Shown piece by piece: positions 1 through 64,000 of a stretch of DNA of 64,000 bases. Numbering within the stretch: position 1 is the first letter of the stretch; the number at the start of each line of letters is the position of its first letter. Source of the DNA: Tribonema minus (taxonomy: Eukaryota; Sar; Xanthophyceae; Tribonematales; Tribonemataceae). The notes under the pieces are model-generated. The model saw nothing but the letters and a program-made list of their open reading frames with translations, did no database searches and was not told where the DNA came from. A program made the translations under genes and the position numbers. Location of the stretch: the NCBI GenBank assembly GCA_017506865.1, contig JAFCMP010000514.1, positions 868,001-932,000 on the forward strand. Reading direction: 5' to 3'.

Positions 1-3
1 CAC

Positions 4-360
4 ATGCTTCATTGGAGGTGAAGTCGGAGTTGCTGCATTTGAAAACGCCTTCATTGGAGATGGCTCCACCTCCACCATAACCTGCAACGCAACCGAAGCG
101 AGCAGTCAGAACGCTGGTTGATATATCGATGCCAAGATGGATCCCAAGTGCACAGATGTCGCCTCGCATTTGAAAGGACTCAGGCGCGCCGCGTCGGTGT
201 CGGCACGCTCACGTCACAACACGGGCACGCCGTCAGGCACGGCATCGCCTCACAGTACAAAATGCCAAATATGATGATGACTCACGTGCATTGTTGGTGG
301 CGAAGGTCGAGGTGCTGCAAGTGAAATCGCCACCGTTGTAGATGGCTCCACCATCACCAC
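4..360 (-). CDS. Host beta-helix repeat gene, exons downstream of the provirus
   Basis: Two small exons on the minus strand, 360-286 and 81-4. Each is preceded by an acceptor ending TTGCAG and followed by a GTGAGT-like or GTG donor. They are 75 and 78 nt long and phase 1-1, so they can be duplicated or skipped without breaking the frame. The first reads GGDGGAIYNGGDFTCSTSTF and the second GYGGGGAISNEGVFKCSNSD. This is the GGA(I)xN...FxxN pattern of polymorphic-membrane-protein-like parallel beta-helix repeats. The exons at 20744-21896 have the same phase and motif, so both sides belong to one gene split by the viral insertion. The gene continues beyond the left edge. The role is probably a secreted or surface beta-helix protein; the exact function is unknown. 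Confidence 0.72.
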
Positions 361-500
361 CTGCAACGCAAGCGAAGCGAGCAGTCAGAACGCTGGTTGA
401 TCGATCAATGCAAGATGGATCCCAAGTGCACAGACGTCGCCACGCATTTCAAAGGACTCAACCGCGCCGGGTCGGCGACGGCACGCTCACGTCACGACAA
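361..500 (-). other. Left half of the host intron that received the virus
   Basis: Intron sequence closely similar to the intact sister intron at 82-285, sharing the stretch around CACGCTCACGTCAC. The sister intron serves as a near-empty-site reference for the insertion. No gene is seen. Confidence 0.6.
496..500. repeat. Left target-site duplication, GACAA
   Basis: GACAA lies directly before the first base of the element and again directly after its last base (20676-20680). Five bases fits staggered cutting by a retroviral-type (rve) integrase such as the one encoded at 10878-12230. Confidence 0.75.
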
Positions 501-530
501 TGAAATGGTGTAAACGTTTACACCATTTCA
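501..530. repeat. Left terminal 30-bp perfect palindrome
   Basis: TGAAATGGTGTAAAC is followed immediately by its exact reverse complement, giving 30 of 30 palindromic bases at the very end of the element. An identical copy ends the element at 20646-20675. Two inverted half-sites of this kind resemble the target of a telomere resolvase or tyrosine recombinase, and could also fold into a hairpin end. What is seen is the palindrome; the role is inferred. Confidence 0.95.
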
Positions 531-847
531 CTCGGTCAAAGACTCGGTCAAAGACTCGCGTATAGTAGGGCGAGTACCGTCAAAGTCCCATTTGACGCCC
601 CCCACATGGACGCCGGTTACGATCAAACGCTCGGCCTGGGGGTCGAGCGCGGTGGTTACTGTAGGGGAAATGGAGTGAACTGCTCAAACCATGTGATCGT
701 GTGTTCCACTCCTTGACATGCAGGGTTTCATCAAGGTACTGTCGGACAGCTCAGCGTTTGCTGATCAAATGGTCAGATGTGTCAAATGGTCAAAGCTGTC
801 AAATGGTCAAAGCTGTCAAATGGTCAAAGTGCTCAGCAGCACCCGGA
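501..847. repeat. Left terminal inverted repeat
   Basis: Matches the reverse complement of 20329-20675. The outer 170 bp or so is nearly identical: the palindrome, two CTCGGTCAAAGA units, then the block with CGAGCGCGGTGGTTACTGTAG. It then carries an extra segment of about 80 bp (roughly 682-762) missing from the right copy. The shared blocks GTCAAATGGTCAAAGCT (tandem, about 20 bp) and CTCAGCAGCACCCGGA follow, where the similarity ends. Confidence 0.93.
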
Positions 848-949
848 GTTTGAAGTTGAAGTTTGTGTGGCGGAAACAACAGAAAATCTGCCACACACAG
901 TAGCTGAAACGCGACAAGCGCACACTGGGATATTTACAACATGTAGTAT

Positions 950-2272
950 TTACAGGTCGAGCATAGACCTCATCTTCTGCAGCCCTGCAACAGCCTCAGC
1001 CTTCAGCGCTACAGCCTCAGCCTCCAGCGCTACAGCCGCTGCAAGCATCTCATGCGCCCTCGTCATCTGCAGTTTGTAAGACGCCGCCCTCCCCCTCATC
1101 CAGTCCTCCCCATCCTCATCTCTGGATCGCTTCCTCGATGGCGAAGGAGCTGATGCCGAACCTGGCGCTGCCGGAGCTGCTGCCTGCGCTGGAGCTGCTG
1201 CTGCTGGAGCTGCTGCCTGCGCTGGAGCTGCTGATGGTGCTGATGGAGCTGCTGCTGCCGGCGCTGCTGTTGGAGCTACTGCCTGCGCTGGGGCTGCTGC
1301 TGCCGGCGCTGGAGCTGGAGCTGTCACTGGCGTTGCTGGCGTTGCTGGAGCTGGAGCTGCTGCTGCCGGATCTGTCGTTGGTGCATCGATGTGATGGATG
1401 TCAGCGTAATGGAAGGTGGTCTCGATGCTGGCATGACCAAATAGTTTCTTGCAGCAGTGGTGAAAGCTCTCTCCGTCGTAGTGGTAGCGGAAGTAGTACG
1501 CCGCTCCGAGGCCCCGCGAATGGTGAGGCGTGTACTCTTTGGCGAATCTCTTGCGGTATGCGACCCTCAAATCGTTGTAGACGTACAGGTTCTTCATCCG
1601 TGCTTCGATGCCGTTCCGAAGCGAGTCTTCTTCCTGATCGTATGCATCGTAGAGGTGATCATTCGCGGCACACCATTCCTCCGGTGTAATGTATATGATC
1701 GGGAAAGAGAACGGCTCGCCCTTCTTCTGATTCTTGCTCAACTTGTCGATCACGACGTGCCCGGGTTTCTCCGGGTCCACTTTGAAGCGCCCTTTCCATA
1801 TGCATGCGAACCTCCGCTGGCTCAACACCATGAGGGCCAGGAACAGCTCCCACCAGTCGCCGACAGTCGTGCCGGTGATGTCGCCGTGCGCGAGCGCGAC
1901 TGTCGCCGAGTATTGTATGATTGGCGTGGTGTGGAAATCGAGTATGCCTTTGTTCGCGTGCGCTTCGAGGATGGCATCACCTCTGGCTCTCACCCCGTTG
2001 CTGATGTCAGGACACGAACAGTGTTTTGCCATCTCCACTCTGTCGGGGTGTGTGGACTCCAGTATCAACTTCTTCACGTGACTGAAAAGATTCGGCATGT
2101 TTGCTATCAAGGTTGGCTTGAACGTGCACACTGCGCTCGACTGCTCGACTGCGATGGTGCGACAGTACTCGTTCAGCGCCGCCTGTGTACGCTCGTTGTC
2201 CTTGAGCGAGTCCCAGAACAGGATGTACTGGTTGGCGCACGCGCGCTCTCGCTTCGTCGGACCCTTCACCAT
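950..2272 (-). CDS. Tyrosine recombinase (integrase or possible telomere resolvase)
   Basis: A 440-residue protein with the tyrosine recombinase catalytic set. Arg153/154 lie in SQRRFACIW, candidate lysines are Lys177/180, the HxxR box is His250-Arg253 (HHSRG), His280 is in LFGHAS, and the nucleophile Tyr289 is in FHYAD nine residues later, the normal family spacing. Residues 300-400 are an Ala/Pro-rich low-complexity linker, and a short charged, then helical tail ends the protein. The family cuts and rejoins DNA through a 3'-phosphotyrosine at inverted half-sites. The element also encodes an rve integrase, so this enzyme may resolve or close the palindromic ends rather than integrate the genome. 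It lies just inside the left terminal repeat, and an AT-rich motif lies 42-51 nt upstream. The assignment to family is firm; the role is inferred. Confidence 0.88.
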   Translation of the reverse strand: MVKGPTKRERACANQYILFWDSLKDNERTQAALNEYCRTIAVEQSSAVCTFKPTLIANMPNLFSHVKKLILESTHPDRVEMAKHCSCPDISNGVRARGDAILEAHANKGILDFHTTPIIQYSATVALAHGDITGTTVGDWWELFLALMVLSQRRFACIWKGRFKVDPEKPGHVVIDKLSKNQKKGEPFSFPIIYITPEEWCAANDHLYDAYDQEEDSLRNGIEARMKNLYVYNDLRVAYRKRFAKEYTPHHSRGLGAAYYFRYHYDGESFHHCCKKLFGHASIETTFHYADIHHIDAPTTDPAAAAPAPATPATPVTAPAPAPAAAAPAQAVAPTAAPAAAAPSAPSAAPAQAAAPAAAAPAQAAAPAAPGSASAPSPSRKRSRDEDGEDWMRGRAASYKLQMTRAHEMLAAAVALEAEAVALKAEAVAGLQKMRSMLDL

Positions 2273-2313
2273 GGCTGCTGGTTGTGATGCTTCTCTTTGA
2301 CTGACAACTGTAA

Positions 2314-2323
2314 ATATAATTAT
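2314..2323 (-). promoter_or_regulatory. Putative early promoter motif of the tyrosine recombinase
   Basis: The minus strand reads ATAATTATAT, 42 nt upstream of the ATG at 2272. The identical decamer precedes the polymerase-helicase gene (9212-9221). Two exact copies upstream of two replication/recombination genes in GC-rich DNA suggest an early promoter element. Confidence 0.45.
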
Positions 2324-2364
2324 ACCAATTAATCAAACGCGGAAAGCTTGACACCACTGCGCTG

Positions 2365-2697
2365 TCAATCACCGAATAGCGGCGCGTACTTGTAACACAC
2401 GGTGCCGCCGCGGGTGAACCTCAGGCAGCAGTCCACTCCCGTGCGACTCTTGCAACTGTAGCTGCGCGCATGGTGACGGCCTTCACCCTGTAATCGAAAC
2501 CAGTTCACGCTGTACCATATGCAAACACTGTTGTCCGGAGGATATCGGAAGAACTCAGCCAGTTCAGATCCAGCCCCCCGTAGCTGCCGCACGTGCGGGG
2601 GCATGTCACGGTGTCGCGTGATCAAATAGTCCCATGCTGCTAATTGTACGCCCTCACTACGAATGCGCTTGATGAGGAACTCGTGTAGATCTGGCAT
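2365..2697 (-). CDS. Small Cys/Arg-rich viral protein of unknown function
   Basis: A 110-residue protein (start MPDLHEFLIKRIRSEG, end CYKYAPLFGD). The C-terminal half has four cysteines (SCKS, DCCL, VCYK) and many aromatics, which suggests a compact fold. The open frame extends a further 215 codons upstream, but that part is read entirely from the repeat array. The ATG at 2697, or an alternative at 2718, is therefore the likely start. A late-type motif (AAAAATGTT) lies 17-26 nt upstream. I do not recognise a family. Confidence 0.6.
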   Translation of the reverse strand: MPDLHEFLIKRIRSEGVQLAAWDYLITRHRDMPPHVRQLRGAGSELAEFFRYPPDNSVCIWYSVNWFRLQGEGRHHARSYSCKSRTGVDCCLRFTRGGTVCYKYAPLFGD

Positions 2698-2713
2698 GGT
2701 GTGACAACGCAAC

Positions 2714-2723
2714 AACATTTTTA
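2714..2723 (-). promoter_or_regulatory. Late-type promoter motif of the 2365-2697 gene
   Basis: The minus strand reads TAAAAATGTT, close to the TTTTAATGTT motif found before five structural or integration genes of the element. Confidence 0.4.
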
Positions 2724-2727
2724 CAGA

Positions 2728-3675
2728 ACAACGCCACTCTGTGGCCACGCGACGGCCGCCGCTGTGAATGACGCAGCAGCTGTATTTTGTATTTGTAATG
2801 TGTATTCTGTATTTTGAATTCGCACAGCAATTATTAATACAATCGTGACACACACGGCGAGCGTTCTCGGCGCTGCACGGCGGCGGCGCCCTCAGACATG
2901 ACGCTCGGCCTGTGGCCATGCGACGGCCGCCGCTGTGAATGACGCAGCAGCTGTATTTTGTATTTGTAATGTGTATTCTGTATTTTGAATTCGCACAGCA
3001 ATTATTAATACAATCGTGACACACACGGCGAGCGTTCTCGGCGCTGCACGGCGGCGGCGCCCTCAGACATGACGCTCGGCCTGTGGCCATGCGACGGCCG
3101 CCGCTGTGAATGACGCAGCAGCTGTATTTTGTATTTGTAATGTGTATTCTGTATTTTGAATTCGCACAGCAAGACAATCGTGACACACACGGCGAGCGTT
3201 CTCGGCGCTGCACGGCGGCGGCGCCATCAGACATGACGCTCTGCGACGGCCGCCGCAGTGCATGACGCAGCAGCTGTATTTTGTATTTGTATTGTGTATT
3301 CTGTATGTTGAATTCGCACAGCAAGACAATCGTGACACACACGGCGAGCGTTCTCGGCGCTGCACGGCGGCGGCGCCCTCAGACATGACGCTCTGCGACG
3401 GCCGCCGCAGTGCATGACGCAGCAGCTGTATTTTGTATTTGTAATGTGTATTCTGTATTTTGAATTCGAACAGCAAGACAATCGTGACACACACGGCGAG
3501 CGTTCTCGGCGCTGCACGGCGGCGGCGCCATCAGACATGACGCTCTGCGACGGCCGCCGCAGTGCATGACGCAGCAGCTGTATTTTGTATTTGTATTGTG
3601 TATTCTGTATGTTGAATTCGCACAGCAAGACAATCGTGAAACACATGGCAGTTCAACACCTGATCACTGGTACAT
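2728..3675. repeat. Tandem array A (about six units of 150-171 bp)
   Basis: Imperfect head-to-tail units each contain GACGGCCGCCGC, ATGACGCAGCAGCTGTATTT, a TGTATTCTGTATTTTGAATT segment, CAATCGTGACACACACGGCG and GCGTTCTCGGCGCTGCACGG. The first two units are 171 bp, and later ones shorten to 152 bp by losing CGGCCTGTGGCCA and TTATTAATA segments. Array B (9270-10062) is the same repeat in opposite orientation, and homology at the outer edge extends to the GTGATCAGG...TTGAACTGCC stretch. All reading frames through the units are open, so long ORFs here are artefacts. On the minus strand the array lies directly upstream of the 2365-2697 gene. Confidence 0.92.
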
Positions 3676-3702
3676 TCATGTGCAATTCAAGCGTCCTCGT
3701 CC

Positions 3703-5304
3703 TCACTGAAACTCATCGTTTGTGCCTGCCCGAATGTCCTCGAGTGTGTTCTCCATCGCGTCAACTATGTCATCGTCATCAGTGTCGCGTCCCGCCTCCG
3801 CCGCCGCCACCCTAGCGTCTGCCGCCGCCGCCCGAGCCTCCGCCGCCGTCGCCCGAGCATCCGCCGCCGCAGCGAGCGCTTCCGCTTCCAGCGCACGCCG
3901 GCGCCACGCCGCCGCCCCAGCGCCCTCTGCCTCTTCCAGCGCACGCCGGCGCCACGCCTCCGCTGCTCGTTTCTCCGCCTTAACGGACCACTCCGCAACC
4001 GACAACTGTTTTGTCCGCAAGCTGAGCATGGAGAAAAGCATCGCCGGGTCAGTGTCCTCCGCCGTGAGCGGGCTGCCCGGTCGCGCTGCCTCCGTGTTTG
4101 CGAGCCGCGCCTCGCTGATCGACAGTTGTTCCTCGAACACGTCGCGCTGCTCCTCAGCACTATCTGTCAACTGCTGCGCCGCTAGCAGTTCTGCTCGCAG
4201 CGGCCTCTCCGCTGCCATCCTGATCGCAGGGGAACTCTGCTGCTTGACGTCCACGTGCGCCCGCAGCTGTGCCACATCTCGCTGTAAGGCCGCGACGCGG
4301 TCGTCGTTGGCGAACTCGGCGAGCTTGCGCTGCGCGGACAGGGCGCGTTCGCATGTTGTCTGCATGGTCCTGCTGGCACGCTCCGAGACTGCGCTCTGGC
4401 TGGGCGACCGCTGCAGCATGCGCACGCAGTCATTGAGCATGTTGCGGATCGTGTCCAGTACGTTCAGGTGCCAGATGTCCGGCGTTGGGACAGTGCTCCA
4501 TCCGCTGGTCACGAGCAAGGTGCGGTCGACGCACTTCTGCACGTTGACGACGTCGAAGTCGCGCATGAAGTCCACCGCGTTATCCATCAGACGCATCACG
4601 TCGACGAGCTGCCAGAACGGTGTGGTGGCGGGGCCGGTGTGGCTGGGTACGGTAGAGTCGATCCACGCATCAAGACACGAGTCCTCGCCTTTTGCCCATC
4701 GGTAAGGCAACTCGGCCAAGTCGTAGATTTCGCGCATGTGCGACTCGACGGTGGCTGCGTCCAGCGCTGCGTGCCAAATGTCGCGGTGAGCCATGGCTAA
4801 CTGCCACAGAGCGCGCCTCTCGTCTGCTGCCGCTGCTGGTACTGCTGCCGCTGCCGCTGCCGGAGCTGCTGCCGCTGCCGCTGCCGGAGCTGCTGCCGCT
4901 GCCGGAGCTGCTGCCGCTGCTGGTACTGCTGCCGCTGCCGCTGCTGCGATCTGCTGCCTCTCAGGCGCGGATGTATGGTTCACGAACTCGAGGCGAATAA
5001 GGCACGGTACTCTCTTGAGCATTGTGGCAATGGCGGTAGGCTTGACGCCCGTGCCGTTGACGTGCACCCACACACAGCTGACGGGCACCGCGGGGTCCTC
5101 GCGCTCGCTGCAGAATTCTACCTCTACTGGTGTCAGTTCCGTACTGTAGATGTTGTGTTTGGGTTTATTTGTAGCTGCAGCTTCCCGTGCATCAGTGACG
5201 GCGCGCACCGCGGCCTCGTGATCATCATCGCCTTCGAAGAGGCAGCGGACGCCGTGTTTTCTGTTCTGTCTCTGATCCAGCCAGATCACCTCTGCCTCTG
5301 CCAT
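3703..5304 (-). CDS. Large coiled-coil viral protein, function unknown
   Basis: A 533-residue protein. Residues 1-115 look globular, with charged and hydrophobic blocks (MAEAEVIWLDQRQN at the start, VHVNGTGVKPTAIATMLKRV near 85-105). An Ala/Pro low-complexity hinge follows at about 120-160. The rest is strongly helical with heptad-like Ala/Leu/Glu/Arg and includes two WRRRALE repeats, ending in an acidic tail (DTDDDDIVDAMEN). This looks like an elongated scaffold, tail or tegument-like protein. It is the only large gene between array A and the inner repeat at 5939. I recognise no family; the open frame and absence of overlap support a real gene. Confidence 0.7.
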   Translation of the reverse strand: MAEAEVIWLDQRQNRKHGVRCLFEGDDDHEAAVRAVTDAREAAATNKPKHNIYSTELTPVEVEFCSEREDPAVPVSCVWVHVNGTGVKPTAIATMLKRVPCLIRLEFVNHTSAPERQQIAAAAAAAVPAAAAAPAAAAAPAAAAAAAPAAAAAAVPAAAADERRALWQLAMAHRDIWHAALDAATVESHMREIYDLAELPYRWAKGEDSCLDAWIDSTVPSHTGPATTPFWQLVDVMRLMDNAVDFMRDFDVVNVQKCVDRTLLVTSGWSTVPTPDIWHLNVLDTIRNMLNDCVRMLQRSPSQSAVSERASRTMQTTCERALSAQRKLAEFANDDRVAALQRDVAQLRAHVDVKQQSSPAIRMAAERPLRAELLAAQQLTDSAEEQRDVFEEQLSISEARLANTEAARPGSPLTAEDTDPAMLFSMLSLRTKQLSVAEWSVKAEKRAAEAWRRRALEEAEGAGAAAWRRRALEAEALAAAADARATAAEARAAAADARVAAAEAGRDTDDDDIVDAMENTLEDIRAGTNDEFQ

Positions 5305-5938
5305 GGCCTGCAGGGGGGGCGAAGGACAGACACGTCAGTATGATGTATGTTGTATTTGTAATGTTGTATCTGTATGTTTGCGAGTGTTCCGTCGATGGCA
5401 TTGCGCTTACAACTGCTAGCAGCCTACCTCGGCTGCGGCGCTGCTGCTGCAAATGACGCTACTGATGTGGCGAAGCAAACTGCATGGGTGAATGTCGTCG
5501 GACTAACATCTCACCTCCATAGAGAGGCTGGCGCGCTGCTTGCTGGTACTGGCTCACGCCACTGCCTTCGCCCCCCCACTGCTCTATGTTCTTGCCAGAA
5601 AACATTAATTGATCTAGTGGGTATGTATGCTTGGAAGATAATACAGAATACAGAACACAAATACAACATACATCAGACAGCAGACGGTAACTCTTTGTTC
5701 GTGTTCAAGATTCAGAAAATCAGAAGTTCAGAAACTCAGACGTACGAATCCACAAGTTTGTTTTGAGCGACAGATTGGAATGCAAACCGCCTTCCAATCA
5801 ACTGTAACACGCTGTTGAAGTTGTCAGTTCTGCGTCAGACCTACACACTTGGAAGGAGCGGGAGGGATGGACGGGCGCGATGGGGGCGCTGCGGTGCTGC
5901 TGGGAGCGCGCGGCGATCGGGAGCTCGCCACAGCACAG
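5305..5938. other. Viral intergenic region with a small inverted repeat
   Basis: No convincing gene. GTATGTTGTATTTGTA at 5345-5360 recurs inverted at 5641-5671 in a sequence related to the array units (ATACAGAATACAGAACACAA). The two copies flank about 265 bp. A 130-codon plus-strand frame at 5374-5766 begins within one arm and reads through the other; I do not support it as a gene. Bases 5850-5938 are GC-rich and lead into the inner inverted repeat. Confidence 0.5.
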
Positions 5939-6385
5939 GTCAGCCCCTACACCTACAGCGCCCCAAATGAAGTCGGCAGCGCGCTGCACGGAGATCTCGC
6001 CTACTCACTCTCTCTCTCTACTGAGACCACCAGCTTACCGCTCGCATACTCTCTCTAAGGTATGCATTTGCGTTTCACGTAACAACGCCTACTCTCTCTC
6101 TCTCTCAGGAATCCCATCCTGCATACTCTTCATACTCTTCATACTTATTTCTAATATTTGTGTGTGTGTGTGTGTGTGTAGAGAGTAGTATATGTGTGTG
6201 GCGGGGGAGTGGGGCATATAAGGTAAGCTAGCTGGCAGGTATGAGACGAAATAGTTGAACCATGAGAGAGAGAGAGGGGGAGTTTTTTACAGGGCGGGTG
6301 CTGTTTTTCACAGTTTTAATATTAGCTGATTTTCAGGTTTTGAGGAAATCATGGCATCCGCAGACCTCCGCTCACGAAGCTCACG
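5939..6385 (+). repeat. Inner inverted repeat copy IR-A
   Basis: 447 bp matching the reverse complement of 19872-20311, from GTCAGCCCCTACACCTACAG to CTCACGAAGCTCACGA. It contains CT-rich microsatellites, a TG microsatellite (about 6160-6178), GAGAGAGAGAGAG at 6265-6277 and a conserved CAGTTTTAATATTAGCTGAT block. It ends 57 nt before the ATG of the zinc-finger-like gene at 6443. Its partner ends 85 nt before the start at 19786, so both copies read into a gene start. Confidence 0.93.
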
Positions 6386-6412
6386 ATGCGCCTGACCACG
6401 CGTTCCATGTAC

Positions 6413-6422
6413 TTTTAAATGT
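6413..6422 (+). promoter_or_regulatory. Late-type promoter motif before the 6443 gene
   Basis: TTTTAAATGT, 21 nt upstream of the ATG at 6443. It is the same element as at 15434-15444 and 19801-19810. Confidence 0.45.
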
Positions 6423-6442
6423 GCGTTGCGAATTAACGGACG

Positions 6443-6733
6443 ATGGCTCAGACCACAGACGCGCAGTACATCGCCGATGGCCTGTGTCCCGTGTGCAAGG
6501 TCCCGCGCCGTTGCAAACACAGCAGTCCGCGCCGCGCGCTGATAGAGCACATGCGCACGCGTCGCGACGCCCCCCACGCGCTCTGGAGGGCCACGTGGTG
6601 GGATGAACACTTCACGCACGGCGGCAGCGCTCCCACCGGGCCGCGTGCGTTGAGCGACGATGACATACGCAGCGCCATATTCAGAGCTTTTGGCTACCTC
6701 CCTTCGGGCACACTCGGCACTTCAGCGTCGTGA
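6443..6733 (+). CDS. Small zinc-finger-like viral protein
   Basis: A 96-residue protein with one putative metal-binding cluster near the N terminus. CPVCKVPRRCKH gives two or three cysteines and a histidine, followed by a basic helix containing HMRTRRDAPH. The C-terminal third is Ala/Gly/Ser-rich. A role as a small DNA- or RNA-binding regulator is a reasonable guess, not shown. The 3' end overlaps the convergent polymerase-helicase gene by 53 nt. It is preceded by a late-type motif and the inner repeat IR-A. Confidence 0.6.
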   Translation: MAQTTDAQYIADGLCPVCKVPRRCKHSSPRRALIEHMRTRRDAPHALWRATWWDEHFTHGGSAPTGPRALSDDDIRSAIFRAFGYLPSGTLGTSAS

Positions 6734-9191
6734 CGTAGTGCTCTGGCTGGCCCGGAGCGGCCTCCACGAACCATTGAACCTTGTCGCGAGTCGCCCCGCA
6801 GGTGCACAGATATCGCTTGTACGTATCATACGTGCTGTACTTCTCGTAGAAGGCTGTGTCCTCGTGGCACTTGAGTAGCCACTTCATCAAATCAACGTCG
6901 TCTTTGGCTGCCATCCACCTGTCCGCGTTGCACGCGTTCACGAAGTGTGTCTGCGAGCACATCGTCAGATACTCGGCTTCATCAACGGAGTAGAGGTCGA
7001 TGCTGCGCATGTAGCTCAGGAACGCGGGCACTTCCACGGTGAACGCACTCAGGTTGCCCACTCGTTTCGCCTTCACGAACCCCTTGACCTTGGAAATGAA
7101 CATGCCGAACCCGATCGTCGTACTGCTGTACTCCGCGCACGACCCCATCGACGCCTTCTCCTTATTCCACGCCATGAAATCGCAGAACAGCGCATTAGTC
7201 TTCACGCTGTCGTAGAGGTCATCCGGGTACCTCAGGAACTTGTCTCGTAAGAACACCAGCTCGCGGCGCACCGAAAGCATCTGCGCGTCGACGTACTCCT
7301 GCAGCGGCACACGTTGCGTGGTGAAATTGAAATCTGAAATGTCCTGCTCCATCAAGTAATCATACAGCGCGCGGCGCACTCCGTCGCGCTTCAGTATCGC
7401 CCCCAGTGTGTTGAAGAAGTTGACATCGTTCATCCTAGCGTCCGAGAATGATATGAACTGGTACTTGCGGTCCGACGCACGGATGCGCTGGTGGCGCTCC
7501 CCGTGATTGCTAGTGAATATGTAGCGCGCGCAGCTCGTGTAGTTGAAGCGGCCCTGTATGTTTTTGATCTCGCCCTGACTCATCTCCGCGGTAATCAAGT
7601 CCATCAATTGATCGTAGTAGCGCGCCATCTCGGCGGGTCTGATCTCGTCGAGGCAGACCAGAAGATTGTTGCGGCCGGGACATGAGAACCTCCCGAAAAG
7701 ACTGTGCTCGAGGTCTGCGGCCTTTGAGCACATCGACTTGCCCATCAGCGGGACGTAAATGTGATTCACGACGAAGTTCTTGCCCACCCCTTCATCGCCC
7801 AGAAATGAAAGAGCAACGTTCGTCTTCTTGCCCGGCTGCTGCACTCTGTTTGCGAGATCTTTCTGTACGTACTGGTACACCGCGTCGTTGCCGTTACACA
7901 TGATGTCGCGCATGAATGGCAGCACGTGCCCGTGCAGGTCCTCGACGTCTGTCGGCGCCGCCGCCGGCAGCCGCGCGACCGCCAATCCGTAGTAGCAGTT
8001 GTACACGTTGCTCGGGCATTGGAGAGGGGGCGGCAGAAAATCTAGGCAGTCGTACGTTCGTACATCCTCGTCCATCATCCAGTCCTTGATGAACGGTTTC
8101 TTGGTCGCCGCGACAGACACCGTGTCCTTCACGCCGCTCTTGCGGCTCTTCGTCTTGGTCGCACGGACCTCCCAGTAGTACTTGTCGCAGTACATACTTT
8201 GAAAATCAGACATCCGCATTGTGTTCAGCGTTATGTCATCCGCGTGTGACGTCATCTCCTCGCAGAACATGAACGGGATTTTGCATTTGAACGCGGTCTT
8301 CTCGAATCCGGCCTTCACGCCCTCGTACCCCAGCGTGCACTTGTCGTATACCTCCTCATGCGTGCAATGCTCCCGGTCCATGTTTTTCCAGATGGGGTCT
8401 GGGTGGGACTTGGTGCGCCATTGAATGGAGATGCCGGAGGCGGCTTGGAAGGCGGACTCGGCGGCGCGGTGCAGCTCCGGCGGGACTCTCAAACAGGTGT
8501 GCAGTCCGTCGAATATAGAAGCGCACAGGTCTTGTTCCTGCCACAGCGGCATGGCGACGTCGACCGCCCACGACTCCAGACTGTTCAGAAGTAGACATAT
8601 GGCGCTGCCGTACGGGTTGTCAGAATCTTTCTTGATCGCCTTGAACTGCGGGTACAGATCGACGATGTCACGCGTGATGCGCTTCAATTCCAGCTTGAAC
8701 TCGCGCAGGAACTCAGACTTCGGTCTGAAGCCGCCGCCTATCATTTTGATCACGGAAAGCTTCAGGTCTGCAGCGGTCTCGCCTTCCAGGGGCGCGGCGT
8801 GCTCAAGCACCGCTTCGCGGTTTGTGTTGTAATACGTGAGCTTCTCGTGTTCCATGTCGTGTATCTGACAAAGCCCCTGTAAGATCGCGAAGTTCGCGTT
8901 GATTATATCGTTGTCGAACGTGCGGCGGCACACGGCGTGGCGCATAACGCGGTCGGTGTTCTGCAGCGACGGGTACGCGAACCTTCTGCCGTACCCGTGC
9001 GCGACGGGCTCGTACTTGACGGTCGCGCGCCCGTCCCCGTCGACCTTGCTCGCGTACGCCGCCAGTTTCACGTAGGACTCGTAGCTGGTCGCGTCCATCG
9101 TCGCGTCCGGCGTCGCCAGCAGGAACCGCAGCGCGTCGACGTCCACGCTCTCACGCAGCGTGAACGCACGCGACTTCGGCACGTGCAGCAT
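6681..9191 (-). CDS. TVpol-type DNA polymerase fused to superfamily 3 helicase
   Basis: Replication protein. The open frame starts at 9245 (854 residues; numbering below), but the early motif at 9212-9221 lies inside that extension, so I place the start at Met19 (9191, 836 residues). The N-terminal part has family-A-like polymerase motifs as in transposon-virus polymerases. Motif A is DNDIINANFAIL (Asp113, Asn117), the central helix contains IKMIGGGFRPKSEF (about 166-179), and motif C is FDGLHT (Asp246). The C-terminal part is a D5-like SF3 helicase with Walker A GDEGVGKN (483-490), Walker B LLVCLDEI (Asp533/Glu534) and sensor Asn580 in IFTSNHGE. This single enzyme would unwind and copy the viral genome. 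The tail ends in a Cys-rich CRVCPKGG segment. The helicase call is firm; the polymerase call is good but based on short motifs. Confidence 0.85.
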   Translation of the reverse strand: MLHVPKSRAFTLRESVDVDALRFLLATPDATMDATSYESYVKLAAYASKVDGDGRATVKYEPVAHGYGRRFAYPSLQNTDRVMRHAVCRRTFDNDIINANFAILQGLCQIHDMEHEKLTYYNTNREAVLEHAAPLEGETAADLKLSVIKMIGGGFRPKSEFLREFKLELKRITRDIVDLYPQFKAIKKDSDNPYGSAICLLLNSLESWAVDVAMPLWQEQDLCASIFDGLHTCLRVPPELHRAAESAFQAASGISIQWRTKSHPDPIWKNMDREHCTHEEVYDKCTLGYEGVKAGFEKTAFKCKIPFMFCEEMTSHADDITLNTMRMSDFQSMYCDKYYWEVRATKTKSRKSGVKDTVSVAATKKPFIKDWMMDEDVRTYDCLDFLPPPLQCPSNVYNCYYGLAVARLPAAAPTDVEDLHGHVLPFMRDIMCNGNDAVYQYVQKDLANRVQQPGKKTNVALSFLGDEGVGKNFVVNHIYVPLMGKSMCSKAADLEHSLFGRFSCPGRNNLLVCLDEIRPAEMARYYDQLMDLITAEMSQGEIKNIQGRFNYTSCARYIFTSNHGERHQRIRASDRKYQFISFSDARMNDVNFFNTLGAILKRDGVRRALYDYLMEQDISDFNFTTQRVPLQEYVDAQMLSVRRELVFLRDKFLRYPDDLYDSVKTNALFCDFMAWNKEKASMGSCAEYSSTTIGFGMFISKVKGFVKAKRVGNLSAFTVEVPAFLSYMRSIDLYSVDEAEYLTMCSQTHFVNACNADRWMAAKDDVDLMKWLLKCHEDTAFYEKYSTYDTYKRYLCTCGATRDKVQWFVEAAPGQPEHYVTTLKCRVCPKGGSQKL

Positions 9192-9211
9192 CGCGGCGGT
9201 GGCCAATCGTG

Positions 9212-9221
9212 ATATAATTAT
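9212..9221 (-). promoter_or_regulatory. Putative early promoter motif of the polymerase-helicase
   Basis: ATAATTATAT on the minus strand, identical to the motif before the tyrosine recombinase (2314-2323) and 21-30 nt upstream of the preferred start at 9191. Confidence 0.45.
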
Positions 9222-9269
9222 TCTGCAAACTGTCATGACGAACATGGCAGCGACGGTCCGTACTGCCGC

Positions 9270-10062
9270 ATGACATACTTGTGATCAGGTCTTGAACTGC
9301 CGTGTATTTCACGATTGTCTTGCTGTGCGAATTCAAAATACAGAATACACATTACAAATACAAAATACAGCTGCTGCGTCATTCACAGCGGCGGCCGTGG
9401 CATGGCCACAGGCCGAGCGTCATGTCTGAGGGCGCCGCCGCCGTGCAGCGCCGAGAACGCTCGCCGTGTGTGTCACGATTGTATTAATAATTGCTGTGCG
9501 AATTCAAAATACAGAATACACATTACAAATACAAAATACAGCTGCTGCGTCATTCACAGCGGCGGCCGTCGCATGGCCACAGGCCGAGCGTCATGTCTGA
9601 GGGCGCCGCCGCCGTGCAGCGCCGTGCAGCGCCGAGAACGCTCGCTGTGTGTGTCACGATTGTCTTGCTGTGCGAATTCAAAATACAGAATACACATTAC
9701 AAATACAAAATACAGCTGCTGCGTCATTCACAGCGGCGGCCGTCGCAGAGCGTCATGTCTGAGGGCGCCGCCCCCGTGCAGCGCCGTGCAGCGCCGAGAA
9801 CGCTCGCAGTGTGTGTCACGATTGTATTGATAATTGCTGTGCGAATTCAAAATACAGAATACACATTACAAATACAAAATACAGCTGCTGCGTCATTCAC
9901 AGCGGCGGCCGTCGCGTGGCCACAGGCCGAGCGTCATGTCTGAGGGCGCCGCCGCCGTGCAGCGCCGAGAACGCTCGCCGTGTGTGTCACGATTGTCTTG
10001 CTGTGTGAATTCAAAATACAGAATACACATTACAAATACAAAATACAGCTGCCGTGACATCT
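9270..10062. repeat. Tandem array B (about five units), inverted relative to array A
   Basis: Units of about 160-185 bp are the reverse complement of array A. Each contains GAATTCAAAATACAGAATAC, ACAAATACAAAATACAGCTG, CGTCATTCACAGCGGCGGCC and GTCATGTCTGAGGGCGCCGC. Some units have an internal duplication of GTGCAGCGCC, and some keep TTAATAATTGC or TTGATAATTGC. The array lies between two divergent genes, the polymerase-helicase to the left and the 10135 gene to the right. The sequences on each side resemble each other (GTCCGT...GCTGCCATG), suggesting a shared bidirectional control region. Confidence 0.92.
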
Positions 10063-10106
10063 GGTCCGTACAGCCGCGGCTGCCATGATGAACATGTCAA
10101 TTCGTC

Positions 10107-10115
10107 AATTATTAT
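10107..10115 (+). promoter_or_regulatory. AT-rich early-like motif before the 10135 gene
   Basis: AATTATTAT, 19 nt upstream of the ATG at 10135. It is similar to the ATAATTATAT motif of the polymerase and recombinase genes but not identical. Confidence 0.3.
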
Positions 10116-10134
10116 GTGACGGCACTCTCAAACG

Positions 10135-10446
10135 ATGGTGCGCGCGTACCTCACCGAGATGCGCGGACTCAGCGACGGCGCCGTGGCGACGCTGCGCTCG
10201 AACGGCGTGAAATGGGACGGGGAGAAGTCCCGATGGTTCGTGTCCGATCCCGTCTCGTGGGAGGCGTGCAGTTCGCTCACGGTCGACGCCGTGAGTCCGT
10301 GGCCCGATAGAGATTGGCGGCAGTATGCGTACGAGCAGAGAGACGAGGCGCGCGCAGACGGCATGTGGTTCGATGGAATGTGGAAGTGTCATTACAAGCC
10401 CACTCAAGAAGACAGAGCCGCGTTCAAACGTAGCAAGAAACACTAG
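10135..10446 (+). CDS. Small DUF5710-like viral protein
   Basis: A 103-residue protein. Residues 10-36 read LSDGAVATLRSNGVKWDGEK followed by SRWFVSD. This follows the pattern of DUF5710-type modules (helix, then GxxWDxxxxxWyv), small domains often attached to primases and mobile-element proteins. The rest is Trp- and Arg-rich and basic at the C terminus (KRSKKH). Function is not known. It probably forms a rightward pair with the next gene at 10513; its position next to the polymerase suggests an early role. Confidence 0.6.
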   Translation: MVRAYLTEMRGLSDGAVATLRSNGVKWDGEKSRWFVSDPVSWEACSSLTVDAVSPWPDRDWRQYAYEQRDEARADGMWFDGMWKCHYKPTQEDRAAFKRSKKH

Positions 10447-10512
10447 GAGGTGCGATGCCCGCGGCCGCCACGCATGCATTTTTATTTCGCGTCTGTTCCA
10501 GAACGCTCAGTG

Positions 10513-10869
10513 ATGCACGGCCGCGCGTTCACATCAAACAAGAGACACAAGCTCGACGGGGCCGGGGCGTGGGACGTGTTGCCGCTCGACGTGGCCCGTG
10601 TCGTAATGGGGTTCTACAAGGATCTGCTGCATCGGCGTATGTTCTTGCCGGAGCTGCGAGTGAAAGCCGCAGCGTGGCAGGCGCGCCTCGCCGCGTACTT
10701 TGACTTGTGCGATCGCCGGGATGCGTACGGCGAACATGTGTGCCACTGCAATTATCTGAGCGAACCCGGCGACTTGCTCCTGGGCACGGTGCAGGAGCTG
10801 AACCGTGGACACGTCGTGTGCGATGCGTGCATCGAGTTGGCTCTGGAGTGGGCTCTGGAGTACCCGTAG
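10513..10869 (+). CDS. Small viral protein with an F-box-like N terminus and Cys/His cluster
   Basis: 118 residues from the ATG at 10513; an upstream in-frame ATG at 10450 would give 139, directly after the preceding stop. The N-terminal region reads WDVLPLDVARVVMGFYKDLL, which resembles the start of an F-box (LPxDVxxxI). That would imply recruitment of a host SCF ubiquitin ligase, but the match is short and the call weak. The C-terminal half has CDRRD, HVCHC and VVCDAC, a possible metal site. It ends eight bases before the convergent integrase stop. Confidence 0.55.
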   Translation: MHGRAFTSNKRHKLDGAGAWDVLPLDVARVVMGFYKDLLHRRMFLPELRVKAAAWQARLAAYFDLCDRRDAYGEHVCHCNYLSEPGDLLLGTVQELNRGHVVCDACIELALEWALEYP

Positions 10870-10877
10870 ACGCTATA

Positions 10878-12230
10878 TCAAGACGTCCCCTGTGGCGGCC
10901 TCTTGCGCTCTCTGAAGCCGAATGCGTCCTCCGGTCCCTGCGGTATGCCCGCGTCATCACGGCTTCCTTGCCACTCCGTGATGAAGCTGGCTCTGTCCTT
11001 GACCTGCGGCACAAATAGACATTGACCTCTCAAAAAGACTCTGTTAGGTATTTCTTCAACCGTGACTGTGTTGTCCTCGCGAGCCTGGGCCACCGTGTAC
11101 TCGTTTGGGCTGAAGCTGGCGTTATGACTACTTTTGTACTGGCCGATTTTGCGCGCCTGCCGCACGTTCGTGTGCAGTGCCGCGTGGTCGATCCTAACTT
11201 TATCGCCCTTCCGTAGAACATAATTGAAACGTTCATCCACCAGTTTGCCCTGGTACAAGTCGGCCATGCGCCTGCGCGCCGTGGCGATCACGGCCTTAGG
11301 GCACAGCGGGTCATCCAGGTCGTTCGGCCTGTAGCCCGTGACCGTGCTCTGGCTATTATTGAAAATGTTGAGCACGCGCACCAGGTTCTTGCGGAGGTCG
11401 CGGTGGATAGAATACTTGTCATTCTGCCAATAGCTGTGCAAAAGCGTTTTGATCGTTTTCACGGCCGTTTCAGCTCGAGCGTTCCCGGCGGGGTTCGCTG
11501 GGAGCGAGTACACCCCTTTGCACCCGTTCGCTTTAAGCAACGCAGAGTACGCGGCGCTGCGAAATTCGTTGTCACTGCGTATCAACTTTGGCTTCTGTGG
11601 CATGTCGTCGATCATGCTCTGCATCTCGGCGACGTGCGTGCCGCTCTCGCGCGTCGCCGTCAAACACGCTCGAATTTTTTTGGTGAAGTCGTCGACCAAC
11701 ACTAAGATGTATGGAAATTTTAGTTTTTTGTTCACTTTCTCCCCCTCTTGGTCAAATGTGCCACCTTCAATGAAGCCAAAGTCGATTGAAACCGTATGCC
11801 ACGGTCGTACGGGCAAAGTGGCTTGAGCCTTGGCTGTTTTCCTCCTACTGAACCACGTCTGGTGATCAGGATCCGTCCTCAAAAACTTCTGCACCTGGGA
11901 CATACTGATGCCTAGGTAGCGTCCCTTCAGATATGTGAAAAATCTATGCATTCCTGTAGAGCTGGGCATGTCGTTCCACTCTGATTCAAGCACCCCGAAT
12001 ACCTCGTCTTGGCTCAATACCACGCGCCCCTGAAAGGTGAATACGTCCTCCTTAGTGTGATATTCTAAAGGGAATGGCGCGCGTTTTTTGATGTCGGCGT
12101 TGTCTTGAAATTTGAATAATGAGAGGAGGTGTAGTTTTTTGAGGAGGTCGGGGTCCCCGACGTCGATCGCCTTGCCACCCCCCGCTTGATCAGCCGCTGC
12201 TGTAATCGTTTCAGAACGCTCCTCGCTCAT
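10878..12230 (-). CDS. rve-family (DDE) integrase
   Basis: A 450-residue retroviral/Polinton-type integrase that inserts linear viral DNA into the host genome. The catalytic triad is Asp150 (HTVSIDFGFIEGG), Asp220 (LIRSDNEFRSAAY) and Glu254 (NPAGNARAETAVKTIK), with 33 residues between the last two as in the D,D-35-E family. A long N-terminal region (1-140) probably holds the helical N-terminal domain, although I see no clear HHCC zinc site. The C-terminal part includes RKGDKVRI and NEYTVAQAREDNTVTVEE, an SH3-like DNA-binding fold. The GACAA target duplication is what such an enzyme would leave. All catalytic residues are intact. Confidence 0.92.
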   Translation of the reverse strand: MSEERSETITAAADQAGGGKAIDVGDPDLLKKLHLLSLFKFQDNADIKKRAPFPLEYHTKEDVFTFQGRVVLSQDEVFGVLESEWNDMPSSTGMHRFFTYLKGRYLGISMSQVQKFLRTDPDHQTWFSRRKTAKAQATLPVRPWHTVSIDFGFIEGGTFDQEGEKVNKKLKFPYILVLVDDFTKKIRACLTATRESGTHVAEMQSMIDDMPQKPKLIRSDNEFRSAAYSALLKANGCKGVYSLPANPAGNARAETAVKTIKTLLHSYWQNDKYSIHRDLRKNLVRVLNIFNNSQSTVTGYRPNDLDDPLCPKAVIATARRRMADLYQGKLVDERFNYVLRKGDKVRIDHAALHTNVRQARKIGQYKSSHNASFSPNEYTVAQAREDNTVTVEEIPNRVFLRGQCLFVPQVKDRASFITEWQGSRDDAGIPQGPEDAFGFRERKRPPQGTS

Positions 12231-12251
12231 TTTCGAGGTTACCGTTACGCC

Positions 12252-12261
12252 AACATTAAAA
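12252..12261 (-). promoter_or_regulatory. Late-type promoter motif of the integrase
   Basis: TTTTAATGTT on the minus strand, 22 nt upstream of the ATG at 12230. It is identical to the motif before the 19385-19786 gene. Confidence 0.5.
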
Positions 12262-12265
12262 ACCG

Positions 12266-12640
12266 TTACACAACTGCCAAATTAGATGGATCCTCATTCA
12301 CCGCGTTGGCGCCCAAACTTGCCGAAAACACGTAGTTCACCTTGGTAACTGCACTGAAATTGTTGACGGTGGACTCATATACAGACCTAGTGATACTTTT
12401 GCTGGCTATCTCGCAACCGATGCCACTTTGCCCTAGGGTACCCGCTTGATTCTTTGTGTAGAGCACTTGAAGTAGGCTGTACAGTAGGCGTTCCGCCGCC
12501 TCCCCAGTGCCGATGGGGCCGGTGCCAGAAATCACAGCATTGATAGCGGACACCGGTATGATGTAGGTGGGTGAGGAGATCGCAACTGAACCGGTGGTGG
12601 CGTAGCTCGCACCGGGCAAAAATGCAGAAATCGCAACCAT
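12266..12640 (-). CDS. Small Ser/Thr/Ala-rich probable structural protein
   Basis: A 124-residue protein (MVAISAFLPGASYATTGSVA at the start), rich in Ser, Ala, Thr, Val and Ile and poor in charge, like capsid or fiber proteins. It shares the IASKSxxxxxYxxxxN pattern (IASKSITRSVYESTVNNFSA) with the N terminus of the adjacent fiber-like protein (IASKSAPPIIYDNFNTVKRY). The two probably interact or are related. An AT-rich stretch with TATAAAAATAATATTTTTG precedes the start. Exact role unknown. Confidence 0.62.
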   Translation of the reverse strand: MVAISAFLPGASYATTGSVAISSPTYIIPVSAINAVISGTGPIGTGEAAERLLYSLLQVLYTKNQAGTLGQSGIGCEIASKSITRSVYESTVNNFSAVTKVNYVFSASLGANAVNEDPSNLAVV

Positions 12641-12667
12641 GTCTTTTGATTTTCAAAAATATTATTT

Positions 12668-13798
12668 TTATACAAAGTGACTTATTCTGAGATTATTACA
12701 GGTACCCGTAGCAATCACGCTCGTAGCCGGGGTGACGACCATCGCCAGGGTGTAAATTTGCCCGGTGGTGACGGCTAGCACCGCGTTGAACGAGATCGTC
12801 GCGTACGTAGGGCCATAGGTGCACACGGCGTACGTCGTCATGGTAGAGCCGACGTATACGGCGCTCCGCTTGCTCTGCCATATAAACGTCAGGCCTGCGT
12901 TGCCCGTACCAGTGGTCGTGTAATTCACGTCTGCTTCCACTAGAATAGTACTCCCGAGAGCCTGGATCGTCGATGAGGCAACGTCGTAGCGAGTCGATGC
13001 ACTGACGTTGACGTATGTCTGCGAACTCGGCAACAGGTAGCGAGCGAGCAAGCCACCGAGGTCGCCCCCCGTTATCGAACCGGTACTGCTGATGGCAAGG
13101 ACCTCAGTCCCCCCAGAGCAGAAGCTGTATTTGGCTGGTGACGAGGCATTAAAAAAGAGCGTGTTGCTATTCACGCCGATTGCGTAGTCGCTCGTCGACG
13201 GCGTGCTGACGGGGTAGAGCACGATTTTGGTACCCGCTGCGGAGCCGACGGGACCCGCTGCAGTGCTGAAGACGACGGGGCCTATGACAGTGGCGGCCCC
13301 CGCGACTGTCAGATTCGTGCTATTGAGCACGCCGGTCACCGCCAGCGTGCCTGTAACATTCAACGTCGAGTTCAGGTTGGCGGCGCCAACCACCGCCAGC
13401 GTAGAGTTGAGATTTGTGACGCCCGACACGTTCAGCGTAGAGCCGAGATTGGCCGCACCCGTTGCCGCGACGGGACCTGTGACGGCGGCGGCGCTGGTCA
13501 CGTTCAACGTGCCCGTCACGTTAAGCGTCGAGCTCATGTTGGTGGCGCCAGTCACCGCCAGCGTAGAGTTCAGATTTGTGACGCCCGACACGTTCAGCGT
13601 AGAGCAGCTCACGGGGCCCCCCGTCGCGATGTAGCCCTGCGAGACATAGCGCTTGACAGTGTTGAAGTTGTCGTAAATGATGGGGGGCGCGCTCTTGCTG
13701 GCTATTCGATTGTCGATCTGAGCCGTGCTGATCGTGCCCCCGCCCTGCTGAACATAAAACTGACTGGCGTCCGCTGCGCTGTTCGTGATGGACGCCAT
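12668..13798 (-). CDS. Probable fiber / host-attachment protein
   Basis: 376 residues. Residues 1-50 form a likely virion-anchoring segment. From about 65 to 180 the protein consists of repeats of the form TLNVSGVTNLNSTLAVTGA with period about 15. This is a Thr/Asn/Val pattern typical of trimeric beta-spiral or beta-helix shafts of viral fibers and phage tail fibers. The last 170 residues are a beta-rich, Cys-poor domain that could be the receptor-binding head (YLLPSSQTYVNVSASTRYDV near 255-275). By analogy with adenovirus and phage fibers it would recognise the algal surface. It lies among the structural genes and shares an N-terminal motif with the 12266 gene. Confidence 0.72.
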   Translation of the reverse strand: MASITNSAADASQFYVQQGGGTISTAQIDNRIASKSAPPIIYDNFNTVKRYVSQGYIATGGPVSCSTLNVSGVTNLNSTLAVTGATNMSSTLNVTGTLNVTSAAAVTGPVAATGAANLGSTLNVSGVTNLNSTLAVVGAANLNSTLNVTGTLAVTGVLNSTNLTVAGAATVIGPVVFSTAAGPVGSAAGTKIVLYPVSTPSTSDYAIGVNSNTLFFNASSPAKYSFCSGGTEVLAISSTGSITGGDLGGLLARYLLPSSQTYVNVSASTRYDVASSTIQALGSTILVEADVNYTTTGTGNAGLTFIWQSKRSAVYVGSTMTTYAVCTYGPTYATISFNAVLAVTTGQIYTLAMVVTPATSVIATGTCNNLRISHFV

Positions 13799-13815
13799 GT
13801 TGCTTGTTGTGCGAG

Positions 13816-13825
13816 AAATTTAAAC
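13816..13825 (-). promoter_or_regulatory. Late-like motif of the fiber gene
   Basis: The minus strand reads GTTTAAATTT, 18 nt upstream of the ATG at 13798 and close to the TTTTAAATGTT element. It overlaps the last codons of the upstream gene. Confidence 0.35.
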
Positions 13826-15421
13826 GTAAAATTGCTGAGCTGGTCTGCGCCGCGCCTCTCGCGCCCTCTCGCGCGTGTCGGACGCGGCCGCCGCGCGCTG
13901 CTCTCGCCGCCGCTGCGCGTTCGCCGCCTCGTCCGGCGTTCTATGTACTTTGAGATCGCGGCGCACGCCGTTCTGCACTTGCTTGAAAGCGTCAAGGATT
14001 TCCTGCTGGAGGTCCAGTGGCACCGGGTCGCCGAATCTCTTGAGCCGGTCCTGCAAGCGCAGCACCCCCATCTGCGCTGGCATGTCCTTCTTTGCGCGAT
14101 AGAAGATGCGTGCGCCCTTGAGCAGCGGCGCCAGCTCAGTGACCTTCTTCCGTTCTGGCTCTGCGCCCGGCGCGTACGCAGGTTCAGCCGCATCAGCCGC
14201 GGGGGGTACCACCACGGCGGGGCGCGCGGGATGTCGCCGCTGCCGAGCGGGGGCGGGGGCGGGGGGCGGCGCGTTGAACTCCATGAAGGGCGGGGGGGCG
14301 GGGGCGTCGGCCGCGGGGGGCTCGGGGGCGGGGGGCTCGGGGGCGGGGGGCTCGGGGGCGGGGGGCTCGGGGGCGGGGGGCTCGGGGGCGGGGGGCTCGG
14401 GGGCGGGGGGGGCCTCGGCAGCGGGCGCGGGCGAGGGGGGGCCGGGGGTGACGCGGCCCGGCGGGAGGAGCGCGAGCTGATTGTTGAACATGGGCGGCGG
14501 CGTGGTGTGGGGCTGGGCGACCTCACGATTCAGGTGATTGAACAACGCGTTCACCTGTGCGACCTGCTCTCGCCCCCTGCCGATGAATGCTTGTTGCGCA
14601 CTGATGTGCGCTTGGGCGATGTCTCGTAGCACACCCTGCGCGTCGCCGAAGCCCATCCGCAAGTTCGCGATCTCATCACGCAGGGGCGCGACGACCAACG
14701 CGAGCTGATCCTGCACCGCGGGCGCCAGCCCTGTGGCGTTGTCTTCGACGACCACCATTGCATTCTGGGGCTCCGTCTCGCCGCTCTTCGTCTCCTCGGC
14801 GCCGCCGTCATCCGTCTGTACCGCCGCGTCGCCGGTGCTCGCCGCCGCCTGTGTCGCGGCCGCCGTAGCGGAGGGCACGGCCTGCGCTGACCACTCGCGT
14901 ATCGACGGCGCGCGCGTCTGCGTCTCGGCCTCGCCGGTGTGCGGGGCGCGCACTGCCTGCGCTGCAGAGTCACGTGTCGCCGGCGCGCGCGTCTGCGTGC
15001 CGACGCCCCACGTGGCCGGCCCCCGCGTCTGCGTCTCCATGTCGGTAGATGATACGGCGTCTTGCGCTGTCTCAGTCTGCGTACCTGCATTATACTGCCA
15101 GGGATCGGCTTGCATTTGATCCATTTGGTGCGCGACCAGCGTCTGCGTGGGCCCGGGTGGCGCGCTGATAGGTGGAGGCGGTGGCATTTGCATGCCGGCG
15201 AGGTACTGCAGCAGCGCGCCGCTGCTGTCCGGGGCACTGGCGACCGTCTGTCCCCCGCCGCTGGGTATGAACACGGGCGCGCCGCCCCCGCCGCCCGTCT
15301 TGACGTTCACTCTCACTTTGGTTATTTGAGATCTATTGATATGTTTTTTGACGAGGACCTTGCGCTTCTTTTTAACCACATTGGGCCTTTTACGGCGCAT
15401 GACTTTGCGACTCATGGGCAC
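13820..15421 (-). CDS. Basic N-terminus, proline-rich core-like structural protein
   Basis: 533 residues. The first 45 are very basic (KVMRRKRPNVVKKKRKVLVK), like a nucleic-acid-binding core protein. Residues 125-200 contain a diverged repeat built on TQTRAPA. The middle has a helical section, then an (PEPPA)n proline tract encoded by a GC-rich tandem repeat. The last 150 residues are charged and helical, ending ARRRPAQQFYV. An adenovirus core-protein-like role in condensing viral DNA inside the capsid is plausible from composition and position but not proven. The region is very GC-rich, so other frames are open by chance. Confidence 0.68.
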   Translation of the reverse strand: MPMSRKVMRRKRPNVVKKKRKVLVKKHINRSQITKVRVNVKTGGGGGAPVFIPSGGGQTVASAPDSSGALLQYLAGMQMPPPPPISAPPGPTQTLVAHQMDQMQADPWQYNAGTQTETAQDAVSSTDMETQTRGPATWGVGTQTRAPATRDSAAQAVRAPHTGEAETQTRAPSIREWSAQAVPSATAAATQAAASTGDAAVQTDDGGAEETKSGETEPQNAMVVVEDNATGLAPAVQDQLALVVAPLRDEIANLRMGFGDAQGVLRDIAQAHISAQQAFIGRGREQVAQVNALFNHLNREVAQPHTTPPPMFNNQLALLPPGRVTPGPPSPAPAAEAPPAPEPPAPEPPAPEPPAPEPPAPEPPAPEPPAADAPAPPPFMEFNAPPPAPAPARQRRHPARPAVVVPPAADAAEPAYAPGAEPERKKVTELAPLLKGARIFYRAKKDMPAQMGVLRLQDRLKRFGDPVPLDLQQEILDAFKQVQNGVRRDLKVHRTPDEAANAQRRREQRAAAASDTRERAREARRRPAQQFYV

Positions 15422-15433
15422 TTGCTCTTGCCA

Positions 15434-15444
15434 AACATTTAAAA
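15434..15444 (-). promoter_or_regulatory. Late-type promoter motif of the core-like gene
   Basis: TTTTAAATGTT on the minus strand, 13 nt upstream of the ATG at 15421 and overlapping the 3' end of the ATPase gene. Confidence 0.5.
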
Positions 15445-16242
15445 GCTATTAGAGAGCCGTTGCCTTGGGATGTCGGCAAAAAGATAACCGAATTTTTGAA
15501 GAGTGTACAGCCGCAGCAAACGCTCGAATTCATGCTGCTCGCAGAAGCCGCTGACTTCATCATAGCACTCTTCGATCTCCTTCTTGTTGAGCGTTTTGAA
15601 AAACGCCCAATGAGTGGTGTTCGTGCGAATCGCTTTGGGGAGCCCCTTGACGGTTTGACTAACCAACACGAAGCTGACGCCGAACCGTGCCATATGCCTA
15701 TGACGCAGGCAAGCGTTCAACATCGGGTTCGCGGTGGCACGCGACAGCAGCGGACTTGCCTGTGCGTCATCCACGAGCACACAGTACGACGGCTGGCGCG
15801 GCGCGCACGGCATGTACCCGCGGCTGTCCAGAAGGTGCTCGTCCATTGCGTTCACAGCGGCGCCAGAGGTGTAGAGGTGGTGAACGATGGCATATTTCAA
15901 ATCGGCCTGATATTGTGCTGTGATCGCCTCCATCTCAACCTGTATGGCTTTAAGCGTGTTCCACACCGCCGGCGCTGAGAGGTCATCGTGTACTCTGTCC
16001 ATGTGCTCCTCACTAACGATGTTGCGGTATATACTGTTGGATGATGCCGTCGGTGATAAAATCCACGTGTGCGTGATGCTGCCCTCGCGCTGCATCAACG
16101 ATATGAGTGCGACGGCCAGGTAGCTCTTCCCCGCGTTACACTTGGCACTTAGGGTCAGAATAAACGGGAGCTGTGATATGTACTTTGACGTCACAGGTTG
16201 TACTTTTGGAAAGCGGCTCTCCAAGTCCGGGAGCTTGCGCAT
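15439..16242 (-). CDS. A32/FtsK-HerA-like genome-packaging ATPase
   Basis: 267 residues, the usual size for PLV and virophage packaging ATPases. Walker A is SAKCNAGKSYL (residues 32-42, Lys39). Walker B is SYCVLVDDAQ (Asp158/Asp159). A sensor-like SFVLVSQTVKGLPKAIR segment follows, resembling the VLxSQ motif of the family. It would pump the linear genome into the preformed capsid. It is the third core morphogenesis gene together with the two capsid proteins and lies in a minus-strand block with the core-like and fiber genes. All motifs are intact. Confidence 0.88.
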   Translation of the reverse strand: MRKLPDLESRFPKVQPVTSKYISQLPFILTLSAKCNAGKSYLAVALISLMQREGSITHTWILSPTASSNSIYRNIVSEEHMDRVHDDLSAPAVWNTLKAIQVEMEAITAQYQADLKYAIVHHLYTSGAAVNAMDEHLLDSRGYMPCAPRQPSYCVLVDDAQASPLLSRATANPMLNACLRHRHMARFGVSFVLVSQTVKGLPKAIRTNTTHWAFFKTLNKKEIEECYDEVSGFCEQHEFERLLRLYTLQKFGYLFADIPRQRLSNSF

Positions 16243-16260
16243 GTTGTCCTTTACAAGCAG

Positions 16261-16445
16261 TTACACGAAATTAATCGCGTGCGCCGCTCTGACGTGCGCC
16301 TTCTGCAGGTCGTCGCATATCGCGCCCTGGCCGGCACGGAGCGCCGCGAGCTCGTCGCGCAGGTCCTGCATCTCGCCGGTCTGAGCGTGAATCTGCTCGA
16401 GCAAATCCTCCGCGTCGATGTAGGACACATCGGAGCCGCTATCGG

Positions 16446-16476
<31 letters not shown>

Positions 16477-16653
16477 GGGCGGCGCGAGCGGCACCGGCGG
16501 CGGCGGCAGCGGCGGCGGCGCAGCAGCCTCGGGGACGGGCGCGGGCTCAGCTTGTTGAGCGTCCTGTGCGGCCTTTGCCTTCGCCTCGAGAGAGGCCTTG
16601 CGGCTCGCTAGACACTTGTCGAAGGCAGCGGTCTGAGCGGCGGTGCGCGTCAT
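16261..16653 (-). CDS. Proline-rich small viral protein
   Basis: 130 residues: a charged N-terminal helix (KCLASRKASLEAKAKAAQDA), a long proline tract encoded by a GGC-repeat region, an acidic DSGSDVSYIDAEDLL segment, then a helical heptad-like C terminus (EMQDLRDELAALRAGQG). It may be a small virion or scaffold protein. It shares a 43-bp divergent intergenic region with the plus-strand gene at 16697, which contains TTTTATATC and AAAATAAAAG as candidate promoters in each direction. No family recognised. Confidence 0.6.
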
Positions 16654-16696
16654 GCGGCTGTTTTATATCTCAATGAAGTGTGTACAAAATAAAAGC

Positions 16697-16873
16697 ATGG
16701 ATGCCATCGTTGAAGTCGACATTGACCGATTCCTCGGCGGTTGCGCTGATGTTCCCCCTGCCAAACTGCGTCTGGTGAGAGACAATTTGCGCAAGACACA
16801 GGCCAAACAGCTTCGCGAGGCGGCTAAAATGTTAGCAAATGCACAAGAGAAGCGAGCGAATGCCGCAGCCTGA
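16697..16873 (+). CDS. Very small helical viral protein
   Basis: 58 residues starting MDAIVEVDIDRFLGGCADVP, then a basic amphipathic helix rich in Arg, Lys and Ala. Longer starts exist at 16643 and 16673. The gene runs 14 nt into the next gene (ATG at 16860), an arrangement typical of compact co-transcribed viral genes. It is first of four rightward structural genes. Function unknown. Confidence 0.55.
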   Translation: MDAIVEVDIDRFLGGCADVPPAKLRLVRDNLRKTQAKQLREAAKMLANAQEKRANAAA

Positions 16874-17609
16874 TAACGTCTATATCGACAGCTCGCAGTG
16901 CGTGCGCGCCAACGCGTACCACAACGATGTGCAAGTGGTGCTGCCACATGCCATTCACGCGGCTGATGGGTTCAGCCTGCGCATCAGCTTGCATTCATTG
17001 TCAATCGCCAACACGCAGATGTGCATCAACCTGTATTGCGACACGTTGACCATTTCAGGAGTGAGCGTGACGCTGCCCTCAGGTAACTACAGCGCTACCA
17101 GCTTGACCGCGGCGCTCGCAGCCGCGTACCCGACGCGAAGTGTTTCATTCAATGTCATCACTTCAAAAATCACATTCGCGAGCGCTACCACCATGACCAT
17201 CTCAGGAAGCATGTGTAGTATTTTGAACATTGATGAGCAGAGCAGCGGCTTGCAGGTCAGCAGCAAATATAATGTGGATCTTAGTTCAACGCATACGATC
17301 AATGTCTTCACCAGTCTCAACAACACGTCGCTCGATGCATCAGCAAACAGACGGCGAGGACTGCTCGCCTCCGTGCAAGCAAATGTCGGACCCCTGTGCG
17401 TACTGCACTACAGCGATACCGCCGCAGCCCAAGGAGGGCTCATCGAGGCTAGAAGCGTCGCTGAATTCCGCGTTAGCCTTTTTGACGATGGGGGGCGTCC
17501 TCTATTGGCTAGCCTGCCGTTTGTATGTATGATCAAATTCACACAGATCGCGACGGGCGTGCGCGAGCTCAACATCGTGCACCCCGGCAGCCTCACCGCC
17601 CCCATGTGA
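16860..17609 (+). CDS. Probable minor capsid (penton) protein
   Basis: 249 residues from MPQPDNVYIDSSQCVRANAY. The whole protein is beta-rich with few charges, as expected for a single jelly-roll penton. It begins with the VYIDSxxC-type segment seen in PLV and virophage penton proteins, has hydrophobic alternation (TLTISGVSVTLPSGNYSATS) and ends ELNIVHPGSLTAPM. Pentons occupy the fivefold vertices and hold the fiber. The position two genes upstream of the major capsid protein supports the call; sequence conservation of pentons is low, so structure prediction would be decisive. Confidence 0.68.
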   Translation: MPQPDNVYIDSSQCVRANAYHNDVQVVLPHAIHAADGFSLRISLHSLSIANTQMCINLYCDTLTISGVSVTLPSGNYSATSLTAALAAAYPTRSVSFNVITSKITFASATTMTISGSMCSILNIDEQSSGLQVSSKYNVDLSSTHTINVFTSLNNTSLDASANRRRGLLASVQANVGPLCVLHYSDTAAAQGGLIEARSVAEFRVSLFDDGGRPLLASLPFVCMIKFTQIATGVRELNIVHPGSLTAPM

Positions 17610-17643
17610 AATAAAATCTAGCTATTCTAACAAACGCTTTCAC

Positions 17644-18021
17644 ATGGGCTCTTTTGGCGGATGGCTCGCTAAAAAAATATTTCGCCCCGCACAGCGATTC
17701 CTCGGCAAGACACTCCCGCGGGGCATTGGAGCGGCGGCGAAGTGGATTGGCAAGAAAGCGCTTCCTGTACTACGTGTAGGCACGGGGATCATTCGTGACG
17801 TCGCTGCGAACCCGCTCGCCCAGGGTTTGGCGTCTATGGCGCTCGGACCGCAAGCCGCGCTCGCGATGAACGGGATCTCAGCGGGCGCGGCTTTCGCGAA
17901 CAGCGCGACGCGCGCGGCGCCGAGTATCTTGCAAGGATTTAAGAGCCCACACACGGCAGGCCAGAGCGTTCAAGATCTCGCGAAGTTACAGCAGGAGTAC
18001 AGAAATCTGAAAACTCGATGA
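17644..18021 (+). CDS. Amphipathic, membrane-active-like small virion protein
   Basis: 125 residues beginning MGSFGGWLAKKIFRPAQRFL, with several Gly/Ala/Lys/Trp amphipathic helices (AAKWIGKKALPVLRVGTGII) and a hydrophobic Ala/Gly-rich middle, then a charged C terminus. Composition and size resemble minor virion proteins of adeno-like viruses that disrupt membranes during entry or bridge the capsid interior. That role is inferred only from helix character. It sits between the penton and capsid genes in one rightward block. Confidence 0.6.
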   Translation: MGSFGGWLAKKIFRPAQRFLGKTLPRGIGAAAKWIGKKALPVLRVGTGIIRDVAANPLAQGLASMALGPQAALAMNGISAGAAFANSATRAAPSILQGFKSPHTAGQSVQDLAKLQQEYRNLKTR

Positions 18022-18029
18022 ATTCATGA

Positions 18030-18039
18030 TTAAAATGTT
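18030..18039 (+). promoter_or_regulatory. Late promoter motif of the major capsid gene
   Basis: TTAAAATGTT, 23 nt upstream of the capsid ATG at 18063, matching the TTTTAATGTT family. Confidence 0.5.
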
Positions 18040-18062
18040 GATGTGAGTAAAGCGAGTGACGG

Positions 18063-19346
18063 ATGTCGGTTCCGGCGTCTTTATCATACCCTCAGCTGCG
18101 GCCAGTCTCCGCATCTGCCGTGAGTAGCAGATTCAGCTCCCCTCCGGTGTCTGGAACCTCATTCGCCCCGGGGTCAATAATTAGCATCGACCTCGCCCAG
18201 TGTGGGGCAAGGAACTGTTGGTTGGACTGTGCCCAAACCATGATTTCATTTCAACTTAATGTAGGCTTAAACGGGGGCACGGCGCCTACATGGAGTTCAC
18301 ACGGTTATAACTGGTTGCAAACGGTAACTATGTGGGCGAGTGCTGGATCTTCGCAATTGGAGCAAATAACCAATTATAACGCCCTACATGCAGTATTACG
18401 CGACTTATGCAGCAGCCAGGACATGGTGAGAACGCGAGATAGCATTCTCCTAGGCAGTGACCCGACCAGACTGAGGTCCCCCGTGCAGAATGCCGCGGCC
18501 GTCACTAGCGTACAGTATAGCATTCCTTTGTTGTCCATCATAGGATTGCTTTCCAACACAGATAGAATGTTGCCTCTTCACGCGCTTGGGTCCGCTTTAA
18601 GGCTTGACGTCGAGGTCGCCAGTGCGGCAACTGCGATCGCCTCGGGGGGCACAGTTCCTGCAACTTCTGCGACGGTTACACTTAGTAACGTCACTCTCGA
18701 TTGCAGCTATATCACGTTGGTCGATTCAGCGGCTGACCAGATCCGGAGTATCACCGGCAATAAGTACGATTGGTCCTCGTCACAATGGAAGTGCTATAGG
18801 ACGATACATAGCGCCGGGGCTCTTTCAAACAGCGTCATGATCCCGAGTAGGGTGAGCAGTATGAAATCACTCATCATAATTCAGCGGGAGGCCGCTACGG
18901 AGTACAACATCGCAGCGAGTTCAGTAACCCAGAGAATTAGAAACCAGCTCAAACAATTCGCAGTTAGGGTTGGGGGTAGCTGGGTGACGACCGTCCCGAT
19001 CCAATGTGGCGCGCAGGCGATTCCGGCCTACCTCGAAGCGACGCGAGTTTTCTCAAATCCTGCATCAGAGTCTACATGTGGACTCCTCGCATCCGATTCG
19101 TGGACACTCGACACATCTGTGGCCCCGACGACGACGAGCGTTGAGGGATCGTTCATGATAGCCTCGGAGTTGGATGTGTTCAGCCAACAGCGCTTGGTCA
19201 GTGGTCACAGCACGAGCGCCAACGCCCTAGTGTGCGAGATCGTCTACTCTGCAGCTCCTCTTGGCGTTAATATCGATAGCTTCTGCGAGGCGGATGCCCA
19301 GTTCCACATCGATGGCGCAACGGGGTCGATCATGGTGGCAGTTTGA
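18063..19346 (+). CDS. MCP: Major capsid protein (double jelly-roll)
   Basis: 427 residues, PLV length. The protein is beta-rich throughout with the order expected of a double jelly-roll hexon. An N-terminal Ser/Pro arm is followed by strand-rich segments (DLAQCGARNCWLDCAQTMIS near 44-63). A helix-containing loop with LEQITNYNALHAVLRDLCSS (about 99-118) comes next; this kind of 'ITNYN..H..L' segment is typical of the alpha-helical loop in PLV and virophage capsid proteins. The second barrel carries the ITGNKYDWSSSQWKCYRTIH segment and ends with a short beta tail (FHIDGATGSIMVAV). Trimers would form the capsid facets. The frame is intact and a late motif lies upstream. Confidence 0.85.
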   Translation: MSVPASLSYPQLRPVSASAVSSRFSSPPVSGTSFAPGSIISIDLAQCGARNCWLDCAQTMISFQLNVGLNGGTAPTWSSHGYNWLQTVTMWASAGSSQLEQITNYNALHAVLRDLCSSQDMVRTRDSILLGSDPTRLRSPVQNAAAVTSVQYSIPLLSIIGLLSNTDRMLPLHALGSALRLDVEVASAATAIASGGTVPATSATVTLSNVTLDCSYITLVDSAADQIRSITGNKYDWSSSQWKCYRTIHSAGALSNSVMIPSRVSSMKSLIIIQREAATEYNIAASSVTQRIRNQLKQFAVRVGGSWVTTVPIQCGAQAIPAYLEATRVFSNPASESTCGLLASDSWTLDTSVAPTTTSVEGSFMIASELDVFSQQRLVSGHSTSANALVCEIVYSAAPLGVNIDSFCEADAQFHIDGATGSIMVAV

Positions 19347-19384
19347 GTAGGTGAAATGTAAATGATCAATTGTTTTTCTTATTA

Positions 19385-19786
19385 TCACTCGTCACAATTT
19401 GCTATGTTCTTGAACTCTACTGAAATGAAATGATGCCCGAGAGTCACCGCCAGCGCAAGCGTGGCGGGTATCAGCACGCGCACTTTGAGACGGCGCGGCG
19501 CTCTGTCGCAGTAGAAAACGCCCGGCGCGCTCATGTCGGCTCCGTTCAGCAACGCCACGGTCTCCCAACCGTCGCTGCCCGTGATTGACGTGTCGAGACA
19601 GCGTGTGATTTCCGGCGCATTGAACTGCAGAGCGTACACGACAGTAGCCGTCAGTGATGCGGCGATGAACGTGACGGATGCGCGGTATGGGCCGATCGGC
19701 ATATCCGGTACTTGCACCTCGTACGCCCATGCTGTGTCCGTCGCATTGACTGCATCGCGGGAGCGCACCGTGAGCGTGTAGTCCAT
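19385..19786 (-). CDS. Beta-rich small virion protein
   Basis: 133 residues (MDYTLTVRSRDAVNATDTAW at the start). Alternating hydrophobic residues and low charge suggest a small beta-sandwich, perhaps a capsid cement or vertex protein. It is convergent to the capsid gene, with only 38 bp between the stops. Upstream are the late motif at 19801-19810 and the inner repeat IR-B, both shared with the 6443 gene. Confidence 0.65.
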   Translation of the reverse strand: MDYTLTVRSRDAVNATDTAWAYEVQVPDMPIGPYRASVTFIAASLTATVVYALQFNAPEITRCLDTSITGSDGWETVALLNGADMSAPGVFYCDRAPRRLKVRVLIPATLALAVTLGHHFISVEFKNIANCDE

Positions 19787-19800
19787 GTTTGTCTACTCGC

Positions 19801-19810
19801 AACATTAAAA
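19801..19810 (-). promoter_or_regulatory. Late promoter motif of the 19385-19786 gene
   Basis: TTTTAATGTT on the minus strand, 15 nt upstream of the ATG at 19786 and identical to 12252-12261. Confidence 0.5.
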
Positions 19811-19871
19811 GTGAACATACAGTTGCAGCGTCATCACAGCCACGCACGACGCGAACTGCTGTGCGGCACGT

Positions 19872-20311
19872 TCGTGAGCTTCGTGAGCGGAGGTCTGCGG
19901 ATGCCATGAACTGTTGAAAATCTGAAAATCAGCTAATATTAAAACAGTGAAAAACAGCACCCGCCCTGTAAAAAACTTCCCCTCTCTCTCTCTCATGGTT
20001 CAACTATTTGGTCTCATACCTGCGAGCTAGCTCACCTTAAACCCCCACTCCCCCCGCCACACACATATACACATACACACACACACACACACAAATATTA
20101 AAAATAAGTATGAAGAGTATGAAGAGTATGCAGGATGGGATTCCGTGTGAGGGAGAGTGTAGGGTTGTTACGTGAAGCGCAAAAGCATACCTTAGAGAGA
20201 GTATGCGAGTGGTAAGCTGGTGGTCTCAGTAGAGAGAGAGTGTGTGTAGGCGAGATCTCCGTGGAGCGCGCTGCCGACTTCATTTGGGGCGCTGTAGGTG
20301 TAGGGGCTGAC
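19872..20311 (-). repeat. Inner inverted repeat copy IR-B
   Basis: 440 bp, inverted copy of 5939-6385, differing mainly by small indels in the TG and GAGA microsatellites and a few substitutions. Its outer edge is 17 bp from the right terminal repeat and abuts CATTCACAGCGGCGACC. That string matches the array-unit sequence CATTCACAGCGGCGGCC and may mark an old recombination junction. Confidence 0.93.
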
Positions 20312-20413
20312 ATTCACAGCGGCGACCATCCGGGTGCTGCTGAGCACTTTGACCATTTGACAGCTTTGACCGTTTGACACATCTGAGAATTTGATCAGTT
20401 CACTTCATTTCCC

Positions 20414-20607
20414 CTACAGTAACCACCGCGCTCGACCCACATGCCGAGAGTTTGATCGAAACCGGCATCCATGTAGGGGGGCGTCAAATGGGACTTTGAC
20501 TGTACTCGCCCTACAGCAACCACCGCGCTCGACCCCCAGGCCGAGCGTTTGATCGTAACCGGCGTCCATGTGGGGGGGCGTCAAATGGGACTTTGACGGT
20601 ACTCGCC
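20414..20607. repeat. 97-bp tandem duplication inside the right terminal repeat
   Basis: Units 20414-20510 and 20511-20607 both run from CTACAG(T/C)AACCACCGCG to (T/G)GTACTCGCC, with about eight mismatches. The left repeat has a single unit. Confidence 0.92.
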
Positions 20608-20645
20608 CTACTATACGCGAGTCTTTGACCGAGTCTTTGACCGAG

Positions 20646-20675
20646 TGAAATGGTGTAAACGTTTACACCATTTCA
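20646..20675. repeat. Right terminal 30-bp perfect palindrome
   Basis: Same 30 bases as 501-530. The first 15 (TGAAATGGTGTAAAC) are followed by their exact reverse complement, ending at the last base of the element. Confidence 0.95.
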
Positions 20676-20680
20676 GACAA
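20676..20680. repeat. Right target-site duplication, GACAA
   Basis: Repeats the GACAA at 496-500. Removing the element and one copy gives GTCACGACAAAAGCACGCCA, which aligns with the sister intron GTCACAACACGGGCACGCCG (from about base 221). Confidence 0.75.
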
Positions 20681-20743
20681 AAGCACGCCACCGGGCACGG
20701 CATCGCCTCACATCACAAAATGCCAAACAGAATGATGGCTCAC

Positions 20744-21896
20744 TTGTTGCTCTGTTGGTGGCGAATGTCGAGTTGGTGGAGGTGAAATCGCCAGAGTTGT
20801 AGATGGCTCCACCAGAATCTGCAACGCAACCGAAGCGAGCAGTCAGAACGCTGGTTCATCGATCAATGCCAAGATGGATCCCAAATGCACAGACGTCGCC
20901 ACGAATTTCAAAGGACTCAGGCGCGCCACGCTGATCACAGCATGCGTGCGCCATCTGCCACATATGGCGTCACATCACATACAGCAAGGACATGACGACA
21001 CCACAGCTCCACAGAATTGCCGGTGACTCATTGCGCTCCACGCAACTGGCAGGACGTGAATGAAACTGTCCGATTGTGAACATCCAAAACAGTACTCACT
21101 TGCAAGGTTTTGGTCGAAAGCGGTAGAGTGGCTGGTGACATGGCCACTGTTGTAGATAGCTCCACCTTCTGCACCGCCAACAGCTGCGACAGTTGCGGTG
21201 AACATGACAGAGAAAAAGGGACATGTTGCAAATGAGAGCTTGCCCGAACATCCTCTGTTGTCTAAAGCCCACTGTAACAAAAAAAATGTTTTACCAGTGT
21301 GTACACACTGCCAATCAACAGGCGGCGACATCAACAGAATGAAAAATGCAGAGAAGGCGTGCCTCTTCAGTTGCCGCCCGAAAAGGCATTATTCCGGTTT
21401 TTCTGATGAGTATGCGAGGTCGCTGTAACAATCGCTCACCTCGGTTAAACCAGAATTGGCAAGCCTCCAGTGAAAGTTCCCCACCTTCGAACACGCTTAC
21501 AGCTCCGCCACCGTGATACCCCTCGTCAACGCTCACCCGTCCGTCCCTGAGCCTGAGGTGTCGCAACGTCACGGAAGCACCAGTCCGCACACGAAGGAGC
21601 TGCGTCTCGTTCTGCCCCGAAATTGCAGCGGGCTCCGAGTCCGTGCCCCGACCGTTGATCACAAGGGTCGTCCCGGCGCCGAGGATTATCGGTTCGGTAA
21701 GTTTTACGAACCCTCGCCATTCCACCTCAATGTTCTGACCACGGCACACCGCTGCCTCTGTAAGCTTCATCGCAGACGCATGGTCATCAACGATGTCAGG
21801 GGGTGCCTTGCACACCGCGGCATCAAGGGCCCCGGCGACTTTCATGAGCTGCGCAGAAGCAAAAAAGAGCAAGAACATGATCACCGTCCGACTCAT
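20744..21896 (-). CDS. Host secreted beta-helix repeat protein, 5' exons
   Basis: Minus-strand exons 21896-21440, 21183-21100 and 20818-20744; the gene continues at 360 on the far side of the provirus. Exon 1 starts MSRTVIMFLLFFASAQLMKV, a clear signal peptide. It then has beta-helix-like rungs (VEWRGFVKLTEPIILGAGTT, VTLRHLRLRDGRV, GGGAVSVFEGGELSLEACQF). Exons 2 and 3 encode VGGAEGGAIYNSGHVTSHST and SGGAIYNSGDFTSTNSTFAT. All junctions are phase 1 and introns begin GTGAG. The product is probably a secreted or surface parallel beta-helix protein related to the chlamydial Pmp/algal GGAIxN family. The 20-kb insertion in its third intron may reduce expression. A longer start at 21986 is open but would place the signal peptide internally. 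Confidence 0.7.
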
Positions 21897-23158
21897 GGCC
21901 GAAGCTGCCTGCTGCCGCTTGCACACACCTCCTGCTCCTGTGCGCCCCCTGAATCCAAAAGTGACAATTGCAATGGCCACACACAAGCCATTGTGAACAT
22001 TGCCAGCTCAACACAGCGGTTTGAGATCTGCCCTGTCCAGTGATGGCATCGCAGGGCATTGCCTGGACTGCTGCGGGCTGTGTGACCTATTTAGCAAAAT
22101 CTTCATTTTCTTCAAGCATATCTCTTTGACAGCCAAAGTAACTACTGAAATTGGGTCCACTGTCAATCCAACACAGCGGTCTGCATTGTCCGCAAGTAGC
22201 ATCTGGGAGCCACTGCGCTGCGCTGCTGTGGTGCTGCTGCGTGATGAGTGACTTCCTGCGCAGGCTTGAGAGTGAATCCCCTCTGGTCAGTGTGGGGCGT
22301 TGAAGAGTTGAGGGTGCTGCTGCTGCTGTTGGCTGCGGAGAAGCCATGTTTGCGCGGCCTACCTGGTGCGCAACACCTCCTGCTGCAGCTGCTGCTCCTC
22401 CTGTACCCCTACGTCTCACAGAGTTCAAATGCGCAGGATGTGCACTGCAACCGCCTTGCGGCCCTCCTGGTGGCTGCGCTGCTGCCTCTCACACTGATGG
22501 ATGCGCTGCTGCTTGCGGCTCTCCGGCTCGCAGGTGCTCCTTTTACTGCGCAACTGACGTCTCCTGCTTTCTGAGGGGATGCACTGATGTGGCATCAATG
22601 TGAGGAAATTTCTGGAAAGTACTGTTGCGCATGCTTCCCACCCCCCATCGCTCTGACGACACGCTGGTGTGCGGGATGGAGAAGAGCGCGGCGCACAGAA
22701 CATGACGCAGCGCACACCGCCGTGCACAGGCTTTCCTCATCGCACGTGCCGGTGAGTGCACCGATCGTGCCGGTGCGTTCTCGAATGCGATCGACTTTCG
22801 AGGCGACAGCTGCAAACCGTGTTTGGGGAAAAGGGTCGACGCGATGCGTACAAATTGTGTGCAGTGTGTACAGAGCGTGCACATCGTGTGCGAATCGTGC
22901 AGTGTGCGCGCGAGTGCCGCGTGTTCGCCGCGACGCCGCGCGTCGCATCCTCCGTTTCACATGCGACTTCGCACGCGACGCTCACCAACGCTCTCATACG
23001 TGCATTGAAGCTAAGCTTGCCGCAACAACCTGTTCAGACTCATGACTGCAACGCGCACGCAGTTGAGGCGGCAAGGGTATCCACAAGAGCCAATGTTATA
23101 ATTGTATTCATCACAACACGAGCTGCCGCTCGACGTCGAGCTGCTGCCGCCGCCCCCC
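21897..23158. other. No gene identified
   Basis: Upstream region of the beta-helix gene, then mixed sequence with short overlapping frames on both strands. The CTG-rich stretch at 22315-22400 explains the Leu/Ala-rich frames. I see no motif, no consistent exon and no repeat boundary. Confidence 0.4.
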
Positions 23159-23632
23159 TCAGAACGTGTCGTGGTCACAGTGCCACAAGAACACGGTAGG
23201 GACCCAGGGCACCCCGTACGCCATCGGCTGGAAAGCGATGTGCTTGAGGGTCACTCCTGCTGGCATCTCGAACAAACTTCCTAACCCGCGTACCCTGAAG
23301 TCAGAAACGCTCGTCCACACGCAGATTTTGGGGTAACTGTCGTGATCGTACGGAGAGCTGTCCCCCCTGATCAGCCACGGCACGACGGGTGCGTGCCTCC
23401 AGCACCCGATCACGTCACCGATCATGCTGATGTCATAGTACGCTTCGAGGCCGTTGAAGGCGATGACCACGGAGCGACAGTTGTCCTCGTTCTGGTCCTG
23501 CGCCCACATCAGAAAGTTCAGTGCTGCGCACAGTCGCTCCCCGTGCACCGACGGTGGCGCGTTGCCGGCGGCGGCAGTGCTGACGAGCATATCTTCCACG
23601 GTGGTCGCATCGGAATCTGAGCCGGCAGACAT
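23159..23632 (-). CDS. Intronless ORF of unknown function
   Basis: 157 residues from MSAGSDSDATTVEDMLVSTA (ATG at 23632; an upstream start at 23752 gives 197). The protein is rich in Trp, aromatics and Asp/His, with SVVIAFNGLEAYYDISMIGD, VVPWLIRGDSSPYDHDSYP and a C-terminal FLWHCDHDTF. The amino-acid composition looks like a real protein and the frame is clean. It is divergent from the next ORF with a 232-bp gap. I do not recognise it; it could be a small host gene or a remnant of another virus or transposon. Confidence 0.45.
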   Translation of the reverse strand: MSAGSDSDATTVEDMLVSTAAAGNAPPSVHGERLCAALNFLMWAQDQNEDNCRSVVIAFNGLEAYYDISMIGDVIGCWRHAPVVPWLIRGDSSPYDHDSYPKICVWTSVSDFRVRGLGSLFEMPAGVTLKHIAFQPMAYGVPWVPTVFLWHCDHDTF

Positions 23633-23864
23633 TTCGAAAGGTTGTGAATGCTGTGCACGCAGAAAACAACTGCGCGTATGATCTGGGAATTGAAAATGGG
23701 AATGTGCTGTGTGCCGCTTAAGGAATGCATGATTAGCAGCTGCGTTCCACACTTTGCCTCAATCGGTCGCCGAATGTTTGACGTGAGTTCAATGCTACAA
23801 CTAAAACTTAGGGGGGAGTATGACCCACGCGGCCTCCTCGCTCGCTGCGGTCGCTGCTGCAGCG

Positions 23865-24569
23865 ATGACCGATGCACACGATGACCGCTTTAGAATGGGC
23901 CTGGGCTCAAAGTATGGAACATTGACGGGCAAGCAGCTGGTCGCAAAGAGATCGTCGGCTCAGAAAATGCCGGCGGCCGAGCGCATAAAGTTGTTCGCCG
24001 AGTGCAAGAGCACCGCCGCCAAGTGCAATGTGCTGATCGTCACGGGACCGTTCCTGCCTGAGAACCTCAAGGAGACGCTCTTCACCTTGTACTCGTATGC
24101 GAACTTCGTGGGTGTGTGGCAGGGTCACGTCGTCGTAGACTTCTCAAAGGAAGTACCTCCTACTGCACGGGGGAGACAGATGATGCAGCTGGCACTGTTG
24201 TCGAAAGTGACTGCACTCACACGCGCCGGCGCCAAGAAATGCTTAGCCGGCATCATCAAAGGGATGCATGCAGCTTGCAACCGCACTATCACTTTTGGGG
24301 GGTGTCACTGGGGGGGGGATAACTTGCGAAACTCAAAGTACTGCTCCAAACTACTGCCGCTGCCGCCGCCGCCGCCGCCGCCGCCGCTGCCAGCTGCTTC
24401 TCATCTTCAGTCAGCGAGAGGAGCAGGCTCACAGAGGAGGGAGCAATGCACGCATTCATTTAATTTCCAAATGAATGTACGCCCCGTTGAAAGTGCCTGT
24501 GCACGGGTAGTTCTCCCTCAGGGGCTGGCTCTCCGGCTGGCGGCGGCGGTGGCGGCGGAAACTTTTTAA
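23865..24569 (+). CDS. Intronless ORF of unknown function, possibly shorter
   Basis: The credible part begins MTDAHDDRFRMGLGSKYGTL (an earlier ATG at 23820 adds 15 residues). It contains an ordered, Lys-rich region with AKCNVLIVTGPFLPENLKET and VVVDFSKEVPPTARGRQMMQ, up to about 24290. Beyond that the frame runs through G-runs and a CCG repeat (polyproline), where the translation looks random. The gene either ends by an indel or splice near 24300, or is decayed there. Function unknown. It pairs divergently with the 23159-23632 ORF. Confidence 0.42.
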   Translation: MTDAHDDRFRMGLGSKYGTLTGKQLVAKRSSAQKMPAAERIKLFAECKSTAAKCNVLIVTGPFLPENLKETLFTLYSYANFVGVWQGHVVVDFSKEVPPTARGRQMMQLALLSKVTALTRAGAKKCLAGIIKGMHAACNRTITFGGCHWGGDNLRNSKYCSKLLPLPPPPPPPPLPAASHLQSARGAGSQRREQCTHSFNFQMNVRPVESACARVVLPQGLALRLAAAVAAETF

Positions 24570-25639
24570 CATTGATTTGAAAGAGGGGATGATCAAGGGG
24601 ATGCATGTGTGCCAAATGTAATTTCGTGGAGCGCGATTCAGTCGTCGGACTGACACAGTCTCAGTCAACACGCCAATCATGGCGTTTGACCAGAAGGATA
24701 GAGATGGTGCCATCCAGCTCCTGAAAACGATGGCTGATATAAGTGTCGATGATGAGTAGAGAGTGGGGTATGCGCTGGCAATGGCAATCTGCAAATGCTG
24801 CAACACTGCTGCCTCATCTGGTTGCTGTTGCCTCATTAGCATGCCGATTCCTGCGGCGTGCTCATGACTTTGATGCTGCAGCAATGACATGTGGCGACTG
24901 TGACGTTTGCGTGTTGCAGTCAATGCTAGTACTGCACACAAGGTGTACTATGGTGCTCTGTGTTCATTGCTTCAAATTATGCCTGCACTGGTGTCACATG
25001 CAAATTGCTCACCTGCAGCTTTCTGCACTGCTTGCTGCTGCCATCAGCTGCACCGATGCGCCTGAACACCGCTCCCGCCTGCTGCTCTCTGCACTGCTTG
25101 CTGCTGCCATCAGCTGCACCGATATGCTTGAGTACAGCTCCTGCCTGCTGCTGCAATCAGCTCCACACTTGTGCCTCCATCAGCTTTTTGCAGAAGTGTT
25201 GCTGATACCAGCGCTGCTGTTGTTGCTGATGCAAGCGCTGCTGCTGCTGCTTATGCAAGCGCTGCTATTGTTGCTGATGCAAGCGCTGCTGTTGCTGATG
25301 CAGAGCTCTTCTGCTTCCGTTACTCTGCGCAGTTGAAGATGTTGTCTGCTGCTGCCGCTGCGTTGCTGCTGCTGCTGCTTGCTGCTTACTGCGTTGCTGC
25401 TTCTGCTGCGTTGCTGTTTCTGCTTGCTGGCTGCTGCTTGCTGCGTTGCTGCTGCGTTGCTGCTGCGTCGCTGCTGCCGTTACTGTTGCTACTGCGTTGT
25501 CTGCTGCATTGCTGACTGCGTTGTTGCTGGGTTGCTGCTTCAAGTGCGCTACTGGTATCGGCGCTGCGCTACTCTTGCTGCGCCACCATAGCCATCAGCA
25601 GCTGCCTGCGTGCACCCCTCAGTTGACCACGGGATGCGC
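24570..25639. other. Leu/Ala-coding low-complexity DNA, no gene supported
   Basis: From about 25010 to 25550 the sequence is dominated by CTG/TTG/GCT repeats (for example GCTGCTGTTGTTGCTGATGC units with CAAGCG) that keep several frames open on both strands. Two copies of TCTGCACTGCTTGCTGCTGC lie about 70 bp apart (from 25021 and 25088). No credible protein seen. Confidence 0.5.
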
Positions 25640-27954
25640 TGAAACGGGTTGTTTAGAGCAGCGTGGACACAAGGGACCCTTCAGATTGCTTCTAAAACAA
25701 CCCGTTGGGAGCCAACGGGTGCAACCTCCGTTTTTCATACCCCAGCGTGTTTCTCTGACCTTTCACCAAAGGTCATTGCGACATATCGGTCTCCGTTTTT
25801 CAGTGCTTTGCGGCCTGCAGCCACCAGGCCAGACCTGGCGCCAGTTTGAGCAAAGTGGGGCCCACTTCCATCTGGCAGCGCACGGCCCAGCCTTACAGCA
25901 AGCGCGACTCCCAACACGGCATGGCGGCCTTGGCATTACCAGCGCCTGCGACATCGCTGATGCTGCATATGTGGCGGGCACGTTGCAAGCGCTGCAACCA
26001 GCACTCTCTGGATGGGCGGGGGTGCTGCAGCAGGCGGCTCCTCAAGCGGCTGCAGACAACGCTGCTGAGGATGCGGCAACACAAGCGGCACCGGCAGCAG
26101 CGGCAGCAGCACCAGCACCAGCAGCATCATCAGCGGCAACTGTTACAGCGGCAGCGGCGATTGCCAGTGGAGGCGCGACCGCTCCGGCAGCGGCAACTGC
26201 ATCAGCGGCTGGCCGCGCTTATGGCGCAGCCATTCCGGCAACACACGACGCAGCTGCCGCTGGATCAGGGGCCGCGGCGGCAGCACAGGCGGCACCAGCG
26301 GGCAGCAGCAGCGGCGGCGCACGGCGCAACTACTCCGGCGGCAGCAGCAGCGGCGGCAGCAGCAGCTGCTCCAGCATCAGAGGCTGCTGCAGCAGCGGCA
26401 GCACATGTTGCACCTCAAGTGGCCTCGGCGGCATCACTAACTGCAGCATCAACAGCAGCGGCTGCGGGCATAGGCAACACAGCTGCTACAGGCCCTACTA
26501 GCCTAAGGGCTGCTGCAGCACCTGCAACAGGAGCAGCGTCGGCAGGCGGCGCCGCAACCGTGCCGGCTGCGACAGCGGCAATGGCGGTGGCAGCGGCCAA
26601 TGCGGCAGGTGCTGCACCAACACCTGCGGCAGCAGCAACACCACTGGCAGCAGCAGCAACGGCAGGCGGCGCAGCTGCAGCACCAGCGCACGCAGCAGCG
26701 GCAGCCGTCAATGCAGGCGCTGCGCGTTCCACACCAGCAATGCTACAAGGCGCAGCAGCAGCAGAGGTGGCGCGCCTGCCCCTCATGCGGACGATCGCCA
26801 CAGCTGCCACATCTCTACGTGCAGCAACAGGTGACAAGCTGGAACATATACTGCCACCAGCGCTAACGCCACTGCAGCAGCAACCACCTACGCAGCAGCC
26901 GCCGCTGCGGCCGACAGCAGGTGGTGGCACTGGTGCGGATGCTGCTTGCGTACTTGACGCCAGTGCTCTGCAGTTGCAGTGTAGCCTGAAGCGCCCCAAT
27001 CAGAGTGCGCTTGCAGATGCCGTCGCTACCGAGCTTGCAGATAAGGTGGAGGCGGACCTGCAACAGCTGCCGCAGGTCACGCAACGCACGCAAGCACTTG
27101 CTCGATTCCGGTCGCAGCGCCACATGCACTCGATCGGCATGGCATTCCTCAACGAGCCCATGTACTCCACAACGGCTTCGTTCGCTGGCCTATCCTGGCA
27201 GCTGGCCGTCAAACGCGCCATCGGAGTAGAGGAGCAGACGGCAGGCTGCAAGCTGTGCGGGAAGTCGCCGGGCGGCACCCTGCATGCACGGCTGTGTCAA
27301 GCGCCACGCGTCAAGGCGCACGACACCATCGTCCACAATAGCGTCAAGAGGGCCACGCAGCGCATCCTGCGGCAATACCTCAAAACGGGACTGGTGGACG
27401 AGGACTACACGCCGTTTCTGGGGTCCGCCGGGCCGCCGGGGAGTCGCAGGATGGACATCGTGCTGCCTGCCGACGCCTTCCCGGTGACCGGCTACGACGA
27501 CCCGACACGCCACCTACCGCTCATGGTGGACGTTACCTGCTTCGAGGCACAGGTGGCGTCGCGGGCGGCGAAGACTGCAGCAGACCCCGAGCGATGCTGC
27601 CGCGACCAAGAGGCCGCCAAGACTACCCACTATTCTGGTCATTATGATCAGAATTGCTACAAACTTGCCAATTTGGCAATAGAGTCATTTGGCAGCATCG
27701 GGGAGCAGGGGCGGAAGCTGCTGGAGGCTGTGGCGACGGAGTATGCCAGCAGGATGTCAGTGCCCGGAGGAGCGCGCCCTAAAGCTCTCAAGGGCATCGC
27801 CCTGGCGCGCTTACGCTCGGCACTGTCGGCAGCGCTCCACATGGCGTACTGTGGCCGTGTCATGACACACATGGCAGAATCCAGGGGGGGGGGGCACATG
27901 GAGGAGGACGTAGGGGAGGACCCCGAGATGCCATTTGGCGGCGGCGGCGTTTGA
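25640..27954 (+). mobile_element. 5'-truncated non-LTR retrotransposon with restriction-like endonuclease
   Basis: The 3' part of an R2/CRE-like open reading frame. At about 25898-25980 it reads ARLPTRHGGLGITSACDIAD, the conserved end of the reverse transcriptase/thumb region. A long Ala-rich linker encoded by GCA/GCG repeats follows. Within it the reading frame shifts near 26290-26500: the frame open to 26501 gives way to another that is open to 27954. The C-terminal part (about 27240-27700) has a zinc knuckle CKLCGKSPGGTLHARLC and an endonuclease motif RRMDIVL...LMVDVTCFEAQV, matching the R/KxD...D/E-V pattern of restriction-like endonucleases. Most of the reverse transcriptase is absent. 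It is a dead copy, typical of incomplete target-primed insertion. Confidence 0.7.
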
Positions 27955-30314
27955 GTGGTTGTCGTTGCGACACTTTCAGACTGTCATACGACATGTAGAT
28001 TCCTTACAGCTAGATGCCAATCATCTGGGCTTTTTCGCGCCCTGAGCGAGAATTAATAAAAAGTACAACGCACACTGGCAGCATCCATACGGTCTGTTTG
28101 TGAGTTGAGTGTATGAATGCTGGGCAGATGACGCGGGCAATCTCAACTTTGATGTTTGCGCCCAGCTCCTGTAGTTGCGCAGCGCAATGTATGCCACATG
28201 TATAATGCACAGGATTTGTAAAAACAATCCCCTTGTGACGTTAAAGTCACTGGCTGCACTGTTCATGGCGTATGCACCAGGCGCTTGCTCATGTACAAAG
28301 CGGTTTGCGTACGCCATTTGTTTTGCTGGCGCTGCATGCATCAATGTGGTGAAGGAGCTGCTTTCTATGGCAACGATCTGCAGTACTTGATGTAGTAGGG
28401 TTCACCAAGTCGTGCAGCTTCCTTGAATGGCAGCACTGACGCATGCATCCCACTGGCGGTTTCATCACCATTCAGCACCAGCACAGCAGCATTGCGCATG
28501 TGTTGTCCAGGAGTTGTTCGCCAGTAATGCTGTACACCACAGCACTGGCATAGGCATTAGGCAGACGTATCCATTGAACAGCTGGTCAAGACAGAGCACA
28601 GGTACGTTCCATTAGCTGCAGTACCTTTTCTCCTTTTTCTGCACCTAGGGCGATTCATGCCCATTGAGCACTTCACATGGCCGCCCCGCATTGCCAACAC
28701 TGCGCCTGCGCAGCTGCATGGAATCTTCTCTGCGCACATCTGTAAGCTACAGTGATGAGCTAGCTGCCTTGCTGTGCCGACCACTGTTATCAGCAACAAG
28801 TGGTGGAGGAAGCGACAACTGGGACGGTGTCAGTTTCCAGGCATTCACCGTATGATTCAAGGTGGGTTGAGCTTCCATGTGAGCACGAATCAAAATGCGC
28901 GTGCAGCAGCATGACCACTGTTGCAAAAATAAAGCGACTTTCACCACAAATGAGCACTCTGTTGCCCCCGCAAAGTCCGATGTGCACCGCGCACGCAAGC
29001 TGACATCACAAAAACATTTGTGTCCATGGCGAGTATATACTCCAAGGCGAGTATACATTGCATGCTGCGCGATTATGTTTATGTCGCACTGGCGCAATGC
29101 GCAGGAGGCAAGGCTGGCCGTGAAACGGGCACATTACTCTACACCATCATGATGGCATCCATGACATCATGTTGTAAGCATGCGATGACTCAGACGCCAG
29201 CGCCGCTGCCAATTTTACGGCAACTGCCACAGTGCTTTAGCCAGCCACGTCAACTTTGTGGCGCAATGACATGAGGATGTGAAACAGAACAAGAGGACCC
29301 CTTCTCCCTTTTTCCTTTGTATTACTTTACTGTAGTACCAAGATTCTGTTTCCACCGCCAGCTTAGGCAGGTGTGTTGAGAGTGACCAGCCTGGAGAACA
29401 AAGTGGCAGTGTGCAGAGCAGACCTTAAAATTACATACGGTATGCATTTGTACCTTGCGTCGGGCTTTGCATGCCTTTTGAGCAGAACCACAAAAAGCAG
29501 ATCAGGGGACGGCGCCTTGCGTACTCCACACAGAAACTGGCCGTGTGCTGAGTTTGCGCTTGTTGCCGTGAGCGTAATGCAACAGGCTGGTGAAAGTGAC
29601 GCATGTCACCAACACAGCAGCCGTGATGCTCCGGGAGACAGAAGGGGGCAGGGGTGGGGGGGGGGGGGGGGGGGTAAGGGCATCATTACACCCCCCAGCG
29701 CCTCTCGAGGAATGCCGTTCTGCAATGCCATCTGCTTCTTGCGGGTGCTTCCAGAGATCGACCGACCGGTGCATCCGTACTTCAGTGCCGTGACAGCACT
29801 GTATGATCACATGGCAGCACGTTTTGTGTCGTTGCCACGGCGCGACTGCCGCGGGCTTAGTCAGCGCCAGCGCTCTGAATCTGCAGGTGCGGGGGCTCAG
29901 CGGCATCGAGCGCGAAGACAACGTGCCGCCGCATCAACGGACTTCTGGGCTGCGGGCGACATTGCTGGACCGCGTAATGGCTGCAGCCATTGTGGGAGTC
30001 GGCCCGCCGCCCAGCGCCTCCTTCGCGGGTGCTGCCTTGCAGCTCGGCGGCAGCAGCAGCGGCTGCGGCGGCACCGGCAGCAGCAGCACTCGGCTCATTC
30101 CGACCCTGCGCAGCTGCACTGCGACGTCGCCTGTGTGCTGCAATGGCGCGCATTTGGCCGGCAGAGTGTTGGCGCCACTGCCAAGCACACCACCTGGGGT
30201 AGCCAGACAGCGCCGCCGCCGTGACTCCATCGCGATGAGCGCTGCCGCAGCCAGCAGCTGAGCGTCACCACATCCCTGCTTCATCCGCACCTCCACAATA
30301 GTGCAACTATTTGA
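27955..30314. other. Intergenic region, no gene supported
   Basis: Contains a 30-bp sequence (28037-28066, GCGCCCTGAGCGAGAATTAA then TAAAAAGTAC) repeated exactly in inverted orientation at 44056-44085. It lies 83 bp past the retrotransposon stop and may be its 3' tail. A G-run of about 18 bases sits near 29656-29673. The frames at 29373-30296 are long but overlap each other on both strands in GC-rich sequence and show no recognisable domain. Confidence 0.45.
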
Positions 30315-34224
<3,910 letters not shown>

Positions 34225-37005
34225 CGCCGCCACTGGCCGCCCTGCACCAGGATTACAAGAAGCATTGCTGTTTGTTGACAATGCCGAGCAGATCATGATG
34301 CATGCAATCCAAACCGCAAAGCAAGGAATTTATCAAGTTGCAGCGATCGTAACTGCAGAAGAAAGCAGAAAGCAGCACGCGCGTGTACCAGTGCAGAAGC
34401 CTCACTTTCTTCGCCGGACAAGCTCCACACTTAGGCCGGGATCCGAAATTCAAACTTCAAAAGCGACCTAACTTCAAAACGCGATTCAACTCACACACGG
34501 AGTCGGAGGCGGGAAGGAAGCTGAGAACGGAGGAGAGAGCTATGGTGGACGTGGATGAGGTGAGAGTGAGCATCTCTGACTCCGCAGGCAAGCCGCCCCC
34601 GCCCCCCGCCATGCCTCACGCTCACTCATGCACCTCGCATCGCTACATGCAGATCTTTCATTCTGTACAGTTGTTACAGGTCTTACAGTTCTTACTGGTC
34701 TTACAGCTCTTACTGATGTCACTGATCTTGAAAATCTTACTGGTCACACTAAGTAGAGTTCTCATCCTGCTGTCTTGCTCACTACTCTTACTCCTCTTGC
34801 TCATCTTGGCTGGCTGGTCTATCAAGCAGTACTGATCCTACAGCGCAGACTAGGCTGCTGCGTTGACGCAAGCTTTTCGATTGCATAGGCAACTCGGCCT
34901 CCCTTGGGCCTTTATTAATACAAGTCCATACGTACTGATCCTACTGGTCTTGCTCATCTTACTGCTCTTGTACTCATCGATGTTACTGCACTTTTCAGCT
35001 CGCACTCATCTGACTGGTCTGTCTGATCTTGCTGGTCCTACTGCTTTACAGCTCTCAACTGGTGGTAGTGTTTCCCACTGCTTTTTGTTACTGGTCTCGC
35101 AGGCACTGGTTGATGGGTCTGGAGTAGAAGCAGGAGGAGCAGAGGACGGGGGCGTCATCGTCGCCCTCTTAGGGGACATGCGCGCATCGCAACCCATTGA
35201 ACTAAAAGTGAAGACGGCCAGGAGAAGGGCGGACATGGCGCTGAAGCGACGGGAGGGCGAGGATGTCTTGATTGGTACTGAGCCGCACGCCAAGAGGCGG
35301 GCCGTCGCCAAGGGAATGGGAGTGGACGGGGGGGGGAGTCAAATGAGGCGATCGCGGCGACGCCGAATTCTGGGACCGCCACTCCTGTGCAGGCGCCTCG
35401 GGGGAACCCCCGCGAGGCTCGCGGACCCCTCCCCGGGGCCCCTGTCCCTGCTCCCGCCGCACCTGCGCCCCCCTCACCTGCAGCCTCAGCAGCGGCCGCA
35501 GCCGCAGCCGCAGCCATTATGTTACTCATGAGTGCACGCTGAGCAGTGTTGAGCTTTTTACTTCAACTGCCGTGTGGTCGTGCGCTTGCCACAGCGGACG
35601 GGGGTGGCACGCATCTTATTGCCGCCAACGCAGGCTAATGGGCGTCAGTATTCTGCGAGCCACGTCACTTGTGGTGCGTGCGCCCACTGGCAGGTGTTGT
35701 TGACGCAGCGCATCTCAGCGTCGAAGTTAGTTTTCTTACAAATGTCGTTACGTCAAACAAGTAATGCAGTGTTGTACAGGCATCGAAATGCGTTGCATCG
35801 GCAACACCTGGGCACACAGGCGCAGCAGGCATCGTGCACGGCTCGGAGATGATGCCACATTTTCTTGTAGCCGAACCTCTGTACATACACCAGCATTTTA
35901 AATATATACGTTACCTGGCTGCGCTTGAGTGAAACAAAAAGCGCATACCTTTTTTGCTCTCATGCCTGCAGATCCTGATATGGGTTGCAAGCCAAGAACC
36001 TTGTGAAGAGCCTAAAAATTGAATTTTATCATGTGTTTTAGAAAGGCACATTTTTGAGCACCAGCAGATGGAACGCATTGTAGCCGAAACTGCAATAGGT
36101 TGTACCCTTGTGCGCACATGCTCCATTGGCTTTTCTTTTGTGAACCATAAAAATGATTTCGGCTTCTTGATTTATTGTTATAAATAAATTGTAACACCAG
36201 CACTAAAAGTGTATGTCAACGGCAGCACTCGGTATGTACATTGCAAGAAGGCAGGAAGTGTGCATTGCATGACAACTTCGGTGTACAGCGCGCACATCCA
36301 ACGTTACTCCCGATCACCATAGAAAACATATGCGTCAAACTTCTCAAGGCCCCGTCGGGCACCAACTGCTACAGTAGCGTGCACAAGCAAGCAAAAGCTG
36401 ACGCAACCATGGGTTCAAGTTGTTCAGACAAAGACATGAATTTCAAAATGTTTCCGGCGCGCACCACGGAGGCAGCGTGTGCCGCAGCGCACATTGCGGC
36501 CAGCCTTGACAGGGTACACCGCAGTTCACTCATGCACTCTCGCCGGGTTTAAGCCATACTTAGCCCGCAACAGCTCAAAAATGTAACCCCCCGGGCCTTG
36601 ACCCCCCCCCTTGTGTGGCAACGCTCAGCTGCTGCGAACAGCCCCTGCGGTCAGCGGCCGTTTTTGCCGCGCAGCGGGCGCGCAATGCGGCGTCTCGGGG
36701 GCGCGCGCGCGTGCTGAGCCGGGCCGCGCCCTGAGCACTGCTGGCTTGTAGTCGCTGAGATATGCCTTCAGGCCCGTGTGGCCCCTGCGGGTGGGGGGGG
36801 GGGGGGGGGGGGGGTCGAGAGAGCGTGTGAGCTTGCGGGTGTCGCCTTTTGTGATGGGAGCAGTGCCGTGGGGCTCATTTGTCAAATGGCACACAGATGG
36901 CACAGACAAGTGTGACAGAGACTGACTGGAAGTGACGGCATCAGGTCGACGTAGGTGGGAGCATCTTTATGCTGCGCGTTCGATGCCTTGATCCACGTCT
37001 GCACA
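34225..37005. other. Intergenic region with a dispersed 97-bp repeat and a doubtful small gene
   Basis: Holds the first copy of a direct repeat (34841-34937). There is a possible two-exon plus-strand gene: ATG at 34542, donor after 34559, acceptor before 35103, open to 35531. It would give about 142 residues with a Lys/Arg-rich RRRADMALKRREGEDVLIG segment; support is weak. A G-run lies at about 36796-36814. No other gene is convincing. Confidence 0.3.
34841..34937. repeat. 97-bp dispersed direct repeat, copy 1
   Basis: Runs from CAGCGCAGACTAGGCTGCTG through GACGCAAGCTTTTCGATTGC to CAAGTCCATACGTAC. It is nearly identical to 38884-38980, with changes such as TTATTAATA versus TTATAAATA. Short sharp ends suggest a SINE, MITE or solo terminal repeat. 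Confidence 0.9.
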
Positions 37006-37259
37006 TCATCCCCTGAACGCAGTCAAGAAGCGGCTTAGCATACTGCTCTGAACTGACCTGAGCGCTGTGCACGCATCTGCAGCAGCTGCTGAAAGCCGCT
37101 CTCCCCCTTCCGCATCCCCTAGAGTACCCCCGCCTTTACCCTCCCAGGCCCGCTTTGGAACCTCGCCGCCGCAGTCTCGCCCCTCCCGCAGCAAGAACTC
37201 CATTCTTCGCCGCACGGTAGATGCACTGTTGCTGCGCTGCTGTTGGTTCTGCTGCTGCG

Positions 37260-37294
<35 letters not shown>

Positions 37295-37313
37295 GGTTGC
37301 TGCTGCTGCTGCA

Positions 37314-37369
<56 letters not shown>

Positions 37370-37417
37370 TGGTGCTGCTGCTGCTGCTGCTGCCGCCGCT
37401 GGTGCTGCTGCTGCTGG

Positions 37418-37491
<74 letters not shown>

Positions 37492-40400
37492 GTGCTGCTG
37501 CTGCTGCTGCGGCCGCTGCTGCTGCTGCAAATACCCATCATCCATTGCTTGGTCGTCTGCACCATTGTGACAGCCGGTAATGCCGCCGCCGCTGCCGCCT
37601 CCGCCGCCGTTGCCACCCCTGCTGCTGCTGCCGCCACCACCGCCGCTGCTGCCGATGCTGTCATCTGCGCTGGTCAAAATGCCTCGTGGCCCCACAAACC
37701 GCCGCGGCTGCCGCAGCTGCGTCTGGCCGGGCAAGTTGAAGTTGGTGTCGTCCGTGTGGGGATGGGTGGGGGGGGCTGATTCCGGCCGGTTGGGCAGTAG
37801 TATGGGCGCGCGTATTGCTGGCGCAGACACAGAGGGTCAGGGCAACGGTCGCGTTGGCGTGCTGGAGCTGCAAGTATGTGTGATGGTAGTGTACGTTTTT
37901 GTTGTTGAAATGTTTGTGGTTATCTGTCAATATACTCCCATGTACACGTTTGGATGCTTGAAGTGTCATGTACTCGAGGCATGCAGGTTGCAGCTTCAAG
38001 TGTGACGTATTTGTATGGCTGTGTGTGTGCATATGCACTCAATGATCTGCATCACCTGAAACTTCTTCTTGAGCACTGCTGTCCGTCTCTATATCATGTT
38101 GTACATACATACACTGAGGTATATGACACTGATAGATGTTCGTGTTCAGTCCAGGGACCCTCTCAGATTCATTGACCTGCTTGCACCACTCCAACTCCTT
38201 CCTGAGCACTGCTATCTGCCCCCCACTTCATTCATATCAGTATTCGCGTTGTAGCTATACTTAATGGATGCATTTGTAGATATCTAGGGACCCCGTCAAC
38301 TTGAACTTTACTGACCTGCTTGCGCTGCTTGTAGCTCCTTCCTGAGCGCTGCTGTCTGCCCTAACTGTATTCACATCAGCATTCAAGTTGTAGATACAAA
38401 GTACTTTTATACTTCAAAGGGTGCATTCATAGGCATCTAGGGACCGCACCAACTTCACCTGCTTGGCATCAAGGGACCCTGCCAACTTGACCTCTACTGA
38501 CCTGCTTGCGCTGTTTGTAGCTCCTTCCTGAGCGCTGCTGTCTGCCCCTGCAGTGCCAGAACCTGGCGCGTGAGCGCATCTCTCTCGCCCACCAGCTCCG
38601 TCATGGCGTCTCTGCTCTCCTCGTCCGCTTTCAGGCTCTTGAAACTTGCTATTAGCTTCGCAACTTCCTCCTGCGCCATTGAGGACCAATCAGTCTCATG
38701 TGAGCATCAGCAGCATTTCGAAAAATCAGGTGTGATGTAGTATGTTACTGTATGTAAGCGTCAGATCCACATTGAGCTGAGCATATCGCTGGCGCGGGAG
38801 TTGGCGGAGCGCGTCATGGCATACACACGTGGAGCGCGAATGCTGGGCTGTGTTGCGGCGCCGGTATCCAAACTCCTAGGGCACAGCGCAGACTAGGCTG
38901 CTGCGTTGACGCAAGCTTTTCGATTGCATAGGCAACCCGGCCTCCCTTGGGCCTTTATAAATACAAGTCCATACGTACGTACTGTCAGTGGTGACTGCCC
39001 TGAGTAGTTGAAATATTGTGCGTTCAGCTACGGTGCGCAGATATCTGGCCATACTAGCTGCGCCATGCGATCAGACGCGTGAGTGCTGACGCATCCTGCT
39101 CCGCATCATCTTCGCCAAGGCTGTATGCGCCTACGGCACCGCTCAGAGCGGGGAACAGGGGGGCGGCAGAAACAGGTATTGTTTGAGCATATGGCAGTTA
39201 CATGCTCAGTGCTGTTTGCACGCTTGACGGTTAAGGCGGTTACACTTGCCGGTGGACAGACTACAATACATTCACTTCTAGCAGCACACGACTGGCGTCG
39301 GTCATCTGTTGCATTTGTCACCTTCATGTGTAGCTCTGCAGGTGACAGCTCTCTACGTTGCAACAGGTATGTATCTGTTGCATTCCATATACCTACCCCG
39401 TCAACAAGCGCTTACCGGGTCTGCCTTCACTGCTCTGTAAGCGCGCTGAAACGCCGGATTCGACGCCAGCAGCGCTGACACCTCCGCTGCTCCCAGCTGG
39501 TGCTCCGCAGCGGTGTTGTCCGGCACTTTGAGCGTTTTCACCTCGGCCTGCAGGCGCTTCACCTGCATACAAATACCAAGTGTGTGCGAATTTGTGGGCA
39601 TCATGAAATGCTGATGCTATACATAAGCAGAATTGTCAACTCCTCAGATCGGACATGCTTACACTTGCCGTTTCACATTCGCGAAGAGATCCGCCCCCCG
39701 CGTTCGCGCACATGCCTTGCTCAGCGCCTCCATTCCGTACTTCAAATTATCATCACCGTACGCACTCCAACACGGGCCACAAGCAGCAGCCCTTAAGAGG
39801 GGAGCAGCAGCAGCAGCAGCAGCAGCAGCCAGCAGCACCAGCACCACGACCAGCAGCAGCAGCGCTCAGCAGCAGCAGCGGCGCTCACCTCCGCGCGCAG
39901 CAGCTCCGCCTCCGCCGCGCGCGCCTCGCTCAGCGCGCGCCAGCGCTCCTCCTGGCCGCGCACGCGCGCCAGGCCGCGCAGCGCCGCGTCGCGCTCCCCC
40001 GCGGCGCGCGCCGCCGCGCCGCCGCGCGCCGCCGCCGCCGCCGCCTCCGAGAGCCTGCGGCGCAGGGAGGCAGCGTCGGCAGCGCGCGCCGCGAGCGCGG
40101 CGCGCAGCGCGCGGTTCTCGGACTGCCAGCGGAGGAGGACGGCGTGGCGCTTGGCGTGCGCCGCCTTTTCCACCTGGGTGGTTGGCGGCGGTTGAGGGGG
40201 GGGGGGGGGGGGGTAATGAGGAGTGTATTTTCCATCAAGAGCAGCAACATGAAAATAAATTGCGTTGGACAACCACTTGGTGTATTCAACGAGACCTTCA
40301 AGGAGTAAATCAGTCGCACCTTCAACAAAAGTATATGGAGTACACAAGCGCTTAATTGTTCTGCTGTTCTTCAGGATTGCCACCCTGTAGGGCTAGCTCT

Positions 40401-43400
40401 ACCCTTGTCCCAGACCCTAGCCCCAAAACACCATTGCATTTGGTGACGCTCATGCGCAGCGTCAGCCCTGTGGCCAGCACCGGTTCATTAGGTGTGACAA
40501 GCGCAACACATCACAATCAGCCGGGGCTAGTGTCCTGCCTGTAGAGTGTCACTGCCGCCACTTTGTGAGTTCTCGTCCGCTTGTGAGCTGTGACAAAGCT
40601 CCTGACGTGTGAAGTAATTGTAAGCACGGCGTACACAATCTCACGGCATGCGCATGGACAGCGGCACCGTTGACATGTCTAGCACAGCTGACGCCTGAGC
40701 TATGGAGATGTGCATCCTCAGGCTGTCGCGCGCGCCGCTGTGCTGCCTGCAACCCTAACGCTATACCCTAACCCTAGCTTTGACCCTGCCCCCAGCTCTT
40801 GGGCTAATCCTAGCCCCAGCCTCAACCCTAATTCTAGCAGCAGCCCTATCTAGTGCAACACGAAGCATACCTCAAGAGGCGTGCATCCCGCCGCGCATGC
40901 ATATGCTGCTGTGCTGCCTCCAACTTCAACACTGCATCTAGCCTGGCCTTATCCCTACCCCCAGCTGTTGCCAAAACCGTAACCCCAGCAGTAACCCTAA
41001 TTCTAACAGCCACCCTATCTCATGCAACACGAAATAAACCTCAAGCAGGCGTGCATCCCGCCGCGCGTGCCGCTGTGCTGCCTCCAACTCTTAACGCTGA
41101 ATGTAGCCCTAACCTCAACCCTACCCCCAGCTCTGCCCTAATCCCAACCCCCGCTTCAACCCTGATTCTCACAGCAGCCCTATCTTATGCAACACGAAGT
41201 ATACCTCAAGCAGGCGTGCATCGCGCCGCGCATGCCGCTGTGCTGCCTCCAGCTGTGCGGCCAGCGCCTCTGTCGCCTTGGGGTACTCCACCAGCCGATC
41301 GAGCTGCACGCCGTTCGAACAGCGGCGGGGCAGGATTAGGGTCAGCATTACGGTTAGCGTTGGGACTAGGATTACGGTTATGATTACTACCGTAACAGGG
41401 ACCCGGTGAGGGTTAGAATTTAGGGTGAGGGTCAGAGTGAGAGTTAGGGTTAGGGTTCAGCCTAACCCTGCACGGTCTGAGGATCAGTGATGGGTAAACA
41501 CTGAGCACTGACACCTTGGCCGCAGAGTGATACTCATCGGGAGCACTATGGACACGAACGTTGCAGCTGTTCAGTGCGCATGTAACAAGTGCAGAAAACA
41601 TGTGTCCGTGGGGTATCTCCGTTGGCCGATCGAGTTGCACACGCGGAGGGCAGCACCCAGAGTTTGCAACATGGCTAACCATCCCTTGTCACTTAGAGCT
41701 CAACGATCTTTTTGATTCGTTTTTCATGAAGAACATGGGCTTGTACCCCACGGGGGGCCAGGCCTGTTGTGTGTTCCCAGTGGCTACTCCTATGCAGCAC
41801 GTTGTAAGGCCTGGGGATTGGTGGTGCATGCCAATTGTTCTTTTGTGTGACAGTCTGGCGGTAGAAGCCTTTGGGAGACCTCGTCAACAGCTTTGTGAGA
41901 GACGAATGTTGCAGCCGACAGTGTCCGTGTGGCAAATGCAGAAGACATGACGAATGCAGAAAACATATGCGGCGCAGTGCTTCTGGTATGCTCCACACGA
42001 TGGCGGGGTCCGCAGCGGGTTGGGCCCAGTTCCTGCATGCTTCACGGCAGTGTGCATTTTGTGGTATGTGCAGTACGTATGGATGATGATTTCCATGTGT
42101 GGCACCTGGCCGCAGCAGCCTTCAGCGAGACGGGTCAGAACTTAGGGTTGCGGTTAGGCTTACAGAAAATGTGCATACGTGGCCATGGTCCTGCAACACC
42201 AAATCTCTCTACCAGCTTGAAGCGGGCATGGAGTGATGAGCACTGCTGTTCACAATTTGTGGGGACTGTCATGAACGGAACCGGGAAAGCATGCTGATGC
42301 GCCTGTCGAGCGTGGTAGCGTAGAATGCATGTGGTCGCGTAGGATGCATGTGCCGGCAATACCATTAGCACCAACAACTTGTCGCCCGTGCTACCATCAT
42401 GACATGTCTGCAGCATCTGATGGTGCAATTAGCTCACAGTATTTCCAAATGAAGCTTGGACTTCGATGCAGCAACTTGCGGGTGCATATAATGCTTTCAA
42501 GATAGACACACTGTTGGTTGAACCCAAGACCTGGAAACTTTAATAAGTCTTAAACATTGATAATGTGATCAACAAACATCATAGACTGGTACCTGCTGCT
42601 GCAGCCTTTTTTCTTGAGCCGCCAGTGCCTCCTTCAGCCGCTGCACCTCCTCTTGTGCCGCCTGAAGTTCTGCTTGTGTCGCCGTCAGTCGCCTGTCCGC
42701 TGCCTGGTCAGTTTGAAGTTCAAAGAGTACAACATTGAAGTTTGAGCCTAGATTGAGAGCATCGGCTGCGTTTCATAGTACGGTAGTCCATCAAAATCAT
42801 GGCTGCAATATTTTCTACCAGCTGCTGTCACCAAAAAAAATCAAGAGAGTCAGAATTTCTGGTGTCGCCTGTTCAATACTGAACAACCTGAGGCACTCAT
42901 TGCACCTGTGCGGGGTCAGGGGTTTTTGGCACGTCACTGATGCCAGATTGCATGCAGAAACCTCAACCTGCGCCGCGGTCGCGCAGCTCAGACGCTGGGT
43001 GTGCCACCACCAGCCCAGTCTCCTGCATATCTCCGATGCAGCACATCAACACTAATGCCATCAACTGCCTATTATGGCAGTCCTCTGCAATACACACACG
43101 GGCCCTCGCCTGCAGCTGCACGGCGTGTTCCGCGGACCGCGCCACGGACTGGTCTTCGCACCTGCGCCGCTGCACGTCTCCCATTTCCCCAGTCTCCTGC
43201 TTTCTCGATGCAACATATCACCACTTATGACAACAACTGCCTATTATGACAGCCTTCTGCAATACGCGCGGAGGCCCTCACCTGCAGCTGCACGGCGTGT
43301 TCCGCGGACCGCGCCATGGACTGTTCCTCAGACCTGCGCCGCTGCACGTCCGCGCGCTCGCAGCGCTCGCGCAGTATGAACTCCATGCGCTCCGCGTCCG

Positions 43401-45371
43401 CCGTGCCCTTGGACGCCGCCTCTGCCGCCGCCGCCAGCTCCTTGCGGTACTCCTTTTCTCGTGCGCCAGCCGCAGCCTGCAATTGAGGCGCGTGTTGCGG
43501 CGGGTTTCGAGGTGAGTTTTGTGTGTCTGTCGCTGCCGTGCGCGGTGTGACAGCGGCTTGAGTGGTGGTGGCGGGTAATGGTGGTTACTTTCCTTTCGTT
43601 CTTGCATTGCTTTTTACCGCGCTGTGCGCCCGAGTGCGGTCGATGCACTGCATATCGGTACCTGCACGAACACTAGCATATTGCGGTACTCTTTTTCTCG
43701 CGCGCCGGCCCGCAGCCTGCGCTTTGCGGCACGTATTGCGGCGGTTTTTCCTAACAGCTTAGACTAGTGGTTTTCAAAAGCTGATCACTTGTGGGGCTGA
43801 CAAGGCCTTGACCACGGATTCAATTCCAGCGGGAAGCACAGCGTGAACAGTACAAAACAACTAGCTTCAGCAACCTATGAAAAGAAAAGTCATTATGGTT
43901 AAAGTGGCTTTTGTGTGTCTGTCACCGCCGTGTGCGGTGTGGCAGCACTTGGGTGATGGGGGCGCGTAAATGATGGTTGCTCTCTTCTTGAAGTTGCAGT
44001 GTTGGTCCTTGTGCTGGGCGTCCGAGTGCAGACGTTGCATTGCATGTACTTCCAGGTACTTTTTATTAATTCTCGCTCAGGGCGCTTGTTCGACACTAGC
44101 ATACCGTTCTTTTGTACGAAACCAGTGCCGTACGACACCAGAACATTGGCACGCATACGAAACCAGTGGTGAACAGGTATGAAGGTGTGTGTATCGCATC
44201 ACGGCGACAGCACTATATGCACAACGCACGCGTGCCATAGCCTGCGATCACGCCGGACATTGTGGCAGTGTTGATGATGCTTTTCTGACAAGCACGGTGT
44301 TGGCAATTATGCCTACATCAGTGCAAAGCGGCAGTGCCATCCGGGCACTCCACTTAGTACGGCTGCAAAGCGCCAATTTGGATCAAACATCAGTGCAAAG
44401 CGGCAGTGCCGTCCGGGCATCTCAATATTTGTGCGCCTGCAAAGCGCCAACTTGGATTGAATGTGAATGCTGCGACAGGGGAGTGCGGATGTCAAGTAGG
44501 ATTTCAGGTACACAAGCGGCGGGATGTACTGCTGCTGAGCAGGTGTTCAACATGATGCTGTGCTCCAATATCAACATGTCAGTTGCCAATTATCGTGCCG
44601 GCCTCATGAGCTCAAAGTCGAATCATTGAATCGGAATCAACTCATCGCTGCTGCCCACTGCACCGCAGTGGAGCTCAGGCACACGAGTGAATACCACTCG
44701 AGCACAACCTGCTGTACTGTCTATCGCAGTGCTGCTGATGTGGATGTTACCGACAAGATGACATTGCATGGAGAGTGACAAACTTCAGAGGTTCAGCATG
44801 TCAATTCTATACAAGAAAAAATCAATCATGCTCTGAACTCTTAGACTTTTCAAATGCTGCATCTGCACCCCAAATCGCGCACCTGCGCTATTGCCCAAGC
44901 TTCCATCTGCATGCCCAGATTCGCCTTGATTTCCAGAGAGTCCGCCAGCAAGTCCTGGCCGTGAGCGCTGGGCGGCGCATTCCCCTGGCTCTTTCCAATC
45001 ACCACGTTCATCATGATGCACGTCTGCCTCAACACGTGAGCCGCTTTTTTCACTGAGCTGCTGAGCTTGGTGATCCCCGCGACCTCGCTCCTGAAGGCAA
45101 TCAACGCAGCCTCCGCGTCCAGCCTTGCAGCTTTTTCCTCCTGCAACGCAGTCTGCAGCTGCGCTGCTGCTTTCGTGCATGCCTCAAGTTCGATTTGCGT
45201 TGCATCGCATTTCTCTGCCCACGCTCTGCTCTGAGCTTTTGCCTCGGCCACCTCGTCGACAGCTCGATCGAGCTCGGGTGGCGGGGGCAGGTCACTTCCA
45301 ACACTGCGGCGCTTAGTCTTGCGTGTGCTGGGCCGGCGGCTGGCCTTACGCGGCTGCAGTGGTACGGTCAT
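37006..45371 (-). CDS. Multi-exon coiled-coil protein with C-terminal polyglutamine
   Basis: Minus-strand exons with GT-AG ends, mostly phase 0: 45371-44883 (MTVPLQPRKASRRPSTRKTK start, SDLPPPPELDRAVDEVAEAK, long heptads), 43476-43282, 42703-42593, 41303-41205, 40173-39889, about 39793-39668, 39562-39416, 38670-38502 and a last exon ending at 37006. Nearly all encode charged helices with heptad repeats (RRRMEFLLREG in the last exon recalls ERMEFILRERCERAD in the second). The last exon begins by about 37830 and includes a long CAG-encoded glutamine stretch. Its exact splice start is uncertain, and other small exons may be missed between 44880 and 43480. The product is probably a cytoskeletal, centrosomal or flagellar coiled-coil protein; no motor or catalytic domain is visible. 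Confidence 0.55.
37225..37545 (-). repeat. CAG/CTG trinucleotide tract (polyglutamine on the minus strand)
   Basis: Almost uninterrupted CTG on the plus strand, with a few TGG/CCG/CGG interruptions. The minus frame gives polyGln with rare His, Arg and Pro. The other two minus-strand frames give polySer and polyAla and are artefacts. Confidence 0.85.
38884..38980. repeat. 97-bp dispersed direct repeat, copy 2
   Basis: Second copy of 34841-34937, lying in an intron of the coiled-coil gene in the same orientation, 4 kb away. Confidence 0.9.
40700..41205 (-). repeat. Tandem copies of a coiled-coil exon edge within its intron
   Basis: Three diverged units of about 170 bp (around 40740, 40890 and 41060) repeat the donor side of the exon 41303-41205: the sequence encoding AAQRHARRDARLLE plus the intron start, with TGCAACACGAAAT and CCCTAACCC-like stretches between. 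They look like non-functional exon fragments left by tandem duplication. Confidence 0.7.
43095..43190 (-). pseudogene. Decayed copy of the 43476-43282 exon edge
   Basis: Repeats the sequence encoding VQRRR(C/S)E(D/E)QS(V/M)ARSAEHA with its donor region, diverged from the real exon. A second fragment at about 43690-43740 repeats the acceptor side. Confidence 0.65.
44056..44085. repeat. 30-bp exact inverted copy of 28037-28066
   Basis: Exact reverse complement over 30 bases (GTACTTTTTATTAATTCTCG then CTCAGGGCGC). It may be the 3' tail of a second, very short retrotransposon fragment. Confidence 0.8.
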
Positions 45372-46028
45372 GTTCACAGCAGCGACACTCAAGTTCCGCA
45401 CGTCGATATACTCCCCAGCTGCATCACGCAGCAGGTCAAAGGCGCTGCTTATTCTACAAGCATCACTTTGCGCTCAAGCGCAGAGTGCACCGCCACCTCA
45501 GCAAACACATCACAAACAAACTTCACACTCAAACTGTGACAGTTACGAAATCACTCCAACTTCAACTTCAAGTCGCCTTGGTTTGGGCAGGAAGGTGAAA
45601 AATAGATGTGGACGGGGGGTAGGTCGCAGCACGCACGCACGCAAACCGCACACAACGCTGGATCAGAACAGTCAAACTGCGCATGCATGCCGCGTTGGCT
45701 AGCTTCTGGTTCAGCTGGTCAAACATCCGGGTCACCCGTTCAGCCCAGCAGTCGCCGCGCAGGCCAATTGAACCAGTTGCGGCTGGAGGCAATTTCCTTC
45801 TGTCTGAGGTAAATTATTGCGGTTTGACGCAGCTGACTTTAGCGCGCGTTCGGCAGCACGTGCACGACAAACACAGCCAGTCAATACTCTCATTAGTTCA
45901 ACGTCATCAGTGCAGGCGATCAAAGCGAAAGAGTGTCCGATTAAGTGAGAGCGTCGCTTGACGCCCCTGCAGACCTGCATTGCTGATGCCACAGCGTTGG
46001 GTCCGCCTCATGGCCCGGCCTGACGACA
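45372..46028. other. Intergenic region, no gene seen
   Basis: Probable 5' region of the leftward coiled-coil gene. It contains TTCAACTTCAACTTCAAG at about 45555-45575, a motif scattered through the host introns. Confidence 0.4.
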
Positions 46029-46334
46029 ATGTCATGCATGCCACACCGGACCGATGTAGTGGTGCCCGGGGTTCGCATCAGTGACACGACGTATCAGCTG
46101 TGCAACAACCCTGGGAAGCGTCAAGGCCTTGAGCGGTTGCTTGCAGTAGATGGCATCATTCGTGACTTCGTGAGCGCCCAAAATGACGACATTGCTGTGA
46201 AAATGAGCAGAAAGCTGCTGCTTCGACTTGCGTCATGCGCAGAGATGCACGATGGTGGAAAAGTTGCGACTGTGAGCATCGCCGCCAAGAGTGTTCTCAT
46301 GCAGGCTCCATCAGACATCCACATCTTTCACTAA
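46029..46334 (+). CDS. Short ORF of unknown function, mirrored by a broken copy
   Basis: 101 residues (MSCMPHRTDVVVPGVRISDT at the start) with a protein-like, charged composition (LLAVDGIIRDFVSAQNDDIA, then VKMSRKLLLRLASCAEMHDG). An inverted, decayed copy follows at 46400-46640, which suggests the sequence once encoded a protein or exon that was duplicated. It may be an exon of a larger gene. No family recognised. Confidence 0.35.
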   Translation: MSCMPHRTDVVVPGVRISDTTYQLCNNPGKRQGLERLLAVDGIIRDFVSAQNDDIAVKMSRKLLLRLASCAEMHDGGKVATVSIAAKSVLMQAPSDIHIFH

Positions 46335-46399
46335 ATATGCCAGTCATGATCATTTCTGTGATGACATTTCTGTAGATGTCTACACACTTTGACTGGCAT

Positions 46400-46640
46400 G
46401 CTCAGTGAAGCATATGCATGTTGCGTGCATGAGAACGGTCACTGCGGCAATGTTCACAATTGCATGTCATCCGCGGTCAAAGTGGATCTCTATGTGCAGC
46501 ATTTGTCACTGCAAATGCTTCGACAGTGTCCTGCTCCACTTCACAAGAGTGTCATTGCTTCAAGTGCTGATGAGGTCACCGATGATGCTAACAACTGCGA
46601 GAAACTGTTCACCTAAGACATTGACGTGTCCCGGGGGTGT
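46400..46640 (-). pseudogene. Inverted, broken duplicate of the 46029-46334 ORF
   Basis: Read on the minus strand, the sequence resembles the 46140-46330 coding region (LLAVVSIIGDLISAL against LLAVDGIIRDFVSAQ) but has several in-frame stops. The two arms form a diverged inverted repeat with a loop of roughly 75 bp. Confidence 0.5.
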
Positions 46641-47058
46641 TGCACAGCCGAAATGTACTTACTTAGTGTCACTGAGGGACACCCATTACTCATCACTTGC
46701 ACGGTCTGCAATGATCCACGTGGTCCGCCACGCTTTCCTGCAAGGCCTGCGATGAAGCAGGTGGCCCGTGAACCAAGCTAGCAACCGTGCACTCACTCGC
46801 CGCTCTTGATGATGCGGCGGCAGCAGCTCTACACACACTCTGCAGCCTTGCCAACTCTCACGGTAGGGTGCTGTCGCCCACATCCAGCTCGCTAGCCCCG
46901 CGGTGCTCCGCATGTTGAAAGACGACCTTCTGCGCGTCGTGCACACTTTGCAGTCCGTTTTCTCACTAGGAATTGCTATACAGTTTTTTGAGATCAATCA
47001 AGGCAGAGCTTCTCTCATGGGAGGACTTCAACTGTCTAGACTTGAAGAACGAGGGTTG

Positions 47059-50000
47059 ATGCGTTGGATCTTGCTGCTCGCAGTCTTGCTAGCTGGCCGC
47101 ATAAAGAGCTTCGCGCCAGCGACAGCCTTCATTCAGCAAACCAGCGTAGCGATGAGCCCCAGCCCCAAGCGCAGGAGGGCGGACACGGTGATGCAGCTGG
47201 GGAATTACATAGGTGGCGCGTGGTGTGCACCAGCTGACGGTCAGTACATGCCTGTCACCAGCCCCGTGGATGGGATCAAGCTTGCCGATGTGGCTTTATC
47301 AGGGCCGGCGGACGTCGACCAGGCAGTGAAAGCCGCTACGGAAGCCTGTGAGTTTACGAATCTTTGAACTGCATGCGTACTCGTGCGTATCCTTGTTTCA
47401 GCTGGCATCCTCGTTGCAAACTCCCGTAATGCAATCTCTGGAAGCCGCCCAGCTGCTCGGGTCATATGCTGCTCAACATTGCTTTTGTAAGGGAACATGT
47501 CCACCTCATGCACCAGCGGTTCTGACGTTCGTGTGTCACGCAATGGCATTGTGTGAGGGCGATGTCATGTTTTCCAGATAGCAGCCGTCAGCACCTTCTA
47601 TGCTGTGCCATGCACTGTCGTGTTTGTATGACATCAGCTCACAACGCTGGGTCGTCGAGTTGTGCCAGGGCATGCAACCGCTTCAGTAAATGTCGACATT
47701 TGTCTCGAATTTCGTAAATGCAGACATCATTGCCAAATCAATTAACCATGCCGCTTTGCATTTATGACCATTTTGTTGCCTTGTTGTTTTATGTGTGTCT
47801 GGCAGTCCCATCTTGGTCACGGCTCACAGTGGAGTTGAACAAATACCATTTATTGCGTGTGTCTTGCAGTTCCATCGTGGTCAGCGCTGACGGTGAAGTC
47901 CCGCGCTACAATCATGTACCGCTTCCACGCGCTGATGTCAAAGCACATGGAGGTGAGCAAGTGGCTCATTTCATATTGGTTTAGCATCTTCGCCTACGAC
48001 GTTATACGCCGCCTTTGTCGGCAAAGAAAAAGGCTCAGGGGAATGGGAACAAGTACACGATTGAAGTTGCATGATACCAATCTTCAAGATTGAATATTGT
48101 GCTGGCGCACCTCTCAACCGTACCCAACACGTGTTTCTGATGCACATGTTCCGAGCACCACGCGGGGAGTGCGGAATTTAAATGCGGGCAACTGTTGTGG
48201 TTCTGGCAGTCATGATTTGCTGAACCGGTGCTCAGCTTGCAGTTTGGCCGCTCTTTGGCGGTTGACTTATTTCATACACGTTTTTGCAAATAATGCGCCA
48301 ACACGCCACTCCATCAGGAGGGCACAGCTAGCAGGCAACTGACTGCGTGCGCATTGCCTTGCTAACTCGACATCCACATGCCATTGCAGCAGCCTTGGAC
48401 ACGATATATTACAGATTGCAACTTTTGGCGACATGCGTCCACGCTTGCAGTGCCTTCTCTCTTACATGAAAACGAATCAAAAGATCGTAGAGCTCATATT
48501 GCTACAGTTCAACTCTGCGTCGATGCCTTCAAATATGTATAGCAGCAGCCTTAGGACACGGCATGCGCAGGCTACAACTCCTGGAAACATGGACCCCAGC
48601 TCTTAAGCAGATTGTGGTCAATCATCTCTCACATATTGCAACTTCAACTCTAAACTATCAACAATCCACTTCTTCTTCAACTCCCACAATGTGCCCGCCA
48701 CAGGAGCTGTCAAAGCTGGTGGTGCCGGAGAGCGGCAAGAACATAGCGGAGGCGCTTTTGGCCATTCATCCAAACAATTTGCAACTTCAACACCAAAATG
48801 CCGAACTGTCGCTCCTTCTTCAACTCCTCCATGCAGGAGCTCTCGGAGCTGGTCGTGCGGGAGAACGGCAACAACATGGCGGAGGCGCTTTTGGCCATTC
48901 ACCTAAACAATTGCAACTTCAACACCAAAATGTCAAGCACAAAAATGTCGAACTGTCGCTCCTTTTTCAACTTCCCCACGCAGGAGCTCTCGGAGCTGGT
49001 CGTGCGGGAGAACGGCAAGAACATAGCGGAGGCGCGCGCGAGCGTGGCCAAGGGGCAGGAGACAGTGGAGTGGGCGTGCTCGCTGCCGCAGCTGTGCCAG
49101 GGAAAGGTCCTGCAGGTAGGTGTGCTGCGGAGGTATTTTGGTCCACTGCCTGATAGCTTAGGATCTGAGATTTTGCACAACATATCTCCTGAGGCACACC
49201 TTGCCATCAGTTGAAGGCAGATGCTTGGCAGCTGTGCCAAGGAAAAGTCCTGCAGGTAGGTGCGCTGGGGAGCATTAATTCTGGGCCTGAGTCCATGCAA
49301 TTTTATATATGGGGGCAGCGACGTCCATGACGTCCATGCAGTTTTATTTGGGCAGCGAGAACAACCCAATAAACCAATAACTGTGCCAAGGGAAGGTCCT
49401 GCAGGTGCGCTGGGGAGGTGTAGGGTTAGGGTTAGCGTTAGGTCCGGCGCTCTGTGACCTTGAGATCCCATGCATTTGTTGTCTGAGCTTGACGGCCAGT
49501 GTATGCATCTTGAAGTCAAGGTTGCGACGAGGAAAGGTCCTGCAAGCGCGCTGGGGACCTTTCTTTGCCCGATGATTGAGGATTTTGAGATGCCATGCTA
49601 ATACTATTTTGGTAGTGCAAGCGCCAATGAACACTGCTCTGATGCTCAACAAATATGGCATATTCTAATGTACTGCTGGTAAGCAGGGGGGCTTTCTTCG
49701 CCTGAAACTCGCGGATTCTGAGGTCTCGAGCAAGCATTTGGGAGGCAAAAGGGAACCAATTTGCTAAGCGGTTGTTGTCAAGGCCCGGAGTTCTTCCAAT
49801 CGACTGTTGAAGTGCACCTGCTTCAGCTCTTTGATAGCACGGAGCTGTTCCATAAGTAGGAGTTGGCGGCGAAACCTCGTGAGGGTCTATGGTCTCATTC
49901 TGTGCTCCCAGCAGCATTTTGCCTTATGTAGTTCCACTAATGGTAGCCTTGCCAAGCGAGAGGTGCTGCCCGCTCTCATCAACGATCAGTCTGGTAGCGG

Positions 50001-53000
50001 TGTTGGCGCTGTTGGCGCTCATGATGGTGGCGGCAGCAGTGGTGGCGGTGGCAGTGGCGGCGGAGGTGGTGGTGGCGGCGTAGGGCGAAGTCATGTTGGC
50101 AGCATGAAGATGGCAGCACGGCTGTTCTTGCTGGCAACGGTAAAGCGGCGCAAGTGTGCAAGCAGAGGGGGTCACTGGTGCGCAGGAGGCGGCAGCTGCT
50201 GCAGTGGGGGCGCCTGGCAGGGAGGCAGTGCTGACGATGCTGAGGCGGCGGCAGCAGCAGGGATCTGCCAGTGCAGAACGCTCGCGAGCTTAGGTAACAG
50301 GAGGGGGGGGTTCCCCCCCTCCACGCATTGCGCCAAGCACAATGCGTCGCACGTGGCCAATGCCCCAGAAAGCTTATGCGACCATGCTTCTGTCGCTCTC
50401 TTCACAGTCATTGTGTGAGGGGCATTGTGCTATCTGCGGCGCTCGCACTGCAGTCCCCTGATTTGCACGGCCTGTGAGCAGTGACCCCCGCGATAGGTGC
50501 TGGCCGCCTGCGCCACAGTGCCTTGACCTGATGTAAAGTTGCCTCGTTGGTGTACAATGTCTTCGTTTCACGCCAGTGTGTTGCGCAGCGCGCGCACATC
50601 ACCTCGGCGCTCCCGCATGTCAAATGCTGCACGTGCTTCTCAGCGCTGTGCGCGTGGCTGCTGCGCGAGCCCGCCGCCGCCGCTGACACCGCAGCACATG
50701 CTGCGCCACTGTCGTCAGTCGATGCAGCGGCAAACGAAAATGTACTACTTCGAAGTATATAGTGCTTCAAAATGGTTGGCTCCACGCCGATGCGTGTTTG
50801 CGATGCTACAGTAACAATCATAGCCTGCAAGTGCGCTGTGGAGCTGCGTGACTTGATCAGGCGCTGAACTCACCCTCAATTGACAGCAGGGACTTCTTGC
50901 TGTGCTGCTCCTCCTCTCAGCTCGCCATTCCCTGCCTTCTTATCCTGCACGCAGCAGATTAGGGCTTTGCATGTGGAAGTTATACTTGAGCTGTATGCAT
51001 ACTTCAACATGTGCCTTATGCCTATACCTACCCTGTATGTGCCGCAGGTCAGCCGCGGCATTGAGTGCCGCGACCAGCGCGACCCCGTCGGCGTCGTGGC
51101 TTGCGTGGTGAGCAGCGGTTACAGTCAGTTACATTGAAGTAGCCGTAATCCATTGCTCACACATGACAGTACTTTGCCATCAGAAAACATGAGGTTTGGT
51201 GTGCTATGTAGGTGCACCGCAGTCACACTGTGCTATTTAGGGTTAGGGTAGCACACGCAGTGGTGTAAGGCTGCTGTGGTTTGTTAGACGTTTCTTTTTG
51301 ATACTTGAAGTACCTCGTTCCTGCCAGGTGGTGAATTACACTTCGCACTGCACTGGGGATTGATGCATTAGTCAAGGTCATCACAGTCTAGCCTACTGCT
51401 TTACAGCACTTCAGAATTGCATTAGATATCTACTTCTTCACTCATTCAGGGCCGCTCAACACTTTTATGATGAGTGATACACTTGTCACCTTGGTATTTT
51501 TGCATTGGGTACGCAAATATGCACGCACTCTGCGGAATTCTGCAGTTCCCAACTAACTAATCAAAATGAACCTGAATTAGATGACAAGGGCCCTGCTCAA
51601 GTTGCCTCTGGGTGCTGTCAGCAAAGGTGTACCTAGCCCTAACCTTAACCCTAGCCCGTAAGCATACCCTCAGGAGCAATGTGACGATGCCTACCGTACG
51701 CTGAAGCTGATTAATTTGTGTTGAAGTGTAATGATAATGCACGTCAATGTTTACAACAATGCACATCAATGTGACCCCACATTATTCCGTATAGTTCTCT
51801 TATTACAATACTAGAAGTGTAGACATCAGCACATGCCCATGGAGTCTGCAAACGTTGCCTCTAGAATGTAGTGTTGCACCAGACAGAAACGGCAACAGAG
51901 ATCGATTGACAATGCACCTCTTCTCGGTGCCATTATATCCCCCTTCGCTCTGGCATTTTTACTATATCCTTTCCGTGAGCCCTCACAATGATTTATTACA
52001 AACACATTGTCAGCACTTTCTCCTTCGGTGATGGCATTTCCATGCTTGATTCTTATTTACTGGCCGTCAAGTTCTGAGTGTGCATCCTTTGCGCTGCCAA
52101 ACGCTTCCTTCTCACCACTGGGGCGCCAAACAAATCTGTGCCATTGACTGAATCCTGTTGGTCCGATCTTTGGGGTTACGATCAGGATTGCTTGCCTCAA
52201 TCCTCATCTTAACCAAACTTAACCCTAACCCTTATCTGAAATCCGCTGCTCCTGCTCAGGTGCCCTTCAACTTCCCCTGCATGGTGCCCATGTGGACCAT
52301 ACCCATAGCCCTCACGCTCGGCAACTGCGTCATCGTAAAGCCCTCGGAGAAGGTGCCCTGCACGCTGTACAGGGTGAGCGCAACTTCAACTTAATTTCAG
52401 CAAGTGACAAAATTGAAGTTGCTGCTTGCATTTCGGTTGGCTCACGCTGGCAGCACATAGCTCAGCACATATTGAAGTTGGGTACTGCCTGAGCGCTGGG
52501 GTGCTGTTGTCAGGCCTTTGGAGCGGGTGCCCAGCACGTTCCCAACTAAATCACATGCACAGTCTGTGGTACAACTGTGGTCAGAGGTCATTCTTCCCCT
52601 GTACCGCCCAGAGCCACTCTCTCACACACACGCAACTCACTTTTGCCGGCAGGTGGCGGAACTGCTGGCAGAAGCCGGCGTCCCCGGCGGCGCATTTCAG
52701 CTGATCAACATCGCAGCGCCCGTTGTGGCAAATACTGCAACCTCAATGACATGCACACTTTGTGGTATACCCCTGTTGAGAGCGCCATGCTTTCCCCTCA
52801 CACACACACGCAACTCACTTTTGACGACAGGTGGCAGAACTGCTGGCAGAAGCCGGCGTCCCCGGCGGCGCATTCCAACTGGTCAACGGCGCGGCACCCG
52901 TGGTCAACGCACTGTGCGACCATCCCGGCATCGGCGCGCTGTCATTTGTGGGCTCGTCGCACGTGGCGCAGCTCGTTGCTGAGCGCTGCCACAGCGTTAA

Positions 53001-56000
53001 CAAGCGGGTTCTGGCGCTCGGCGGAGCGAAGGTGTGTTGAGTGCCAGTTGCGAGTACACTAAAAAAAAACACAACGTGCATTATAATCATTTACAAAGCC
53101 AAAGCAGCTTCACATAAAAAAAAAAAACAATGTGCATTATTATCATTTACAAAGCCAAAGCAGCTTCAGCGGTGAAAGTAGCCTGCAGCAACGGCGATTA
53201 TGTCCTTGTGCTCTTGATCACTGCCGCATGTGGTGGTGCTGCCTGTCTGCCTTCTATGGCACCAACAGAAAAGTCACAACTCAGCAGACTCAATACCGAC
53301 AATGCCAATGACGGTGGCTCCTATTCACATGTGTTCGTGCTGTTGATTGCTGCCTCTATATACGCATCTGGTGGCACCGGCCTGCCATGCATGGCCTAAA
53401 CCTAACCCTAACCCTGAGGCCAAGTCGTCAGCAGCGCCATCAGTGTAAGCGAAAATCAACGTGTCTCACCTCAACGCAACTGTGCCCCCGCTGCTGCTCG
53501 CTGCTGCCGCAACAGAACCCACCTGGTAGCGCTGCTCGACTGCCACGCATGCTCCCAACAGCAAACTGAATGTTTTGCACTAGCACCGCCATCAGCGTCG
53601 AGGACAATGTCAATGCGATAACCCCCCCCCCCCCCCGTCGCTGATCGCTGCTGTCTCGACAGAACCACCTGGTGGCGCTGCCCGACTGCCACGTCGCCAG
53701 CGTGGCGCAGGACATCGTGGCGTCGAACTGCCACACACGCCTTCTACAGCAACGCCACCTCACCAGCATCGCCATTAGCATCGAGCATCGATCGCAATCA
53801 GCGCGGCTCACTTCAATGAAACCATGTCCCTGCTTCTGATCGCTGCTGCCGCGACAGAACCACTTGGTGGCGTTGCCCGACTGCCACGCATGCTCCCAAC
53901 AGCGTCGCTAAATCACCAGCATCGCCATCACCGTCGATGACATGTCAATGCGATACCCCCCCCCCCCCCCCTCTCCCCCCTCCCCCTGCTGCTGATCGCT
54001 GCTGTCGCGACAGAACCACCTGGTGGCGCTGCCCGACTGCCACGTCGCCAGCGCGGCGCAGGACATCGTGGCGTCGTTCGCGGGCTGCGCGGGGCAGCGC
54101 TGCATGGCCGCCAGCGTGCTGATCTGCGTGGGCAACGTTGAGGTGCGTCGCCACAATGACTTGAAGTTGAAGTTTGCCATGTGCCTTTCTCCGAAGTTGC
54201 AGTGTGCCATGCGGCTTTCTTCAACGGTGCGGCGTAGGGGCTGCGCGGGGCAGCGCTGCAAGGCCGCCAGCGAGCTGATCTGCATCGGCAATGTTGAGTT
54301 GCACTGTGATGATTTGAAGTTGCAGTTGTCAGTGCCTTTCTTCAACGGTGCGGCTTAAGGGCTGCGCGGGGCAGCGCTGCATGGCCGTGAGCGTGCTGAT
54401 CTGCGTGGGCAACGTGGAGGTGCGTCACCCCGCAATGACTTGAAGTTGCAACTGCACTGCGTTTTCTTGAACAGTGCGGCTTGGGGGCAGCGCTGCATGG
54501 TCGCCAGCGTGCTCATGTGCTTGAGGGCACGGTGGACGTGTGTTACCGCAACGACTTGAACTTGCAGTCACCGTGCCTCAAAGCGCTGCCTTTGAATGGT
54601 GCGGCTCGTGGGCATCCAGTTCGCGCTGTGGAATTCAATTCCATGGCGTGAGTCAGGCAGCGCCTTATTGAGGGCGTCCAGGCACGCTCTGGTTTTAGAT
54701 TCATATAAACGCGGGAAATCAAGGCGTTCGGGCGGCGTGCAGCCCTGTGTGCAGCAGCGGTGAGCAACACGCTGTGAGTGTGTACCTTTTCATAGGTCGA
54801 CGAAGAGAGTTGAGGACATCATCGTACTGCGTACACCATCCGACCGCTGTTCATGCACATGAGATTTGACCTAAAAACTCAGTAGCATTGGCGGTATGCC
54901 CACCGCTGAATCTACGGTGAAAGCAATGCACTCAAAAGTGCTTGAAGTAATAGATGTCACTCTGTGGCACTTTCGAATTGTGTCCATTCAAAATGCGCTC
55001 TCTCATCGCACCGCGCACGCCTTCCGATGGCTGTACATGCGCATGAAAGCAACACGCTGAACCCGAAAACTCGTGAAACTTGTGTCGAGACCTCTGCTGA
55101 ACCCACAGTGATAACAATACACTCAGAAAACACAAGATATCACACGGTGGAAACCGTACGCAAAGAAGTAATAGATATCGCACTGCGGCACGTCCGAGTG
55201 TGTCGAGGCACAATGCGCTCTCTCATTGGGCACTGCCGCGCAGCGCCTGGTGGGCGAGGTGGTGCGCGTCGCAGCGCTGCTCAAACTATCACAGTACACG
55301 TCATTCGCCACGCCTTTGTGTCAAGTAAATCAACAAGTAACCGTATGAGCAAAATGGGACAAATGCGCTCGCTTGCTGTGCACTGCCGCACAGGGCTTGG
55401 TGGATGAGGTGGTGCGCCTTGCAGCGCTGCTCAAGCCCGGCGTCGCGGCGGGCGAAGTGGGCGCCATCATCGACGCCGCCAGCCAGGCCAAGATCCTCAG
55501 GTGCGGGCCCCAGCTGTATGCTGCTGCGACTGCGCGAAGACTCGCAGTGTACGCTACGCAGCAGTGCTCAGCTTGCAGCAGTGCCCAGCCTAGTCCACGG
55601 TGCAAGGCCTCGTCTTGTACAGAACTGCCTACCCTGCGCAAATGACCAAAGTCATTACTGCTGCCACGGCATCCACATGACCGCCTTCCCCGCTGTGGGC
55701 ACATCAATGAGGCGCAGGCACACACGTGCATAACGCCCGCAGTACAGGAATTGCCGCACCTCACCAGCACATACCTGAAGTACGTGCATCCCCCCCCCCC
55801 CCCCCCCCCTCCCCCTCTCACGTGACACGTGAGCCGCCTGCCACCTTCGCCGCCACGTCCGCCTCTGCAGGTCCATCAACGAGACGGAGGCGTCAGGTCA
55901 GGCGTGCGCGTGCTACTGGACGGACAGCCATGGTCGCAGCGCTCATCATGACCAAAGTCGATCATTACTTGCTCTCTCTGATCTAGTTTCATTCCAACTC

Positions 56001-58909
56001 AAAGATCGAATAATCAGAAATCAGTCAAATCGAAGAAACCAAACAAATTGTCATGGCCACATCATCGCCTTCCTACTACAGGTACATCAACGAGGCGGAG
56101 ACATCGGGCGTGCGCGTGCTGCTGGACGGACGGCCGCGGTCACAGCGCTCGTCATGATCAAAGTCAATAATTATTATCATCACGGCCTCCACATTGTCGC
56201 CTTCCCACTGCAGGTACATCAACGAGGCGGAGGCGTCAGGCGTGCGCGTGCTGCTGGACGGCCGCCCATGGTCACAGCGCTCGCCCGGCACGTGGGTGGG
56301 TCCCACTGTGCTGGCGCACGCTAGCGCCGCCGACGCCGCCGTGTGCGACGAGATCTTCGGCCCGGTGATCAGCGTGCTGCAGGTCGCCACGTGGGACGAG
56401 GTGAGAAGCGCAGGTGTTTGAGGTTATCTAACAGTTGAAGTTGTATGTTGAAGTTGGAGTTGTCCATGCTGGCGAGCGCCGCCAACGCCGCCGTGTGCGA
56501 CGCGATCTTCGGACCGGTCATCAGCGCGCCGCGGGTCGGCACGTGGGACGAGGTGAGGAAGCGCAGTTGTTCTCTGGCGGTTGAAGTTGAGGTTGTCATT
56601 ACTGGCGTCATGTGAGCGGCCGTGTGCGACGAGATCTTCGGAGCGGTGATCAGCGCGCTGCGGGTCGGCACGTGGGACGAGGTGAGAAGCGCAGGTGTTT
56701 TGAGGTATTCTGTCAGTTGAAGCTGGTTACATATTCGTCATGGCTTCTATACATGCAGATTCTTTCACCTTAATCTATACACCAGTGTCATGACTTCTAT
56801 AGGTACCTGCAAATCTTCATGCTGTTGATCACGTACACATACTGCTTGAAGGCATCGGGCGAGTTCGCTGCTGCCTCAACACGTATATTGCTTGAAGGCA
56901 TTGATCGGTTTGGTCATGGCCTCTGCGTACGCGTGCGCGCGCAGGCGCTGGCCATTGAGAACAACAGCCCTTTTTAATTTTTTGTAACATGTAGACTACA
57001 GACATTGCTCAAACGTGTCGATTTGTCTGGCTGTTGCCTGACATGTGTGAGTGCAGGCGCTGGCCATTGAGAACTGCAGCCCCTTTACATGCAAATGGTT
57101 TCAGACTGTTAAACATATACATATGCTGCTTAAACGTCTCAATCAGTCCGGTCATCGCCTCTACATGCGTGCGCGCGCAGGCGCTGGCCATCGACAACGG
57201 CAGCCCCTTTCCATACATGTACCAAATGGTTTCAGACTGTTGAACATATACAAATACTTGTAAGTATTGCTTATAGGTATCAATTATTTTGGTCATTGCC
57301 TCTACACGCGTGCGCGCGCAGGCACTGGCCATTGAGAACGGCAGCCCCTTTGGCAACGCGGCGTCCATCTACACCACCAGCGGCGCGCACGCCGACCACT
57401 TCTCTTCGCGCTTCCGCGGTGAGTCAGCCCCCCCACTGCATTTATTTTTCGCCAGCATCAAAGGAGGGCAAGATGGCACAGCGGCACTCGCACTTTTGGC
57501 GCTATCCATGTGAAGTCGTCTACCTTACTTGACGTGCTCATGCGTTTCCGCCAACATACAAGGAAAGCGCGACGGCGCATCGGCATTTGCGCCCTTGGCA
57601 CTATCCATGTCAAGTCGGCTACCTTGCTCGACTCGCGATACTGACTTGGCACTCGCACTCTTGGCACTGTTCATGTCAAGCCCTTCTACCTCAGTTACCT
57701 CTCGTTACTGACTTGGTAATGCCGCTGCAGATGCGTTTGCGTTGATGGCAGCATAACCACGTCGCGCATGCCCGCCGCACTCAGGAGACGTCGCTGGCGC
57801 ATGTCGCAAGCTTGGCGGCAGTGGCGGCGCTGGTATCGCAAAGCGCAGTGACACACTTGCCGCAGACGCATTGAATGCTGCCACCTCATCATCACCCACT
57901 GTTGCGCTCTGCCGCTCCAAGCGCCCGTGTGCAGTGCAAAACAGCAATTACTCCTGTGTAGGTATTGGGTTGTGTTTCATGGCCCCCGCATTTTCCTAAC
58001 CTGCGCCGCGCCGCCGCAGCGTGCGTGATTGACGTCAGCGTCAGCGTCAGCGCGCGCATTGCGGCGCGGCATGCAGCATGCCTGCCGCAAAATTAAAACC
58101 TACTGCCCCGATGCCGCACGCGCTGCGCAGCAGCATATTTCAGCATGAAACCTCAGACCTGCACTGTCTGCTTGCGCTTGCGTTTCCGCCCGTGACGCTA
58201 CCCTGCGGCGCAGCGGGCATGGTCGGCGTCAACGTCGGCGTCCTACTGCCGCCACGCCATTACCGCCGAGACGCCGTTCGCGCTCCGCAGCGGCACACTC
58301 AAATTTGAAACCTCAGACATGCACTGCCTGCTTGCGCTGACGGTTTCGCCGGTGACGCCCCACTGCTGCGGTGCAGCGGGCATGACTGGAAAGCGTGTTG
58401 CCCGGATGCCGCTCGCGCTGCGCAGCAGCGCACTCAGTGCAGTCGTGAAACCCCACACCTGCTGCGCCCTAACACCACTCGCACTTCCGCCCGTGACGCC
58501 CCCCTGCGGCGCAGCGGGCATGGATGAAAAGCCTATTGCTCCGATGCCGCTCAGCGTGCGTAATGAAAATGTGAAACCTCACGCCTGCAGCGCCCTAACA
58601 CCACTCGCGCTTCCGCCCGTGACGCTCCACTGCCGCGGTGCAGCGGGCATGATCGGCGTCAACGTCGGCGTCCCCGTGCCCCGCGAGCCCTTTGCCTTCG
58701 GCGGCCTCGCAGGCACGCGCAGCAAGTTCGGAGAGGGCGACATCACCGGCGAGGGCGCGCTCGAGTTCTTCACGACGCGCCGCAAGGTGACCACGCGCTG
58801 GCCCGCCGTCGCCGCCGCCGCCGCTGCGCACGCGCCGGCCGAGCGCAAGGGCAACGGCGCCGCCGCCGCCGCGGGCGGTGACGCCGCCAGCTTCGTTGGT
58901 CAAATGTGA
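47059..58909 (+). CDS. CoA-acylating methylmalonate-semialdehyde dehydrogenase, 11 exons
   Basis: Exons 47059-47347, 47870-47952, 48984-49115, 51048-51107, 52260-52373, 52831-53031, 54014-54142, 55394-55500, 56214-56400, 57322-57418 and 58644-58909. All have GT-AG ends and matching phases, giving 554 residues. The enzyme oxidises malonate/methylmalonate semialdehyde to acetyl-/propionyl-CoA in valine and pyrimidine breakdown. Diagnostic pieces are [59 protein letters not shown], the catalytic Cys323 in [22 protein letters not shown], and [20 protein letters not shown] near the end. The leader [20 protein letters not shown] looks like a signal peptide followed by an F-containing plastid motif, unexpected for a normally mitochondrial enzyme. 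Nearly every intron holds decayed copies of the neighbouring exon edges. A very short exon could be missing near the 54142/55394 join. Confidence 0.88.
47800..47850 (+). pseudogene. Decayed copy of dehydrogenase exon 2 acceptor side
   Basis: GGCAGTCCCATCTTGGTCAC repeats the acceptor and first codons of exon 2 (GCAGTTCCATCGTGGTCAG at 47866), encoding PSWSxLTV, then diverges. Confidence 0.65.
48702..48900 (+). pseudogene. Two upstream copies of dehydrogenase exon 3 start
   Basis: 48702-48767 and 48833-48900 repeat the segment encoding [17 protein letters not shown] with 80-95% similarity, each followed by CTTTTGGCCATTC in place of the real exon. Downstream, 49225-49257, 49380-49406 and about 49530 repeat the exon 3 end (CAGGGAAAGGTCCTGCAGGT). 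Confidence 0.75.
52654..52712 (+). pseudogene. Partial copy of dehydrogenase exon 6 start
   Basis: Repeats GTGGC(A/G)GAACTGCTGGCAG through the codons for [10 protein letters not shown] with the same polypyrimidine/CAG acceptor, 177 bp before the real exon. An in-frame splice from it is possible but the homology breaks after about 70 bp. Confidence 0.75.
53490..54500 (+). pseudogene. Six or so decayed copies of dehydrogenase exon 7 edges
   Basis: About 53510, 53660-53740 and 53855-53895 repeat the start of exon 7 ([33 protein letters not shown]). About 54235-54300, 54358-54422 and 54480-54520 repeat its end, around CGGGGCAGCGCTGCATGGCC, including the codons for the catalytic Cys region. Only 54014-54142 has both edges. 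Confidence 0.75.
55869..56690 (+). pseudogene. Decayed copies flanking dehydrogenase exon 9
   Basis: 55869-55935 and 56081-56150 repeat the exon 9 start (GGTACATCAACGAGGCGGAG, ending near the codons for LLDGRPWSQ). 56470-56555 and 56605-56685 repeat its end (GTGTGCGACGAGATCTTCGG, then the donor GACGAGGTGAG). The real exon is 56214-56400. Confidence 0.75.
56935..57215 (+). pseudogene. Three upstream copies of dehydrogenase exon 10 start
   Basis: Starts at about 56942, 57055 and 57180 repeat CAGGCGCTGGCCATTGAGAA through the codons for NGSPF, each preceded by a GTGCGCGCGCAG-like acceptor, with a period of 115-140 bp. The complete exon is 57322-57418. Similar partial copies of the exon 11 acceptor (GCGGTGCAGCGGGCATG) lie near 58210, 58370 and 58510. 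Confidence 0.75.
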
Positions 58910-59071
58910 TGAAAGTATCACTGAGAAGAGGGTGGTGCGCAGCGTGGAGGGGGCCTCAGGCAGTTGCTGCTGCTGCGGCTGCTGCTGCTGCGGCTGCTGC
59001 CGCTGCGGCTGCTGCCGCTGCCGCCGCTGCCGCTGCTGCCGCCGCCGCCAGCGACGGCGAGGCGGCAGCGA

Positions 59072-59103
<32 letters not shown>

Positions 59104-61342
59104 TAGCGGATGTTGGCGGCGCGGCGGGTGCTGAGGTGCTGGCAGGGCGGCATGTGCTGCAGTGCTCAACATCAGGAAGCTGCCATGTGTGCGTCGGTGC
59201 GCTGTCTTCTACGAGCAGGGGCGGTGAATGCACGCGGCTCCTCTGCAAGCGTGCGTTTGGAAGCGCATTTGTTGCGGAGCCTGTCGCACGAGTCGAAGGA
59301 GCGGCTGCAGCTGTGACCACTTGTACAAGTGGGCACTGCTGGTAAAGCGGCGCGCAATGCTGCAAATGCGGCGCTGGCAGCGCACCGCAGACAGCTCCAA
59401 GCACAGTCTGGGGATGGTGGTCTCACTCAAGCATTGCAGGATATGACATCGGCAGGGACTTGGTGGTCTGTACAAAAAGTGATGAAGTGGGAGAACATTG
59501 TACTGCTTCGTAGGCATGGAGAGGGGGGGAAGGGGCGGGGATTGAAGGTAATAGAGCTTTTTTGAGGAGGCTTAGCAGGATTAGCCGGGCTCATTGTGGG
59601 TGTGGCTGCTGCTATGTACTTGCAAATTTAAGTTCCAATCAAATCAGTCAATATCATCAAGAGAGAATTGTATCTGCTCTTCATCTGCCTGCCTTGGCCG
59701 CCGCACTGAATTGATACTGCACGCGTCGCACCATCACTCGTGTTGGCTGATTTTGTGCTGCAGCCTGGCGCTTTCCAAGGGCAAGAGCCTTCACGCCTAC
59801 CACAGTTTAAATCGGCAGTGCTCAAACAGGCGATGGTGTCACATGTCCATCGCCAACAAGGCAGAAGGCGCATCTCATTGCTTCACGCTTCTTTGCGCGA
59901 CTCGACTCTGAGTCAGAGCATCACATTCGTCGACTCTTGGTCAGAGTTGCCGCGTGCGACACTCTTGAACTGCCAGTTGGACCAAAGTATACAAGGTATG
60001 CATATGAGACTATGTTGCATTTGCTACAAACGATGGGGGGCACCTTGCACAGCCGGCAGGTTCTGGCATGTATGTGCAATGGCAGCACCGAGTGATGGCA
60101 CGCATGTTGTTGCCAGGAGGGAAGGGAGGGTCCATGAGTGCAGTGCACAGGAGGGAAGGGAGGGTCCATTGGTGCAGTGCACAGTAGCTGCAGAGAACCC
60201 TGGCAATTGCCGCCATAATCGGCCTACGCTCAGATGTCAGTGAGACAAGCGCAATGAGAATTTTGAAAAGCTGTAAGGGGGGTGGGGAAGGGGATGGATA
60301 GGATGACGCTACCAGCTAAGAATGGGGCACTCCAGGCCTCCACAAGCACTTTGTGACCACTTGTGGTACTTGCTACTTTTAAGAAGGAGCCAATGTCAAA
60401 GTGCTGCCGAAACGAGCCCTGCAACCACTGTTCATGCCATGATTGGAAGCATCTGCCAGTGATTTGTCTGCACGTCTGCCATGTCAAGCGTAGCATGATG
60501 TCGCACCTGTGCATGCAAGGTGAACACATGGGACATCGTACGAGGGCAGTCAACCTCATTGGGCAGCAAATTGAAGGTGAACACAACACCAAAGACTCAA
60601 TAACACGTACAGGCAAGCGTGTGTGTTGTTGTCGCAGTTTGCATCTGGTCACGTGTGCGCGCTTTTGCATTCGCAGCAGTGCTCCCACGCGGACGTCTAG
60701 CGTGGACAAACGTAACCGTCGAGGTGCTTAAACTTCAACACAAACTTCAACATGAAGTGTGAATGGCCCCCGCCCCTCCCGCACCAGGGGGGCACACGCC
60801 GAGTGGTTCTTTATCGATCGCGCCTGCCGCTTTGTTGGGTTGGGCGGCTAACTCTAGCAAGGAGAACACTGGGTATTGTGCGTGACTACTTGGTTGACGC
60901 CTGGCTCTATCTACACTACCTTCGACAGCGCCGCGTGACGCGCACTCGAAGTTAACGCGGAGAAGGAATTGCAGTTGCGACAACAAGTGCTGCTTGCAGC
61001 AACGCGCCGTGTTGCACACTCTCGACCACTCCCCCCCCCCCCCCCCCCTTTCCCCCCTTCCCGGGTGTCAAACCTGTTGAATCACAGAGCAAAGCTGCGT
61101 TGCCAAGCTCATGAGCGTGCCGCGTTTTGTGCTGCATAATGGCAGGCTCCATCTAGGGTTTGGCCTAGGGCTAGCTAACCCTAGCCCCCTCCACCTGAGC
61201 GCTGACAGCCCCCCGCCCCCCCCCGCCCCTCTCCCTCTAGAAACCACAGATGCGGGGTGTGTGTGTGGGGGGGGGAAGTGAGCACGGCAGACATTCGAGC
61301 GTGCGTTCTCTCGCGCAGCACGTCTCCCACCCCTCCCCCCCC
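58910..61342. other. Intergenic region, no gene supported
   Basis: Begins with a GCTGCTGCGG repeat (58965-59105). Two 33-bp-spaced copies of GGAGGGAAGGGAGGGTCCAT lie near 60116 and 60150. A C-run lies at about 61030-61048. Frames here are short and mutually overlapping; I recognise nothing. Confidence 0.4.
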
Positions 61343-64000
61343 CTAGCTCATGCACGAGTAGTACACGGTGGTGACGAACTTCTGCTTGTAGCGCTGCGTC
61401 ATGCCGAGCACCATCATGCCGTCCTTGATCGCCGTGCAGTACAGGTGATTCAGCGCGACGTGCTGCGGCGGCGGCAGCGCCGTGGGGTCGTTCGAGGGGG
61501 GGTTCTTGTTGAGGATGATGTGGCGCAGGTGGGGGGGGAGGGGGGGCGGTTCTTTGGTGTACTCGTCGAGGTCAGGGGTGAACTGCGAGTACAGGTCGTC
61601 GCCCTCGGGCTTGTTCCTGCGGAAGCGCGAGTGCAGGCGGTGGCAGCGCTCGGTGGTGAGTCACAGGCTGTGGAACGAGACGGGCAGTATTGCCAGTTGA
61701 TTTACATGCGCTGTTTGGTTATTCTCACCGACAAGTACCGCGAAGTTGATGGGATGCATGAATGATGAGGCAGTGACATGGGCACTTCACCATTTCATTT
61801 CAACTTTGCCAACCTCAACTTCAGCTGCTGACAAAATGTCAAAACTCAGATTGCGTACATGCAACCTTCAACATCTCCACCTTCAACTTCAAATTGTGGG
61901 AGCGTTCCACCTGGCCTGCTCAAAATTGTCGTCCCCGCTGTACGCTTCGACCTCGCTTACGTCGATGAACTTATCTACACAGCCCCCTCAATGTCCATGC
62001 AATCCTCAACACCACACACATCAACTTCAACTGTGGCAGCGCTCACCGGGCCTGCTCAAAGTCGTCATCCCCCGTGTACGCCTCGAACTCGCTCACGTCG
62101 ATAAAGTTGTTGACGCGGCCCTCGATATCCGCGACCGTAGGCTGATCGGGCGCGAACCGCCACTCGTCGTCCACTATGAACTTGAAGGCGTGCTTGCCGC
62201 GCTTGAGGTCGTGTATGTAGGTGAAGTCGTTGCCGCTGCGGTGCATCGGTATCTGCTTCTCCCAGTTGTTGAAGGTGCCGGTGATGTACACCTGGCGCCC
62301 GCCGTGCTCCCACCTGCGGCACAGTCGTAGCGTGCCAGTGAGATGAGGGATTGGAGCCTTATGGATGCTGGCATCATATTCCAGCCCCGGTCAAAGTGAT
62401 GAATCGCGTGCATGGGAAGATCAATGCGTAGTGAGCATTGATACCACCTGTGGCGCAGTCGTAGCGCAGCGACGAAATGAGGAATTGGAGCCATGTGGAC
62501 GTTGAGGTCATGTTGCCCCGGTTGAAGTGATGAATTACGCGCATGTAAAATTATATGCGTAGTGAGCATTGATACCACCTGCGGCGCAGTCGCAATGCGA
62601 CGGGGGGTGAGGCAGCATCGCTGTGTGGATGGTGGGATCATGTTGCAGCCCCGGTTGAAGTGATGAATCACGTGAAGTTGTTGTCGTTGCGGTGCATTGG
62701 ACCTTGTTATATATGCATGATGAGCACTGATCCCACCTGCGGCGCGGTCTTAGCGCAACAGAGGGGAGGCAGTGTAGCCATTCTTGGGGCTCTAGTACAT
62801 CAGGCTGACGCAGTACTGCTTGAGGCTCAGCCACTGCCGTGTACACATGGCAAACTGCGTCTCCCGAGCAACCGATGATGGCAACCTGCGCTCATCCCAA
62901 CCCTAATCCTCATGCTGCACCACCCTCCTGACCCTAGGCAGGCACGACAATGGGGGGCAGCAGCAACCTGCTCACCGTGCTGCAAAAAAAAATGGAACGG
63001 CCATCACTTCATACCAACTCAGCAAACTGTGACACAATGCGCAAACAGCACGGCCATGGCGGGTGTGGTACAGCGATGCGCGACCAAGCATCGGCCCACG
63101 CGCAGGCGAGCTGCAAGGATGCCGCTCACTGCGAGAGGCGCACATTCGCATGAGGTGTTGACGCGCTGCACACCATGCACGCGCGCTAGCGGGACGCTAG
63201 CCATCCACGACTGCCCGCCGTCATTACGTTAATCATCATCATCATCATCAGGTCTAGGCGATTGCGCTACGGTGCCCGGTGGCTCGCTGTAGGGCGCCTG
63301 CACACAATGTGAACGGTCGGGCGCCATCCTCTGTAACTGTTACCGTAACCCTAACTCTGATTCTGAACCTAACTCTAAGGAGCACTTCAACAGCAGTGGG
63401 GGATTGAGAGCGCCATCGCACGTGTGCTTGTGGCCCCTACGCCGCTCGCATCCGCGCGCCTGACCCTGACCTGAGCACGAACCCTAACCCTAGCCCGCAC
63501 CCTAAGTTCACGAAGCCTCAACGCTCAGCAACGCACCCAATCACAATGTGGTGACACGTTGTCCTCCTCCTCCTCTCCTCCCCCCTCCACTTCTACCTGA
63601 TCTCAATTTACAGCAACTTCATATGCCACAATGCTCAGCAGTCGCACCTAAACACGGTCGGCACCACGTTGTCCTCCTCCTCCTGGTGCTACCCCTCCAC
63701 GTCCACCTCTTTGTACCCTAACCCTACCAACCCTAACCCCTACCCCTAGCCCTGAATGCCACAACGCTCAGCAGCAGCACCTGAACACTGTCGGCACCAC
63801 ATTGTCCTCCTCCTCCTGCTGCCCCCCCTCCACATCCATCTCCCCCGCGGAATCTAGCCGATCCAGACCGACGCTGTCCAGTTTGTAATCATCGTCAAGC
63901 GGCGTGGCAAACGAATCGGAGAACCCGCCCGGGGCGCCGGGCGCAGTCCTGGTTCCCGAGTATGTTCCCAGGCCATCGCCGCGCAGGTCCCCCCCTTCCT
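61343..64000 (-). CDS. AMPK/SNF1 complex beta subunit (partial, 5' end off the window)
   Basis: Minus-strand exons from beyond 64000 to 63781, 62313-62047 and 61616-61343, joined AG/G and CG/G with intact frame. The beta subunit scaffolds the energy-sensing kinase and binds glycogen or starch. Exon A is acidic and disordered, ending DNVVPTVFR. The splice rebuilds VPTVFRW, the family signature at the start of the CBM48 glycogen-binding domain. Exon B carries the rest of CBM48 (GGRQVYITGTFNNWEK, FTYIHDLKRGKHAFKFIVDD). Exon C is the C-terminal interaction domain: PPPLPPHLRHIILNK, LPPPQHVALNHLYCTAIKDG, MTQRYKQKFVTTVYYSCMS, then stop. All hallmark residues are present. The first exon(s) lie to the right of the window. 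Confidence 0.9.
62311..62760. repeat. Four tandem copies of the beta-subunit CBM exon acceptor region
   Basis: Units of about 130-155 bp start at about 62311, 62443, 62577 and 62733. They share CCACCTGCGGCGCAGTCGTA (the acceptor region on the minus strand), ATGAGG(G/A)ATTGGAGCC and CCCCGGT(T/C)(G/A)AAGTGATGAAT. Only the first is joined to a real exon. Confidence 0.8.
63500..63780 (-). pseudogene. Decayed copies of the beta-subunit exon A donor side
   Basis: About 63533-63600 and 63625-63720 repeat the end of the real exon (plus strand TCGGCACCACATTGTCCTCC, encoding EEEDNVVPT on the minus strand) together with GCAACGCTCAGCAG-type intron sequence. CCCTAACCC stretches separate them. Confidence 0.7.

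What the first reader, a model, noticed from the sequence alone, without database searches (positions are those of the whole stretch)
501..530. Perfect 30-bp palindromes at both viral termini: possible telomere-resolvase sites and hairpin ends
Both ends of the integrated virus are the same perfect palindrome, right to the last base. Telomere resolvases (protelomerases of N15-like phages and Borrelia) are tyrosine-recombinase relatives that cut inverted half-sites and leave closed hairpins. Here a tyrosine recombinase gene sits beside the left end. A model is that replication yields joined or concatemeric genomes that this enzyme resolves at the palindrome, while the rve integrase handles insertion. 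This would be a new way for a PLV to maintain its ends.
Basis: partly seen in the sequence, partly recalled or inferred. Interest (0 to 1): 0.9.

Follow-up and report, generated by a model that had tools for sequence, protein, structure and literature searches.

The report
Terminal palindromes beside telomere-resolvase-like recombinase genes
A small virus integrated in a yellow-green alga ends in perfect 30-base mirror sequences next to a gene that looks distantly related to enzymes that make closed hairpin DNA ends, and relatives in the same genome keep the mirror symmetry while changing the letters, which suggests an unusual way for such viruses to handle the ends of their DNA.

Summary
The 20.2-kb polinton-like provirus (window 501-20675; Tribonema minus) ends on both sides in the same perfect 30-bp palindrome, flanked by a 5-bp target duplication (GACAA). 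It is a family trait: nine insertions in this genome, this one included, carry terminal palindromes of 29-30 bp, all TG...CA. Letters differ between elements but symmetry holds: 13 of 15 pairs covary, only TG/CA is invariant. A tyrosine recombinase (YR) gene lies 0.2-1.5 kb from the palindrome in 8 of 9. YR type does not follow integrase type: an element with 90% identical integrase has a different YR, a remnant of the window's YR type, and a different palindrome. A pooled YR profile finds protelomerase TelK as its only plausible PDB hit (E 0.003); profile comparison favours telomere resolvases (95%) over five phage integrases (12%). Single-protein tests are uninformative. One solo palindrome sits between a 5-bp duplication, as excision would leave. 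Best reading: exchangeable enzyme-plus-site modules, with a recombinase of the telomere-resolvase branch acting on the palindrome, probably via hairpins; rve integrase does insertion. Hairpin ends are not shown. A symmetric Cre/lox-like excision site is the main rival.

The parts
501..530 (.). Left terminal palindrome, 30 bp, perfect, TG...CA
   Evidence: Exact self-complementarity; only two exact copies found in the genome
20646..20675 (.). Right terminal palindrome, identical 30 bp
496..500 (+). Left copy of 5-bp target site duplication GACAA
20676..20680 (+). Right copy of 5-bp target site duplication GACAA
501..847 (+). Outer part of left terminal inverted repeat (501-603 identical to 20573-20675; matches to 20329 continue with gaps)
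5939..6386 (+). Inner part of left inverted repeat (92% to 19872-20311); the 5 kb between the two parts holds the recombinase gene, so that gene lies inside the left inverted repeat
19872..20675 (-). Right terminal inverted repeat, without such an interruption
950..2272 (-). Tyrosine recombinase, 440 aa (residues 1-295, then a Pro/Ala-rich tail); R154, K180, H250xxR253, H280, Y289; 419 bp from the palindrome
   Evidence: distant telomere-resolvase relationship of the family
10878..12230 (-). rve (retroviral-type) integrase, 450 aa
   Evidence: PF00665 E 6e-8; 75 matches in the genome
6681..9245 (-). Primase-helicase, 854 aa (DUF5906; primase PHROGs)
   Evidence: no DNA polymerase B found among the 14 proteins scanned
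15439..16242 (-). Probable packaging ATPase, 267 aa (weak)
   Evidence: Pox_A32 E 0.009, terminase PHROG E 0.007

Best explanation
The terminal palindrome is the target site of the neighbouring tyrosine recombinase, an enzyme of the telomere-resolvase branch. Enzyme gene and site form an exchangeable module at the end of these polinton-like viruses. SHOWN: 29-30-bp TG...CA palindromes at element ends; symmetry kept while letters change; 5-bp duplications outside them; a YR gene beside most of them; YR type independent of integrase type; a profile-level relationship to protelomerases. INFERRED: after replication the genome ends are joined or folded back through the palindrome; the recombinase cuts near its centre and rejoins strands into hairpins (or resolves the junction). 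Copying round a hairpin keeps each palindrome perfect as its letters drift and can flip its centre. Before insertion the hairpin is nicked at its base and copied out, restoring a full TG...CA palindrome at each end, which the rve integrase inserts with a 5-bp duplication.
For: Family trait: in 255,668 bases of fetched loci (chosen mostly near element ends, some overlapping) the 12 palindrome strings with arms of 13 or more are all 29-30 bp TG...CA once one flanking matched base each side is taken off two of them; one of the 12 (L050:1557) is not at an element end and two are one site read on both strands. Covariation: 9 distinct 30-mers, 134 of 135 cells paired, 13 of 15 pairs changed on both sides; 0 of 500 shuffles as high for score, cells paired and both-side counts, 9 of 500 for pair types. 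A search with up to 3 mismatches for one palindrome returned 6 sites (two of them, C123 and C348, with the same flank); all are perfect and both variants differ by exactly one compensated pair; so does C531/C534. Symmetry runs through the central 6 bp in 12 of 13 thirty-bp sites; hairpins need that, ordinary recombination sites do not (recalled). C92 and C110, taken as two ends of one insertion because both carry the duplication GTGGC, have centres CCA and TGG read inward, a flip. YR 0.2-1.5 kb from the palindrome in 8 of 9 elements (coordinates). C92: rve 90% identical to the window's, but another YR, a 124-128-aa remnant of the window's YR type, another palindrome. Pooled YR profile: PDB top hit 2v6e protelomerase E 0.003, no other recombinase up to E 10; hhalign 95% against telomere resolvases, 12% against five integrases; the pooled HMM gives TelN, TelK and PY54 10.7-13.9 bits, lambda and P2 integrase 3.7 and 2.7, best shuffled sequence 6.7; ResT-TelK_cat E 4e-4, 0.011 and 0.14 for three group-III proteins.
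Confidence: 0.47

Rival explanations
1. Symmetric Cre/lox-like site: the recombinase recombines the two terminal palindromes of the provirus, excising it as a circle with one palindrome and leaving one palindrome between the target duplications. rve inserts, YR takes out.
For: C534:494580 is a single palindrome directly between AAAGC and AAAGC with no inverted repeat on either side, exactly the predicted scar. Catalytic residues R-K-HxxR-H-Y are those of ordinary recombinases. Enzyme plus two-fold site of about 30 bp is the usual anatomy of such systems (recalled).
Against: The central 6-8 bp need not be symmetric in such sites, and symmetry would make excision and inversion equally likely (recalled); yet centres are perfect in 12 of 13 thirty-bp sites and the centre of one changed as a compensated pair. 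The pooled profile leans to protelomerases, not integrases. Only one clear solo site is known; deletion between short repeats could also make it.
Confidence: 0.27
2. Self-priming ends: each strand's 3' end folds into a hairpin that primes copying of the other strand, as in parvoviruses. Selection keeps the fold; the recombinase has another job.
For: The 30-mer folds alone to a hairpin of -11.5 kcal/mol against a shuffled mean of -2.3. Symmetry, not letters, is conserved. A flipped centre (C92/C110) is a known mark of hairpin transfer (recalled). A primase-helicase, and no polymerase B, were found among the proteins scanned.
Against: Does not explain why a YR gene lies at the palindrome in 8 of 9 elements, why YR and palindrome differ together in C92, or the narrow 29-30 bp length; no nicking endonuclease was identified.
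Confidence: 0.13
3. Palindrome as integrase end site: the rve integrase or its dimer needs a symmetric terminus; the recombinase is a passenger.
For: TG/CA are the only invariant letters; 5-bp duplications lie directly outside.
Against: Integrases 83-90% identical sit with very different palindromes (C511, C92, C212: 3-6 of 12 half-site letters shared), which a sequence-reading integrase would not allow beyond TG/CA; no reason for the perfect inner half.
Confidence: 0.08

Closest known systems
Phage N15 / phiKO2 telRL site and protelomerase (TelN, TelK)
   Same: Palindromic site beside the gene of a tyrosine-nucleophile enzyme (N15: inverted repeat with the cut site 24775-24830, gene 24995-26890; phiKO2: telRL 29121-29170, protelomerase 29336-31258); different systems have unrelated site sequences (PMC3558466, passage); the pooled YR profile finds TelK.
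   Different: Here the site is 29-30 bp, not 50-56 bp; it sits complete at both ends of an integrated element with target duplications; the enzymes are shorter (TelN 631, TelK 640 aa; window protein 440 aa with tail) and related only at profile level.
Phaeovirus (Ectocarpus EVE) telomere resolvase and telRL-like site (PMC13236599, passages read)
   Same: Virus of a related algal group with a telomere resolvase and an inverted-repeat site at which reads turn back; a separate enzyme does integration. The alga of this window also holds 12 strong ResT-TelK_cat proteins, one checked against ResT, TelA and TelK structures.
   Different: There the site is internal to a circular giant-virus genome and a YR integrates; here the sites are the two termini of a 20-kb PLV and rve integrates. 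The pooled PLV profile is a remote relative of the giant-virus-type enzyme (16% identity over 228 columns, 96% probability).
Polinton-like viruses with rve or YREC integrases (PMC12220804, PMC4642659, PMC10120064; passages read)
   Same: Size, inverted repeats, 5-6-bp target duplications with rve, primase-helicase, YR near an end in some.
   Different: A term beginning 'palindrom' occurs in none of these three main texts; YR is treated there as an alternative integrase, whereas here rve and YR occur together and the YR goes with a terminal palindrome.
Cre/loxP and engineered symmetric lox sites (recalled; TelA converted to a Cre-like enzyme, PMC12270096, passages)
   Same: About 30-bp two-fold site, YR chemistry, single site left after deletion.
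   Different: Natural lox has an asymmetric spacer (recalled); here most centres are symmetric; no solved recombinase other than TelK was found by the pooled profile.

Membership tests
Telomere resolvase (ResT/TelK/TelA) family | Catalytic-domain profile match above curated cut-off (PF16684, 27 bits) | tested here: not met
   Best palindrome-associated proteins 20.3, 15.8 and 12.2 bits; the window protein none at E 0.01. The pooled profile does match TelK (E 0.003), so relationship is supported, membership is not.
Telomere resolvase (ResT/TelK/TelA) family | Tyr in place of His three residues before the second catalytic Arg (TelA Y363, ResT) | tested here: not met
   His in 6 of 6 sequences of A2; but a strong PF16684 protein of this genome also has His, so the feature is not universal.
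Telomere resolvase (ResT/TelK/TelA) family | Palindromic target whose central 6 bp are self-complementary | tested here: met
   12 of 13 thirty-bp sites; the five 29-bp sites have an odd or unpaired centre. Cleavage positions unknown.
Telomere resolvase (ResT/TelK/TelA) family | Produces covalently closed hairpins | not testable with these tools
   Needs purified enzyme or reads from active virus.
Tyrosine recombinase superfamily | R, K, HxxR, H, Y in order | tested here: met
   R154, K180, R253, F270, H280 invariant in 9 sequences; H250 in 6 of 6 of A2; a Tyr follows in the catalytic C-terminal stretch, not in one aligned column. C212 lacks the His of HxxR and is split over two frames.
Phage integrase family (PF00589) | Profile match | tested here: not met
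   No match listed for palindrome-associated YRs at E 1 (window protein at E 0.01); 12% in profile comparison with five integrases.
Polinton-like virus | rve integrase, primase-helicase or PolB, packaging ATPase, inverted repeats with 5-6-bp duplications | tested here: met
   ATPase only weakly.
Polinton-like virus | Double jelly-roll capsid protein | tested here: inconclusive
   No Pfam or PHROG match for the candidate 18063-19346 beyond a weak GAS2 hit and no relative in viral contigs; not folded.

The most novel reading that the evidence does not exclude
Polinton-like viruses of yellow-green algae keep hairpin telomeres: exchangeable cassettes of a telomere-resolvase-like enzyme and its palindrome swap between viruses, each palindrome staying perfect by hairpin copying, while an rve integrase inserts the opened ends. 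To my knowledge these would be the first eukaryotic viruses in which telRL-type sites are themselves the transposition ends, and an answer to how PLVs without protein-primed polymerase keep their ends.
Probability: 0.38. Interest if true: 0.9.

Novelty: new variant of a known kind. Interest (0 to 1): 0.78.

Why it matters
How polinton-like viruses without a protein-primed polymerase replicate the ends of linear genomes is, as far as I know, open. A terminal palindrome that keeps its symmetry but not its letters across a family, paired with a recombinase near the telomere-resolvase branch, gives that question a concrete substrate and enzyme. It would also offer a natural set of enzyme-site pairs with different specificities, and link PLVs with the telomere resolvases of algal giant viruses in the same hosts.

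Full report
OBSERVATION. The palindrome is exactly where stated, perfect, and present at both ends. The search of the 158-Mb assembly found no other exact copy. It is the outermost part of an inverted repeat identical for 103 bp and is bounded by GACAA on both sides, as expected for insertion by the element's rve integrase. Database names of the encoded proteins identify the host as Tribonema minus, with a contig length equal to that of the window's contig.

THE ELEMENT. In 20,175 bp it encodes a tyrosine recombinase (950-2272), a primase-helicase (6681-9245), an rve integrase (10878-12230) and a weakly recognised packaging ATPase (15439-16242). No polymerase B was seen among the 14 proteins of the element that were scanned against Pfam; small frames were not all tested. 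The right inverted repeat runs on for 800 bp; the left one is broken between 847 and 5939, and the recombinase gene lies in that break. So the recombinase region looks like an insertion into one end.

A FAMILY TRAIT. The integrase has 75 matches in the genome, some of them fragments of one gene. I fetched stretches around the ends of some relatives only. Palindromes at ends, by contig: C511 (window, both ends), C212 (both; one with a single central mismatch), C2 (both, 29 bp), C57 (both), C157 (both), C348 with C133 (taken as two ends of one insertion because both carry GAGCT; C123 repeats the C348 end with the same flank), C92 with C110 (likewise by GTGGC, 29 bp; each contig also has an rve match, so the joining is inference), C531 (one end found), C490 (one end found, 29 bp). 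That is nine elements. Duplications of 5 bp: perfect in C511, C2 (CAGTC), C157 (TGTTT), C348/C133 and C92/C110; 4 of 5 letters in C57; 3 of 5 in C212 (not convincing); not testable in C531 and C490. Misses: two copies (C201, C554) of a group with integrase about 40% identical have no palindrome with arms of 10 or more in the 3.4-3.5 kb beside their recombinase gene, although the two copies stay alike over about 1.4 kb of it.

SYMMETRY WITHOUT SEQUENCE. Among nine distinct 30-mers, 134 of 135 pairs are complementary, 13 of 15 positions change on both sides together, and only T1-A30 and G2-C29 never vary; none of 500 shuffles reaches the score, the percentage paired or the both-side counts (9 of 500 reach the number of pair types), and none of six slid versions comes near. 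This control does not remove relatedness, and most palindromes were found by being palindromes, so the percentage paired is partly by construction. The cleaner evidence is from searches that did not ask for symmetry: a mismatch search with one palindrome returned six sites, four identical and two that each differ by one compensated pair, none with an odd number of changes; the search with the C531 palindrome returned one variant, again one compensated pair. Against this stands the single uncompensated change in C212. By position, C110 and C490 differ by two compensated pairs plus the loop.

SOLO SITES. C534:494580 is one palindrome between two copies of AAAGC, with no inverted repeat on either side. 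C126:31010 is a palindrome with neither duplication nor inverted repeat. The first is what recombination between the two ends of a provirus would leave.

THE RECOMBINASES. In eight of nine elements a YR frame lies within 0.2-1.5 kb of the palindrome (coordinates); in C490 none was recognised within 3.1 kb. They form three groups: I (C511, C57, and C157 with C123, which are 90% alike; otherwise 36-40%), II (C92, C2; 29%; both with 29-bp palindromes), III (C531, C212, 32%; P0005, 74% to C531). YR similarity ignores integrase similarity (Mantel r -0.04). C92 is telling: its integrase is 90% identical to the window's, yet beside its end there is a group-II gene, next to it a 128-codon frame that is the first part of a gene of the window's type at about 90% identity, and a different palindrome. 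The likely history is replacement of the recombinase-plus-terminus module. Statistical coupling of half-site letters with YR similarity is only suggestive (409 of 5040 permutations, n=7).

WHICH KIND OF RECOMBINASE. The conserved residues are those of the superfamily. Three comparisons lean to telomere resolvases. Pfam gives ResT-TelK_cat, below its cut-off, for three group-III proteins and no integrase model for the palindrome-associated proteins scanned. The PDB search with the pooled profile gives TelK protelomerase first at E 0.003, the other three rows being unrelated proteins at E above 1. Profile comparison of the pool gives 95% with TelN, TelK, PY54 protelomerase and two Tribonema giant-virus-type proteins, 87% with the phage enzymes alone, and 12% with lambda, P2, HP1, P4 and Cre. 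By group, against resolvases and integrases: I 76 and 0.5%, II 63 and 7%, III 10 and 11%. So Pfam supports group III and profile comparison groups I and II, but no single test supports all. In the reverse direction, small resolvase and integrase profiles scored on the nine single proteins gave noise in both cases. I therefore say 'telomere-resolvase branch, likely', not 'telomere resolvase'.

A WIDER LINK. A search of this genome with ResT-TelK_cat gives 52 matches; among 14 control genomes only Synechococcus elongatus rings. Twelve are strong (E 1.3e-17 or less); the one fetched and tested matches TelK, ResT and TelA structures, and none of the twelve lies within 12 kb of an rve match. Of the 40 weaker ones, 27 lie 0.3-10 kb from such an rve match, 12 of these 27 above the curated cut-off; 13 do not (four of the 27 are fragments of about 24 positions). 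So other PLVs here seem to carry members too, though without terminal palindromes in the two copies looked at. Telomere resolvase and a telRL-like site have just been described for Ectocarpus giant viruses (PMC13236599, passages), and a telomere resolvase is predicted in coccolithoviruses (PMC10222054, passages).

MECHANISM. Symmetry through the centre, conserved length, changing letters and the flipped centre of C92/C110 are what copying round a hairpin would give. The adjacent enzyme would make or resolve that hairpin; opening at the hairpin base and fill-in restores full TG...CA ends for rve. None of these steps is shown. The Cre-like reading needs fewer steps for the solo site, but does not need symmetric centres. 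Both share the core claim, which I hold at about 0.7: the palindrome is the site of the neighbouring recombinase.

LITERATURE. Searches that listed no description of palindromic or hairpin PLV ends: polinton-like virus + telomere + palindrom (no paper), polinton + palindromic + terminal inverted repeats (17 papers, 15 listed; titles and abstract starts only, on other elements), integrase/terminal palindrome/polinton (121 papers with two of three terms, 20 listed, none of these with 'terminal palindrome'), virophage + telomere resolvase (one paper, the Ectocarpus one). The library holds open-licence papers only, so this does not show absence from print.

Noticed in passing
G000, 52 places incl. 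C179:526663 (L064), C90:1151923 (L065): The Tribonema minus genome has 12 strong telomere-resolvase-domain matches (PF16684, perhaps of endogenous giant viruses), and 27 of 40 weaker ones lie within about 10 kb of rve integrase matches of polinton-like elements.
   Followed up: partly
window 2739-3672 and 9268-10060: Two tandem arrays with units of about 150-175 bp, inverted relative to each other and 92-100% alike, lie inside the element.
   Followed up: no
window 5-71, 287-353, 20748-20814, 21101-21167: Copies of a 67-bp stretch, 69-87% alike, lie on both sides of the virus, so it probably sits in a host repeat array.
   Followed up: no
C534:494580-494609 (L054:1581) and C126:31010-31039 (L069): Solo terminal palindromes without an element, the first between a perfect 5-bp duplication.
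   Followed up: partly
C157:1058050-1095687: A 37.6-kb insertion with duplication TGTTT whose two end palindromes differ in the central dinucleotide (CG and TA), each still perfect.
   Followed up: partly
window 950-1387 (recombinase tail, - strand): The C-terminal third of the recombinase is a Pro/Ala repeat followed by a different end; several other YRs here have low-complexity tails.
   Followed up: no
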